The position numbers and the translations under genes were made by a program. A stretch of DNA of 47,931 bases. It comes from Azospirillaceae bacterium. Its GTDB lineage: Bacteria; Pseudomonadota; Alphaproteobacteria; Azospirillales; Azospirillaceae. Below are positions 1 through 47,931 of the stretch, one piece after another. The stretch covers positions 1-47,931 of the forward strand of contig DASQNC010000009.1 of the NCBI GenBank assembly GCA_035645145.1, read 5' to 3'. Under the pieces are notes generated by a model. The model saw only the letters and a program-made list of their open reading frames with translations. It was not told where the DNA came from and did no database searches. Position 1 is the first letter of the stretch; every line of letters begins with the position of its first letter.

Positions 1-159
1 CATGTGGAACTGCTTGGCGACATCCGCCGGCACCGTCTCCGGCACCCGCTTGACCACCACCTCGGTGCCGGGCACCTGGCGCGCCCCTTCGGCCACCGCA
101 CCCGCCATCGTCTCGATATGGCCGTAGCTGGAATAGTAGAGGACGAGTACCTTTGCCAT
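1..159 (-). CDS. wrbA: NAD(P)H:quinone oxidoreductase WrbA, 5' part only
   Basis: The first 53 codons lie in the window and the rest runs off the left edge. The N-terminus reads [19 protein letters not shown], the start of the WrbA flavodoxin-like fold, in which the SSYGHIETM loop binds the FMN phosphate. WrbA proteins are tetrameric FMN enzymes of the cytoplasm that reduce quinones by two electrons and so protect against redox cycling. The gene is divergent from the LysR-family gene at 326, across about 166 bp. Such an arrangement often means the regulator controls the quinone reductase, but no operator is proven here. The family call is secure; only the truncated extent limits confidence. 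Confidence 0.93.
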
Positions 160-325
160 AATTCCTTGCCCCGTCTACGTTCCGGACGGCCGCACGGCCC
201 GCCCGTCACCTGGAAACAGCGGGGAGCGAATTGCACAGCCCGCCTACCTCCGGGAAGTAGTGCGGCAGTGGGGTTTCGCGAACCCGTCTCGGCAGAACCA
301 CATCGTTCCAGCACACGCAACAATC

Positions 326-1267
326 ATGGACCGCCTCGATGACATGATCGCGTTCATCCGCGTGGTGGAGGCGAAGAGCTTCACCGCCGCGGCGGAGCGC
401 CTCCAGCTCTCCAAGTCGGTGGTGAGCCGCCGGCTGTCGGACCTTGAGGAGCGGCTGGGCGCGCGCCTTCTGAACCGCACCACCCGCAGCCTCAGCCTGA
501 CCCCTGCCGGACAGGCCTTCTACGAGCGCGCCCGTGCGATCGTGTCGGCGGTCGAGGACGCCGAACAGACCGTTGCCGAGTTGAACCGCGAGCCGCGCGG
601 CCTGCTGCGGGTGAACGGCCCGATGAGCTTCGGCTTGCTCCATTTGGCCGCGGCCGTCTCCGAGTTCATGAAGCGCCACCCGGCCATCGAGTTGGAATTG
701 GAGCTGACCGACCGCTACGTCGACGTGGTGGAGGAAGGTTGGGACGTCGCAATCCGGATCGGCCGCCTGCCCAACAGTTCGCTGATCGCACGGCGCCTTG
801 CGCCCTCGCGCCGGATCGTCTGCGCCAGCCCCGCCTATCTGGAGCGCCATGGGCGGCCGGAACACCCCGACGATTTGGCCCGCCATGAATGCCTGCTCTA
901 CACCGGCATTCCCACCACCGGCCAGTGGCCGTTCCTGATTGACGGCGAACTCCGGATGGTCCGGGTGCGGGGGCGCATGCGGGTGAACAACGCCGACGTG
1001 CTGGCCCAGGCCGCGCTGGCCGGTCTCGGCATCGCCGCCCTGCCCACGTTCATGATCCACGAGGATCTGGCCGCCGGGCGTCTGGTGCCGATCCTGGAGA
1101 GGCAAATGGCGCAGGACGCGGCCGTCCACGCCGTTTGGCCACACCACCGGCACCTCTCGCCCAAGGTGCGCGCCCTGGTGGACTTCCTGGCCGACCGGTT
1201 CGGGCCGGAACCCTATTGGGATGCCCCGCTGCGGGACAAGGGGCTGGTGCAGCCGGCCGCTCCCTGA
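326..1267 (+). CDS. LysR-family transcriptional regulator
   Basis: A 313-aa protein with an N-terminal winged helix-turn-helix (about residues 1-60, with SFTAAAERLQLSKSVVSRRL) and a C-terminal periplasmic-binding-protein-like effector domain (about 90-300). I chose the ATG at 326 because MDRLDDMIAFIRVVEAKSF is the usual LysR N-terminus; an in-frame ATG at 260 would add 22 unrelated residues. No good Shine-Dalgarno is visible in front of 326. The effector-domain wording (DVVEEGWDVAIRIGRLPNSS) is that of the DsdC/CrgA-like subgroup that often sits beside oxidoreductase genes. It is divergent from wrbA, which makes wrbA the likely target. The inducer is unknown. Confidence 0.9.
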   Translation: MDRLDDMIAFIRVVEAKSFTAAAERLQLSKSVVSRRLSDLEERLGARLLNRTTRSLSLTPAGQAFYERARAIVSAVEDAEQTVAELNREPRGLLRVNGPMSFGLLHLAAAVSEFMKRHPAIELELELTDRYVDVVEEGWDVAIRIGRLPNSSLIARRLAPSRRIVCASPAYLERHGRPEHPDDLARHECLLYTGIPTTGQWPFLIDGELRMVRVRGRMRVNNADVLAQAALAGLGIAALPTFMIHEDLAAGRLVPILERQMAQDAAVHAVWPHHRHLSPKVRALVDFLADRFGPEPYWDAPLRDKGLVQPAAP

Positions 1268-1268
1268 G

Positions 1269-1293
1269 CGCCCGCCGGCCGGGCCGGCGGGCG
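1269..1293. terminator. GC hairpin between convergent genes
   Basis: A perfect 11-bp inverted repeat (1269-1279 with 1283-1293, arm CGCCCGCCGGC, 3-nt loop) fills the 30-bp gap between the stop of the LysR gene and the stop of the SDR gene. It has no T tract on either side, so it is a probable bidirectional transcription barrier rather than a textbook intrinsic terminator. Confidence 0.55.
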
Positions 1294-1297
1294 GACG

Positions 1298-2020
1298 TCA
1301 CAACGGCACCCGGCCGATGCTGGCGCCGCCATCCACGAACAGGGTCTGTCCGGTGATCCATCCGGCCTCGTCCGACAAGAGGAAGCCGACGGCGGCCGCG
1401 ACCTCGTCGGGCCCGCCGAAGCGTCCCATGGGCACCATGGACAGATAGGCGCGCTCGCCTTCGCTGCCGGGTGGATTGTTGGTCCGGAACAGCTCGGTCG
1501 CCACCGGACCGGGGGCGATGGCATTGACCGTGATGCCCTCGCGCGCCAGTTCCAGCGCCCATGTGCGCGTAAAGCCCACCAGGGCCGCCTTGGCGCCGCC
1601 GTACGCGGTGCGGCCGGGCACCCCCAGCACGGTCAGGCTGGAGATGTTGACGATGCGTCCGCGGCCGGCCCGGCGCATGGCCGGAAGGGCCGCCTGGGCG
1701 CACTGCACGGCCGGGCGCAGGTTCAGGTCCAGGACGGCGGCGAAGTCGGCGAGATCCACCTGGTCGAGCCTTTGCGGCCGGACCAGACCGACATTGTTCA
1801 CCACCTCCGTCACCTCGTGCCGCGCGACGATGTCGGCCAGCGCCCGGCGCGCCGCCTCGGGATCGGCCAGGTCGACGGCCACGAACTCGCCGGGGAAGCC
1901 GTCCTTGGGATCGGTACGGGCAAGGCCGACGACGGTGCGTCCGCGGGCGGCCATACGGTCGGCCACGGCGCGCCCGATCCCCTTGCTGGCGCCGGTGATC
2001 AGGGTTGCGGTGCTTGGCAT
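1298..2020 (-). CDS. SDR-family oxidoreductase
   Basis: A 240-aa classical short-chain dehydrogenase/reductase. The cofactor motif TGASKGIG is at residues 9-16, NNVG at 75-78, the catalytic Ser near 128 (NISS) and the YxxxK pair at Tyr140 and Lys144. The C-terminal GWITGQTLFVDGG is the usual SDR end. I chose the start at 2020 (MPSTATLITGASK); a longer in-frame start at 2113 would add 31 Arg-rich residues ahead of the Rossmann strand. The wording after the fingerprint (R32, T33 after VVGLA) suggests NADP(H), but this is inference. The substrate cannot be told from sequence. It is convergent with the LysR gene and divergent from the antiporter gene at 2137. Confidence 0.9.
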   Translation of the reverse strand: MPSTATLITGASKGIGRAVADRMAARGRTVVGLARTDPKDGFPGEFVAVDLADPEAARRALADIVARHEVTEVVNNVGLVRPQRLDQVDLADFAAVLDLNLRPAVQCAQAALPAMRRAGRGRIVNISSLTVLGVPGRTAYGGAKAALVGFTRTWALELAREGITVNAIAPGPVATELFRTNNPPGSEGERAYLSMVPMGRFGGPDEVAAAVGFLLSDEAGWITGQTLFVDGGASIGRVPL

Positions 2021-2136
2021 CGGGCGGTCCCTCCATTGTCCGGACCCACGGCCCCGGCTTGCTTGCCGCCGGGTGCCGACGGGGTTAGGGTCGGACCGGA
2101 GAGGCAAGCGCAAGGTGGGCAGCGGGCCAACCTGGA

Positions 2137-4680
2137 ATGGAACAGATCCTGAGCCCGCTTGTCGGCATGGTCGGCCTGTTGGTGGTCATCGGTTTCCTGC
2201 CCCCGATCGCCGCGCGGCTCGCCCTGCCCTCCACGGTGCTGCTGGCCGCAGCGGGCGCCGGCCTGGGCATAGCCAGCCATGCGTTGCGCGCGGTCGATGG
2301 AATGGGGCCGGCCGGCGACTTCCTGCAGGCGCTGCGCGGCATGGAGATGCCGGCGGAAGGCATCCTCTACCTGTTCCTGCCGATCCTGCTGTTCGAAACC
2401 GCACTGGCCGTGGACGTGCGGCGGCTGATGGACGACATCGCGCCGATCCTGCTGATGGCGATCGTGGCCGTCCTGGTCTGCACCCTGTTCATCGGCTTTG
2501 CGCTGGCGCCGTTCAGCAAGGTCGGACTGGTCGCCTGCCTGATGCTGGGTGCGATCCTGGCCACCACCGATCCCGGTGCGGTGATCGGGATCTTCCGCGA
2601 CCTGGGCGCCCCCCGCCGGCTCAGCCTGCTGGTCGAAGGGGAAAGCCTGCTGAACGACGCGGCCGCCATCGCCACGTTCGGCCTGCTTTTGACCATCCTG
2701 TCCCGCAATGTCGAGCCGGACTTCGCCCATTTGGCCGTGGACCTCGCGATGGAGTTCGTGGGCGGGATCCTGATCGGCTGGGCACTGGCCCGCGCGACCG
2801 TCCTGATCATCCCGCTGCTGCGCGACATCGCGCCCGCCGAGGTGACCATCACCGTTGCACTTGCCTATCTGGCCTTCATCATCGGCCAAGCCTATGCCGG
2901 CGTGTCGGGCGTGGTGGCCGTGGTGACGGCCGCGCTGGTCATCGGGTCGACGGGCCGGACCCATTTCTCGGCCGCAAGCTGGAACGGCCTCAAGCATGTG
3001 TGGGAGCAGTTGGGCTTCTGGGGCAGTTCGCTGCTGTTCGTGATGGCGGGCATGGTGGTGCCCCCGGTCCTGATGGACGTGTCGCTGGCGGACCTGGGCC
3101 GCCTGGGCGTGGTGATCGTGGCGGCGCTTCTGGCCCGCGCGGTGGTGTTGTACGGCATGCTTCCGCTGCTCAGCATGGCCGGGCTAGCCGAGCGGGTGAG
3201 CCCGGCGTTCAGCCTGGTGATGCTATGGGGCGGCCTGCGCGGGGCGGTGTCGGTGGCGCTGGCCCTGGCCGTCACGGAGAACAAGGCGGTGCCGGCGGAC
3301 GTCCAGCGGTTCGTGGCGGTGCTCGCCACCGGCTACGTGCTGTTCACCCTGCTGGTGCAGGGAACCACGCTGCGGCCACTGATGCACCTGTTGAAGCTGG
3401 ACCGCCTGCCGCCGGAGGAGCAGGCCCTGCGCAACCGCGTCCTGGCCTTGTCCCTGACGGAGATCCGAGACTCACTGGTCGCACTCGCGCGCGACTACCG
3501 GCTGGCCCCCTCCCAGGCGCAGACCGCGGCCGAATACTACGAACGCCGTTTGGCCGAAGCGGAGCGGGAATTGAATGCGGGCGACGCGCTGACGTCCGTC
3601 GACCGCCAAACGTTCGGGCTGGCGATCTTGGCGGCGCACGAACAGGAACTGGTCCTGAAGCGGTACGCGGACGGCCTGATCTCGCGCCACATGGTGCAGC
3701 GGGCGATGCTGGAGACGGGGCGTCTGGTGGACGCCGCGCGTGGCGGCGGTGCGCCCGCCTATGTTCGCGCCGCACGCCGCATCCTGGCCTATGGGCGCGC
3801 CTTCCGCGCCGCACTGTGGCTCCACAACCGCCTGGGCATCGACCGGCCGCTCGCCAACCTGCTGGCCCGCCGGTTCGAGCAGATGGTGCTGCAGCGGGCG
3901 GTCCTGCGCGACCTGCGCGACTTCGTGCGCGCCCGCATCGGCCAGGTTCTGGGAACCGAAACGGCCGAGGACCTGGGCCGCCTGATCGAGACCCGCATCG
4001 CGGCCGTCGAGCAGCAGTTCGAGGCGTTCAAGCTGCAATACCCCGACTACGCGAACGAGTTGCAGCGCCGCTACATCGTCCGTCGTGCGATCCTGCGCGA
4101 GGTCGATGCGTACCGCGAGCTGTATGCCGACGGGGTGATCGGGCGCGAGGTGTTCGACAACCTGCAGCGCGATGCCATGCGGCTGGACCGCGAGCTGGCC
4201 AAGAGGCCGCAACTGGATCTCGGTCTCGACCGTGAGCAACTGGTCGCACGGGTGCCGATTTTCGCCGGCCTCCCGCCCGACCGGGTCAAGGCCATCGCCC
4301 GATTGCTCAGGCCCCGTCTGGCGATCCCCGGACAGGTGCAGGTCCGCCGCGGGAGCCATGGCGATTCCATGTGCTTCATCGGATCCGGGGCGGTGCAGGT
4401 GAACATTCCCGGCCGCGCCGAGCCGATCCGGCTGGGCAGCGGCGAATTCTTCGGCGAATTGGCCCTGCTGACCAAGCAGCCGCGAATGGCCGACGTCGTG
4501 GCGATCGCCTACTGCCAGCTCCTGTTCCTGGACGAACGGGATTTCGATCGCCTGCGGCGCACCGACCCGGACCTGAACGCCCACATCGAGGCGGTCGCCG
4601 CGGCCCGGCTTGGCAGTTGGGCCCAGGGAACGGCGGGCACCCCCGCAACCGCCACCGAGGCCGATCCGGCACCGGCCTGA
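2137..4680 (+). CDS. CPA1-family cation/proton antiporter with C-terminal cyclic-nucleotide-binding domain
   Basis: 847 aa. Residues 1 to about 430 hold some 12 membrane spans of an NhaP/NHE-type Na+/H+ exchanger, with the family signatures TTDPGA (143-148) and EGESLLNDA (168-176) carrying the Asn-Asp pair (N173, D174) of the ion site. A long cytoplasmic helical region follows (about 430-700), then a cNMP-binding fold (about 700-825). The phosphate-binding cassette there is intact: FFGELALL at about 770 and PRMADV with the cyclic-phosphate Arg near 784. The architecture resembles exchangers such as SpNHE/SOS1, in which a cytoplasmic ligand domain gates transport. It probably exports Na+ or K+ in exchange for H+ under cAMP or cGMP control. 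Binding and ion choice are inferred. Confidence 0.9.
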   Translation: MEQILSPLVGMVGLLVVIGFLPPIAARLALPSTVLLAAAGAGLGIASHALRAVDGMGPAGDFLQALRGMEMPAEGILYLFLPILLFETALAVDVRRLMDDIAPILLMAIVAVLVCTLFIGFALAPFSKVGLVACLMLGAILATTDPGAVIGIFRDLGAPRRLSLLVEGESLLNDAAAIATFGLLLTILSRNVEPDFAHLAVDLAMEFVGGILIGWALARATVLIIPLLRDIAPAEVTITVALAYLAFIIGQAYAGVSGVVAVVTAALVIGSTGRTHFSAASWNGLKHVWEQLGFWGSSLLFVMAGMVVPPVLMDVSLADLGRLGVVIVAALLARAVVLYGMLPLLSMAGLAERVSPAFSLVMLWGGLRGAVSVALALAVTENKAVPADVQRFVAVLATGYVLFTLLVQGTTLRPLMHLLKLDRLPPEEQALRNRVLALSLTEIRDSLVALARDYRLAPSQAQTAAEYYERRLAEAERELNAGDALTSVDRQTFGLAILAAHEQELVLKRYADGLISRHMVQRAMLETGRLVDAARGGGAPAYVRAARRILAYGRAFRAALWLHNRLGIDRPLANLLARRFEQMVLQRAVLRDLRDFVRARIGQVLGTETAEDLGRLIETRIAAVEQQFEAFKLQYPDYANELQRRYIVRRAILREVDAYRELYADGVIGREVFDNLQRDAMRLDRELAKRPQLDLGLDREQLVARVPIFAGLPPDRVKAIARLLRPRLAIPGQVQVRRGSHGDSMCFIGSGAVQVNIPGRAEPIRLGSGEFFGELALLTKQPRMADVVAIAYCQLLFLDERDFDRLRRTDPDLNAHIEAVAAARLGSWAQGTAGTPATATEADPAPA

Positions 4681-4753
4681 AGCGGACGCCGCCAAGTGCG
4701 TTGGTGCAAGGTACGTTGGGTGGAGACCGGGCGCGGGACGACGCCGGTGGGTC

Positions 4754-5293
4754 TCAGCAATCGTCCCGGACCACGATCTCGGGCAGGGCGCGCGCCAGGT
4801 GCAGCAGCACGTCGTCGGGTTCCTCGATCTCGCCGGCCGCCCGGCGGAGCGCCGTCAGCTCGACACGGCGGGGCACACCGGGGCAGCCAGCCTCGCGCAA
4901 CAGTCGGATGACCGTCGCACGGGCCTGTTGGTAGGACTGGATGCCGGCCGGAGCCTCCCACGGCTTCCGCACGCCCGACGTCCCCCTTTGCTCGATCACA
5001 AGGATCGCAACCTGGTGATTGGTCAGCCAATCGACCACGCCAATTTCCCCGAACGCCTCGTCGATGATGCGTTCGGCCCTCGCCCGGTCCAGCCCGTCCA
5101 GGCCGAATCGGTACAGTGACACAGGCGACGGCGTCAGCCGGAGCAGGCCCAGCGTCCGGGCAAGCCCGCCGTGCGCGGGCATTTCCACGGTTCCGATATC
5201 GCCATCACCGAGGTCGTATGCGTGGGCGCTTTGGCAGGTCATCGTCGCGGGGGAAAACGGCAGCCGGACAACCCGGCCAGTCCCCGCGAGCAT
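4754..5293 (-). CDS. hypothetical protein downstream of the histidine kinase gene
   Basis: A 179-aa protein I do not recognise. It has no signal peptide, membrane span or known motif. The predicted fold alternates strands and helices, with strands around LYRFGL and QVAILVIEQ and a helix-rich C-terminal third ending in a run of acidic and hydrophobic residues. It lies 23 bp downstream of the histidine kinase stop on the same strand, so it is probably co-transcribed with the two-component system. The start is uncertain: the ATG at 5293 has no clear Shine-Dalgarno, and an ATG at 5241 (MTCQSAHAYDL) is the alternative. The coding call rests on an uninterrupted reading frame with GC-rich third positions and the operon position. 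Confidence 0.6.
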   Translation of the reverse strand: MLAGTGRVVRLPFSPATMTCQSAHAYDLGDGDIGTVEMPAHGGLARTLGLLRLTPSPVSLYRFGLDGLDRARAERIIDEAFGEIGVVDWLTNHQVAILVIEQRGTSGVRKPWEAPAGIQSYQQARATVIRLLREAGCPGVPRRVELTALRRAAGEIEEPDDVLLHLARALPEIVVRDDC

Positions 5294-5316
5294 AAAGTCG
5301 AATATTTGAAAAAGCC

Positions 5317-6840
5317 TTACCGGGCCATACTGCGTGCTTCGGCCAGGGGGAGCACAACCTCTACGGCCAAGCCCCCCGTCGGGCGGTTGCGGGCGGTCAC
5401 CTGCCCTCCCACCGCGCCGACATTGCGGCGGACGATCCACAGGCCGATACCGAAATGCGGCGCATCGTTTTCCGCACTTCCGCTGCGCTGGGAGAAATAG
5501 CGCTCGAAGATCTTGTCCAGATGGTGCGGGGGTACGCCGGGCCCTTCGTCCTCCACCCGCAGGACGGCGCGGTCCCCCTGCCGCCCCAGGCGGACCATGA
5601 CCGTTCCGCCGGGCGGCGAGAAACCGGCCGCGTTCTCGAGCAGGTTCTCCAGCACGGTTTCCAGGAGCTCGTCGGCCGCCCGGACCGGCAGCGATTGGGG
5701 AAGCTGTGCCTCCAGCCGGGCGCCGCGCCCGGCCAGAACCGCGGCATAGCCTTCGAGCACCTGGCGGGTCACGGCCGCGGCGTCCACGACCTTGATCGGA
5801 ACGGACAGCAGGTCGGCCGCCTCCTCGTCCAGCTTGCGCGCGTAGGAGACCAGGCCATCGAGCCGGTCCACCGACCGCTCGATCATGTCCATGGCCCGCT
5901 GGCCACGCTTGTCCCCGGTGGGAACGATCCGCTTCAGCGGCTCCAGGGATTGGCGGATGACCGCGATCGGTGTCTTCAACGCATGGGCGTTGTCCTCGGC
6001 CGCGCGGCGGATGCTGTCGGCGGACGCCCGCAGCGTCGCCACCAGCCGGTCGAAATCCTCGGCCACGCTTTCGAGTTCCGGCACCGTGTTCCGGTCGGCG
6101 AAGGACGCCTCGCCCGGCCCGGCGGTCGCAATCCGCCGCGCCAGTTCGCCGAACCGGTGCAGACTGCGCCAAATACCGGCGATCACGGCCAGCACGATGG
6201 CGGCCATCGCCAGGTAGATCAGTGCCGCCGCCTGCACCTCGGGCTTGCGCCAGTAGGGCTGGCCGATCGAGGTGTCCAGATAGCCCGGGGCCGCGTGCGC
6301 GGTCACCAGCGCCCAGCACCCGTAGCGGGTATTGACCGGCGTGATGGAGGTCAGGAGTTCCTGCCCGCCGCCGGTGCGGGGAATGCGCAGCGCCAGCGGC
6401 TCGTTGCCGGCGCAGGTGCCGGCCAAACGGTCGAACACCCCCTGGTCGATCAACTGCTGGCGTTCCGCCTCGAGGTTCGCCACGGAAACCGTGGGGGCGG
6501 CCGCCACATAGAAGAAGCCGTCGGCCCGCGGCACCGAAACGGGACGCAGGAGGAGCTTCAGACCAAGATTCTGGTCCGCGAAGGGGGCCAGCTCCGCCCC
6601 CAGCCGCGGCAGCATTTCCGGCGTTGCGGCCTCGAGCACCGGGCGCAGGGCGCGGGCGATGATGCGCCCCTGCTGCACCGCGCTCTCCTGCAGCAGTTCC
6701 TGCTGCCGCAGGTCCGCTTCGCGGAACTGGCTGTAGACCAGGACCGGGACGGCCAGGAAGACGATGGCGACGACAATCAGACGTCCGGCGAGCGAGTTGA
6801 CCAGACGGACGACGACCGCGTCAGTCGGCAGCCTGATCAT
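5317..6840 (-). CDS. membrane sensor histidine kinase
   Basis: A 507-aa inner-membrane kinase. Span 1 is about residues 19-37, a periplasmic sensor follows (about 38-203), span 2 is 204-223, then a HAMP-like linker and HisKA with the phosphoacceptor His286 in AHALKTPIAVI. The ATPase domain has the N box (N399, N403 in ENLLENA), G1 box (DEGPGV, D431), F box (FERYF) and G2 (FGIGLWIV). I chose the start at 6840 (MIRLPTDAVV), which overlaps the end of the response-regulator gene by 20 bp, so the two proteins are probably made together. The periplasmic domain has Cys residues at 143 and 175 that could form a disulfide. The architecture resembles ChvG-type envelope sensors; the signal is unknown. 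Confidence 0.92.
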   Translation of the reverse strand: MIRLPTDAVVVRLVNSLAGRLIVVAIVFLAVPVLVYSQFREADLRQQELLQESAVQQGRIIARALRPVLEAATPEMLPRLGAELAPFADQNLGLKLLLRPVSVPRADGFFYVAAAPTVSVANLEAERQQLIDQGVFDRLAGTCAGNEPLALRIPRTGGGQELLTSITPVNTRYGCWALVTAHAAPGYLDTSIGQPYWRKPEVQAAALIYLAMAAIVLAVIAGIWRSLHRFGELARRIATAGPGEASFADRNTVPELESVAEDFDRLVATLRASADSIRRAAEDNAHALKTPIAVIRQSLEPLKRIVPTGDKRGQRAMDMIERSVDRLDGLVSYARKLDEEAADLLSVPIKVVDAAAVTRQVLEGYAAVLAGRGARLEAQLPQSLPVRAADELLETVLENLLENAAGFSPPGGTVMVRLGRQGDRAVLRVEDEGPGVPPHHLDKIFERYFSQRSGSAENDAPHFGIGLWIVRRNVGAVGGQVTARNRPTGGLAVEVVLPLAEARSMAR

Positions 6841-7621
6841 GACGGCCCGCTTCGTCGCCCCAGCGGTAGCCGAACCCGGCATAGTTCTCGATCCGATCGA
6901 AGTCGGGGTCGATGGCCCGGAACTTCTGGCGGATGCGCTTGATGAAGGCGCGGACATTGGCGCGGTACCCGGACGCGCCGTAGCCGGCGACGAACCCCTT
7001 GCCGTGCACCAGGTCATAAAGGTCCCGATACGAAACGTCCTCCTCCGGGCGCAGGGCCATTTCCTTCACGATGTTGAATTCGGTCAGGGTCAAATCGACC
7101 CGGACGCCGCGCCAGAAGGCCCGCGCCACGTCCAGACGCATTTCCAGCGGACCGATGCGCACGCTCGTCTGCGGCTCGCCCCCGCCGGCCGGCTCGACCT
7201 GCTCACCCTGCTCGCCCGGCTCGGGCGTGTCCCCGCCCTTGCGGCCGCTGAGGATCAGCTCCATGCGCTTGAGGACGATCGACAGGCTGCGCGACTTCTC
7301 GACGAAGTCCACCGCACCGCCGGCCAGCGCGGCCTCCTCGTACATCTCGTCCGACATGACGGTCAGGAAGATGACGGGAACGTCCACACCATTGGCGCGC
7401 AACTGCTTCAGGAGGTCGATGCCATCCATCGGTGGCATCCGCCAGTCCAGCAGCATGATGTCCGCCTGCCCGCCCTTGAGGAAGTACTCCAGCGCTGGCA
7501 TCGCGCGGTCGAATGAGAGGACGGAATACCCCTCGTCACCAAGATTGAGTTCGAGCGACTCCCGGAACAGGTCGTCGTCGTCGACCAGTGCGACGCGCAC
7601 GGGCTCAAGGTTGGGCAACAT
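6821..7621 (-). CDS. OmpR/ChvI-type response regulator
   Basis: 266 aa from the ATG at 7621 (MLPNLEPVRVALVDDDD), chosen because an AAGG Shine-Dalgarno sits just upstream; an ATG at 7678 would add 19 residues. The receiver domain (about 8-125) has the acidic pair D14/D15, phosphoacceptor D59 (LLDWRMP), T87 and K109. The conserved Lys is followed by Ser (VEKSRS), not the usual Pro. A winged-helix output domain (about 165-262) has TLTEFNIVKEMALRP and a recognition helix GYRANVRAFIKRIRQKF, ending IENYAGFGYRWG as in ChvI/OmpR proteins. Between the domains is an acidic Gly/Glu/Pro linker. It overlaps both neighbours, the lipoprotein gene by 17 bp and the kinase gene by 20 bp. Confidence 0.93.
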   Translation of the reverse strand: MLPNLEPVRVALVDDDDLFRESLELNLGDEGYSVLSFDRAMPALEYFLKGGQADIMLLDWRMPPMDGIDLLKQLRANGVDVPVIFLTVMSDEMYEEAALAGGAVDFVEKSRSLSIVLKRMELILSGRKGGDTPEPGEQGEQVEPAGGGEPQTSVRIGPLEMRLDVARAFWRGVRVDLTLTEFNIVKEMALRPEEDVSYRDLYDLVHGKGFVAGYGASGYRANVRAFIKRIRQKFRAIDPDFDRIENYAGFGYRWGDEAGRHDQAAD

Positions 7622-8174
7622 TCCAGCCTTGTGCGACGAGATCGGCGAAGCAACGGGGTGGTGGGGCATCGTGGGCATCGTCTTGACCGCTCATCTTGTA
7701 GGAGAGGGCGCGGAAGTCGCGGCTTGCGACATCCATGAAGAAGTACACGGTCAGCACGCAGCCGCGGCCTACGTAGCGCCAACGGAGCGCCGGCGGATCC
7801 TCCGCGGTGTCCGTGGGCCTGCCCAGGAGCTTCGCCGTCGCCTCGGGATCCAGGCCGACAAGGTCGGATGCCTGGACGTCCCCCCTGCCGGTCGGCTGGT
7901 CGGCCGGTCGGCTGGCGGGCGAGGTGTCGGTCTCCTCCACGGGCAGCGGGGCTGGGACAAGGGTTCCCGGGGTCCGGGATCCCGTCTCCGGAACGGCGGC
8001 CGCAACCTGCGGCTTGGTCCTGGGCCGGGGTGCGAACGGCGGTCGGGCGGGCCGAACCTCCTGCGCGGGGGCTGTTGCCGAAACCGCGGCCACCGTCGCC
8101 GGGGGAGCCCCGGTCTCGGCGCACGCGGCCAGCAATGCCAGCCCGGCGATCAATCCTGCCTTTGCAAACCGCAC
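7605..8174 (-). CDS. probable lipoprotein, first gene of the two-component operon
   Basis: 189 aa. A basic N-terminus (MRFAK) and hydrophobic stretch lead to a lipobox (LAAC, Cys18), so the mature protein should be a lipid-anchored envelope protein. A Pro/Ala/Thr-rich linker of about 80 residues follows. The C-terminal domain (about 105-189) starts DLVGLDPEATAKLLGRP, has a Trp/Arg-rich strand (ALRWRYVGRGCVLTVYFFMD) and ends with a Cys-containing helix. The C-terminal part looks like a small SmpA/BamE-like or 'LGxP' fold, but I cannot assign it firmly. Its last 17 bp overlap the response-regulator start, so it is translationally linked to the two-component pair and may modulate or report to the kinase (inference). 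Confidence 0.75.
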   Translation of the reverse strand: MRFAKAGLIAGLALLAACAETGAPPATVAAVSATAPAQEVRPARPPFAPRPRTKPQVAAAVPETGSRTPGTLVPAPLPVEETDTSPASRPADQPTGRGDVQASDLVGLDPEATAKLLGRPTDTAEDPPALRWRYVGRGCVLTVYFFMDVASRDFRALSYKMSGQDDAHDAPPPRCFADLVAQGWNVAQP

Positions 8175-8404
8175 GTGCGCGTCCCTCGTGTTCCGCGTCG
8201 GCGTGAGTAACCTTTAGACGCAGGAAGCCCGAAAATCATTAAGGGAACGTTAGCCAAACTTCACCTACTACTTTTGTGCAAGAGAAAACCTAGGAATACT
8301 GGAAGTTCCAACGGCACCCCCCGCCCATCGGGCATATAACCCCCTGGTTGTGAGATAGAAGAAAACAACTGCTTACAAGACATGGCTTGCCCCGTCCGGC
8401 GGCA
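8175..8404. other. intergenic region between divergent genes
   Basis: 230 bp of locally A/T-richer sequence (about 8225-8380) than the surroundings, lying between the lipoprotein and MFS genes. It should hold the promoters for both directions. I see no clear -35/-10 pair, hairpin or repeat. Confidence 0.5.
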
Positions 8405-9760
8405 ATGGGCACTCTCAGCCGACCATCCATTCGAGTACCCGGCAACAAGGCCCAAGCGTTGAATCCGCCCCGCCCTACGGCAACCACCACTAATCCCACG
8501 TCCCCCGCCGAAACGGCGAACCTGGGACCGGCGCGCATCCTCGCCATCGTGTTCCTGCCGTTCACCGCTGGTTACTTCCTGTCCTACACCTACCGCACCA
8601 TCAACGCCGTCATCGCCGACGACTTGTCCGCGGCGACCGGCGTGGGAGCCGAGGCGCTGGGCCTGCTGACCGCCGCCTATTTCATCACGTTCGCCGCGGC
8701 GCAGCTTCCCCTGGGTATCGTGCTGGATCGCTTCGGACCGCGACGGACGGAAGCGGCCCTCCTCCTCGTGGCGGCGGCGGGGGCGGCGGTGTTCTCGCAG
8801 GCGGACGGATTGCCCGGCTTGACGGCCGGCCGTGCGCTGATCGGCCTGGGCGTGGCGGCCTGCCTCATGGCCGCCCTCAAGGCCAATGTGCTGTGGTGGC
8901 CGAAGGACCGGCTACCGCTCGTCAACGGCGCCTTCATGGCGGCGGGCGGCAGCGGCGCCATCTTCGCCACGACCCCCGTCGCCGCCCTGCTGACGGTCAC
9001 CGACTGGCGCGGCCTGTTTCTCGGCCTGTCCGCCCTGACACTGGCCACCGCCGCGCTCATCTGGCTCGTCGTGCCCGAGCGGCGGGACGCCCCCCGGGCC
9101 CAGGGAACGTTGCGGACCCAGATCCGCGAGGTCGCCACCATCCTGTCCAGCCCGCTGTTCTGGCGCCTCGCCCCTGCCAGCACCTTGGTGCACGCCGCCT
9201 TCCTGGCCTATGCGGGCCTGTGGGCGGGGGCTTGGCTGCGCGACGTCGGCGGGTTCGGGCGGGCGGACGTGGCCTCCCACCTGTTCCTCATGGCCGTTGC
9301 CATGGTGACGGGCTTCCTGCTGCTGGGCGTCGTGGCGGAGCGGTTGTCCCGGTATGGCGTGGCGCCCGTTGCCGTCCTGATGACGACGCTGACCGGCGCG
9401 GTCCTGGTCCAGATCATCCTGCTGGCCGGGATCGCCCCGCAAGCCTCGATGCTGTGGTGGACCGCCTACGGCTTCCTCGCATCGGGGGGGTCCCTGATCT
9501 ACGCCATCCTGAGCCAAGCCACCCCGCCCGCCCTCGCGGGGCGGGTCAACACGGCGGCCAATATGCTGATGTTCGTCCTGGCCTTCCTGCTCCAATCCGG
9601 AATTGGCGCGGTCGTCAGCCGGTTCGACGCCCCGGCGGGCGGCGGCTTCAGTGCGGACGGGCACCGGGCCGCCCTCGGCATCCTGATCGTGGCGGAAGTC
9701 GTGGCCTTGCTCTGGTTCGCGTGGTCCCGGCGGGCCGGCCGCGCCGCCGGCCAACCGTAA
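8405..9760 (+). CDS. MFS transporter
   Basis: 451 aa, with about 12 membrane spans after a polar N-terminal tail of about 45 residues. The major-facilitator signature between spans 2 and 3 reads GIVLDRFGPRR, and the repeated helix-loop pattern LLTAAYFITFAAAQLPLG is typical. The set of conserved residues (TYRTINAVIADDL, VLWWPKDRLPLVNGAFMAAGG) resembles the nitrate/nitrite and cyanate-like MFS subgroup, but the substrate is not determinable. The start is uncertain: the ATG at 8405 or a TTG at 8387. The gene is convergent with the phosphatase gene, with 25 bp between stops. Confidence 0.88.
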   Translation: MGTLSRPSIRVPGNKAQALNPPRPTATTTNPTSPAETANLGPARILAIVFLPFTAGYFLSYTYRTINAVIADDLSAATGVGAEALGLLTAAYFITFAAAQLPLGIVLDRFGPRRTEAALLLVAAAGAAVFSQADGLPGLTAGRALIGLGVAACLMAALKANVLWWPKDRLPLVNGAFMAAGGSGAIFATTPVAALLTVTDWRGLFLGLSALTLATAALIWLVVPERRDAPRAQGTLRTQIREVATILSSPLFWRLAPASTLVHAAFLAYAGLWAGAWLRDVGGFGRADVASHLFLMAVAMVTGFLLLGVVAERLSRYGVAPVAVLMTTLTGAVLVQIILLAGIAPQASMLWWTAYGFLASGGSLIYAILSQATPPALAGRVNTAANMLMFVLAFLLQSGIGAVVSRFDAPAGGGFSADGHRAALGILIVAEVVALLWFAWSRRAGRAAGQP

Positions 9761-9785
9761 CCGCCCTCCGGTCCGGCACCGGCCG

Positions 9786-10667
9786 TCAGGGACGCCACCG
9801 CAACAGCACGGCCGAGGCATCGTCCGCGGGCTTGATCCGTGGAAACCGCCGGCAGTCGGCATCGGCGGCCTCAACGGCCCGCAATTCGGCGTACAACGCG
9901 TCCAGTCCCTTGTCCACGGCGGCCTGGACCAGGCCATCGGGATCGTAGAGGCCGTACGGGTCCACCAGACGGTAGAAACCGTCGGTCGCAAGCAGGACAT
10001 GCCCCCCGGCGCCGTCGGGATCGGCGTCCGCAAGCCGGATCCCGTCCAGGTTCAGATGGTCCGCCGCCGCGGGCTCGATGGAGAAGATCCAGTAACCGCC
10101 GGGCCTGTTCATGCGCCCCCGTGCGGAGCGCAGCCTGTCCATCAGGGCCTCGCGCCGGGCCTCGGGATCCGAAACGCCCTCGTCCTGCAATCTGCGGACC
10201 GCGGCGTTCAGCGCCACTTCGGCCTTGCTGACGCCCGCGGGGCCGAGCGGCCGCGCCGCCCCCCGGCCGGCCCGGACCAGCACCGAGCAATCCCCCAGAC
10301 CGGCATACGACAGGACACCGCCCTGCCACCGCACATAGGCGACGGCCGCCGAAGGCAGCCCGTAGGTCGGGACGTCGGGCTCGGCCACGGCCGCCCATTG
10401 CGCGGCGACGTCCGCGATGGCACCGGCCATCGTTCGGGGGAGATCCCCGCCCGGCGGCTGCATGGCCAGCGCACGGCCGAGCCGCCGGGCGTACCAGGCG
10501 GCATCGCTGCCATCGGCAGGAGCGGCCACATAGGTCCGCCCCGCCACGCCGGTGGCCCCATCCACCACCCAGGCGGCGCCGGTGCCGGCGTCCCCGCACC
10601 ACCCCACCGTGTCCTCGTTGCCGCCGGCCGCCGCCCCTTCGGTCAGGAGCGCCACAACCTCCATCAT
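9786..10667 (-). CDS. PP2C-like protein serine/threonine phosphatase
   Basis: 293 aa. Motifs of the PPM/PP2C fold are in order: NEDTVG (N17, D19), VVDGATGV (D36-G37, metal site), GLGDCSVLV, LLATDGFYRLVD, and a C-terminal ADDASAVLL, the DDxS/T metal-site motif. The protein has no kinase or receiver domain and no membrane span, so it is probably a cytoplasmic Mn2+/Mg2+-dependent phosphatase acting on Ser/Thr-phosphorylated proteins. The start is the first of two ATGs, with GGGGAG just upstream. It is divergent from the stress-type operon starting at 10773, sharing a 105-bp intergenic region. A link between the phosphatase and that operon's regulation is possible but unproven. Confidence 0.85.
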   Translation of the reverse strand: MMEVVALLTEGAAAGGNEDTVGWCGDAGTGAAWVVDGATGVAGRTYVAAPADGSDAAWYARRLGRALAMQPPGGDLPRTMAGAIADVAAQWAAVAEPDVPTYGLPSAAVAYVRWQGGVLSYAGLGDCSVLVRAGRGAARPLGPAGVSKAEVALNAAVRRLQDEGVSDPEARREALMDRLRSARGRMNRPGGYWIFSIEPAAADHLNLDGIRLADADPDGAGGHVLLATDGFYRLVDPYGLYDPDGLVQAAVDKGLDALYAELRAVEAADADCRRFPRIKPADDASAVLLRWRP

Positions 10668-10686
10668 GCATTACTCCCCGTCTGCG

Positions 10687-10711
10687 GGAACCCGGATGCG
10701 TTCAGCCTGTT
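10687..10711 (+). promoter_or_regulatory. EcfG-type (general stress response) promoter candidate
   Basis: GGAAC at 10687-10691, 16 nt, then TGTT at 10708-10711. This is close to the alphaproteobacterial EcfG consensus GGAAC-N16/17-CGTT, and it lies 62 bp upstream of the 10773 start. The one mismatch is in the first -10 base. The downstream genes are of a kind often under general stress control. Confidence 0.6.
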
Positions 10712-10772
10712 TGTCAACCGCCGTCGGCTGCGATCAAGCCGCGCGAGCACGGGAACGGCAAGGAGGGTTTTC

Positions 10773-12098
10773 ATGGCCACGCGCGACACGAGCAGCGAGA
10801 GCGCGAAGGGTGAACTGCGCGGAACCGCGGAGACTGCGGGCGAAACGGTGCGCAACACCGCCGACCAACTGATCGAACGGGGTCGGACGGAAGCGCGCAG
10901 CATCTTGGAGGAACAACAGCACAGGGCCGCCAGCGGCATCAGCTCCGTGGCCGAGGCTCTGCACGCCGTCGCGGACGAGTTCAAGGGCCGCAACATCGGC
11001 GTCGCGGCCCGCTACACCGATCAGGCCGCACAGCAGATCGACACCTTCGCCCGCCGCGTGCGCGAACGGAACCTCGACGACATCCTGTCCGACACGGAGG
11101 GCTTCGCCCGCCGCCAACCCGAAATGTTCGTCGGGGGCGCCTTCCTGCTCGGCATTCTGCTGGCCCGGGTGGCCAAGGCGTCCAGCGACCGCCGCCACCG
11201 CCGCGAGCGGCTGGAGCGCATGTCCAATTTCTCGGAGTCCGGCGACTACACCGACATTTCGGCGCGCACCGGTCCCGCCGGCTACGCGGGCGGCTATCCG
11301 GGCGGCCTGCCGGAGCGCGGCACGACGCGTTCGACCGGGGGCGGCCAAGGCCCGATGGGCCAAGGACCGGGAAGCCAGGGTTCGGGCAACCAGCGGACCA
11401 CCAGCTATGGGGCCGGTTCGAGCGGCGGCATCGACGACACATCCCGCGGCACGACGGGCGGCACCACAAGCGGGGGCTCGACCGGCCGGGGACCGGGCGC
11501 AAGCCAGGCCGGGGCCTACACCACCGGCGGCTCGGTGCCGAACCAAACCCATGGCGCCGGCACGACCCCGGGCCTGGGCGTCCAGGGGGCCACGACCGGC
11601 GGCTCCGGCACGACCGCTCCCACGGGCGGTTCGACCGGCGGCACCGGCAGCGAGCACGCAAGGCACATCGGCGGAGCGGCCGGCGGTGGATCCACCGGCG
11701 CCGAGCAGGCCAAGGGCGCCTCTTCGGAAGGGAACGAGCGGCTGGCCGGTTCCGGGACGATCACCGGCCTCGGCACGACCGGCGATGTGGGCAAATCCAC
11801 GGCCGGCATCGGCTCGTCCGGCGACACGGGCGGGTTGAAGGGCGGCACCACCGGCTCCGGCACGGGCACGGCCGGCCCCGCGGGCATGGCGACCAACACC
11901 GCCGCCGATACCGGCACCAACCAGCACCTGGGCCAGCCGGGGACGGCATCGGCCTCGCCGCTCGGCATCAGCGGCACGGGTGCGGTGACCGGCGCCAAGG
12001 GCGGCGCGGGTGCCGGCAAGCCCACCGCGTCGACGGACCAGGGCAAGAAGGAAACCACCGGCCCGGATAACGGCAAACCCACCGGTCGGAGGAACTGA
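10773..12098 (+). CDS. Gly/Thr/Ser-rich membrane protein, possible stress or nutrient-deprivation protein
   Basis: 441 aa with a strong AAGGAGG ribosome-binding site. The N-terminal ~115 residues are amphipathic and helical, with RNTADQLIERGRTEARSILE-like segments recalling phasin/YqjD-type stress proteins. One membrane span follows (about 118-133), then an Arg-rich cytoplasmic-side patch (RRHRRERLERM). The last ~270 residues are low complexity, almost entirely Gly, Thr, Ser, Ala and Pro, with short TGG/GSTG-type repeats and probably disordered. Proteins of this design upstream of a DUF1469 and a DUF3618 gene are commonly labelled nutrient-deprivation-induced in rhizobia; that is family knowledge, not proof. 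It is translationally coupled to the next gene (TGATG). Confidence 0.75.
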   Translation: MATRDTSSESAKGELRGTAETAGETVRNTADQLIERGRTEARSILEEQQHRAASGISSVAEALHAVADEFKGRNIGVAARYTDQAAQQIDTFARRVRERNLDDILSDTEGFARRQPEMFVGGAFLLGILLARVAKASSDRRHRRERLERMSNFSESGDYTDISARTGPAGYAGGYPGGLPERGTTRSTGGGQGPMGQGPGSQGSGNQRTTSYGAGSSGGIDDTSRGTTGGTTSGGSTGRGPGASQAGAYTTGGSVPNQTHGAGTTPGLGVQGATTGGSGTTAPTGGSTGGTGSEHARHIGGAAGGGSTGAEQAKGASSEGNERLAGSGTITGLGTTGDVGKSTAGIGSSGDTGGLKGGTTGSGTGTAGPAGMATNTAADTGTNQHLGQPGTASASPLGISGTGAVTGAKGGAGAGKPTASTDQGKKETTGPDNGKPTGRRN

Positions 12099-12643
12099 TG
12101 CACAACCATCCCAAGGTGTACGACACACCCGATGGGAGCCAGGACGAGGAGGCCCGTCGCGCCCAGATGCGGCGTGACGCGGCCGCCGCGTTCGGCGAGG
12201 GTCCGGGCGGTTCCCGGGCCGAGGGCGGCGCCTTCGGCGAGACCATCGACGAGGGCCCGAAGGAACGCCGATCCATCGGATCCCTGTTCGTTTCGCTGAT
12301 CAACGAGAGCACGACGCTGATCCGCCAGGAGATCGACCTGGCCCGCGCCGAGGTGTCCGAGAAGATCGGGCAGGCCGGCCGGGGATCGGCGATGCTGGCG
12401 GCCGGCGGGCTGGTCGCCCTGGTTGGGCTGATCTTCCTGCTGCTGGCGGCCGTTTACGCCCTGTCCAATGTGGTGGAGCCCTGGCTGGCGGCGTTGATCG
12501 TCGGCGCGGTCACGACGGCCATCGGCGTCGTCCTGCTGCTCATGGGCAAGTCCCGCCTGTCCGCCGATGCCCTCCAGCCCAAGCGCACGCTTGAGACGCT
12601 GGAGGAGGATCGGGAGTGGGCCCGCGCGCAGGTGCGGCGATGA
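12098..12643 (+). CDS. holin-like membrane protein (DUF1469 / phage_holin_3_6 family)
   Basis: 181 aa. A charged N-terminal half (about 1-60) precedes an amphipathic helix (SLFVSLINESTTLIRQEIDLARAEVSEKI). Two membrane spans follow at about 97-120 and 127-150, and the C-terminal tail is charged. The layout is that of the YqjE/DUF1469 family, usually found with YqjD/ElaB-like or DUF3618 proteins; the 'holin' name is historical, and no lysis module surrounds it here. Its start overlaps the upstream stop (TGATG) and its stop overlaps the next start (ATGA at 12640), so the three genes form one translationally coupled operon. Confidence 0.87.
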   Translation: MHNHPKVYDTPDGSQDEEARRAQMRRDAAAAFGEGPGGSRAEGGAFGETIDEGPKERRSIGSLFVSLINESTTLIRQEIDLARAEVSEKIGQAGRGSAMLAAGGLVALVGLIFLLLAAVYALSNVVEPWLAALIVGAVTTAIGVVLLLMGKSRLSADALQPKRTLETLEEDREWARAQVRR

Positions 12644-13719
12644 CCATGACGGACGACAGCCTGGACCGGCGTCAAACCGCCATCCGCCAAACCCGGGCCG
12701 AACTGTCCGAAACGCTGGACACCATCAGGCGGCGGCTCGACCCAGAGAACATCAAGAGGCAGGCCATGGACATGATGCGATCCCCAGACGGCTCGTCGGT
12801 CGGTTTCACCCAGACCATCCGCTCCAATCCCGTCCCGATCGCCATGATCGGCTTGGGCCTCGGCTGGCTGGTCATGCAGCGCACCGGCATGTTCGGCGGC
12901 TCTTCGGGCCACGGCGCCGGTGGTTCGGGGGGCGCCTTCTCCAAGGTCCGCGACTGGACCGACCGGCAGACCCGCGGCACGCGGGACAGCGTCCGCCAAG
13001 CCATGGCACGGGCCGGCGACACGCTGCACAGCGCCACGGACAAGGCGAGCGACACCCTCCAGCACATGCGGGACCGGGTCAGCGGCGGTCCGTCCGACAC
13101 CACCAACACGACCGGGGGCTACACCACCGGGACGGGCTATGCCGCCACCGGCCAGTCCGGGGGCCAGTCCGGGCCCGGCTACGGGGCGGGGTCGTACGGG
13201 GGCGCCACGTCCGCCGGCCACACGGCCCAGGAGAGCGGCACCTTCACCCAGGTCCGCAGCCAGTTCGGAAAGGCCAGCGGCAGCCTCTGGCATCTTGTGG
13301 ACGAATACCCCCTGGCCGCGGGCCTGATGGGTCTGGCACTGGGGGCCGCCATCGGAACCGCGATCCCGTCGACCCGGTACGAGGATGATCTGCTGGGCGA
13401 TGTCGGGGACGAGTTGCGCAATCGCGGCCTCGAATACGGCGCCGAGGCGGCCGACCGCACCCTGACGATCGCCCAGCGCGCGGCCGAGGCCGGAGTGGAA
13501 GCGGCACGTAGCGAAGCCGAAAAGCAGATTTCGGACGTGGCCCCGGGCAGCCAGGACACGGCCCAATCCAACCAGGGCCAGCCCGGCCAAATCCAGTCCG
13601 GTCAGAACCGGGCCGATCAGACGGGTGGCGGCTCGACGTCCACCACCGCACCTTCCACGTCGTCGGTGAGCATCGACACCAAGCCGAGCGGCAGCGCGTC
13701 CACGACCGGCAAGGTCTGA
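12640..13719 (+). CDS. DUF3618 membrane protein
   Basis: 359 aa. The N-terminal ~50 residues match the DUF3618 pattern (IRQTRAELSETLDTIRRRLDP). A first span lies at about 64-80 (NPVPIAMIGLGLGWLVM) and a second hydrophobic stretch around residues 225-245. The region between is Gly/Ser/Thr-rich with an amphipathic apolipoprotein-like helix (DSVRQAMARAGDTLHSATDKAS), and the C-terminus is low-complexity Gln/Ser/Gly. Such proteins probably coat or brace the inner membrane under stress (inference). The start is the ATG overlapping the upstream stop. A strong hairpin follows the stop, ending the operon. Confidence 0.82.
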   Translation: MTMTDDSLDRRQTAIRQTRAELSETLDTIRRRLDPENIKRQAMDMMRSPDGSSVGFTQTIRSNPVPIAMIGLGLGWLVMQRTGMFGGSSGHGAGGSGGAFSKVRDWTDRQTRGTRDSVRQAMARAGDTLHSATDKASDTLQHMRDRVSGGPSDTTNTTGGYTTGTGYAATGQSGGQSGPGYGAGSYGGATSAGHTAQESGTFTQVRSQFGKASGSLWHLVDEYPLAAGLMGLALGAAIGTAIPSTRYEDDLLGDVGDELRNRGLEYGAEAADRTLTIAQRAAEAGVEAARSEAEKQISDVAPGSQDTAQSNQGQPGQIQSGQNRADQTGGGSTSTTAPSTSSVSIDTKPSGSASTTGKV

Positions 13720-13755
13720 GACCAGGCTCCGCACCGGCCTTCCGTGCGGTGAACC

Positions 13756-13790
13756 GGAACGGCGCCCCTTCGTCGAAGGGGCGCCGTTTC
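13756..13790. terminator. bidirectional hairpin terminator
   Basis: A perfect 14-bp inverted repeat (13758-13771 with 13775-13788, arm AACGGCGCCCCTTC, loop GTC), extended by two further pairs including a G-U. It lies between the convergent stops of the DUF3618 gene and the ABC exporter gene. The T-rich run is short (TTTCCCTT), but stem length and position make it a convincing transcription end for both strands. Confidence 0.8.
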
Positions 13791-13792
13791 CC

Positions 13793-15565
13793 TTATTCGG
13801 CGGCGATGGCGGCGGCGGTGGCGGAAACGTCCAGCGTCTGCGCCTCGACCAGTTTGGCGAACAGACCGCCGCGGGCCACCAGCTCGTGGAAGCCGCCGAC
13901 CTCGGCGATGCGCCCATGGTCCAGCACCACGATGCGGTCGGCGCGCATCACCGTGCTCAGGCGGTGGGCGATCACGATGGTGGTGCGGCCACGGGACAGC
14001 TCGTCCAAGCTGGCCTGGATCGCCCGCTCGGTCCGCGCATCCAGCGCGCTGGTCGCTTCGTCCAGCACGACGACCGGCGCGTCCTTGAGCATCGCCCGGG
14101 CAATGGACAGGCGCTGCTTCTCGCCGCCCGACAGCTTCACGCCCCGTTCCCCCACCTGCGCGGCGAGACCGTCGGGCATGCGGGCGACAAATCCATCGGC
14201 CTGCGCCCGCCGCAACGCGCCACGCAGCCGCTCCTCGCCCGCGCCGGGTGCGCCGACCCGCAGGTTGTCGGCAATGCTGCGGTTCAGCAGGAAGGGGTCC
14301 TGGAAGACCATGGCGATCTGTGCCCGGAGATCGGCCAACGGCAGGGAGCGCAGGTCGATGCCGTCCAGCGTGATCCGGCCGGACTGCGGATCGGCGAACC
14401 GCAGCAGGAGGTTCGCCAGCGTGCTCTTGCCGGCGCCGGTGTGGCCGACCAGCGCCACGCATTCGCCCGGCTGGATGTCCAGGTCGATGCCATGGACCCC
14501 CGCCCCGCCGGGATAGGCGAAGGTGACCCCCTCCAGCCGGATATGGCCGCGTGCGCGCCAGCTGGGGACCGGGGCCTTGGCACCGGGCAGATCGGTCACC
14601 GTCGGCTGGCGTTCCACGATGTCCAGGAATTCCCCGATCTGCGCCGACCGCCACAGGGCCTCGGCGACCTGCATCTGGATGCCGGCGATGCGCGGCACGA
14701 GGGCCGAGGCCAGGGTCACCAGGGTCACAACTTCGCCGACGCTCGCCTCGCCCCGTCCCACCAGGGCCGTGCCGGCGACGAAAATGCCGGCGAAGCACAA
14801 GGTGAACGCGGCATCCGGCAGGGCCGAATAGGCTGCCCAGAGCCGAAGCAGCGGCAACTGGCGCGAGATCCGCTCCTCAAGAAGGCCGTCGAGGTCGCGC
14901 AACTCGCCCTCGACCCGGTCGTAGGCCTGGAGCAGCCGCAGATTGCCGAGCGCATCCCCGGTCCGGGCATAGATGCGGCCGCGGATCGCCTCGAGTTCCT
15001 TCTGCGCCCGCACCGCCCGCCGGACGACCAGGGTCGAGGCGGTGGAAAAGGCGGCCAGCAGGCCGATGAACAGCGCACCCAGGCGCACGTCCAGGAACAA
15101 CGCCAGCGGGACCGTGACCAGAACCGACGCCAGATTGGGCACCAGCATCCGGAACGTGTTGAGCCACAGCGAGAACAACGCCTCGGTTCCCGTCGCCATG
15201 ACCTTCGCCAGCCAGGCGCTGTGGACGTTGGCATGGAAGTCCTGCGACAGGCGCAGCGTCGCCGCCGCGAACCGGGCCATCGCCAGGTTCATGCCACGAT
15301 GGGTCAGCCGGTCCGACACCAGCCGGTTGGCATAGTCCACCCCAAGGAACACCAGCGCCACCCCCGCAAAGGCCGCCAGCAACGGCCACGCCGCCTGCCC
15401 GGCCCCGGCCGGTGCGGTCGACAGGGCGTCAACCGCGCGGCCGAACAGAATCGGCTGGGCGGTGGAGAGCAGGGCGGCCACCGCACCGAGAACGGCGCAG
15501 AGGACGAGGGGCGCCTTGCCGCCGCCGGCGAGCAGGCGGAAGGCGCCGAGAAGCGTGCGCAGCAT
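13793..15565 (-). CDS. NdvA/ChvA-like ABC exporter, fused permease and ATPase
   Basis: 590 aa, the usual length of the cyclic beta-1,2-glucan exporter family. The N-terminal half has six membrane spans (residues about 15-300). The ATPase half has Walker A GHTGAGKST (374-382), Q-loop FQDPFLLN, signature KLSGGEKQR (477-485), Walker B VVVLDEAT (498-505) and His534. The pattern LFSLWLNTFRM before the third pair of spans recalls NdvA. It should act as a homodimer in the inner membrane and export a glucan or lipid-linked molecule. The glucan role is inferred from family resemblance; lipid export (MsbA-like) is the alternative, and no glucan synthase (NdvB) is in the window. Confidence 0.82.
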   Translation of the reverse strand: MLRTLLGAFRLLAGGGKAPLVLCAVLGAVAALLSTAQPILFGRAVDALSTAPAGAGQAAWPLLAAFAGVALVFLGVDYANRLVSDRLTHRGMNLAMARFAAATLRLSQDFHANVHSAWLAKVMATGTEALFSLWLNTFRMLVPNLASVLVTVPLALFLDVRLGALFIGLLAAFSTASTLVVRRAVRAQKELEAIRGRIYARTGDALGNLRLLQAYDRVEGELRDLDGLLEERISRQLPLLRLWAAYSALPDAAFTLCFAGIFVAGTALVGRGEASVGEVVTLVTLASALVPRIAGIQMQVAEALWRSAQIGEFLDIVERQPTVTDLPGAKAPVPSWRARGHIRLEGVTFAYPGGAGVHGIDLDIQPGECVALVGHTGAGKSTLANLLLRFADPQSGRITLDGIDLRSLPLADLRAQIAMVFQDPFLLNRSIADNLRVGAPGAGEERLRGALRRAQADGFVARMPDGLAAQVGERGVKLSGGEKQRLSIARAMLKDAPVVVLDEATSALDARTERAIQASLDELSRGRTTIVIAHRLSTVMRADRIVVLDHGRIAEVGGFHELVARGGLFAKLVEAQTLDVSATAAAIAAE

Positions 15566-15780
15566 GGGTCCACCGGATCGTGAAATGGCGTTGCCCGCAG
15601 GGATAGGCCCGGCCCGCGCTGCATTTCGTTAAACACGCCCCGATCCACGCTTTTGTCACCAATTGCCCAAGCCGGGGGCACCCGGCGATGGCAGGTCGCG
15701 TCGTGGGTCTTTGCGGCCCGCGCCAAACGGGCCAAACTGGGCAATCGCAATAAGAAACGTCAGGGAAGGATCACCCACAG

Positions 15781-16989
15781 ATGACACCCTCCAAGCTGCT
15801 CGCGTCCGCCTTCGCCCTTGCGATGGCGGCCGGCCCCGCTTTCGGGCAGGTCTCGGACAATGTGGTCAAGATCGGAATCCTGAACGACCAGTCCGGCGTC
15901 TACGCCGAGTTCGGCGGGCGCTCGTCGTTCGAGGCCGCGCGGATGGCGGTCGAGGATTTCGGCGGCAAGGTGCTGGGGATGCCGGTCGAGGTCATCACCG
16001 CCGACCACCAGAACAAGCCGGACGTCGCCTCGAACCTTGCCCGCCAATGGTACGACGTGGACAAGGTCGACACCATCATGGAGCTGACCACCTCGTCCGT
16101 GGCGCTCGCCGTGCAGTCGCTCAGCAAGGAGCGCCGGAAGATCACCATGGTCACCGGGGCGGCGACGACGGATTTGACGGGCAAGCAGTGCTCGCCCTAC
16201 GGGTTCCATTGGGCCTACGACACGCGCGCGTTGGCGGTGGGCACCGGCGGCGCGCTGGTCAGCCAGGGCGGCAACAGCTGGTTCTTCCTGACCGCCGACT
16301 ACGCCTTCGGCTATTCGCTGGAGGAGGAGACCTCGCGCTACGTGAAGTCGAAGGGGGGCCGCGTGGCCGGCGCCGTCCGCCATCCGCTGGCGACGGCCGA
16401 CTACTCCTCGTTCCTGCTCCAGGCGCAGGCATCCGGCGCCAAGGTGGTCGGGCTGGCGAACGCCGGTGCGGACACCGCCAACTCCATCAAGCAGGCGGCC
16501 GAATTCGGCATCGTGCAGGGTGGGCAGCGGCTGGCGGCGCTGCTGTTCACACTGGCGGAGGTGCACGGCCTGGGCCTGGAAGCGGCACAAGGCCTGACCC
16601 TGACCGAAGGCTTCTACTGGGATCTCGACGATAAGAACCGGGAGTTCGGCCGCCGGTTCATGCAGCGCACCAACCGCATGCCGAACATGGTCCACGCCGG
16701 CACCTACTCGGCCGTCCTGCATTATCTGCGCGCGGTGCAGAAGGCGGGCACGGACGAGGCGCAGGCGGTGGCCACGGCCATCCGCGAAATGCCCGTCGAC
16801 GACTTCTTCGCCCGCAACGGCAAGGTGCTGCCGAACGGGCGCATGGTCCACGACATGTACCTGTTCGAGGTGAAGAAGCCGTCCGAAAGCAAGGGACCGT
16901 GGGACTATTACAAGGTGCTCGCGACCATCCCCGGCGACCAGGCCTTCGCCACCGTCGAGGAAAGCGGCTGCCAGGTGGCGGCACGCTGA
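15781..16989 (+). CDS. periplasmic substrate-binding protein of an ABC transporter (branched-chain amino-acid type)
   Basis: 402 aa with a Sec signal peptide (cleavage after AFG, about residue 22). The mature protein is a Peripla_BP_6 (LivJ-type) fold: VVKIGILNDQSGVYAEFGGRS at the N-terminus of lobe 1, then ANLARQWYDVDKVDTI, with Tyr and Trp residues in the cleft (GFHWAYDTRAL). No permease or ATPase gene lies beside it, so it either works with a transporter elsewhere or is an orphan binding protein. Similar proteins in alphaproteobacteria bind amino acids, amides or aromatic acids; the ligand cannot be read here. The Shine-Dalgarno is AAGGA about 12 nt upstream. Confidence 0.87.
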   Translation: MTPSKLLASAFALAMAAGPAFGQVSDNVVKIGILNDQSGVYAEFGGRSSFEAARMAVEDFGGKVLGMPVEVITADHQNKPDVASNLARQWYDVDKVDTIMELTTSSVALAVQSLSKERRKITMVTGAATTDLTGKQCSPYGFHWAYDTRALAVGTGGALVSQGGNSWFFLTADYAFGYSLEEETSRYVKSKGGRVAGAVRHPLATADYSSFLLQAQASGAKVVGLANAGADTANSIKQAAEFGIVQGGQRLAALLFTLAEVHGLGLEAAQGLTLTEGFYWDLDDKNREFGRRFMQRTNRMPNMVHAGTYSAVLHYLRAVQKAGTDEAQAVATAIREMPVDDFFARNGKVLPNGRMVHDMYLFEVKKPSESKGPWDYYKVLATIPGDQAFATVEESGCQVAAR

Positions 16990-17005
16990 CCGGCACCGCA
17001 CGGAC

Positions 17006-17034
17006 GGGGACCGCGCCGATTCGGCGCGGTCCCC
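17006..17034 (+). terminator. hairpin terminator after the binding-protein gene
   Basis: A perfect 13-bp inverted repeat (17006-17018 with 17022-17034, arm GGGGACCGCGCCG, 3-nt loop) 17 bp after the stop at 16989. There is no long T run. It separates the transporter gene from the DenD-like gene, arguing that they are not one operon. Confidence 0.7.
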
Positions 17035-17107
17035 GCATGGATCTGGACTCCGGTCGACCCGGGCGGTTCCCTTGGAACATCTCGTCCATCGCGGGAGTGC
17101 CCAAACG

Positions 17108-18079
17108 ATGCGCGTCGTGATCACGGGCGGTGGCGGCTTCATCGGACAAAAGCTGGCAAAGCGCCTTGCCGCGGATGGCCGCCTGTGCGGCCGTCCCATC
17201 TCATCGCTCGTCCTGTTCGACATGGCCGCCCCGCCGGTGCCGGCCGGGAGCCCCTTCCCGATCGAAGCCATGGCCGGGGACATCGCCGATCCGGCCGGCG
17301 TGGCGCGCCTGTTCGCCGGCGGCGCCGATGCCGTCTACCACTTGGCCGCAGTGGTCAGCGGTGCGGCCGAGGCGGACTTCGACCTGGGCTACCGGGTCAA
17401 CCTGGACGGGACCCGCCGGGTGCTGGAGGCCTGCCGGACCCGCGCCACAGGTGGTCCGACCCGTCTGGTCTTCGCCGCGTCGTGCGCCGCGTTCGGGGGC
17501 GGGTCCGGCGTGGTGGTGCGGGACGACACGGTTCCCCGGCCGCAGACCTCGTACGGCACCCAGAAGGTCATCGGCGAGTATCTGGTCAACGATTACAGCC
17601 GCAAGGGCCATGTGGACGGCCGGTCGCTGCGCCTGCCCACCATCGCGATCCGCCCCGGCGCACCCAATGCCGCCGCCTCCGGCTTCGTATCGTCCATCGT
17701 GCGCGAGCCCCTGCAGGGCCGTCCGGCCGTCTGTCCGGTCGAGCCCGAAACCGAAGCATGGGTGCTGTCGCCCCGCCGCCTGGTGGATGCGCTGGTCCGG
17801 GCCGTCGAACTGCCGGCCGAGGCCTGGGGCGGCGACCGCACGGTCAACCTGCCCGGCCTGACCGTCTCGGTCGCGCAACAGCTCGACGCCCTGCGCCGGG
17901 CCGGCGGGGACACGGCCGTGCAGCGTGTGCGCTTCGAGCCGGACGCGCGCGTCCGGGCCATTGTGGACACGTGGCCGACGCGGTACGAGACTGTCCGCGG
18001 GACGGCCTTGGGTTTTGAACGTGACGCGGATGTGGACGCGATCGTCCAGGCCTTCGTGGCCGACGATCTCGCCGGCTGA
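17108..18079 (+). CDS. DenD-like NAD-dependent epimerase/dehydratase family dehydrogenase
   Basis: 323 aa, extended SDR fold. The Gly-rich loop is GGGGFIG (7-13), the catalytic Ser is near 125 (AASCAAFG), and the YxxxK pair is Tyr149 and Lys153. The wording ETEAWVLSPRRLVDAL and the LPGLTVSVAQQLDAL block recall D-erythronate dehydrogenase (DenD). That enzyme oxidises D-erythronate to 2-keto-D-erythronate with NAD+. The usual partners of DenD (OtnK kinase, OtnC/LtnD) are not beside it here, so the substrate is uncertain. The ATG at 17108 begins the Rossmann strand directly; the in-frame upstream ATG at 17072 would add 12 residues. Confidence 0.8.
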   Translation: MRVVITGGGGFIGQKLAKRLAADGRLCGRPISSLVLFDMAAPPVPAGSPFPIEAMAGDIADPAGVARLFAGGADAVYHLAAVVSGAAEADFDLGYRVNLDGTRRVLEACRTRATGGPTRLVFAASCAAFGGGSGVVVRDDTVPRPQTSYGTQKVIGEYLVNDYSRKGHVDGRSLRLPTIAIRPGAPNAAASGFVSSIVREPLQGRPAVCPVEPETEAWVLSPRRLVDALVRAVELPAEAWGGDRTVNLPGLTVSVAQQLDALRRAGGDTAVQRVRFEPDARVRAIVDTWPTRYETVRGTALGFERDADVDAIVQAFVADDLAG

Positions 18080-18114
18080 GCCTCGAAGACGTCCCGAAGA
18101 CGCCCCAAAGACGG

Positions 18115-18163
18115 TTGACATCCAGGCCGCGGCGGACCACTTAAAGCGTACCAGATTGGTACG
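18115..18163 (+). promoter_or_regulatory. SUF operon promoter and palindromic operator
   Basis: TTGACA at 18115-18120 is a perfect -35 box; no convincing -10 is visible, the best candidates being in the AAAG-rich stretch at 18141-18146. A perfect inverted repeat CGTACCA-GAT-TGGTACG spans 18147-18163, its right end 10 nt upstream of the regulator ATG at 18174. It is well placed to block transcription or translation initiation. It is likely the binding site of the adjacent Rrf2 protein or of another metal/redox regulator (inference). Confidence 0.65.
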
Positions 18164-18173
18164 GATTTCCCTG

Positions 18174-18626
18174 ATGCTGCGGCTCAGCAAGCTGACCGAC
18201 TATGCGGTCGTGGTCATGACCGAGATGCTGCGCACGCCCACGGCCGTGATGACGGCCGGGGAGCTTGCCGCGCGCACCGGCCTGCCCGCGCCCACCGTGC
18301 AGAAGATCCTGAAGCTGCTGGCGAAGGACGGACTGATGGCGTCCACCCGCGGGGCGTCGGGTGGCTATGCCCTGGCGCGTCCGGCGGCGCACATCTCGGT
18401 CGCCGACATCATCGCCGCCGTGGACGGGCCGATTGCCCTGACGGACTGCGTCGGCGGGGCGGAGGGTTGCTGCGTGGAGGAGCTGTGCCCCATGCGGGGC
18501 AATTGGGACAAGGTCAACCGCGCGGTGCGCGCGGCGCTGGAGGGCGTGTCGCTGGCCGACATGGCGTCGCCGTCGGCGCCCGAAGCACCTGCGCAACCGC
18601 GACAGCTGGCGCACCTGCCCGGCTGA
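18174..18626 (+). CDS. Rrf2/IscR-like Fe-S cluster assembly regulator
   Basis: 150 aa, Rrf2 family. Winged helix-turn-helix at residues 1-75 ([15 protein letters not shown], then [24 protein letters not shown] and the wing [12 protein letters not shown]). Cysteines at 92, 99, 100 and 105 (DC, GCC, LCP) give the three-Cys set that ligates the Fe-S cluster in IscR, with one spare. Most likely it senses cellular Fe-S status and represses or activates the sufBCDSUTA genes that follow directly. The ATG at 18174 is the first methionine of the family-typical start. The perfect palindrome at 18147-18163 probably makes it autoregulatory. Confidence 0.88.
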
Positions 18627-18658
18627 CCGCGACGGATTTCGGAAGGGGACTGACAGAC

Positions 18659-20131
<1,473 letters not shown>

Positions 20132-20205
20132 CGGAAATCCGCCCCACCCTGTCGTGCCTGCCGGGACGACGGGGCGGAGGGCGCCAGAACGTTTGGGAAT
20201 TGGAA

Positions 20206-20958
20206 ATGCTTGAGATCAAGAACCTGCACGCGACGGTGGACGGCAAGGAGATCCTGAAGGGCATCGACCTGACGGTCCCCGCGGGCGAGATCCACGCCAT
20301 CATGGGCCCCAACGGGTCCGGCAAGAGCACCCTGTCCTATGTCCTCGCCGGCCGCGACGGCTACGAGGTCACCGCGGGATCCGTCACGTTCGACGGCAGG
20401 GACGTCCTGGCGATGGAGCCCGAGGAGCGCGCCGCGAGCGGGCTGTTCCTGGCGTTCCAGTATCCGGTCGAAATCCCGGGCGTGTCCAACACCACGTTCC
20501 TGAAGGCGGCCCTGAACGCCCAGCGCAAGCAGCGCGGCGAGAAGGAGCTGGATGCCATGGAATTCCTGCGCCTCATGCGCACGAAGACCAAGCAGCTCGG
20601 CATGACCGACGAGATGATGAAGCGCGCGGTCAACGTCGGCTTCTCCGGCGGCGAGAAGAAGCGCAACGAAGTGCTTCAGATGGCCATGCTGGAACCGCGG
20701 TTCGCGGTGCTGGACGAGACCGACAGCGGGCTCGACATCGACGCGCTGAAGATCGTGGCCGACGGCGTGAACCTGCTGCGCGGGCCGCAGCGGTCCATGC
20801 TGGTCATCACCCACTACCAGCGCCTGCTGGAGTACATCGTGCCCGACCGGGTGCACGTGCTGGCGCACGGGCGCATCCAGCGCTCGGGTGGCAAGGAGTT
20901 GGCCGAGGAGCTGGAGCGCAAGGGCTACGCCGAGTTCGGCGTGACCGAGGCCGCCTGA
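20206..20958 (+). CDS. sufC: Fe-S assembly ATPase SufC
   Basis: 250 aa, the standard SufC length. Walker A is GPNGSGKST (34-42), the ABC signature FSGGEKKRNE and Walker B FAVLDETDSGLD, with the switch His in VITHYQ. SufC is a soluble ABC-type ATPase that binds SufB and SufD and drives the conformational change in cluster assembly. The ATG at 20206 has GGGAA upstream. The gap of 74 bp to sufB is the longest within the operon, and I see no promoter in it. The start could not be moved much earlier without losing the MLEIKNLH family N-terminus. Confidence 0.97.
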   Translation: MLEIKNLHATVDGKEILKGIDLTVPAGEIHAIMGPNGSGKSTLSYVLAGRDGYEVTAGSVTFDGRDVLAMEPEERAASGLFLAFQYPVEIPGVSNTTFLKAALNAQRKQRGEKELDAMEFLRLMRTKTKQLGMTDEMMKRAVNVGFSGGEKKRNEVLQMAMLEPRFAVLDETDSGLDIDALKIVADGVNLLRGPQRSMLVITHYQRLLEYIVPDRVHVLAHGRIQRSGGKELAEELERKGYAEFGVTEAA

Positions 20959-20968
20959 GGACCGCACC

Positions 20969-22356
20969 ATGACCGCAGCGCCCCAGACCTCGCTCCAGAC
21001 ATCGTCCCAGACTGCGCCCCAGGCTGCGACCGAGCCCTTCGTGCAGCAATTCGCGGCGCACCATGGTTCGCTGCCCGGCGCCGCCCTGCCCTGGCTGGGC
21101 CGGCGGCGCGAGCTGGGGCTGGAACGGTTCCGCGCCAAGGGATTCCCCACCCCGCGGGTGGAGGAGTGGAAGTACACCAACCTGCGTGCGCTCGAACGCA
21201 TCGCGTTCGCCGCCCCGAGGGATGGCGACCGCGCATTCGGCGTCCTGGCGGCGGATGCGCTGCCGACCGTGATGCCGGGCCTGGAAACCCCACGGCTGGT
21301 GTTCGTGGACGGCCGCTTCAACAAGCTGCTGTCGCGCGTCGATGCCCTGCCCGCCGGCGTGCGGCTGGACAGTCTGGCCGGGGTGCTGGCGACATCGCCC
21401 GACCTTGTCGAGCCGTACCTCGGCCGCCTGGAACCCGACGCCGGCGAGCCGCTGGTCGGCCTGAACGCGGCGCTCGCCGAGGACGGGCTTGTGCTGATGG
21501 TCGAGGACGGCGTGGCGCTCGAAATGCCCGTCGAGGTCGTCTACATCGGCACGGCGGCGGAGCGTGCCGTCGCCTACCACCCGCGCAACCTGGTGGTTGT
21601 CGGCAAGGGCGCCCTCGTCACGCTGGTCGAGCACCATCTGGGGCTGGCGGTCGGCCCGAACCCGGGGACCTACTTCGCCAACCACGTGACGGAAGTCACG
21701 GTGGGCCCGCAGGCGACGCTGCACCACTACAAGGTCCAGCGCGAAGGGGTGGGCGCGTTCCATGTGGCACGCACGCTGGTCCAACTGGCCCAGGACGCCC
21801 ACTACGACAACTTCGCCCTCAGCTCGGGCGCGCGGCTGGCCCGCAACGAAATCCATGCCCGCCTGGACGGCACCGGCATCATGTGCCGCCTGAACGGCGC
21901 CTACATGATCGGCGGCCAGCAGCACTGCGACACCACCACCTTCATCGACCACGCCCATCCGTCGTGCGGCTCGCGCGAGGTCTACAAGGGCGTGATCGAC
22001 GGCCACGGCCGGGCGGTGTTCCAGGGCAAGATCCTGGTGCGCCGGGACGCGCAGAAGACCGACGGCTACCAGCTCAACAACGCGCTGCTGCTGTCCGACA
22101 CGGCGGAGATCGACGCCAAGCCCGAGCTTGAGATCTACGCCGACGACGTCAAGTGCAGCCACGGCGCCACGGCCGGCGAGTTGGACGAGGACCAGCTGTT
22201 CTATCTGCGCGCCCGCGGCGTGCCGAAGGACGAGGCGCGCGGTTTGCTGATCGGCGCCTTCCTGGCGGAAGCCGTGACGGAAGTGCAGCACGAAGGCGTG
22301 CGCGAAAGCTTCGGCCGGCTGGTCGAGGACTGGCTGTCCGCGCACAAGGAGGCGGC

Positions 22357-22360
<4 letters not shown>
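20969..22360 (+). CDS. sufD: Fe-S assembly scaffold SufD
   Basis: 463 aa. It shares the SufB/SufD beta-helix fold; the C-terminal block KCSHGATAGELDEDQLFYLRARGV is diagnostic, with the His and Cys residues implicated in cluster binding on the SufB-SufD interface. The N-terminal ~30 residues are Gln/Thr/Ala-rich and probably flexible. The gene begins 10 bp after sufC, and its stop overlaps the sufS start (ATGA at 22357), so translation is probably coupled. Confidence 0.95.
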
Positions 22361-23606
<1,246 letters not shown>

Positions 23607-23607
<1 letters not shown>

Positions 23608-24071
23608 TGTTCGACGACCTGCGCGAACTGTACCAGGAAGTCATCCTGGACCATTCCAAGAACCCCCGGAATTTCCGGCATCCGCCGGACGCCAACCGCG
23701 AGGCGAAGGGGGAGAACCCGCTGTGCGGCGACCGGCTGATCGTCTACCTGACGGTGGACGGCGACGTGGTCCGCGACGCGGCGTTCCTGGGCAACGGTTG
23801 CGCCATTTCCAAGGCGTCGGCCTCGATGATGACGGACCTGGTCAAGGGCAAGACGACGGACGAGGCCAAGGCCCTGTTCGAGAGTTTCCACCACCTGTGC
23901 ACCCATGACGATCCGCCCTCGGCGGCCGACCACGTGCACGAGGAGGACCTGGAAAAGCTGCAGGTGCTTTCGGGCGTGCGGCAGTTCCCGGTCCGGGTGA
24001 AGTGCGCCACGCTGGCCTGGCATGCCATGGACGCTGCCATGGCAGGCGGCGGCAAGGCGACGACGGAGTGA
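23607..24071 (+). CDS. sufU: SufU-type sulfur relay / scaffold protein
   Basis: 154 aa. MFDDLRELYQEVILDHSKNPRNFR is the IscU/SufU N-terminus. Zinc/sulfur ligands fit SufU: Cys40 and Asp42 (PLCGD), Cys65 (GNGCAISKAS) and Cys133 (VKCATLAW), with an insertion between Cys65 and Cys133 as in SufU rather than IscU. An additional Cys98 (HHLCTH) lies in that insertion. The protein probably takes sulfur from SufS Cys374 and passes it to SufBCD. The ATG at 23607 overlaps the sufS stop (TGATG). Confidence 0.92.
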
Positions 24072-24078
24072 GGTTGCG

Positions 24079-24471
24079 ATGACGGATACGACGGCGGCCA
24101 TGCACACCGGGGACGATTTCGACGAGGAGGACATCACGCCGCCTCTGATCGAAGCGCCGACGGACCATCCGTTGTGGCACAAGGTCCGCGACCAGTTGCG
24201 CACGGTGTTCGACCCGGAAATCCCGGCCAACATCTACGAGCTGGGCCTCATCTACAAGGTGGCGTTCGACGAGGCGTCGAACGTGAAGGTGGACATGACC
24301 CTCACGTCCCCCGGCTGCCCCGTGGCCGGGACCATGCCCGGCATGGTGGAGGACGCCGTGAGGATGATCCCCGGGGTGAACGACGTGAACGTGGAGATCG
24401 TGTGGGATCCGCCCTGGAACCCCGGCATGATGTCCATGTCCGCGCGGGTCGCCCTGGATATGCACTACTGA
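24079..24471 (+). CDS. sufT: SufT (DUF59/MIP18-family) Fe-S assembly factor
   Basis: 130 aa. The acidic N-terminal tail (GDDFDEEDITPP) precedes the DUF59 core: DPEIPANIYELGLIY (about 45-59) and TSPGCPVAG with the conserved Cys80. The C-terminal ALDMHY is as in SufT. SufT family members help maturation of Fe-S proteins, often as the terminal element of suf operons. The start at 24079 is 7 bp after the sufU stop; an upstream in-frame ATG lies inside sufU. Confidence 0.93.
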   Translation: MTDTTAAMHTGDDFDEEDITPPLIEAPTDHPLWHKVRDQLRTVFDPEIPANIYELGLIYKVAFDEASNVKVDMTLTSPGCPVAGTMPGMVEDAVRMIPGVNDVNVEIVWDPPWNPGMMSMSARVALDMHY

Positions 24472-24491
24472 CCGACGGAGGTATCGAAGCA

Positions 24492-24830
24492 ATGCCGTTC
24501 GCCCCTGTGATGACCCTGACCGACGCGGCGGCCGAGCGGGTGAAGGCCCTGATGTCGAAGGCCGACAAACCCGCGCTCGGCCTGCGCGTCGGCGTGAAGG
24601 CCCGCGGCTGCTCGGGCATGTCGTATTTCGTCGAGTACGCGACCGAACCGAAGAAGTTCGAGGAAGTGGTCGAGGACAAGGGCGTGAAGGTCTTCATCGA
24701 CCCCGCCGCGACCATGTTCCTGATCGGGTCGGAAATGGACTACGTCGAGGACAAGATGCAGTCCGGGTTCGTCTTCCGGAACCCGAACGAAAAGGGCCGC
24801 TGCGGCTGCGGCGAAAGCTTCCACGTCTGA
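24492..24830 (+). CDS. sufA: A-type Fe-S carrier protein (SufA/IscA)
   Basis: 112 aa. The three conserved Cys of A-type carriers are present at Cys40 (RGCSGM) and Cys104 and Cys106 (RCGCGESF). Such carriers take a cluster from SufBCD and hand it to apo-proteins. It begins 20 bp after sufT and closes the operon; a hairpin follows. All cluster ligands are intact. Confidence 0.95.
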   Translation: MPFAPVMTLTDAAAERVKALMSKADKPALGLRVGVKARGCSGMSYFVEYATEPKKFEEVVEDKGVKVFIDPAATMFLIGSEMDYVEDKMQSGFVFRNPNEKGRCGCGESFHV

Positions 24831-24834
24831 TACC

Positions 24835-24862
24835 GCCGAGCGCATGTCTTTATGCGCTCGGC
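24835..24862 (+). terminator. hairpin at the end of the SUF operon
   Basis: An 11-bp inverted repeat (24835-24845 with 24852-24862, arm GCCGAGCGCAT, 6-nt loop GTCTTT) begins 4 bp after the sufA stop. A short T/C-rich stretch follows. It plausibly ends the SUF transcript. Confidence 0.6.
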
Positions 24863-25139
24863 TTGCTCCTCAATCGCCGGCGCTCCGCTTGGCTTGCGCG
24901 CCAGCCGGTCCCCGGTTCAAGTCCGCGCCTCCGGCCCCCGGTTCAAGTCCGCGCCTCCAGCCCCCGATTCAAGTTCGCGCCTCCGGCCCCCGATTCAAGT
25001 TCGCGCCTCCGGCGCGGGGCGCGATCCGGATGGGACCAAGTGGGAGGGTGAGACGGCCCCCTCCCCCACCCGCCCCCTGGCCGTCCGCGGCGCCCCGGCT
25101 ATACTGCGTGTCCTTGCCCCGCAGAGATGGCCCCACGCC
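24863..25139. other. intergenic region before pepN, low complexity
   Basis: A C/G-rich stretch of about 277 bp between the SUF hairpin and pepN. It holds four tandem 26-bp repeats (described separately) and a run of C/G-rich sequence after them. The region stays open in the pepN frame, but its translation is Pro/Ser/Arg-rich with no domain, so I treat it as non-coding. No convincing promoter boxes are visible. Confidence 0.5.
24911..25014. repeat. four tandem copies of a 26-bp repeat
   Basis: Units at 24911-24936, 24937-24962, 24963-24988 and 24989-25014. The common core is CCCG(G/A)TTCAAGT(C/T)CGCGCC followed by TCC. Copies 1 and 2 carry GGTTCAAGTCC; copies 3 and 4 carry GATTCAAGTTC, so the array looks like a duplication of units that had diverged at two positions. 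Unit length and borders are read directly from the sequence; function is unknown. Confidence 0.85.
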
Positions 25140-27785
25140 ATGCAGAAGCCCGCGCCGCGGCCGATTCACCGGCTCGACTACACGCCCCCCGCATATCTGA
25201 TCGACACGGTCGAACTGCACTTCGACCTGCACGAGGACAAGGCGGTCGTGCGGGCCCGTTCGGCGGTCCGCGCGAACCCGGACGCCAAGGCCGGCCAGCC
25301 CCTGGTGTTGAACGGCCAGTCCATGCGGCTGGTCTCGGTGGCGCTCGACGGGAAGGCTCTGGGACCCGACGAGCACCGGTTGACCCCGGACGACCTGACG
25401 ATCGAACGCGTGCCGGCGCGCTTCACGCTGGAGGTCGTCACCGAGCTTGAGCCCCAGAAGAACACGGCGCTGGAAGGGCTCTACAAATCCTCGGGCAACT
25501 TCTGCACCCAATGCGAGGCCGAGGGCTTCCGCAAGATCACCTATTTCCTCGACCGGCCGGACGTGATGGCGCGCTACACGACCACCGTGGAAGCCGACGC
25601 CACGCGCTATCCCGTGCTGCTGTCCAATGGCAATCCGGTGGCCCGGGGCGAGGCCGCGGGCGGGCGCCATTGGGTCCGCTGGGAGGATCCCCACCCCAAG
25701 CCCTGCTACCTGTTCGCGCTGGTCGCCGGCAACCTGGCCGTGGTCAAGGACCGGTTCCGCACCCGGTCCGGCCGGGACGTCGAGTTGGCGATCTACGTCG
25801 AGCCGGGAAACGAGGACAAGTGCGACCACGCCATGCGGTCGCTGATCAACTCGATGAAGTGGGACGAGGACGTTTACGGCCTCGAATACGACCTGGACGT
25901 GTTCAACATCGTCGCCGTGTCCGACTTCAACATGGGCGCGATGGAGAACAAAGGCCTCAACATCTTCAACACCAAATACATCCTGGCCAAGCCCGAGACG
26001 GCGACCGACACCGACTTCTTGGGCGTGGAAGCCGTGGTCGCGCACGAATACTTCCACAACTGGACCGGCAACCGCGTCACCTGCCGTGACTGGTTCCAGT
26101 TGAGCCTGAAGGAAGGGCTGACCGTCTTCCGCGACCAGCAGTTCTCGGGCGACATGAACTCGCCCGCGGTCAAGCGCATCCAGGACGTCCAGCGCCTGCG
26201 CGCGGGCCAGTTCGCCGAGGATGGCGGCCCCATGGCCCATCCGGTGCGGCCGGACAGCTACATCGAGATCAACAACTTCTACACGATGACGGTCTACGAA
26301 AAGGGCGCGGAGGTCGTGCGCATGCAGCACACGCTCCTGGGCCCCGACCGGTTCCGCAAGGGCACGGACCTCTACTTCCAGCGCCACGACGGGCAGGCCG
26401 TCACCTGCGACGACTTCGTGGCCGCCATGGAGGATGCCGGGGGCGTCGACCTCGGCCAGTTCCGCCGCTGGTACGCCCAGGCCGGCACCCCGGTGGTCGA
26501 GGCGCAGACCCGGTGGGACGGGGCCGCCGGCACGCTGTCGCTGACCCTGCGCCAATCCACCCCGCCCACCCCCGGCCAGCCGGACAAGCTGCCGCTGCAC
26601 ATCCCGGTGGCAGTGGGTCTGGTCGGTCCGGACGGCAGGGACCGGCCGGTGACCCTGATGGGTGAGAACGGCCCCGGTGCCACGACGCGCGTTCTCGACC
26701 TGCGCGAAGCCGAACAGACCTTCGTGTTCACGGGCCTGGACGCCGAACCCGTGCCGTCCCTGTTCCGCGGCTTTTCGGCCCCGGTGAAATTGAAGGCCCC
26801 TGTTTCCGACGCGCATCTGGCCTTCCTGCTGGCCCACGACAGCGACCCCTTCAACCGGTGGGAGGCCGGGCAGACCCTGGCCACCCGGCTGCTGCTGCGC
26901 CTCGTCGCGGACCACCAGGCCGGCCGGGACCTGACGGTGCCGGAGGGGGTGGTGGACGCCTTCGGGCGGCTTCTGGCCGACGCCGGGCAGGACCGTGCCT
27001 TCGCCGCCCTGGCACTGACGCTGCCGAGCGAGGGGTATCTCGGCCAGCAGATGGACGTCATCGACGTGGACGCCATCCACGCCGCCCGCCTGCACGTGCG
27101 CAAGACACTGGCGCAACGGCTGCGTCCGCAGTGGATGGACATTTACCGCGGACTGCGGACCGACGGCCCGTTCCACGTCTCGCCGGACGCCATCGGGCGC
27201 CGCAGCCTGAAGAACCTGGCGCTCGGCTATCTGATGGCGCTGGAGGACCGCGAGGCGGTGGACCTGTGCGTGGCCCAATTCCGCACGGCCACGGCCATGA
27301 CGGATGCGCTGGCCGCCTTGCAGCTGCTGGCCGCGTCGGACGCACCGGAGCGGGCGGACGCGCTGGCCGCCTTCGCCGAGCGGTGGAAGGACGAACCCCT
27401 GGTCATGGACAAGTGGTTCGCGGTCCAGGCGACATCCCCACGCGCATCGGCGATCGGGGATGTCCGGGCCCTCCTGTCCCACCCGGCGTTCCAGCTCACC
27501 AATCCCAACAAGGTCTATGCGCTGCTGGGATCCTTTGCCGGCGGAAACCCCGTGCGCTTCCACGACCGCAGCGGCGAGGGCTACCGCCTGCATGCGGAGC
27601 AGGCGCTGAAACTGGATGCCATGAACCCGCAGGTGGCCGCCCGCCTGTTCGGCGCCTTCACACGCTGGCGGCAGTTCGACGAAGGCCGCCAAGCCCTGAT
27701 GCGCGCCGAGCTGGAGCGCATCGTCGCCACGCCGGGCCTGTCGCCCGACAGCTACGAAATCATTTCGAAAAGCCTGAACGCATGA
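25140..27785 (+). CDS. pepN: M1-family aminopeptidase N
   Basis: 881 aa, typical PepN size. The substrate motif GAMEN is at 266-270, and the zinc site is HEYFH (His302, Glu303, His306) with the third ligand Glu325 in LKEGLTVF. A zinc-dependent, mostly cytoplasmic enzyme that releases N-terminal residues from peptides. The ATG at 25140 gives MQKPAPRPIHRLDYTPPAYLI, the normal start; the frame is open 96 codons further upstream, but that stretch is repetitive and not PepN-like. The stop overlaps the next ATG (ATGA at 27782), so the small secreted protein behind it is probably translated from the same mRNA. Confidence 0.95.
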   Translation: MQKPAPRPIHRLDYTPPAYLIDTVELHFDLHEDKAVVRARSAVRANPDAKAGQPLVLNGQSMRLVSVALDGKALGPDEHRLTPDDLTIERVPARFTLEVVTELEPQKNTALEGLYKSSGNFCTQCEAEGFRKITYFLDRPDVMARYTTTVEADATRYPVLLSNGNPVARGEAAGGRHWVRWEDPHPKPCYLFALVAGNLAVVKDRFRTRSGRDVELAIYVEPGNEDKCDHAMRSLINSMKWDEDVYGLEYDLDVFNIVAVSDFNMGAMENKGLNIFNTKYILAKPETATDTDFLGVEAVVAHEYFHNWTGNRVTCRDWFQLSLKEGLTVFRDQQFSGDMNSPAVKRIQDVQRLRAGQFAEDGGPMAHPVRPDSYIEINNFYTMTVYEKGAEVVRMQHTLLGPDRFRKGTDLYFQRHDGQAVTCDDFVAAMEDAGGVDLGQFRRWYAQAGTPVVEAQTRWDGAAGTLSLTLRQSTPPTPGQPDKLPLHIPVAVGLVGPDGRDRPVTLMGENGPGATTRVLDLREAEQTFVFTGLDAEPVPSLFRGFSAPVKLKAPVSDAHLAFLLAHDSDPFNRWEAGQTLATRLLLRLVADHQAGRDLTVPEGVVDAFGRLLADAGQDRAFAALALTLPSEGYLGQQMDVIDVDAIHAARLHVRKTLAQRLRPQWMDIYRGLRTDGPFHVSPDAIGRRSLKNLALGYLMALEDREAVDLCVAQFRTATAMTDALAALQLLAASDAPERADALAAFAERWKDEPLVMDKWFAVQATSPRASAIGDVRALLSHPAFQLTNPNKVYALLGSFAGGNPVRFHDRSGEGYRLHAEQALKLDAMNPQVAARLFGAFTRWRQFDEGRQALMRAELERIVATPGLSPDSYEIISKSLNA

Positions 27786-28123
27786 CGGCAGCCACCAACC
27801 CCCGCACCGTCCTGCTGGCGGCCGTTCTGGCAGTCGCGGTGCCGCTTGCCGCCGACCGGCCGGCCCTCGCCCAGACGGCCCGGCCGGTTCCCAGCTTCGG
27901 CGAAAGCTGCCCGGCCGGGTACAGCGCCTACCAGCGCATGTGCATCCCGGGCGAAGGGGCGCGGCCGGTCATCCCGCGCGAAGGTGCCTGCCCGCCCGGC
28001 TGGTTTGCGACGGCGAACTGGTGCGCCCGCGGCAACAACGCCCCGGATGCCCAGGTCCGCCGCGCCGGCCTGTGCCAGGATGGCTGGCGGGCCATGGGCG
28101 ATTACTGCGTCCGGGGGCGGTAG
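27782..28123 (+). CDS. small secreted protein with three Cys-x10-Cys repeats
   Basis: 113 aa with a signal peptide (cleavage probably after LAQ, about residue 31). The mature part has six Cys in three pairs, C43/C54, C70/C81 and C98/C109, each 11 residues apart. The shared pattern is C-[PQ]-x-G-[YW]-x5-[MWY]-C, a three-fold repeat of a unit with a Gly-aromatic pair after the first Cys. The equal spacing suggests three intramolecular disulfides (or two pairs plus linkage) in a small periplasmic or extracellular protein. I do not recognise a family. It is translationally coupled to pepN by the ATGA overlap. Confidence 0.75.
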   Translation: MTAATNPRTVLLAAVLAVAVPLAADRPALAQTARPVPSFGESCPAGYSAYQRMCIPGEGARPVIPREGACPPGWFATANWCARGNNAPDAQVRRAGLCQDGWRAMGDYCVRGR

Positions 28124-28160
28124 GCGCCTCGCCCAAATACGGGAGAGCCGTGGCGCGGGG

Positions 28161-28517
28161 TCAGCGCACACTGGCGACGCGGAACGTCCGCAGCACGCCG
28201 TCGTGCTCGGTGATCGACACGTATTCGCCTTCGACGAAGCGGTGCTTGTCGAACTTGAAGATCGGCTGGTCGTCCTCGGCGGCGGGACCGTCGTAATGGA
28301 AGTACCAGCCGGCCCCGCGATGCACCAGGCGGCCGCTCTCCACGTCGCGGCCGTCCTCGAAGTGGCGGACGGTGCAATCGGCCTTGCGCTGCTGCCATCC
28401 GGTGAAATCCAGGTGCCCGTCCCCGTCCAGCGGCGCCTTGAATTCGTACCCGGTGTCGGCACGGCCCACCGGGTTGTCCTTGGAGCGGGCAAGTTCCAGC
28501 CGAACTGTCTTCAGCAT
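28161..28517 (-). CDS. hypothetical protein in the uspA operon
   Basis: 118 aa, no signal peptide or membrane span, acidic-basic mixed and beta-rich, with several aromatic strands (WYFHYDG, PIFKFDKHRFVEGEYVSITE). I do not recognise it. A good Shine-Dalgarno (AGAGGA) precedes the ATG at 28517. It lies 38 bp after the stop of the universal stress protein gene on the same strand, so it is probably co-transcribed. The reading frame could be extended further upstream into that gene's span, but the ribosome-binding site and the MLKTVRLELA start support the shorter form. Its role is unknown. Confidence 0.65.
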   Translation of the reverse strand: MLKTVRLELARSKDNPVGRADTGYEFKAPLDGDGHLDFTGWQQRKADCTVRHFEDGRDVESGRLVHRGAGWYFHYDGPAAEDDQPIFKFDKHRFVEGEYVSITEHDGVLRTFRVASVR

Positions 28518-28555
28518 GCTCGTCCTCTTCCTTAATCCCTGACGCCCCGCACGGA

Positions 28556-29443
28556 TCAGTGGCTGATCAGGACCGGCAGGCCGCCATGGTCCATCACCCA
28601 GCTCGTGACGCCGCCCAGGATCAGTTCCCGCAACCGGCTGTGCCCGTAGCCGCCCATGACCAGCAGATCGCATCCAGCCCTGCGGGCCTGGTCCATCAAG
28701 GAGGCACCCACAGGTCCCGTTGGCGTGACAAGGATCGTGTCGGCCTTCAACCCATGCCAGGCCAGATAGTCGCGCAGCCGTTGGGCTTCCGCCCCCTCGG
28801 TGGCGGAGGTCTCGGCCGTGAGCACCAGGATGCGACCGGCCGCATGGAGAAAGGGCATCGCCGACGCCACCGCCCGCGCGGATTCGCGACCACCGTTCCA
28901 TGCCACGGCGACGGTCCGCCCGATCCGCCCGCCCACCACCGGGTCGGGTGACCGCGGCACCATCAGCACCGCGCGCCCGCTTCCCATCAATGCCGCTTCG
29001 CGAACGATGTAGAACGAGGGGTCCTCGTCCGCGCTCCCTTGTGCGAAGACCAGAAGATCGCTCAGGCGGCCGGCGCGGGTGATCCGGTCCTCCGGCCGCC
29101 CGGTCAACCCGATGAAGCGGGCCGAAAGCCCGCCGGGAATGGATTGGCCGGGCAGCGGCGGCCCGTCGACCCGTGCCGCGCCCGCTTGGACGCAGGCCCG
29201 GTTGAAGACCTCCTCCGCTGCCGCAGCCCGTCGGGCGCCGTCGATCTCGGCCGCGCGCATGATGCCGTCCATCAATTGACCGCTCATGCCATCCGCGAGG
29301 AACGGAACGGCATCCCTCGGGTCGGGCCGCACGAACAAGCCGTCCACATGCGCCCCGTGGCGGTGCGCCACCTGGAAGGCGGCGGCAAGGGCCGACACAT
29401 CGCTCGACGTTCCGCTGAGCGGCACCAGGATCGTCTTCAGCAT
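28556..29443 (-). CDS. universal stress protein, two UspA domains
   Basis: 295 aa. Domain 1 (about 1-150) starts MLKTILVPLSGTSSDVSAL. Domain 2 (about 155-295) ends with GGYGHSRLRELILGGVTSWVM, close to the nucleotide-binding motif G-x2-G-x9-G-[ST] of ATP-binding Usp proteins, though the last position is Gly-Val rather than Ser/Thr directly. Such tandem Usps respond to stress and bind ATP. The ribosome-binding site AGGGGGA precedes the ATG at 29443. It heads the two-gene minus-strand unit with the 28161 gene. No clear regulatory element was seen upstream. Confidence 0.9.
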   Translation of the reverse strand: MLKTILVPLSGTSSDVSALAAAFQVAHRHGAHVDGLFVRPDPRDAVPFLADGMSGQLMDGIMRAAEIDGARRAAAAEEVFNRACVQAGAARVDGPPLPGQSIPGGLSARFIGLTGRPEDRITRAGRLSDLLVFAQGSADEDPSFYIVREAALMGSGRAVLMVPRSPDPVVGGRIGRTVAVAWNGGRESARAVASAMPFLHAAGRILVLTAETSATEGAEAQRLRDYLAWHGLKADTILVTPTGPVGASLMDQARRAGCDLLVMGGYGHSRLRELILGGVTSWVMDHGGLPVLISH

Positions 29444-29649
29444 GGCGCATCCCCCTGTTCCGTTCCGTCGCGGGTCCGCTTCCCTCCTGGACCGTACGGG
29501 CCGCCCGGCCGGGTGGCGTTGATGCTGATCAAACACGCCGGACGCCGACACGGCACGCATGGCGCATGTGTGGACGCCGGAAAGGCGGATTGCGGGTTGC
29601 AGGAAATTGAGCCACTAGTAGGCACGGGATGCGAAGTTGAGGAAGTCGA

Positions 29650-30243
29650 ATGCGTGCCTTTTCGGGTTCGGTGGCATCACGGGCGGCCCTGTCGGCCGTT
29701 CTGCTCGCTGCGGCCTCCATGCCAGCGGCACAGCCGGCGTCGGCCGGACCGGGCCTTCTCAGCTTCGGTGTCGGGCAATTCGATCACGATTATATCGATA
29801 CCGGCAGTGTGAGCGGCTTCTTCGATGCCGGCGACCGGGCTGGAACGGCCAAGGCGGCGGAATTCCGCCTGGAATACCGGTTCGGCACGCCGCTGTGGTC
29901 GTACAGCGACTGGTTCGAGCTGCGGCCGATGGCCGGGCTTTCCGCCACCAGCGACGGCATGCTCTACGGCATGGGTGGCCTGGCGTTCGACTTCACGCTC
30001 GGACCCGTCGTCTTCACCCCCAGCTTCGGCGCCGGCCTGTGGAGCCGCGGCGGCGGCAAGGATCTGGGCCACCCGCTCGAATTCCGGACCATGTTCGAAA
30101 TCGGGTACCGGTTCGAAAACCAGGCGCGCCTGACCGTCGGCTTCAGCCACATGTCGAACGCGGACATCAGCGACGAGAACCCCGGCGCCAATTCGCTGCT
30201 GCTGTACGTCCACGTACCGGTGAACGCCCTGCTGGGCGACTAA
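29650..30243 (+). CDS. PagL-like outer-membrane lipid A deacylase homologue
   Basis: 197 aa with a signal peptide (cleavage near residue 32) and an outer-membrane beta-barrel of alternating strands. It resembles the acyloxyacyl hydrolase/PagL family, which removes the 3-O-acyl chain from lipid A. The motif GFSHMSNADISDENPGANS supplies His167 and Ser169, the counterparts of PagL His126 and Ser128 (P. aeruginosa numbering). The third catalytic residue, Glu140, aligns 12 residues after Ser169 at Asn181, so the triad is incomplete. Fold and location are well supported; catalytic activity is doubtful. GAGGAAG lies just upstream of the ATG. Confidence 0.8.
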   Translation: MRAFSGSVASRAALSAVLLAAASMPAAQPASAGPGLLSFGVGQFDHDYIDTGSVSGFFDAGDRAGTAKAAEFRLEYRFGTPLWSYSDWFELRPMAGLSATSDGMLYGMGGLAFDFTLGPVVFTPSFGAGLWSRGGGKDLGHPLEFRTMFEIGYRFENQARLTVGFSHMSNADISDENPGANSLLLYVHVPVNALLGD

Positions 30244-30618
30244 GGGCCTACGGCGCGTAGGACAGCAGGGCGGCCAGGGCGGACGCCAACACCATGCACT
30301 CGACCCGGCCGGCGGTCCTCGGAGTGGCCGCCGCGCGGGCCCCGTCCCGGAACGGCCGCCGACCCGGATCCGCCCGGCCCGGCCATGCGGGCGTGCCGCC
30401 CGCACCCCGGGCCTGATGGCCGTTCTTCGCGCATTCCATCGCGTGGGGTGGATCGTGTGTCCATGCCGGCACCCGGCTCAATGGCGCGGACGGCGTGTCC
30501 GGGCGCGCCAACCCGGGCCGACGTGCGCATTGACCCCCTGCCGCGCCTGCCCCACCATCCCGACGGGAGCCCCGCCTGGACACCCGCCCGTCCCGATAGC
30601 CCCCAAGGCACTGGCACG
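30244..30618. other. intergenic region upstream of the GH31 gene
   Basis: 375 bp without a supported gene. Immediately after the PagL-like stop is a short hairpin (6-bp arms CCTACG/CGTAGG at 30247-30261). The reading frame of the downstream gene is open from about 30385, but the 78 extra codons are Pro/Arg/Ala-rich with no signal peptide. I see no clear promoter or operator, and only weak AAGG about 14 nt upstream of the ATG at 30619. Confidence 0.5.
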
Positions 30619-32694
30619 ATGACGCTCGATCCGAACCGGCTCGTCCCGATCACCCGCGCGGCTTTCGCCCGCGCCTTGCCCCAGGGCGCCATCCTCGACA
30701 CCGACCGCGGCCCGCTGGAGGCGACGGCCTATGCGCCGGGCGTGTTCCGGATACGCCTTGGGCTGGAGAGATTCGACTACGGGTTCCTGGCGGAGGAGCC
30801 GGCGGCACCGGACTGCCAGGTGGAGCGATCCGGTCCGGCGGGTGTCCGCATATCCACCCACGGCGCGGCATTGGCGATCGAGGGTGCGCCTTTGCGGATC
30901 TCGGTGGAGCGGGTGAACGGGACGCCGCTGCCCGGCGGCTTGACCATCGTCGCGGACATCACAGGACACGGCTGGGCAGCGGTCTTCGACCAGCCGCCCG
31001 GTGAACCGGTCTACGGCCCCGGCCTGGACGGCGCCGGCCCGGGCAACGGAGGCCCCCCCTTTGCATGGAGCCCGCGCGGCTGGGGCGTTCTGGCGCACAC
31101 GGCGGGCGCCGTGACGACGCAGGCCGGCGGGCGGGCGTTCACCCTCCACGTCCAGGACGCCACGCTCGACCTGTTCCTGTTCGTCGCCGACGACGGGCCC
31201 GGGCTTCTGGACCGGTACACATGGCTGACGGGCCGGCCACCCCAAGTGCCGGACTGGAGCCTGGGCGTCTGGCTGGCCTGCGGCGACAGCGGGTCGGCCG
31301 AGGAGGTGGTCCGGACGGCGGCGGAGATGCGCAAGCGCCGCATCCCCTTCGACACGTTGGTCCTCAAGGGCGAGGGCTGGATCCGGGCGGACGGGCCCGA
31401 GGGCTTCCGTTGGGACGCCGACCGCATCCCCGATCCGACCGCCTTCCACGGATTTATCAAGGCCTTGGGGATAAAGGTCGTGGCGGCACACACACCGTGC
31501 CTCCCCGTCGACAGCCCGATGTTTGCGGGTCATGCCGGCAATGGCTGGCTGCTGCGCGACACGCAATCGGGCGAGCCCGCCGTGACCGGGGCCGGCGCGC
31601 GGGCGTGCGGCATCGTCGATTTCACCAACGCCGACGCCTACGCGGATTGGCGCGACCGGTACCGGCCCCTGTTCGCCCAGGGTGTGGACGCCATCCAGGC
31701 CGAGCCTCCCGCGATCCCGGCGGATGCCGTTTCGGCCAGCGGGGCGACGGGCCCGCACCTCGCCAGCGTCTATCCGCTGCTGCACAGCGCCGGCGTGTTC
31801 GAGGCGGCCACCCGCTACGGACACGGGCTGCCCATCATCGCGGGACACGCCGGGTGGACGGCCGGCCAGCGATTCCCGACTCCGACGGGTCTCCCGGCCG
31901 AGGGCACCTGGAACGGTTTCGCCGCCTCGATCCGGGAGGCGCTCGATCGCGGGCGGCGCGGCACCCCCTGGTGGCCGGCGCAGATCGGCGGGACCGGCAT
32001 CCCCCGCCCCGACACGGAACTTTACATCCGCTGGGCACAGCAGGGGATCTTCGCCTCGCACACGCGGATCGGCGGCGCGGCCGGCCTGGAACCCTGGTCC
32101 TTCGGCACCGAGGCCGAGAACATCGTCCGGGTGTGGCTGGAGTTCCGGTACCGTCTGATCCCCTACATCCAGGGTGTGCTGGAGCAGGCGCAACAAACCG
32201 GCCTGCCGGTGATGCGCGCAATGGCGCTGGCCTTCCCCGACCAACCCGCCGCCTGGGCCTTCGACACCCAGTACATGTTCGGACCTGCGCTGCTGGTGGC
32301 CCCGGTGGTGCAGCCGGGCGGCCGGGTGCAGGTGCACCTGCCCGAAGGGGGCTGGTACGACATCTGGAGCGGCGAACGCCTGGATGGTGGCCGCACCATC
32401 ACGGTCGACGCGACCGGCGCCCAAATCCCGCTCTACGGCCGCGAAGGGGAAAGCCTGGCCCTGGGGCCGATGATCCAGCACACCGGCGAGATCGATCCCT
32501 CGGGCCGGCTCGACTCCCTTTGGGTCTTCGGCAAGCCCCGCCACCCCCCGCTGGTGGGCCGCATGCGCCCGACCCTGGTGCGCCAGCCCAATGGCCCGAC
32601 GCTGCTGGTGGGCATGCCCACGACCATGACCGTGCGCGAATTCGGCGAGTTGAAACCCGAGATCCTGGAGGATGCGATCCTGTTCCACCCCTAG
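30619..32694 (+). CDS. GH31 glycosidase homologue (YicI-like) lacking catalytic residues
   Basis: 691 aa. Over its whole length it follows the GH31 alpha-xylosidase/glucosidase layout: an N-terminal galactose-mutarotase-like domain (about 1-200), a TIM barrel (about 205-560) and C-terminal beta-sandwich domains with LPEGGWYDIWSGERLDGG. The key sites do not match, however. The nucleophile segment, KTDFGE in YicI, is here QAEPPA (Gln360-Ala365), with Glu362 where the Asp should be. The acid/base segment WSHDIGG is here WPAQIGG (452-458), with Gln455 for Asp. The FPVHWGGD segment is also altered (near residue 419). It is probably a binding or regulatory pseudoenzyme. The ATG at 30619 is chosen because MTLDPNRLVPIT begins the domain. 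Confidence 0.8.
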   Translation: MTLDPNRLVPITRAAFARALPQGAILDTDRGPLEATAYAPGVFRIRLGLERFDYGFLAEEPAAPDCQVERSGPAGVRISTHGAALAIEGAPLRISVERVNGTPLPGGLTIVADITGHGWAAVFDQPPGEPVYGPGLDGAGPGNGGPPFAWSPRGWGVLAHTAGAVTTQAGGRAFTLHVQDATLDLFLFVADDGPGLLDRYTWLTGRPPQVPDWSLGVWLACGDSGSAEEVVRTAAEMRKRRIPFDTLVLKGEGWIRADGPEGFRWDADRIPDPTAFHGFIKALGIKVVAAHTPCLPVDSPMFAGHAGNGWLLRDTQSGEPAVTGAGARACGIVDFTNADAYADWRDRYRPLFAQGVDAIQAEPPAIPADAVSASGATGPHLASVYPLLHSAGVFEAATRYGHGLPIIAGHAGWTAGQRFPTPTGLPAEGTWNGFAASIREALDRGRRGTPWWPAQIGGTGIPRPDTELYIRWAQQGIFASHTRIGGAAGLEPWSFGTEAENIVRVWLEFRYRLIPYIQGVLEQAQQTGLPVMRAMALAFPDQPAAWAFDTQYMFGPALLVAPVVQPGGRVQVHLPEGGWYDIWSGERLDGGRTITVDATGAQIPLYGREGESLALGPMIQHTGEIDPSGRLDSLWVFGKPRHPPLVGRMRPTLVRQPNGPTLLVGMPTTMTVREFGELKPEILEDAILFHP

Positions 32695-32722
32695 GGTCCG
32701 GCGGATAGGGCACAGCCCGGTA

Positions 32723-33688
32723 TCAGGCCGCCACAGGGCTCTCCTTGATCCGCCGGGCTTGGCGCCGCTTGCCCAGGATGCCGTGGTGCGGCCCGAACAG
32801 GGCGGCCGCCGCCAGCAGGACGCCCCCCACCACCGCGATCATGCCGGCCGCGCTCAGGGAATTGTCGTGGCCCAGCGCCAGCGGCCCGAACGCGGCCAGC
32901 CCATAGCCCAGGACGGCGCACACCACACCGATCCCGGCGCTCATCCAGACCTGGGTCGCCAGCCGGTCGGTCAGGAGCCGCGCCGTGGCCGGCGGGCAGA
33001 TCAGCATCGCGATCACCAGGATCGACCCCACCGCCTCGAACGACGCGATGGCGGCAATGGCGGTCAGCACCACCAGCCCGTAATGGAACAGCCCGGCCGG
33101 AATCCCCAGCGTGGTCGCGAGTGCGGGATCGAACGCGGTGATCCGCAACTCCTTCCAGAACAGCACGATCACAAGGGCGATCAGCGCCGTCACGGCGGCG
33201 AGCTGCACCACCTCGCGCGGGAAATCGGCCCACGTCGACGCGTGCAGCAGCGACGCCGGGGTGGTCGCCGCCACCCACACGATGTCCTCGAGTTGGCCGA
33301 ACAGGACGCACTCGGCGTCCAGGTCCACGGCACGGGCACCGGACTGCTCGATAAGGACCACCCCGAGGGCGAACATCACGGTGAACACCACCCCCATGGC
33401 CGCACCGGCTTCCAACCGGCCAATCCGCCGCACCGCCTCAATGAGCACGCCGGCAATGACCGCGGCGGCCAACGAGCCGGCGAACATCGGCACGATCGTG
33501 CGCGTGCCGGACACCAGGAACCCGCCGACGATGCCCGGCAGCACGGCGTGGCTGACGGCGTCGCCCAAAAGGCTTTGCCGCCGCAGGACCAGGTAGTTGC
33601 CGACCAGGGCATTGGCCACGCAGGCGAACAGGGCGGCCAGCAGCGCCGGCAGGTCGATCTGCAACAGATCCTGAAGGGTCAGCGCCAT
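32723..33688 (-). CDS. metal ABC transporter permease (TroD type)
   Basis: 321 aa, with 8-9 membrane spans and the ABC-3 family pattern (NYLVLRRQSLLGDAVSHAVLPGIV, then LVIAMLICPPATARLLTDRL). It forms the second membrane subunit of the importer whose other genes lie upstream on the same strand. Its start overlaps the other permease gene by 10 bp. Unlike its partner it has no extra C-terminal regulatory domain, ending in a short basic tail (KRRQARRIKES). Confidence 0.92.
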   Translation of the reverse strand: MALTLQDLLQIDLPALLAALFACVANALVGNYLVLRRQSLLGDAVSHAVLPGIVGGFLVSGTRTIVPMFAGSLAAAVIAGVLIEAVRRIGRLEAGAAMGVVFTVMFALGVVLIEQSGARAVDLDAECVLFGQLEDIVWVAATTPASLLHASTWADFPREVVQLAAVTALIALVIVLFWKELRITAFDPALATTLGIPAGLFHYGLVVLTAIAAIASFEAVGSILVIAMLICPPATARLLTDRLATQVWMSAGIGVVCAVLGYGLAAFGPLALGHDNSLSAAGMIAVVGGVLLAAAALFGPHHGILGKRRQARRIKESPVAA

Positions 33689-34896
33689 CCCGCCCTCGCC
33701 TCCAACTCGACAACCAGATCGCGCGGCAGCGCCCTGTCCACCGGCTCGAAGCCCCAGCCGGCGGCCGGCAGGAGCGCCGGGTAGTCGGCGACGAAACGAT
33801 CCCAGAGCCGTGCGTCACGCTCCGCCGCCAGGGCCGCGACCCGCCCTGCCGTCGTCAACCGCCCATCCGTGTCGACCAATCCGCGCAGCCGCAACCGCCA
33901 ACGCACCAGGCCCGGGGAAACCCCCTTGGTGAAACCGGACCCGGCCTCCAATGCCCGGCGCAGCGCCAGCCGCTCGGCGTAGACGAGCCGGCGCAGCGCA
34001 TGCCGGGCCGCCAAAGCCAGCACGCCCCGGGCCGGTGCGAACAGGAAGCTGAACAGGAACAGCCCGCCCGCGGCCAACACGATCAGGGCGCCGGCCGGAG
34101 CGCGGGGAAACAGGGCCGACAGCGTCGCGCCCGTCCAGCCGCTGACCGCGCCGATCAGGGCGGAGGCGGCCACCATGTGAGCCAGCCGGTCGGTCCAGAA
34201 CCGGGCGGCCACCGCCGGCACGATCAGCAACGCGATGACCAGCACCAGTCCGACCGTCTGAAGGCCGATCACCGTGACGAACGTGGCCAGCCCCATCAGC
34301 GCCGCATCCACCCGGCCGACCGGCCAGCCCTGCGCCGCCGCGAAGGCCGGATCGAAGCAGACCAGGCGCAATTCCTTGAACAGCAGCGTCACCAGCACCG
34401 CCGCGACGAGCGCCAGGGCCGCGATGGCCAGGGCCTCGCCCTGCCGCATGGCGGCGGTCTGGCCGAGGATGAAATGGGTCAGCCCGGCCTGCCCGGCGAC
34501 GTTGAGGGTCTGCACATAGCTGACCAGCACCACACCCAGGCCGAAGAACACGCTGAGCACAGCCGCCGTGGCCGCATCCTCGGGCAGCCGGGTGCGGGAC
34601 GCGAGTCCGTGGATGAGGAAGGCGGCCAGGACGGCGCTGGCCACCGCCCCCGCCAGCAGCAGCGGCAGCGACCGTTCCGGAAACCCCAGGGCCACCCCGG
34701 CCAGGAAGGCGGCTGCGATGCCGGGCAACGTGGCATGCGCCAAGGCATCGCTGACCATGGCGCGGCGGCGCAGCAGCAGGAACGTGCCGACCGTCCCGCC
34801 GGCCAGGCCGAGGCACGCCGTGCCGAAGACGACGACGGCACTGTTGTAGCCGGCCCGGAAGGTCAGGACGGCGATGGCCTGTTCCAGAAGGCTCAT
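33679..34896 (-). CDS. metal ABC transporter permease with fused DtxR/MntR-like C-terminal domain (TroC type)
   Basis: 405 aa. The first ~295 residues are an ABC-3 permease with 8-9 spans (LRRRAMVSDALAHATLPGIA, then LVIALLIVPAVAARFWTDRL). The last ~110 residues are soluble and match the DtxR/MntR winged helix plus the start of its dimerization domain: VSPGLVRWRLRLRGLV, then LTTAGRVAALAAERDARLWD, then WGFEPVDRALPRDLVVELE. A similar permease-DtxR fusion, YtgCR, occurs in Chlamydia, where the regulator half is released and acts as an iron-dependent repressor (known family precedent). Here the release and the metal are unknown. The start overlaps the ATPase stop (ATGA). Confidence 0.88.
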   Translation of the reverse strand: MSLLEQAIAVLTFRAGYNSAVVVFGTACLGLAGGTVGTFLLLRRRAMVSDALAHATLPGIAAAFLAGVALGFPERSLPLLLAGAVASAVLAAFLIHGLASRTRLPEDAATAAVLSVFFGLGVVLVSYVQTLNVAGQAGLTHFILGQTAAMRQGEALAIAALALVAAVLVTLLFKELRLVCFDPAFAAAQGWPVGRVDAALMGLATFVTVIGLQTVGLVLVIALLIVPAVAARFWTDRLAHMVAASALIGAVSGWTGATLSALFPRAPAGALIVLAAGGLFLFSFLFAPARGVLALAARHALRRLVYAERLALRRALEAGSGFTKGVSPGLVRWRLRLRGLVDTDGRLTTAGRVAALAAERDARLWDRFVADYPALLPAAGWGFEPVDRALPRDLVVELEARAGWR

Positions 34897-35675
34897 GGGT
34901 CGCCCACCTCGCCAAGGACCATCCGGCCGCCGTAGGCCATGCGGAGGGTCTCGGCCGTCATCACGTCGGCAACGGGACCCGCGGCCACGACACGGGTGCT
35001 CAGCACCAGCGCATGGTCGAACACCTCGCGCACGGTGCCCAGATCGTGGTGCACGCAGACGACGGTTCGGCCGGCCGCCTCCATCTCGCGCAGGACGTCC
35101 AGGATCGCCCGCTCGGTGGCCGCATCCACCCCGGCGAAGGGTTCGTCCATGAAGTAGACGCGGGCATCCTGGGCCAGGGCGCGGGCCAGGAACACGCGCT
35201 GTTGCTGGCCGCCCGAAAGCTGGCCGATCTGGCGGTCGGCGAAGTCGGCCATGCCGACGCGGGCCAACGCCTCGCGCGCGGCTTCCCGGTGGGTGCGGCC
35301 GACCGGGCGGCACCAGCCGATGCGCCCGTAACGCCCCATGGCGACCACCTCCAGCGCGGAGACGGGGAAATCCCAATCCACGCTTTCCCGCTGGGGGACA
35401 TAGCCGATCCGTCCGTGGCTGCGGCGCACCGGCCGGCCCAGCACCCTGACCGTGCCCGAGACGACGGGAACCAGGCCGAGGCAGGCCTTGATGAAGGTGG
35501 ATTTCCCGGCCCCGTTCGGACCGACCACGGCGATCAAACCGCGGGTCGGCGCTTCGAAGCTCACGTCCCACAGCACCGGCCGCTGGCCGTAGGCGACCGT
35601 CAGGCCGCGCACCGACAAGGGGGATGCCACGTCCGCATCCGCCCCCTGCTTCAGCCAATCGGGCACGAGCTGCAT
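34893..35675 (-). CDS. metal ABC transporter ATPase (TroB type)
   Basis: 260 aa. Walker A is GPNGAGKST, the Q loop includes YVPQRESVDWDFP, the signature is LSGGQQQRVFLARAL, and Walker B YFMDEPFAGVD; switch His in VCVHHDLGTV. Residues DWDFP after the Q-loop are typical of Mn/Zn/Fe ATPases of the troB/mntB/znuC group. It powers the permease pair downstream. It begins 3 bp after the binding-protein stop and overlaps the permease start by 4 bp. Confidence 0.94.
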   Translation of the reverse strand: MQLVPDWLKQGADADVASPLSVRGLTVAYGQRPVLWDVSFEAPTRGLIAVVGPNGAGKSTFIKACLGLVPVVSGTVRVLGRPVRRSHGRIGYVPQRESVDWDFPVSALEVVAMGRYGRIGWCRPVGRTHREAAREALARVGMADFADRQIGQLSGGQQQRVFLARALAQDARVYFMDEPFAGVDAATERAILDVLREMEAAGRTVVCVHHDLGTVREVFDHALVLSTRVVAAGPVADVMTAETLRMAYGGRMVLGEVGDP

Positions 35676-35678
35676 GGC

Positions 35679-36671
35679 TCAGCGCACCTGGGCCAGCCGG
35701 CCCTGGAAGCCGCCCGCCGGAGCCGGGCCGCCCAGCGCGCGGGCGATGGTGGTCACGTTGTGGTCGATCATGCCGACATAGGTGCCCTCGTAGGTGCCGG
35801 GCGGGCCCAACGCGTCGGAATAGAGCGACCCGCCCACCTCGACCTTGTGCCCCCGGGCCGCGGCCCCTTCGATCAGGGCGCGGACGTTGCGGTCGGTGAC
35901 GCTGGTCTCCACGAACACCGCACCGATCCCGCGGGTGGCCAGAAGATCGACCAGGGCCTCGATCTCCTTCAATCCGGCCTCGGACTCGGTGGACAGGCCC
36001 TGGATACCCACCACCTCCAGCCCATAGGCGCGGCCCAGGTAGTTGAAGGCGTCATGCGCGGTCACCAGCACCCGCGAAGCCTCGGGGATGTCGGCCAGCA
36101 CGCGCCGGGCATAGCCGTCCAGTCCCGTCAGCACGTCGACATAGCGGGCCGCGTTGACGGCATAGGCGGATGCCCCGTCGGGATCGAACGCGGACAGGCG
36201 GTCGCGCACCACCTCGACCGCCAGGATCCAATTGCGGACATCCATCCAGGCATGGGGATCGAACTGCTCCTTCGCCCCCTCGGGCTCCAGCAGGCCTTCC
36301 TCCGGAATCAGTTCGGTGACGGCATGGACCGGCTTGCCCGAGGACGCGACGCGAACCAGCGCGTCCGTCATTTTCCCTTCCAGGAGCAGGCCGTTGTAGA
36401 AGACGATATCCGCACGCATCAATTGCGCGGTGTCGCTGCGGGTCAGGCGATAGGTGTGCGGGTCCACCCCCTCGCCCAGCAGCCCGACGACCTGCGCCCG
36501 GTCCCCCGCCACATTGCGGACCAGATCGGCCACGTGACCCGTGGTGGCCACGACGGTGTATTTGGGTGCCGCCCACACCGGACCGGCCGCCACCACACCC
36601 GCCACGAAGGTCGCCAGAAGGGCGACACGCCGGGTAATCCCACCGACGGCCCGCCCCGTCACCCGCCCCAT
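35679..36671 (-). CDS. periplasmic metal-binding protein (TroA/MntA/ZnuA family)
   Basis: 330 aa. Tat/Sec-like signal (GITRRVALLATFVAG, cleavage near AWA at about 35). Metal ligands fit TroA: His72 (GVDPHTYR), His140 (FDPHAWMD), His206 (VTAHDAFNYL) and Asp303 (GMIDHN). There is no long His-rich loop, so Mn or Fe is at least as likely as Zn. I chose the ATG at 36671, preceded by AAGGAGG 8 nt upstream; a TTG at 36692 would add seven residues. First gene of a four-gene import operon (binding protein, ATPase, two permeases). A palindrome lies directly upstream of its ribosome-binding site. Confidence 0.92.
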   Translation of the reverse strand: MGRVTGRAVGGITRRVALLATFVAGVVAAGPVWAAPKYTVVATTGHVADLVRNVAGDRAQVVGLLGEGVDPHTYRLTRSDTAQLMRADIVFYNGLLLEGKMTDALVRVASSGKPVHAVTELIPEEGLLEPEGAKEQFDPHAWMDVRNWILAVEVVRDRLSAFDPDGASAYAVNAARYVDVLTGLDGYARRVLADIPEASRVLVTAHDAFNYLGRAYGLEVVGIQGLSTESEAGLKEIEALVDLLATRGIGAVFVETSVTDRNVRALIEGAAARGHKVEVGGSLYSDALGPPGTYEGTYVGMIDHNVTTIARALGGPAPAGGFQGRLAQVR

Positions 36672-36685
36672 CGCCGCAGCCTCCT

Positions 36686-36699
36686 TGAACAAGTGTTCA
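36686..36699 (-). promoter_or_regulatory. palindromic operator candidate of the metal-importer operon
   Basis: A perfect inverted repeat, TGAACA-AG-TGTTCA on the + strand, abutting the AAGGAGG ribosome-binding site of the binding-protein gene. A further TGTTCA half-site lies at 36726-36731 inside an A/T-rich stretch (about 36700-36780) that should hold the promoter. It is a good candidate for a metal-dependent repressor site, either a separate regulator or the DtxR-like domain in the same operon. No -35/-10 pair was clear. Confidence 0.6.
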
Positions 36700-36973
36700 T
36701 ATTGACAAGTGATTTGATGTCTTCCTGTTCAGATAAGTAATTTCTGACAGACTTGGTTCAAATCCAGAGAAAGATATAGGTCAACGGAACACCCGGACAA
36801 GATGCCGGCCGGAATAACGAAAGACTTCGCCCGATCGTTCGCACCGCCCGATCGCCGACCAACCGGAAAGCCGACGGCAACGGCGACGACTGCGGGCGGG
36901 GGCCTGGACATGGGCGAGCCACGCCACGGCGAGTTTTTGATTCCCGGTGGGATCAGAGTGGCCGGCAGGAAGC
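36700..36973. other. intergenic region between the metal operon and the PhyH gene
   Basis: About 274 bp, the most A/T-rich stretch in this part of the window. It contains the upstream part of the metal operon promoter on the minus strand and the tail region of the phyH gene. Beyond the half-site at 36726-36731 no further repeat or hairpin was seen. Confidence 0.5.
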
Positions 36974-37819
36974 TTAAAACCCGCGCGCCGGATTTTCCGC
37001 CGGCCGCTGCAACCAATTGTCCGCCGGATAGTGGCAGGCGCCGTCCACCACATGCAGGGTATAGGCGTGGCGGGACTTGTCCGAAGTGTTCGGGCCGCTG
37101 CGATGGGGCAGCGCCCCATGCAGCACGACCAGCGTGCCCGCAGACACGGCCAGCGGCACCTCCCCCTCGGTCGGCCAGGGAGTGGGATCCCAGCGGTCCA
37201 TCCGCACCCCGCCCCCGTCCGTGCGCACGAAGCGCCCCTTCAGCCCGTCCCGATGGCGGCCGGGCAGCGCCCACATGCAGCCGTTCCCGACCGTGGCATC
37301 CTGCAACGCCAGCCAGAAGCCGACGCAGCTCGGCGGATCGGTGTAGAGGAAGGTGGTGTCCTGGTGGCAGACCACCTCGCCGCCGATGCGCGGCTGCTTG
37401 AAGATGTACATGGACTGCATCAACAGCGGCTGCCGGAAGCCCAGGTCGGCACAGATCCCTGCCAGCTCGTCCCGGCGGGAATAGGCCTCGAACACCGGGT
37501 CGAGGTCGTGCAGCGCATGTCCGATCTTGTTGATGGACAACCGCTTGTCCTGGCGCAGGCGGCCTTGGCCGTCGAACGCCCCCTCCTCGAAGAAGAAGCG
37601 GATCTTGTCGCCCGAGGACAGGAAATAGTCGTCCGTCGTCCGCGTCTGGTCGGTGGTCGAGAAGACCGAGGCGACCCCCGCCGGATCAAAGGCGTCCACC
37701 AACGCCTCGGCCCGCGCCATCAGCCGTGCGCATGTGTCCGCATCGGCGAAACCGGGAAGGACGAGGAAACCATCGCGGTCGTACGCGTCCAACTGGTCGC
37801 GCGTCAGGGTGCGGGGCAT
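36974..37819 (-). CDS. PhyH-family Fe(II)/2-oxoglutarate dioxygenase
   Basis: 281 aa, phytanoyl-CoA dioxygenase-like jelly roll. Fe(II) ligands are His152 and Asp154 (CHQDTTFLY) and His239 (LPHRSGPN); Arg250 (SDKSRHAY) fits the 2-oxoglutarate-binding Arg. Such enzymes hydroxylate diverse small molecules. The sequence reads MPRTLTRDQLDAYDRDGFLVLPGF at the start, as in bacterial PhyH. It lies 39 bp downstream of a HAD-phosphatase gene, so it is probably in a short operon with it and a membrane protein. The substrate is unknown. Confidence 0.88.
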   Translation of the reverse strand: MPRTLTRDQLDAYDRDGFLVLPGFADADTCARLMARAEALVDAFDPAGVASVFSTTDQTRTTDDYFLSSGDKIRFFFEEGAFDGQGRLRQDKRLSINKIGHALHDLDPVFEAYSRRDELAGICADLGFRQPLLMQSMYIFKQPRIGGEVVCHQDTTFLYTDPPSCVGFWLALQDATVGNGCMWALPGRHRDGLKGRFVRTDGGGVRMDRWDPTPWPTEGEVPLAVSAGTLVVLHGALPHRSGPNTSDKSRHAYTLHVVDGACHYPADNWLQRPAENPARGF

Positions 37820-37858
37820 GGCGGCACCTCGGGCAAGCGTCTGGGGCTCGGTCGCATC

Positions 37859-38506
37859 TCAGATGACCACACGATGGTCCATCAGCGCCAGCATTGGCAG
37901 ATCGCTCGGCCGGTTGCCGTAACCCCAGGATTCGCCGAACGGCCCGTGGGCATCCATGTAGGCGCGGACCCTTTCGGCCTTGAGGGCGCGCACGCAATTG
38001 CCGCGCGGCATATGCCCGGTCAGCACGCCGTCCACGGCCTCCACATCGGTCGCCAGCAGTGCGTCCACCGGAAGCCCGTCCAACAGCCGCGGCATGTACA
38101 GCGACAGGGCCCCGGTGGCGACCACGATGTGCCGCCCGGCCCTGCGGTGTTCGATCAGGGCGTCGCGCACCTTCGCCTTCCAACGGATCCAGCCGGGCAG
38201 CCGGGCCGCGGCGGCCTCGGCCTCGGCGGTGGGGACGCCGGCCAGGGTTTCACGCAGAAGGATCGCCTTCACCGACGTCCGGATGTCCGGCCCCAACGGG
38301 CGCCGCCGGGCGTGCAACGCAATGGCCCCCCGGACCGCGCGCGCGAAGGACAGGCGTGTGCGGGTCCGGCCCACCACACGCTCAAGGAACGGCAGAAGGC
38401 TGTCGCCCTCGATGAGCGTGCCGTCGAAATCGAACACGGCGATCCCACGGCCGCCGGCCGCCGGCACCTCCGCCACGGGCAATCCCGTCAACAAGCCGGC
38501 GCGCAT
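37859..38506 (-). CDS. HAD-superfamily phosphatase (subfamily IB, SerB-like)
   Basis: 215 aa. Motif I is FDFDGT with nucleophile Asp26 and Asp28, motif II ATGA, a Lys in the motif III region, and motif IV GNRPSDLPML. The cap is the C1 helical type (RGAIALHARRRPLGP). SerB-like HADs are cytoplasmic phosphomonoesterases; many act on sugar or lipid phosphates. Middle gene of a three-gene unit: 8 bp after the membrane-protein stop and 39 bp before phyH, which suggests joint transcription. The substrate is unknown. Confidence 0.85.
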   Translation of the reverse strand: MRAGLLTGLPVAEVPAAGGRGIAVFDFDGTLIEGDSLLPFLERVVGRTRTRLSFARAVRGAIALHARRRPLGPDIRTSVKAILLRETLAGVPTAEAEAAAARLPGWIRWKAKVRDALIEHRRAGRHIVVATGALSLYMPRLLDGLPVDALLATDVEAVDGVLTGHMPRGNCVRALKAERVRAYMDAHGPFGESWGYGNRPSDLPMLALMDHRVVI

Positions 38507-38513
38507 CCCCGGA

Positions 38514-39008
38514 TCAGATGCGCACGCGCCGCCGCGCCGCGATCCCCGCCCATGCGCCCAGGACGACAGCCAAGTGGGTCAGCCATTTGAATTCCAGGCC
38601 GCTGTGCCAGTCGAATGCGATTCCCGCCACGGCGAACAGTCCGACCACGCCCATGAACACGGCGCTGGCCTCCTGCTCGCCGGCCGACAGGCGCAGCCGC
38701 AGCCGCTTCAGCACCCAGCGCAGGCCGGCGTGCGCCACGAAGGCCGCGAGCGCGCTGCACAGGAACGGCACCCCCGCATCCGTCAGCAGCCAGGAGGTGT
38801 CGAGGTCGGCCAATGCCGGCCACCAGCCCACCGCCGCATCGGCGAGCATCCCGCCCTTCGCCGTCATCAACCGGATCAGGCCATGGAAGATGACGAACAG
38901 CAGGACGCCATTCGCCACATGGTCGAACGCGCGGTTCACACGGCCGACGGTTCCGGTCGCCGCCACCGCGACGGGGCGGGCGCGATCGCGCTGTTCCAGC
39001 CTGCGCAC
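38514..39008 (-). CDS. hypothetical integral membrane protein
   Basis: 164 aa from the GTG at 39008, chosen because GAGGGAGGA lies just upstream and no equally good ATG is present. Four to five hydrophobic segments (HVANGVLLFVIFHGLI, FLCSALAAFVAHAGL, FMGVVGLFAVAGIAF, HLAVVLGAWAGIA) with few charged residues. I do not recognise a family. It starts the unit that continues into the HAD phosphatase gene, with 7 bp between them. Confidence 0.65.
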   Translation of the reverse strand: MRRLEQRDRARPVAVAATGTVGRVNRAFDHVANGVLLFVIFHGLIRLMTAKGGMLADAAVGWWPALADLDTSWLLTDAGVPFLCSALAAFVAHAGLRWVLKRLRLRLSAGEQEASAVFMGVVGLFAVAGIAFDWHSGLEFKWLTHLAVVLGAWAGIAARRRVRI

Positions 39009-39101
39009 GTGGATCCTCCCTCTCGATCCCGAGGATATCCACGAACGGACGGGTGCGCGCAAGCCCGGCCACATGGCCGCGCGATCGGTGCCCAAGCACG
39101 C

Positions 39102-39133
39102 AAAAGGCCGGCCCCGCGGGTGCGGGACCGGCC
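39102..39133 (-). terminator. intrinsic terminator of nfu
   Basis: On the minus strand a 12-bp stem (GGCCGGTCCCGC with GCGGGGCCGGCC, one G-U pair, 4-nt loop) is followed directly by TTTT. It begins 23 bp after the nfu stop. The T run and stem together make it the most classical intrinsic terminator in the window. Confidence 0.85.
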
Positions 39134-39156
39134 CCGATCCTCGAACGCGGGCCGCG

Positions 39157-39714
39157 TCAGCGCGCGGCGGCGCGCACCTCGACCACCTCGGGAATGTAGT
39201 GCTTCAGCAAATTCTCGATTCCCGTCTTCAACGTGGCGGTCGAGCTGGGGCAGCCGGCGCAGCTTCCCTTCATGTCCAGATAGACCACGCCGCGCTCGAA
39301 CCCGTGGAAGGTGATGTCGCCGCCGTCCTGGGCGACGGCCGGACGGACACGGGTGTCCAGCAGTTCCTTGATCTGGTCGACGATCTCGGCGTCCTCGGCC
39401 GATCCGGCGGCGTGGCCGTCATCGCCGTCCCCGAGCAGCACCGGCCGGGCCGCGGTGAAATGCTCCATGATCACGCCCAGGATCGAGGGCTTGAGCAGGT
39501 ACCATTCCTTGTCGGCACGCTTGGTGATGGTCACGAAGTCGGGGCCGAGGAACACCCCGGACACCCCGTCGATGTCGAACAACGCTTCGGCAAGCGGCGA
39601 GCGTGCCGCGGCGTCGCGGGACGGGAAGTCGACAGTGCCGGCGCCGGTGACGTCCCGACCGGGCAGGAACTTGAGCGTGGCGGGGTTCGGGGTCTGCTCG
39701 GTCTGGATGAACAT
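39157..39714 (-). CDS. Nfu-family Fe-S carrier protein
   Basis: 185 aa. The N-terminal domain begins MFIQTEQTPNPATLKFLPG, the usual Nfu start. The C-terminal NifU-like domain carries the CxxC pair Cys152/Cys155 (SCAGCPSS). Nfu dimers hold a 4Fe-4S cluster and deliver it to client enzymes, which complements the SUF operon at 18-24.8 kb. A GGGAGGA ribosome-binding site lies just upstream of the ATG. Divergent from the cyclase gene, with 93 bp between. Confidence 0.95.
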   Translation of the reverse strand: MFIQTEQTPNPATLKFLPGRDVTGAGTVDFPSRDAAARSPLAEALFDIDGVSGVFLGPDFVTITKRADKEWYLLKPSILGVIMEHFTAARPVLLGDGDDGHAAGSAEDAEIVDQIKELLDTRVRPAVAQDGGDITFHGFERGVVYLDMKGSCAGCPSSTATLKTGIENLLKHYIPEVVEVRAAAR

Positions 39715-39807
39715 GAATCCTCCCGGCCGCCGGGAAAAGTGGCGGCGCCCAATGGAAATGGGCAGTATCGAGCCGGCCATCAAGCGGGCAGGTTGGCAAG
39801 GGGAACC

Positions 39808-41019
39808 ATGGCAACGGACACCACGACGGCGGAAACCGTTGCTGCGGACGCCCTGACGGATTGGCTGCTGACCCGGGGCCGCGACGCCCGGTCCATCGAA
39901 GACCTGCTGTCCAGCTACGGCCGGCATCTCGTGGCCTGCGGCTATCCCGTCCGGCGGGTGGGAATCCAGCTCTGGTTGCTGCACCCGGTCCTGAGCGCAC
40001 TGTCCATGTTCTGGCACGCGACCCGGCCGGGCGAGGTGGAAACGCTGCCGCGCGCCTATGGCACCGAAGTGACGCCCGCTTATCTGAACAGCCCGATCGC
40101 CGCCATTTCGGAACGCGGCTCCGGCCCGATCCGCCTGCGGATCGAGCACCGGGCTCCGCCCTGGACGTTCCCGGTGGAGGAGGACTTCAAGCGGGACGGG
40201 ATGACCGACTATCTGGCCCTGCCGCTGGGCCGGTTCGATTCCCGGCGCAATGTCCTGACCTACCTGTCGGACAAGCCGGGCGGCTTCGACGACAACCAGA
40301 TCGCCGGCCTCCAGGCCGCCGTTCCCGCCCTGGCCGTCCTGCTGGAGCGCGAGACCTACCGGCGGCTCACCGTCAACATCCTGGACACCTACGTCGGCCG
40401 GCAGGCCGGTGCACGCATCCTGTCCGGCGACGTCCGCCGCGGCACCGGCGAGACCATCCGTGCGGTCATCTGGTTCTCCGACATGCGCGGCTTCACCGCC
40501 CTGTCCGACCGCCTGCCGCGCGAGGAGCTGATCGCGCTTCTGAACAACTATTTCGAATTGCAGGGCGAGGCCGTGCACGCGGCCGGTGGCGAAATCCTGA
40601 AATTCATGGGCGACGGAATGCTGGCGGCATGGCCGCTGGCAGCCGGTGCCGACCCGGGGTCGGCATGTCACGCCGCCCTGGGCGCGGCACGGGTGGCGCT
40701 CAATGCGATATCCTCCTTGAACGCGGAACGCGCAGGGTGGGGCCAGCCCTTCATGAGGGTCGGCACCGCCCTGCACTACGGCGACGTCATGTACGGCAAT
40801 ATCGGAGCCCCCACGCGGCTGGATTTCACCGTCGTCGGCCCGGCCGTCAATCTCGCCAGCCGCATCGAAGGGCTGTGCCGGCTTCTCGATCGCGACCTCC
40901 TGACCTCGCGCCTGTTCGCGGACGCCGCCGGAAGCTGCGGCTTGGCGTCACTCGGAAGCCACCCTGTGCGGGGCCTTGAAGAGCGCATCGAGGTGATGGG
41001 CCTCGGCCCCTGCACCTGA
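39808..41019 (+). CDS. class III adenylate/guanylate cyclase with N-terminal GAF-like region
   Basis: 403 aa. The C-terminal cyclase domain (about 215-395) has the two metal Asp residues, Asp225 (FSDMRGFTAL) and Asp269 (KFMGDGML), and the substrate-defining pair Lys265 and Asp339 (RLDFTVVG), plus Asn348 and Arg352 of the transition-state site (NLASR). These are the adenylate-type residues, so cAMP is the expected product. The N-terminal ~190 residues look like a GAF-type sensor and have no membrane span, so it is a soluble enzyme. It is preceded by AAGGGGA. In the same window an antiporter carries a cNMP domain; direct connection is not shown. Confidence 0.9.
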   Translation: MATDTTTAETVAADALTDWLLTRGRDARSIEDLLSSYGRHLVACGYPVRRVGIQLWLLHPVLSALSMFWHATRPGEVETLPRAYGTEVTPAYLNSPIAAISERGSGPIRLRIEHRAPPWTFPVEEDFKRDGMTDYLALPLGRFDSRRNVLTYLSDKPGGFDDNQIAGLQAAVPALAVLLERETYRRLTVNILDTYVGRQAGARILSGDVRRGTGETIRAVIWFSDMRGFTALSDRLPREELIALLNNYFELQGEAVHAAGGEILKFMGDGMLAAWPLAAGADPGSACHAALGAARVALNAISSLNAERAGWGQPFMRVGTALHYGDVMYGNIGAPTRLDFTVVGPAVNLASRIEGLCRLLDRDLLTSRLFADAAGSCGLASLGSHPVRGLEERIEVMGLGPCT

Positions 41020-41047
41020 ACAATGCAGGAGGGCGGCCGTCCGGCGC

Positions 41048-42295
41048 CTACACCTGGATCCCGAACAGCTCCAGGTTCCAGATCATCTCCACCTCGCCCA
41101 GCGGATAGTCCGTCCCGTTCTTGGCGTTGAGAAGGCGTCGGGGCAGGATGCCGCCGAGGCGTGCCTGAAGCTGGATGGCAAGGCGCATCGGCAGCTTGGC
41201 GTGCCAAGCGAGCGCGGTGATCGCCCGCGGGCTGTCACTCTTCAGGATTTCCTCGACGACGGAGGTGGGGATCTTCGTCCGGAGCGCCAGCGCATGGACG
41301 ACGAACTCGCGATCCTCCCACGCGAGCGCGTCCGAAATGGCGGCCTCGTCCAAACCACCCGCCTTGAACAACCGGGCCGCCCGCATTGCCGAGGTTTCCT
41401 CGGGCGCGGCATCGCCGATCCAATCCAGCCGCCGCCGCATCACCTGGGCGATGTCCTGGGTCGTCTCGGGGTCGAAGTCGTCCCGCTGCTGCAACAGCGC
41501 CAGGACGGAGCGCTCGGCGAAGGATGCCAGGCGGACCACCGCCGTCCGTGGCAGGACCGGCCGACGGGCCAGAGCCTCCTGCCATTCGGGGTGGTCGATC
41601 GCCTCTTCGATGAGGGCTTCGAAGGTCGGCTCCGGGATGTCCGCGCCCGGATTTTCCAACAGGTGGCCGGTCGCGGCCTCGTTCCCGCTGCGCACCACGG
41701 CATCCGACACGGGTCCCGACACCGTCGGGCGTTGCGCGATGATCTCGACCCGCCAGGATTGCGGCTCCGCCTCGATCAGCTTCAGCAGGTCCCCGTCCGA
41801 CAACGACGCACAGAAGCGCAGGATGGGCTCGGCCACCACGCGCTCCACATCGCGCGCCAAGGCGAAGGCGAGCGGCGGCGGCACCATCGCCACATCCTTG
41901 AGGGTTTCGGACAGGGCCTGCCGCACATAGGCCGCGTGGTCCACCGCCAGCCGTTCCACGGCTACGGCCGCCACCGCATGGGCGCGGGCCTGACGTTCGG
42001 GATCGAGGTTCGGCAGCAGCAGCGGCAGCCGCCGGGCCAGGGCCGCGCGCACTTCGGCCCGGACGTCCTGCACCAGCATCTCGCTGGCCAGGACCGGGGT
42101 GGACGGGTTGGCCGCCACCGCCTCGCGCACCGTGGGGTCCGGGTCCTCGGCCAGGTAATAGAGGATTTCCGGCGGCGTTCCGGGTTGGCTTGCCAGATCG
42201 CTGCGCGCCGCCGCATCGCCGTCCCGGGCGATGTCCTTGGCCGCCTCGTATTCGACGGCCGTCGCCGGGCCCAGGGCCTCATCCATTCCCGACAT
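41048..42295 (-). CDS. DUF2336 (HEAT-like repeat) protein
   Basis: 415 aa, entirely helical with repeated 30-40-residue units (DPDPTVREAVAANPSTP, then the DIARDGDAAARSDLAS unit), characteristic of DUF2336 proteins of alphaproteobacteria. No signal peptide or transmembrane span. The family has no established function; members appear in signalling or stress contexts. It is convergent with the cyclase gene (28 bp between) and the nearest gene upstream is a DUF2889 protein on the same strand, with 79 bp between. Confidence 0.82.
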   Translation of the reverse strand: MSGMDEALGPATAVEYEAAKDIARDGDAAARSDLASQPGTPPEILYYLAEDPDPTVREAVAANPSTPVLASEMLVQDVRAEVRAALARRLPLLLPNLDPERQARAHAVAAVAVERLAVDHAAYVRQALSETLKDVAMVPPPLAFALARDVERVVAEPILRFCASLSDGDLLKLIEAEPQSWRVEIIAQRPTVSGPVSDAVVRSGNEAATGHLLENPGADIPEPTFEALIEEAIDHPEWQEALARRPVLPRTAVVRLASFAERSVLALLQQRDDFDPETTQDIAQVMRRRLDWIGDAAPEETSAMRAARLFKAGGLDEAAISDALAWEDREFVVHALALRTKIPTSVVEEILKSDSPRAITALAWHAKLPMRLAIQLQARLGGILPRRLLNAKNGTDYPLGEVEMIWNLELFGIQV

Positions 42296-42374
42296 GCGCG
42301 TGCTCCGCCCCCGTGCGCGGCCAAACTATGCGAAGGGGCACATCAGGGGCAATCGCCAGGAGCGTGCCGTTGCC

Positions 42375-42965
42375 TCAGCGGGACCCCGTGTAGAACTGCG
42401 GCCACTGGCGTTTCACCACCGGACCGTCCGACGCGAAGGCATGGCAGGTGTTCAGCAGCAGGGGCCGCTTGGCCTTGTCGCCCTCCTCCGCCTGGGGCGG
42501 CCCGTCCTCCCGCCCCTCCGGCTTGGCCCGCATGCGCGCGAGATAGGGGAAGACCGTCTGGAAGGCGGTGGTGGCGACGGGCCCGGTGAGCTCCACCAGA
42601 TGCGTGCAGCCGTGCACGCCCCCCACCCGCTCGCGCACGGCCTGGGTGAAGCCGCTCTTGATCTGGAGGCCGACCAGCCGCTGGAAGTTGGGCGTGATGT
42701 TCGGGCAGATGCGGAAGGGACTGTGGTCGGTCACGGCCTCGACGGCCCGGATAGTCAGCGTGTCGTCCAGGGTCAGCCGCAGCCACATCTCGTGGATCGG
42801 CTCGCCCGGCGCGACCTCTCCACGGTCCTGGTTCGAAAATCCATAGGACTTGGTATCGACGAGGTGGCCTTCGATGTCCCACAGACCATCGGCCCGGCGA
42901 TACCCGTTGCAGGTCACGCGACGGGTATGGATCGGCTCGCGCGCAGTCGGAGGCGGCAAGGGCAT
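42375..42965 (-). CDS. DUF2889 protein
   Basis: 196 aa. The family pattern is visible: a TRRVTCNGYRRADGLWDIEGHL start and the ICPNITPNFQRLVGL block, as in DUF2889 proteins. Two conserved Cys are visible (GCTHLVELTG, and LNTCHAF near the end). No signal peptide or membrane span. Function is unestablished; some members sit near lipid or aromatic metabolism genes. It lies alone on the minus strand, 108 bp from the aroB stop, and 79 bp ahead of the DUF2336 gene. Confidence 0.85.
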   Translation of the reverse strand: MPLPPPTAREPIHTRRVTCNGYRRADGLWDIEGHLVDTKSYGFSNQDRGEVAPGEPIHEMWLRLTLDDTLTIRAVEAVTDHSPFRICPNITPNFQRLVGLQIKSGFTQAVRERVGGVHGCTHLVELTGPVATTAFQTVFPYLARMRAKPEGREDGPPQAEEGDKAKRPLLLNTCHAFASDGPVVKRQWPQFYTGSR

Positions 42966-43073
42966 GGGGCGGCCTTTCGAACGATCGTTTGGTGATTTTT
43001 GGCCACACCGGCCGGCACGGCAAGCGCCACCGGCGCGGGCCAGCCATGCGAAGGGCGCGGCCCGGTCCGGTCT

Positions 43074-44177
43074 CTACGCGGTTTCGGCCAGCACGGCGGC
43101 GACGTCGGCGGGATCCACGTCCGCGGCGACGAAGGCCCGCCCGATCCCGCGGGACAGCACGAACACCATCCGGCCGTCACGGGCCTTCTTGTCCTTGGCC
43201 ATGTTGGACAGCAGCAGGTCCGCCGGGAACGACAGGCCGCGGTCGTGCGGTCGCACCGGAAGGCCGATGGCGCGCAGGTGCGCCTCGGCCCGGTCGGCAT
43301 CGGCCGGCGGGCAGAGGCCGAGACGGACGGACAGGCGGAACGCCTGGACCATGCCGATCGCCACCGCTTCACCGTGCAACAGGCGACCGTCGAAGTTTGC
43401 CGCCGCCTCCAGCGCGTGCCCGAAGGTGTGGCCGAGGTTCAAAAGCGCACGATCCCCGGTCTCGCGCTCGTCGCGGGCGACGATGCCGGCCTTCATGCGG
43501 CAGGACACGGCGACCGCCTCGGCCCGGGCGTCCTTGTCGCCAGCGACCACGTCGGCTCCGTTGGCCTCCAGCCACGCGAAGAACGCCGCATCGCCCAGCA
43601 GCCCGTACTTCGCCACCTCGGCATAGCCGGCCAGCACCTCGCGCCGGGGCAGCGTGTCGAGCACGCCCGTGTCCGCCAGGACCAGAACCGGCTGGTGGAA
43701 GGCGCCGACCAGGTTCTTGCCGTGGCGGGTGTTGATGCCGGTCTTGCCGCCGACCGAACTGTCCACCTGGGCCAAAAGCGTTGTGGGCACCTGCACGAAG
43801 TCGAGGCCGCGCAGGGCGACCGCGGCAGCGAAGCCCACCAGGTCGCCGACCACACCGCCGCCCAACGCCACCAGGATGGTCTGCCGGTCGATGCCGAGCC
43901 CGAGCACGCGGTCGAGCAGGGATTCGAGCACGGCGAACCCCTTGGCCCCCTCGCCGGCCGGCACGGTCAGCGGGTCGGAAACATTCAGGCCGGCGGCGGC
44001 CAGCGAGGCCTGCAGCGCCGGAAGATGCAGGCGGGCCACCGTCTCATCGGCGACGGGGACCAGGCGGCGGCGCCCGGCAAGGGGCGCCAGTTCGGCCCCG
44101 GCGCGGTCGATCAGCCCCGGGCCGATGCGGATATCGTAGGCGCGGTCCGCGAGTTCGACCCGGACCGCGCGGGTCAC
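43074..44177 (-). CDS. aroB: 3-dehydroquinate synthase AroB
   Basis: 367 aa from a GTG at 44177. Metal/active-site motifs are intact: LGGGVVGDLVGFAA, QVDSSVGGKTGIN, GYAEVAKYG (Glu) and the Zn/Co-site HTFGHALEA and LLHGEAVAIGM (His). Converts DAHP to 3-dehydroquinate in the shikimate pathway. The aroK stop overlaps the GTG (GTGA), so the two genes are translationally coupled, and AAGGGGA is well placed upstream of the GTG. Confidence 0.96.
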   Translation of the reverse strand: MTRAVRVELADRAYDIRIGPGLIDRAGAELAPLAGRRRLVPVADETVARLHLPALQASLAAAGLNVSDPLTVPAGEGAKGFAVLESLLDRVLGLGIDRQTILVALGGGVVGDLVGFAAAVALRGLDFVQVPTTLLAQVDSSVGGKTGINTRHGKNLVGAFHQPVLVLADTGVLDTLPRREVLAGYAEVAKYGLLGDAAFFAWLEANGADVVAGDKDARAEAVAVSCRMKAGIVARDERETGDRALLNLGHTFGHALEAAANFDGRLLHGEAVAIGMVQAFRLSVRLGLCPPADADRAEAHLRAIGLPVRPHDRGLSFPADLLLSNMAKDKKARDGRMVFVLSRGIGRAFVAADVDPADVAAVLAETA

Positions 44178-44749
44178 GGCGGGTCCCCTTCGGCCGTCCC
44201 GGCACCCTTCTCGGCGAGATACCGGCGGAGCCCGGCGATCACACGCTCCACCATCACATCCTGGGGGCTGTCGTCGGTGTCCACGACCACATCCGATTCG
44301 GCGTAGATCGGGTAGCGGACTTCGATCAGCTGGGACAGAACCTCACGCGGGTCGGCGTTCTTCAGCAACGGACGATGATTGCGGCGCGAGGTGCGTGCGA
44401 CCAAAAGATCCAGGTCGGCGCGCAGCCAAACCGAAACCCCTTGCGCCCGGATCAGATCGCGGGTGTCGGGGTCCATGAAGGCGCCGCCACCGGTGGCCAA
44501 CACATGCGGCGGCTCGGACAGCAGGCGGCGGATCACACGCCGCTCGCCGTCGCGGAAGGCGGCCTCGCCGTAACGGGAAAAGATCTCGTCGATGGAGCAG
44601 CCGGCGGCGGCCTCCACCTCCGCATCGGCATCCTTGAAGGGCAGACCCAACCGAGTGGCAAGGCGACGGCCGATGCTGCTCTTGCCGGACCCCATCAGGC
44701 CGACGAGAACAATCGATTTTTGCATCTGGGCGAGCGGGTTCAACGGCAT
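44174..44749 (-). CDS. aroK: shikimate kinase AroK
   Basis: 191 aa. The P-loop is GLMGSGKS (17-24), with the shikimate-binding Asp in DADAEVE, Arg in FRDGERR and the GGGAFMD segment. Phosphorylates shikimate with ATP. The start is uncertain: the ATG at 44749 (MPLNPLAQ) is used, but an ATG at 44725 (MQKSIVL) would also give an intact enzyme, and neither has a strong ribosome-binding site. Operon with aroB. Confidence 0.92.
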   Translation of the reverse strand: MPLNPLAQMQKSIVLVGLMGSGKSSIGRRLATRLGLPFKDADAEVEAAAGCSIDEIFSRYGEAAFRDGERRVIRRLLSEPPHVLATGGGAFMDPDTRDLIRAQGVSVWLRADLDLLVARTSRRNHRPLLKNADPREVLSQLIEVRYPIYAESDVVVDTDDSPQDVMVERVIAGLRRYLAEKGAGTAEGDPP

Positions 44750-45023
44750 CCAATCCAAAGGTTGGTTTGGGCCCGGCCGATGAAATGGGCCGGGGTGAAG
44801 CCCTGATGCCACACTCCCGAGCTTACATCAATGCGGGGGCGTTCCGACGCATGGCCGTGCTTGCGGGCGCAAAGGCCGCGCATGTACGTTCGCCACACAT
44901 TGAACATTGTCGTTCCGGACACAGTGTTGCACCTTTGCCATGCGCCTGCCGGCCGGAGCGGACACCCCGGGCGGAGCCGGTCCAGGCAGGCACGCAGTCG
45001 GGAACACGCGGGCGATCGCACCC
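44750..45023. other. intergenic region between aroK and the small membrane peptide gene
   Basis: 274 bp between divergent genes, with a partial inverted repeat around 44911-44936 (AACATTGTC and GACACAGTGTT, not perfect). It should hold promoters for both directions. No clear boxes were identified. Confidence 0.45.
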
Positions 45024-45164
45024 ATGAAGAAGATTTTGGCAGCCGTCGTAGCCTTGATCCTACTGCTCCTGGTCGGAGGTGCGGTCCTGCTCGGCACGTT
45101 GAACATCCCGCCCCCCTCCGGGGCGGTGGAGCGGGTCATTCCCAATGACCGGTTCCAGCGTTAA
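45024..45164 (+). CDS. small single-pass membrane protein
   Basis: 46 aa: MKKILAAVVALILLLLVGG, one span (about 4-26), then LLGTLNIPPPSGAVERVIPNDRFQR as a short soluble tail. The basic start (MKK) and hydrophobic core fit a single-pass membrane or signal-anchored peptide. The frame continues upstream of the ATG at 45024 but without membrane or signal character. It overlaps the next gene's start by 20 bp, so it is probably co-translated. I do not recognise it. Confidence 0.6.
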   Translation: MKKILAAVVALILLLLVGGAVLLGTLNIPPPSGAVERVIPNDRFQR

Positions 45165-47016
45165 CCGTCTGGCGGCCGCGCTGATCGCGGCCATCACCCT
45201 TCCGGCGGCGGCGGCCGCCCAATCCGGCCAGCCGTTGCGGCTCGGCCCGCCGCCGCCACAGCGCGCGGCGCCCGCTCCCATGGGCCAAGCGCCCGTGGAC
45301 CCGGCACCTGTGGATCAGGTCCCCACGGACCCGGCCAATCCGCCTCCAGCCCCGGCCCAGGCATCGCCCACCCTTCTCGGCGTTCCACCCGGGACCGCGG
45401 GAACGTCCGGTTCCGACGCCCCGCCCCCCGGCGCCGACATCCGAAGCTCCGGCATCCAGATCGTGCCGCTCGAAGACCCTGGCGAGGCTTGGACCGGCCT
45501 TCTCGACCGTCTGAACGGCGGCTTCGGCCGCAGGATGTGGGCGGATACGCCGCGGCCGACGGTCGACCGGTTGCTGGCGGCACTCCCGACCGGCATGGCG
45601 TCGCCCGCGATGCGGGATCTGGCCGTGCGCCTTCTGCTGAGCCAGGCGGCAGCCCCACCCGGGGATGAGGACATCGACGCCATCGACGCCAAGCGGGTGG
45701 CAAAGCTGGTCGCCCTGGGCGAGCGCCGGACGGTGGCCGAGCTGACCGCGCGCATGCCCGATGCGCTGGACAATGCCGAGATCGCCCGCCTTGCCGCCGA
45801 AAGCCGGCTGCTGGCCGGCGATGCCGAGGCCGCGTGCTCCGACGTGCGCGAGCCGGCCTCCCGGTTCGGCGGCCCGGATTGGATCCGGATCACTGCGGTC
45901 TGCCATCTGGTCGCCCTGGACACGGCCGCCGCCCTGGCCGAACTGGGTGCGCTGCGGGACCTCGGCGTGCGTGACGACGCCTTCTTCGCGCTGGCGGACC
46001 ACCTGATGGGCCGCGGCGGGACCGGGGCGCCTCCGCTCGCCAACCCGTCGCCGCTGCATCTCGCCATGGCGAACATGGCCCAGCTTCCACTGCCCGCCGA
46101 CGTGCTGACCGCCCGGGATCCGATGCGGCTGAGCGCGGTCGCGGACAACGCCCATACCGACCCGGCGATCCGGCTGGTCGCGGTGGAACGGCTGGCTGCG
46201 GCCGGCGCCACCAACGCCGAGACCCTGGCCGCCGCCTACGAGGGGGTGCGGTTCTCCCTGCCGGAGCTGAGCGCCGGCCCGCAGGCCACGCTGCGCATGG
46301 ACCGGCCCCGGGCCCGGGCCTTCCTGTACCAGGCGGCCCTGCGGGAAACCTCGCCGACCGCCCGCGCCGACTTGCTGCGGCGGTTCATCGAGGCGATGGA
46401 GCCCGGCATGGCCACCGGCCCGGCCGGCGAATTGGCCGCACGCCGGCTGGCCGAGGGACTGGCGCCCGACCGGACGTACGCCGCCCTGGCGCCGCAACTG
46501 ACCACCGTCCTGTACGCCACGGGCGAGCGCGCCCGGCCCGTGCCCTGGCACGAGCTGGCGTTGCGGGCGGCGGACGCCGATCCCGGCCAAGCCCTGACGG
46601 CCGCGCGCCTCTGGCCGCTGGCGGCCGTCTCGGGCGTCGTGCCGCCGGACGGTGCGAACGGCGCCCGGCGCTGGCGGGATGCGGAGACGCGGGCGGACGG
46701 CCAAGGGGCGTCGGGCCGCACCGCCGATGTGGCCGCCCTTCTGTCGGCGGCCGGCGTGGTGTTGCCGGACGCGGCCGGACTGCCGACATCCGGTGGTGAA
46801 GCCGCAGCGGCCGATCTGGGCCGTCTGGAAGCCGCCGCCCGGGCCGGGCGTTTGGGCGAAACCGTGCTACTGTCCTTGGCCGCACTCGGTGACGCCGGCC
46901 CGCGTGGCGCCCCCGCGGCGGTTTCGGCGGCCGTGGTGCGGGCCCTGCGCGCCGTCGGCCTGGAAGACGAAGCCCGCGCCATCGCGCGCGAGGCGATGCT
47001 GGCACGGCTGGGCTGA
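45145..47016 (+). CDS. large secreted or periplasmic helical-repeat protein
   Basis: 623 aa. A signal peptide (cleavage after AAA, about residue 25) is followed by a Pro/Ala/Gln-rich linker (about 30-100) and then an alpha-helical body rich in Ala, Leu, Arg and Glu with TPR/HEAT-like periodicity and no recognised domain. The location should be periplasmic or cell-surface. It is the middle gene of a membrane peptide-secreted protein-xerD unit on the plus strand; 10 bp separate it from xerD. The function is unknown. Confidence 0.7.
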   Translation: MTGSSVNRLAAALIAAITLPAAAAAQSGQPLRLGPPPPQRAAPAPMGQAPVDPAPVDQVPTDPANPPPAPAQASPTLLGVPPGTAGTSGSDAPPPGADIRSSGIQIVPLEDPGEAWTGLLDRLNGGFGRRMWADTPRPTVDRLLAALPTGMASPAMRDLAVRLLLSQAAAPPGDEDIDAIDAKRVAKLVALGERRTVAELTARMPDALDNAEIARLAAESRLLAGDAEAACSDVREPASRFGGPDWIRITAVCHLVALDTAAALAELGALRDLGVRDDAFFALADHLMGRGGTGAPPLANPSPLHLAMANMAQLPLPADVLTARDPMRLSAVADNAHTDPAIRLVAVERLAAAGATNAETLAAAYEGVRFSLPELSAGPQATLRMDRPRARAFLYQAALRETSPTARADLLRRFIEAMEPGMATGPAGELAARRLAEGLAPDRTYAALAPQLTTVLYATGERARPVPWHELALRAADADPGQALTAARLWPLAAVSGVVPPDGANGARRWRDAETRADGQGASGRTADVAALLSAAGVVLPDAAGLPTSGGEAAAADLGRLEAAARAGRLGETVLLSLAALGDAGPRGAPAAVSAAVVRALRAVGLEDEARAIAREAMLARLG

Positions 47017-47026
47017 GGAGGCAGGC

Positions 47027-47931
47027 ATGGCACGCCCCGGACGTCCCCGCAAACCCCGCCCCGAGGTCGGGCCGGCCGTCGACGCCTTTCTGGACATGCT
47101 GGTCGCCGAGCGGGGGGCCGCCAAGAACACCCGCGAGGCGTACGAACACGATCTCGCCGACGCCGGCCAGTGGCTGAAGAAGCGCGGCATCGCGTTGGAG
47201 GAGGCGGGCACCGAGGACCTGCGCGGCTATCTGGCCCATCTTCAGGTCGGGGACGACATGCCCCACGCGGCGGCCCTGCGCACCGTCGCCCGCCGGCTGT
47301 CCGCACTGCGCCAGTTCTACCGCTTCCTGGTGTCCGAGGGGCGCCGCACCGACGACCCGGCCGGCGCCATCGACAGCCCCAAGCAGGGCCGCGCCCTGCC
47401 CAAGGTCCTGGGCGAAGAGGAGGTCCGCCGGCTGATCGAGACGGCGCAGCGCCGCGGCGGGCCGGACGGCATCCGCTTGGTGGCCCTGCTGGAGATCCTG
47501 TACGCGACCGGTCTGCGCGTGTCCGAGCTGGTGGGCCTGCCGCTGACCGCCTTCGACCGGGACGGCCGCTATCTGGTGGTCCTGGGCAAGGGCGGCAAGG
47601 AACGCATGGTCCCGCTGTCCGACCCGGCCCGCAAGGCGCTGGAGGCCTACCTGCCCCATCGGAAGGCCTTCATGGTCCCGGGGCGCGAGGCGATCCAGAA
47701 GGATTTCCTGTTCCCCAGCCGCATCTCCGAGGAAGGGCACCTCACGCGGCAGCGGTTCGCCCAATTGCTGAAGGAATTGGCAATCCACGCCGGCATCGAC
47801 CCGCACACGGTCAGCCCGCACGTGCTGCGCCACGCCTTCGCCACGCACCTGCTCGATCACGGCGCCGACCTGCGCGCCGTGCAGAAGATGCTGGGCCACG
47901 CCGACATCGCGACGACCCAGATCTACACCCA
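47027..47931 (+). CDS. xerD: tyrosine recombinase XerD, truncated by the window edge
   Basis: 301 codons are seen and the 3' end is off the window. The N-terminal SAM-like domain (about 15-110) is followed by the catalytic domain: Arg164 (GLRVSEL), Lys191 region (GKGGKERMVPL), His265 and Arg268 (HVLRHAF), His291 (MLGHADI) and the nucleophile Tyr300 (TTQIYT). All catalytic residues are visible. XerD with XerC resolves chromosome dimers at dif, so this is a housekeeping recombinase and not a mobile element. The stop of the preceding gene overlaps its GAGGAGG ribosome-binding site. Confidence 0.93.
   Translation, partial: MARPGRPRKPRPEVGPAVDAFLDMLVAERGAAKNTREAYEHDLADAGQWLKKRGIALEEAGTEDLRGYLAHLQVGDDMPHAAALRTVARRLSALRQFYRFLVSEGRRTDDPAGAIDSPKQGRALPKVLGEEEVRRLIETAQRRGGPDGIRLVALLEILYATGLRVSELVGLPLTAFDRDGRYLVVLGKGGKERMVPLSDPARKALEAYLPHRKAFMVPGREAIQKDFLFPSRISEEGHLTRQRFAQLLKELAIHAGIDPHTVSPHVLRHAFATHLLDHGADLRAVQKMLGHADIATTQIYT

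Follow-up and report, generated by a model that had tools for sequence, protein, structure and literature searches.

A bacterial GH31 protein that has lost its active site and is probably retained as a pseudoenzyme

The protein described here descends from GH31 enzymes. Every one of ten active-site positions listed for YicI is lost in it. It is probably a pseudoenzyme whose pathway and pocket both disappeared and which was retained for a role of its surface or outer domains. The gene lies in a window of 47,931 bases, which is the whole of contig C9 of an Azospirillaceae genome (3.89 Mb in 74 contigs). Table 1 lists the features of the gene and its neighbours.

Table 1 Features of the window gene and its surroundings, in window coordinates.
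Feature	Coordinates	Strand	Basis
Probable GH31 pseudoenzyme gene, 691 aa	30619..32694	+	ORF, alignment to sister
N-terminal domain, residues 1-206; boundary is the Pfam barrel start	30619..31236	+	Pfam, alignment
N-domain deletions relative to relatives, at residues 114 (13 aa), 135 (5 aa), 141 (16 aa) and 170 (5 aa)	within 30619..31236	+	alignment
GH31 (beta/alpha)8 barrel region, residues 207-490, strongly accelerated; 49/91 family-invariant columns changed or deleted	31237..32088	+	Pfam, tree, invariant columns
C-terminal sandwich, residues 491-613, rate equal to sister's	32089..32457	+	rates, invariant columns
C-terminal tail, residues 614-691; identity 60% to sister, ~30% to L033	32458..32691	+	alignment
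K250, at YicI D306 position	31366..31368	+	alignment
A290, at YicI W345 position	31486..31488	+	alignment
Q360-A361-E362, at YicI K414-T415-D416 positions (D416 is the nucleophile); F417 deleted	31696..31704	+	alignment
H410, at YicI R466 position	31846..31848	+	alignment
T423-G-L-P426, at YicI W479-G-G-D482 positions (D482 is the acid/base)	31885..31896	+	alignment, available part of PMC5745559
Q455-I-G-G-T459, at YicI D511-I-G-G-F515 positions	31981..31995	+	alignment
G485, at YicI H540 position	32071..32073	+	alignment
PagL-type lipid A 3-O-deacylase, upstream neighbour, 375 bp gap	29650..30243	+	context
Metal (Zn/Mn-type) ABC transporter genes, convergent neighbour	32723..36692	-	named from translations by eye; ATPase part syntenic with G001

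All codons of the frame are open. An in-frame ATG also exists upstream, at 30385; the start of the sister protein, introduced below, coincides with 30619. The Pfam barrel profile PF01055 matches residues 207-517 (E 4e-43, 148.4 bits against a cut-off of 23.5), and the GH31 C-terminal profile PF21365 matches residues 528-611 (E 1e-25, 90 bits against 24.4). Since both curated cut-offs are exceeded, the protein is GH31 by descent. YicI itself matches residues 146-620 at E 1.6e-62. A preliminary description of this DNA had recognized the GH31 homology, including the C-terminal part, and this is borne out. The protein is not of the YicI alpha-xylosidase type as defined by the NCBIfam equivalog NF007940, on which it scores 264.8 bits against a cut-off of 606. 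The N-domain profile PF13802, which matches the sister, does not match the window protein at E 1.

Pocket residues are given in YicI numbering, mapped through the YicI-like proteins L158 and L159, whose numbering matches that of YicI. The acid/base of YicI is D482, and D511 is a further residue of its pocket. The nucleophile D416 has become E362 in the window protein, so that no Asp is left at this position, and the residue that follows, F417, is deleted. Similarly, the Asp of the HWGGD motif, D482, is now P426. The other replacements are D306 by K250, W345 by A290, K414 by Q360, R466 by H410, W479 by T423, F515 by T459 and H540 by G485.

As far as the available part of PMC5745559 goes, the YicI-type active site consists of D, W, K, D (the nucleophile), F, R, W, Y and H, plus a second catalytic D. 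In the MalH numbering used there, the catalytic residues are D419 and D483, where D483 comes three residues after W480; 'W445' and 'Y516' are read here as the YicI W345 and F515 positions. All ten of the positions listed in that part of the paper (10/10) are replaced or deleted in the window protein. D511, the Asp of WSHDIGG, lies beyond these ten and is replaced by Q455.

Among six further YicI positions, F277, F308 and W315 have other residues in the window protein, W508 persists as W452, and 307 and 507 carry the same residue as the sister (Gly and Trp). By alignment, the N-domain has also lost the loops GEKWG..SRNEDALGVN, and the barrel the loop RYGWD.

The preliminary description had located QAEPPA at 360-365 and WPAQIGG at 452-458 correctly, and had noted that the HWGGD loop is altered. 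It also stated that both catalytic aspartates are replaced, which is right, and the change turns out to be wider than was claimed. One assignment was wrong: it took the Asp of WSHDIGG for the acid/base.

Retaining hydrolysis by the GH31 pair would not be expected of such a sequence, because what is left is a Glu without its neighbouring Phe and a Pro, and the sugar-holding residues are gone. The expectation rests on the known mechanism of the family. To this extent the earlier suggestion that normal hydrolysis is lost appears sound.

This loss is specific to the window protein among the proteins inspected. All 39 other GH31 rows inspected (39/39) retain the nucleophile Asp; one identical row had been dropped from this set, which includes L024 (a fragment of the sister gene, L031) and L007 (one half of the broken G019 gene). 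The acid/base Asp of WGGD is kept in all 38 rows that span its position, and so is D511 (38/38). In rows that are not of YicI type, the D306, W345 and K414 positions vary; the nucleophile, R466, W479, D482, D511 and H540 positions are constant. None of the 39 rows has a similarly degenerate active site.

Relatives were sought at several levels. The family sample holds 82 genomes, of which 7 match at E 1e-55 or better, counting the window's own; the order comprises the same 82. A class sample of 385 genomes has 8 that match at 1e-130, and a phylum sample of 398 has 3 at 1e-70, again with the window's own genome included. Plasmids gave 34 matching records, all below 60% identity, a comparison of identity level and not of residues. 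For viral contigs, residues were inspected in L154, L158 and L159, and L160 was aligned only. In G019, which represents another genus of the family, a related GH31 copy is apparently broken into two frames.

It is also possible to count the residues lost. Across nine intact orthologs, 157 alignment columns are invariant, and the window protein differs at 70 of these. When each intact ortholog is left out in turn as a control, it differs at between 4/161 and 15/172 of the columns. This means that the loss of residues goes beyond chance.

The genus comparison consists of two genomes, that of the window and G001. The sister, L031, is a 737-aa ortholog with an intact active site, found on G001:C54 (Rhodospirillales MAG contig CANGXM010000054.1). 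It shares 51% identity with the window protein over aligned residues, or 47% with gaps counted, and is its closest relative in the whole-alignment tree (bootstrap 99). Residues 1 to 737 of the sister all align to the window gene in a single frame. Between the two genomes, 79 syntenic pairs have a median identity of 72.8%, and 7 of them are below 51%; these come from sampled parts of 0.77 and 1.08 Mb, and some low-identity pairs resemble non-orthologous transporters, though none was excluded. A smaller sample of 26 genus pairs, mostly non-orthologous, has a median of 43%.

In G001 the GH31 gene comes after those for a DeoC/LacD aldolase, an isomerase, a sugar-binding protein and a pair of permeases; a gap of about 0.6 kb separates it from the last permease. 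The isomerase has a weak Fucose_iso_C match, slightly below cut-off. Ten other intact loci were compared over stretches of 12-19 kb. In two of these, G413 and G326, the aldolase and isomerase lie next to GH31 (54-61% identity). The G116 stretch carries the binding protein and permeases (58-69%), that of G310 a single permease at its edge (82%), and that of G136 distant permeases only (29-33%). The stretches around G002, G023, G033, G208 and G211, and around the broken G019 copy, have none of the sister-operon genes within their 12-19 kb.

The window's genome has neither the aldolase nor the isomerase; the same searches found both in three other genomes, one of which is the query's own. The sister's binding protein has no close relative in the window's genome, where the best match has 22% identity. 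The genes that lie 3' of GH31 in G001 are found on another contig, which has no GH31. With these partners absent and the downstream genes elsewhere, the window gene is an orphan.

Nearby, a scan for simple consensus patterns found no promoter-like or terminator-like match, and no signal peptide was seen by eye in the protein. A search of the genome found no second GH31. The idea that the protein serves an active GH31 paralogue as regulatory partner was dropped for that reason.

The loss differs between the domains. On a fixed tree, the branch lengths of the window protein and the sister are 1.33 versus 0.13 for the barrel, 0.84 versus 0.32 for the N-domain, and 0.31 versus 0.29 for the C-terminal sandwich. 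By a distance method (1000 bootstraps), the ratios are 6.1 (3.9-12.4), 2.5 (1.6-4.8) and 1.1 (0.6-1.8) in the same order. The barrel thus evolved at 6-10 times the sister's rate and the N-domain at 2.5 times, with the C-terminal sandwich at a normal rate, where the yardstick is the single sister. In separate free trees of the domains, the N-domain (support 84) and the barrel (73) join the window protein to its sister. The free tree of the C-terminal sandwich does not join them, and has a support of 34 for another place.

The columns that are invariant in the nine intact orthologs tell the same domains apart. In the N-domain 21 of 43 are changed, 15 of them by deletion. In the barrel the count is 49 of 91, and after residue 490 it is 0 of 23. 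Put differently, 23/23 invariants are kept after residue 490 versus 64/134 before it (Fisher p 3e-7). The pocket stands out even from the barrel around it: none of its ten positions is kept, against 42 of 91 barrel invariants (p 0.0013). The loss of the pocket exceeds the barrel's own background divergence.

Constraint on the barrel is clearly relaxed. Its identity to the sister hardly follows family conservation: the values are 0.48, 0.56, 0.31 and 0.38 from invariant to most variable columns. In its second half (361-490), Gly, Ala, Pro and Arg make up 0.49 of the residues, versus 0.34-0.40 in the nine orthologs, and aromatic and charged residues are fewer. Changed hydrophobic-core columns of the barrel still stay hydrophobic in 25 of 43 cases, versus 28 of 81 changed polar columns that become so (p 0.014); without Ala these numbers are 16/33 and 10/100 (p 8e-6). 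The earlier view that the surrounding fold is well kept must be qualified, because the barrel has diverged strongly.

A structure model, predicted from an alignment of six sequences, has a mean pLDDT of 70.6 and a pTM of 0.72. It is weak at residues 1-20, 135-145 and 409-424, and over most of 629-691. Against YicI it reaches a TM of 0.77 and a Z of 37.6 over 623 residues, and YicI and other GH31 structures top its structural match lists; part of this resemblance is built in, because the alignment contained YicI-like relatives. The prediction, which the preliminary description had proposed, is compatible with a GH31 fold of N sandwich, barrel and C sandwich.

No frameshift, premature stop or truncation is found in the window gene, which is collinear with the sister from first to last residue. 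The frame is kept through 13 indels relative to the sister, some of which may be single events split by the alignment; 7 are deletions that take out columns invariant in the family. The idea that compensated frameshifts or another reading frame lie behind the odd barrel segments was also considered, and rejected: in other frames the sister matches at E 0.16 or worse. Third-position GC is 0.87-0.92 along the gene, matching that of the neighbouring genes.

An open frame is in itself only weak evidence of retention here, because GC is 70% and the antisense strand carries an ORF of 736 aa through the same stretch. It was argued earlier that an intact frame means the gene is no decaying pseudogene. 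The 691 codons are indeed open, and the argument drawn from them is weak. In simulations of a neutral barrel, the probability of seeing no stop falls from 0.036 to 0.009 and 0.002 as the substitutions per site rise from 0.2 to 0.4 and 0.8. A two-ratio codon model rejects omega = 1 on the window branch, with twice the lnL difference at 14 for the N-domain, 50 for the barrel and 15 for the C-terminal part; its omega values are unreliable because of saturation at synonymous sites, and in no domain does the fit improve when the window branch has an omega to itself.

The main rival is a slowly decaying pseudogene that is open by luck: the enzyme became useless after loss of the operon, and has since been under little or no selection. 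This is rather unlikely. It would explain why the active site is gone along with the aldolase, the isomerase and a close relative of the binding protein, and why the barrel has drifted to GC-rich codons, as relaxed sequence would. Long open frames are cheap at this GC content, as the antisense ORF illustrates, and the related G019 copy is apparently broken. Yet constraint has not been lost uniformly along the gene. Neutrality of the whole gene is disfavoured because a neutral pseudogene would accelerate everywhere, and the C-terminal sandwich did not; it runs at the sister's rate and keeps 23/23 invariants. Neutral decay was dropped as the preferred reading on that ground. Against it also stand the frame that survives 13 indels, the low probability (0.036-0.002) that a neutral barrel stays free of stops, and the rejection of omega = 1 in every domain, saturated as the synonymous sites are. 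A retained pseudoenzyme fits the evidence better than a neutral pseudogene. The earlier suggestion that selection kept the protein draws its support from the C-terminal sandwich and the indels, and no longer from the open frame.

Two other explanations need weighing. In one, the protein is an enzyme with a changed reaction, in which Glu362 and the new polar residues Lys250, Glu252, His291, His410 and Gln455 form a new active site. There is still a carboxylate at the nucleophile position, old pocket positions have gained polar and charged residues, and the barrel is the most accelerated domain, as adaptive change would have it. It is nevertheless improbable: none of the 39 rows inspected shares the new residues, the acid/base has become Pro, the residue after the nucleophile and conserved loops are deleted, and the composition of 361-490, rich in Gly, Ala, Pro and Arg and low in aromatic and charged residues, is unlike what a new active site needs. 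The other is an artefact, through assembly error, contamination or a chimera, for which the 74 contigs and an estimated contamination of 2.99% might be cited. That is very improbable indeed. Three genes of the window contig have syntenic counterparts in G001 with 68-76% protein identity, and the contig belongs genuinely to the genus. The changes are spread over many codons and preserve the frame, third-position GC is like that of the neighbours, and the C-terminal tail is far closer to the sister (60%) than to L033 (~30%).

The protein is a pseudoenzyme in that it is homologous to an enzyme family and has lost the catalytic residues. How it probably came to be retained might be as follows. The ancestral alpha-glycosidase would have served a sugar-import and breakdown operon with an ABC transporter, a LacD/DeoC-type aldolase and an isomerase, which the sister's ortholog still appears to serve. 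In the window lineage the partner genes would have gone missing, leaving the hydrolase alone beside unrelated genes. There would then have been no reaction left to protect, and the ten pocket residues could be erased along with the conserved loops of the N-domain. The cell would presumably go on making the protein and keep it folded, with sister-like constraint on the C-terminal sandwich and only loose constraint on the barrel. The protein would most likely act through surface or domain interactions, for example as an oligomer scaffold or by binding a partner or ligand with its outer domains, and not through catalysis. More tentatively, the loss of the sugar pathway may have turned the GH31 scaffold into a dedicated non-catalytic protein, such as a ligand sensor, a lectin or an assembly scaffold, with functional outer domains and a barrel freed from constraint.

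If that conversion took place, this would be a bacterial case of an enzyme becoming a non-enzyme, with the intact enzyme kept in a sister species. The pair is a clean one: the other genome of the genus holds enzyme and operon, which is what makes the loss readable by domain. An erased barrel next to an untouched C-terminal sandwich gives a testable prediction of where a retained function would sit. Annotation pipelines could mislabel the gene as an alpha-xylosidase or alpha-glucosidase. Should it be a dying relic after all, it is a useful example of a misleading open frame at 70% GC.

Among the closest known systems are the sister and YicI. The sister L031 has the same start and a related 78-residue C-terminal tail, and differs by its complete active site and its aldolase, isomerase and sugar-ABC operon. 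YicI of E. coli and Klebsiella, a GH31 alpha-xylosidase (1we5, 1xsi, 8t7z, 9q5c), has the same domain order and the fold predicted here (Z 35-38), but it has the ten active-site positions and D511 that the window protein lost.

GH31 proteins with degenerate catalytic residues are not new. The available part of PMC8063059 describes a sandfly lysosomal alpha-glucosidase in which both catalytic Asp are Gln, two sandfly NET37 proteins in which the proton donor is Pro, and mosquito lysosomal GH31 enzymes that also lack catalytic residues. As in the window protein, the catalytic pair is partly or wholly replaced, a likeness that concerns this pair only. The insect proteins covered there differ in being eukaryotic and of other GH31 types. 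Beetle GH28 polygalacturonase pseudoenzymes, as far as the available part of PMC8213348 describes them, likewise are glycoside hydrolases kept without catalysis, and one interacts with a plant protein. They belong to another family, and the beetle has active paralogues, whereas the window's genome has no other GH31. The literature searched, which covers few subscription papers, gave no bacterial GH31 without catalytic residues. GH31 proteins without catalytic residues are thus already known in insects, and the window protein adds a bacterial case.

The sister genome's intact GH31 gene lies in an uncharacterised sugar operon (L031 in the table), whose isomerase weakly matches Fucose_iso_C. An aldolase and an isomerase also adjoin GH31 in two further genomes of the class. 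The permease pairs beside the intact GH31 of G136 share 29-33% identity with the L031 permeases, and given pairs this distant, the family may join different transporters in different hosts.

Features in the window and in related GH31 loci
Locus	Position	Strand	Feature	Remarks
L031	10-8214		uncharacterised sugar operon	DeoC/LacD aldolase, isomerase, SBP, two permeases, GH31
L045 (G136:C18)	1592-8767		two sugar-ABC-like permease pairs	upstream of intact GH31
L053 (G019:C4, another genus of the family)	8791-10786		GH31 ortholog, apparently frameshifted	two overlapping frames
window	9999-12098		long ORF	699 aa
window	33679-35658	minus	second metal-ABC permease, open frame	read by eye
window	45145-47016		long ORF	623 aa

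The GH31 ortholog of G019 is apparently a frameshifted copy, or else reflects a sequencing error. If frameshifted, it suggests that elsewhere in the family the enzyme may have gone by ordinary means.

In the window itself, the two long ORFs have no Pfam match at E 1e-4, and their second-position GC is high (0.61-0.64); these frames could be spurious, or they could encode unknown proteins. The second metal-ABC permease frame seems, by eye, to have a C-terminal extension past its membrane part.

YicI-like alpha-xylosidase genes are also carried by L158 and L159, two IMG/VR contigs filed as viral; our guess is that this DNA is perhaps host DNA adjoining a prophage. At the position of YicI W315, Arg is common to GH31s of the L031 clade (11 of 13 aligned sequences), the two sequences lacking it being the outgroups.
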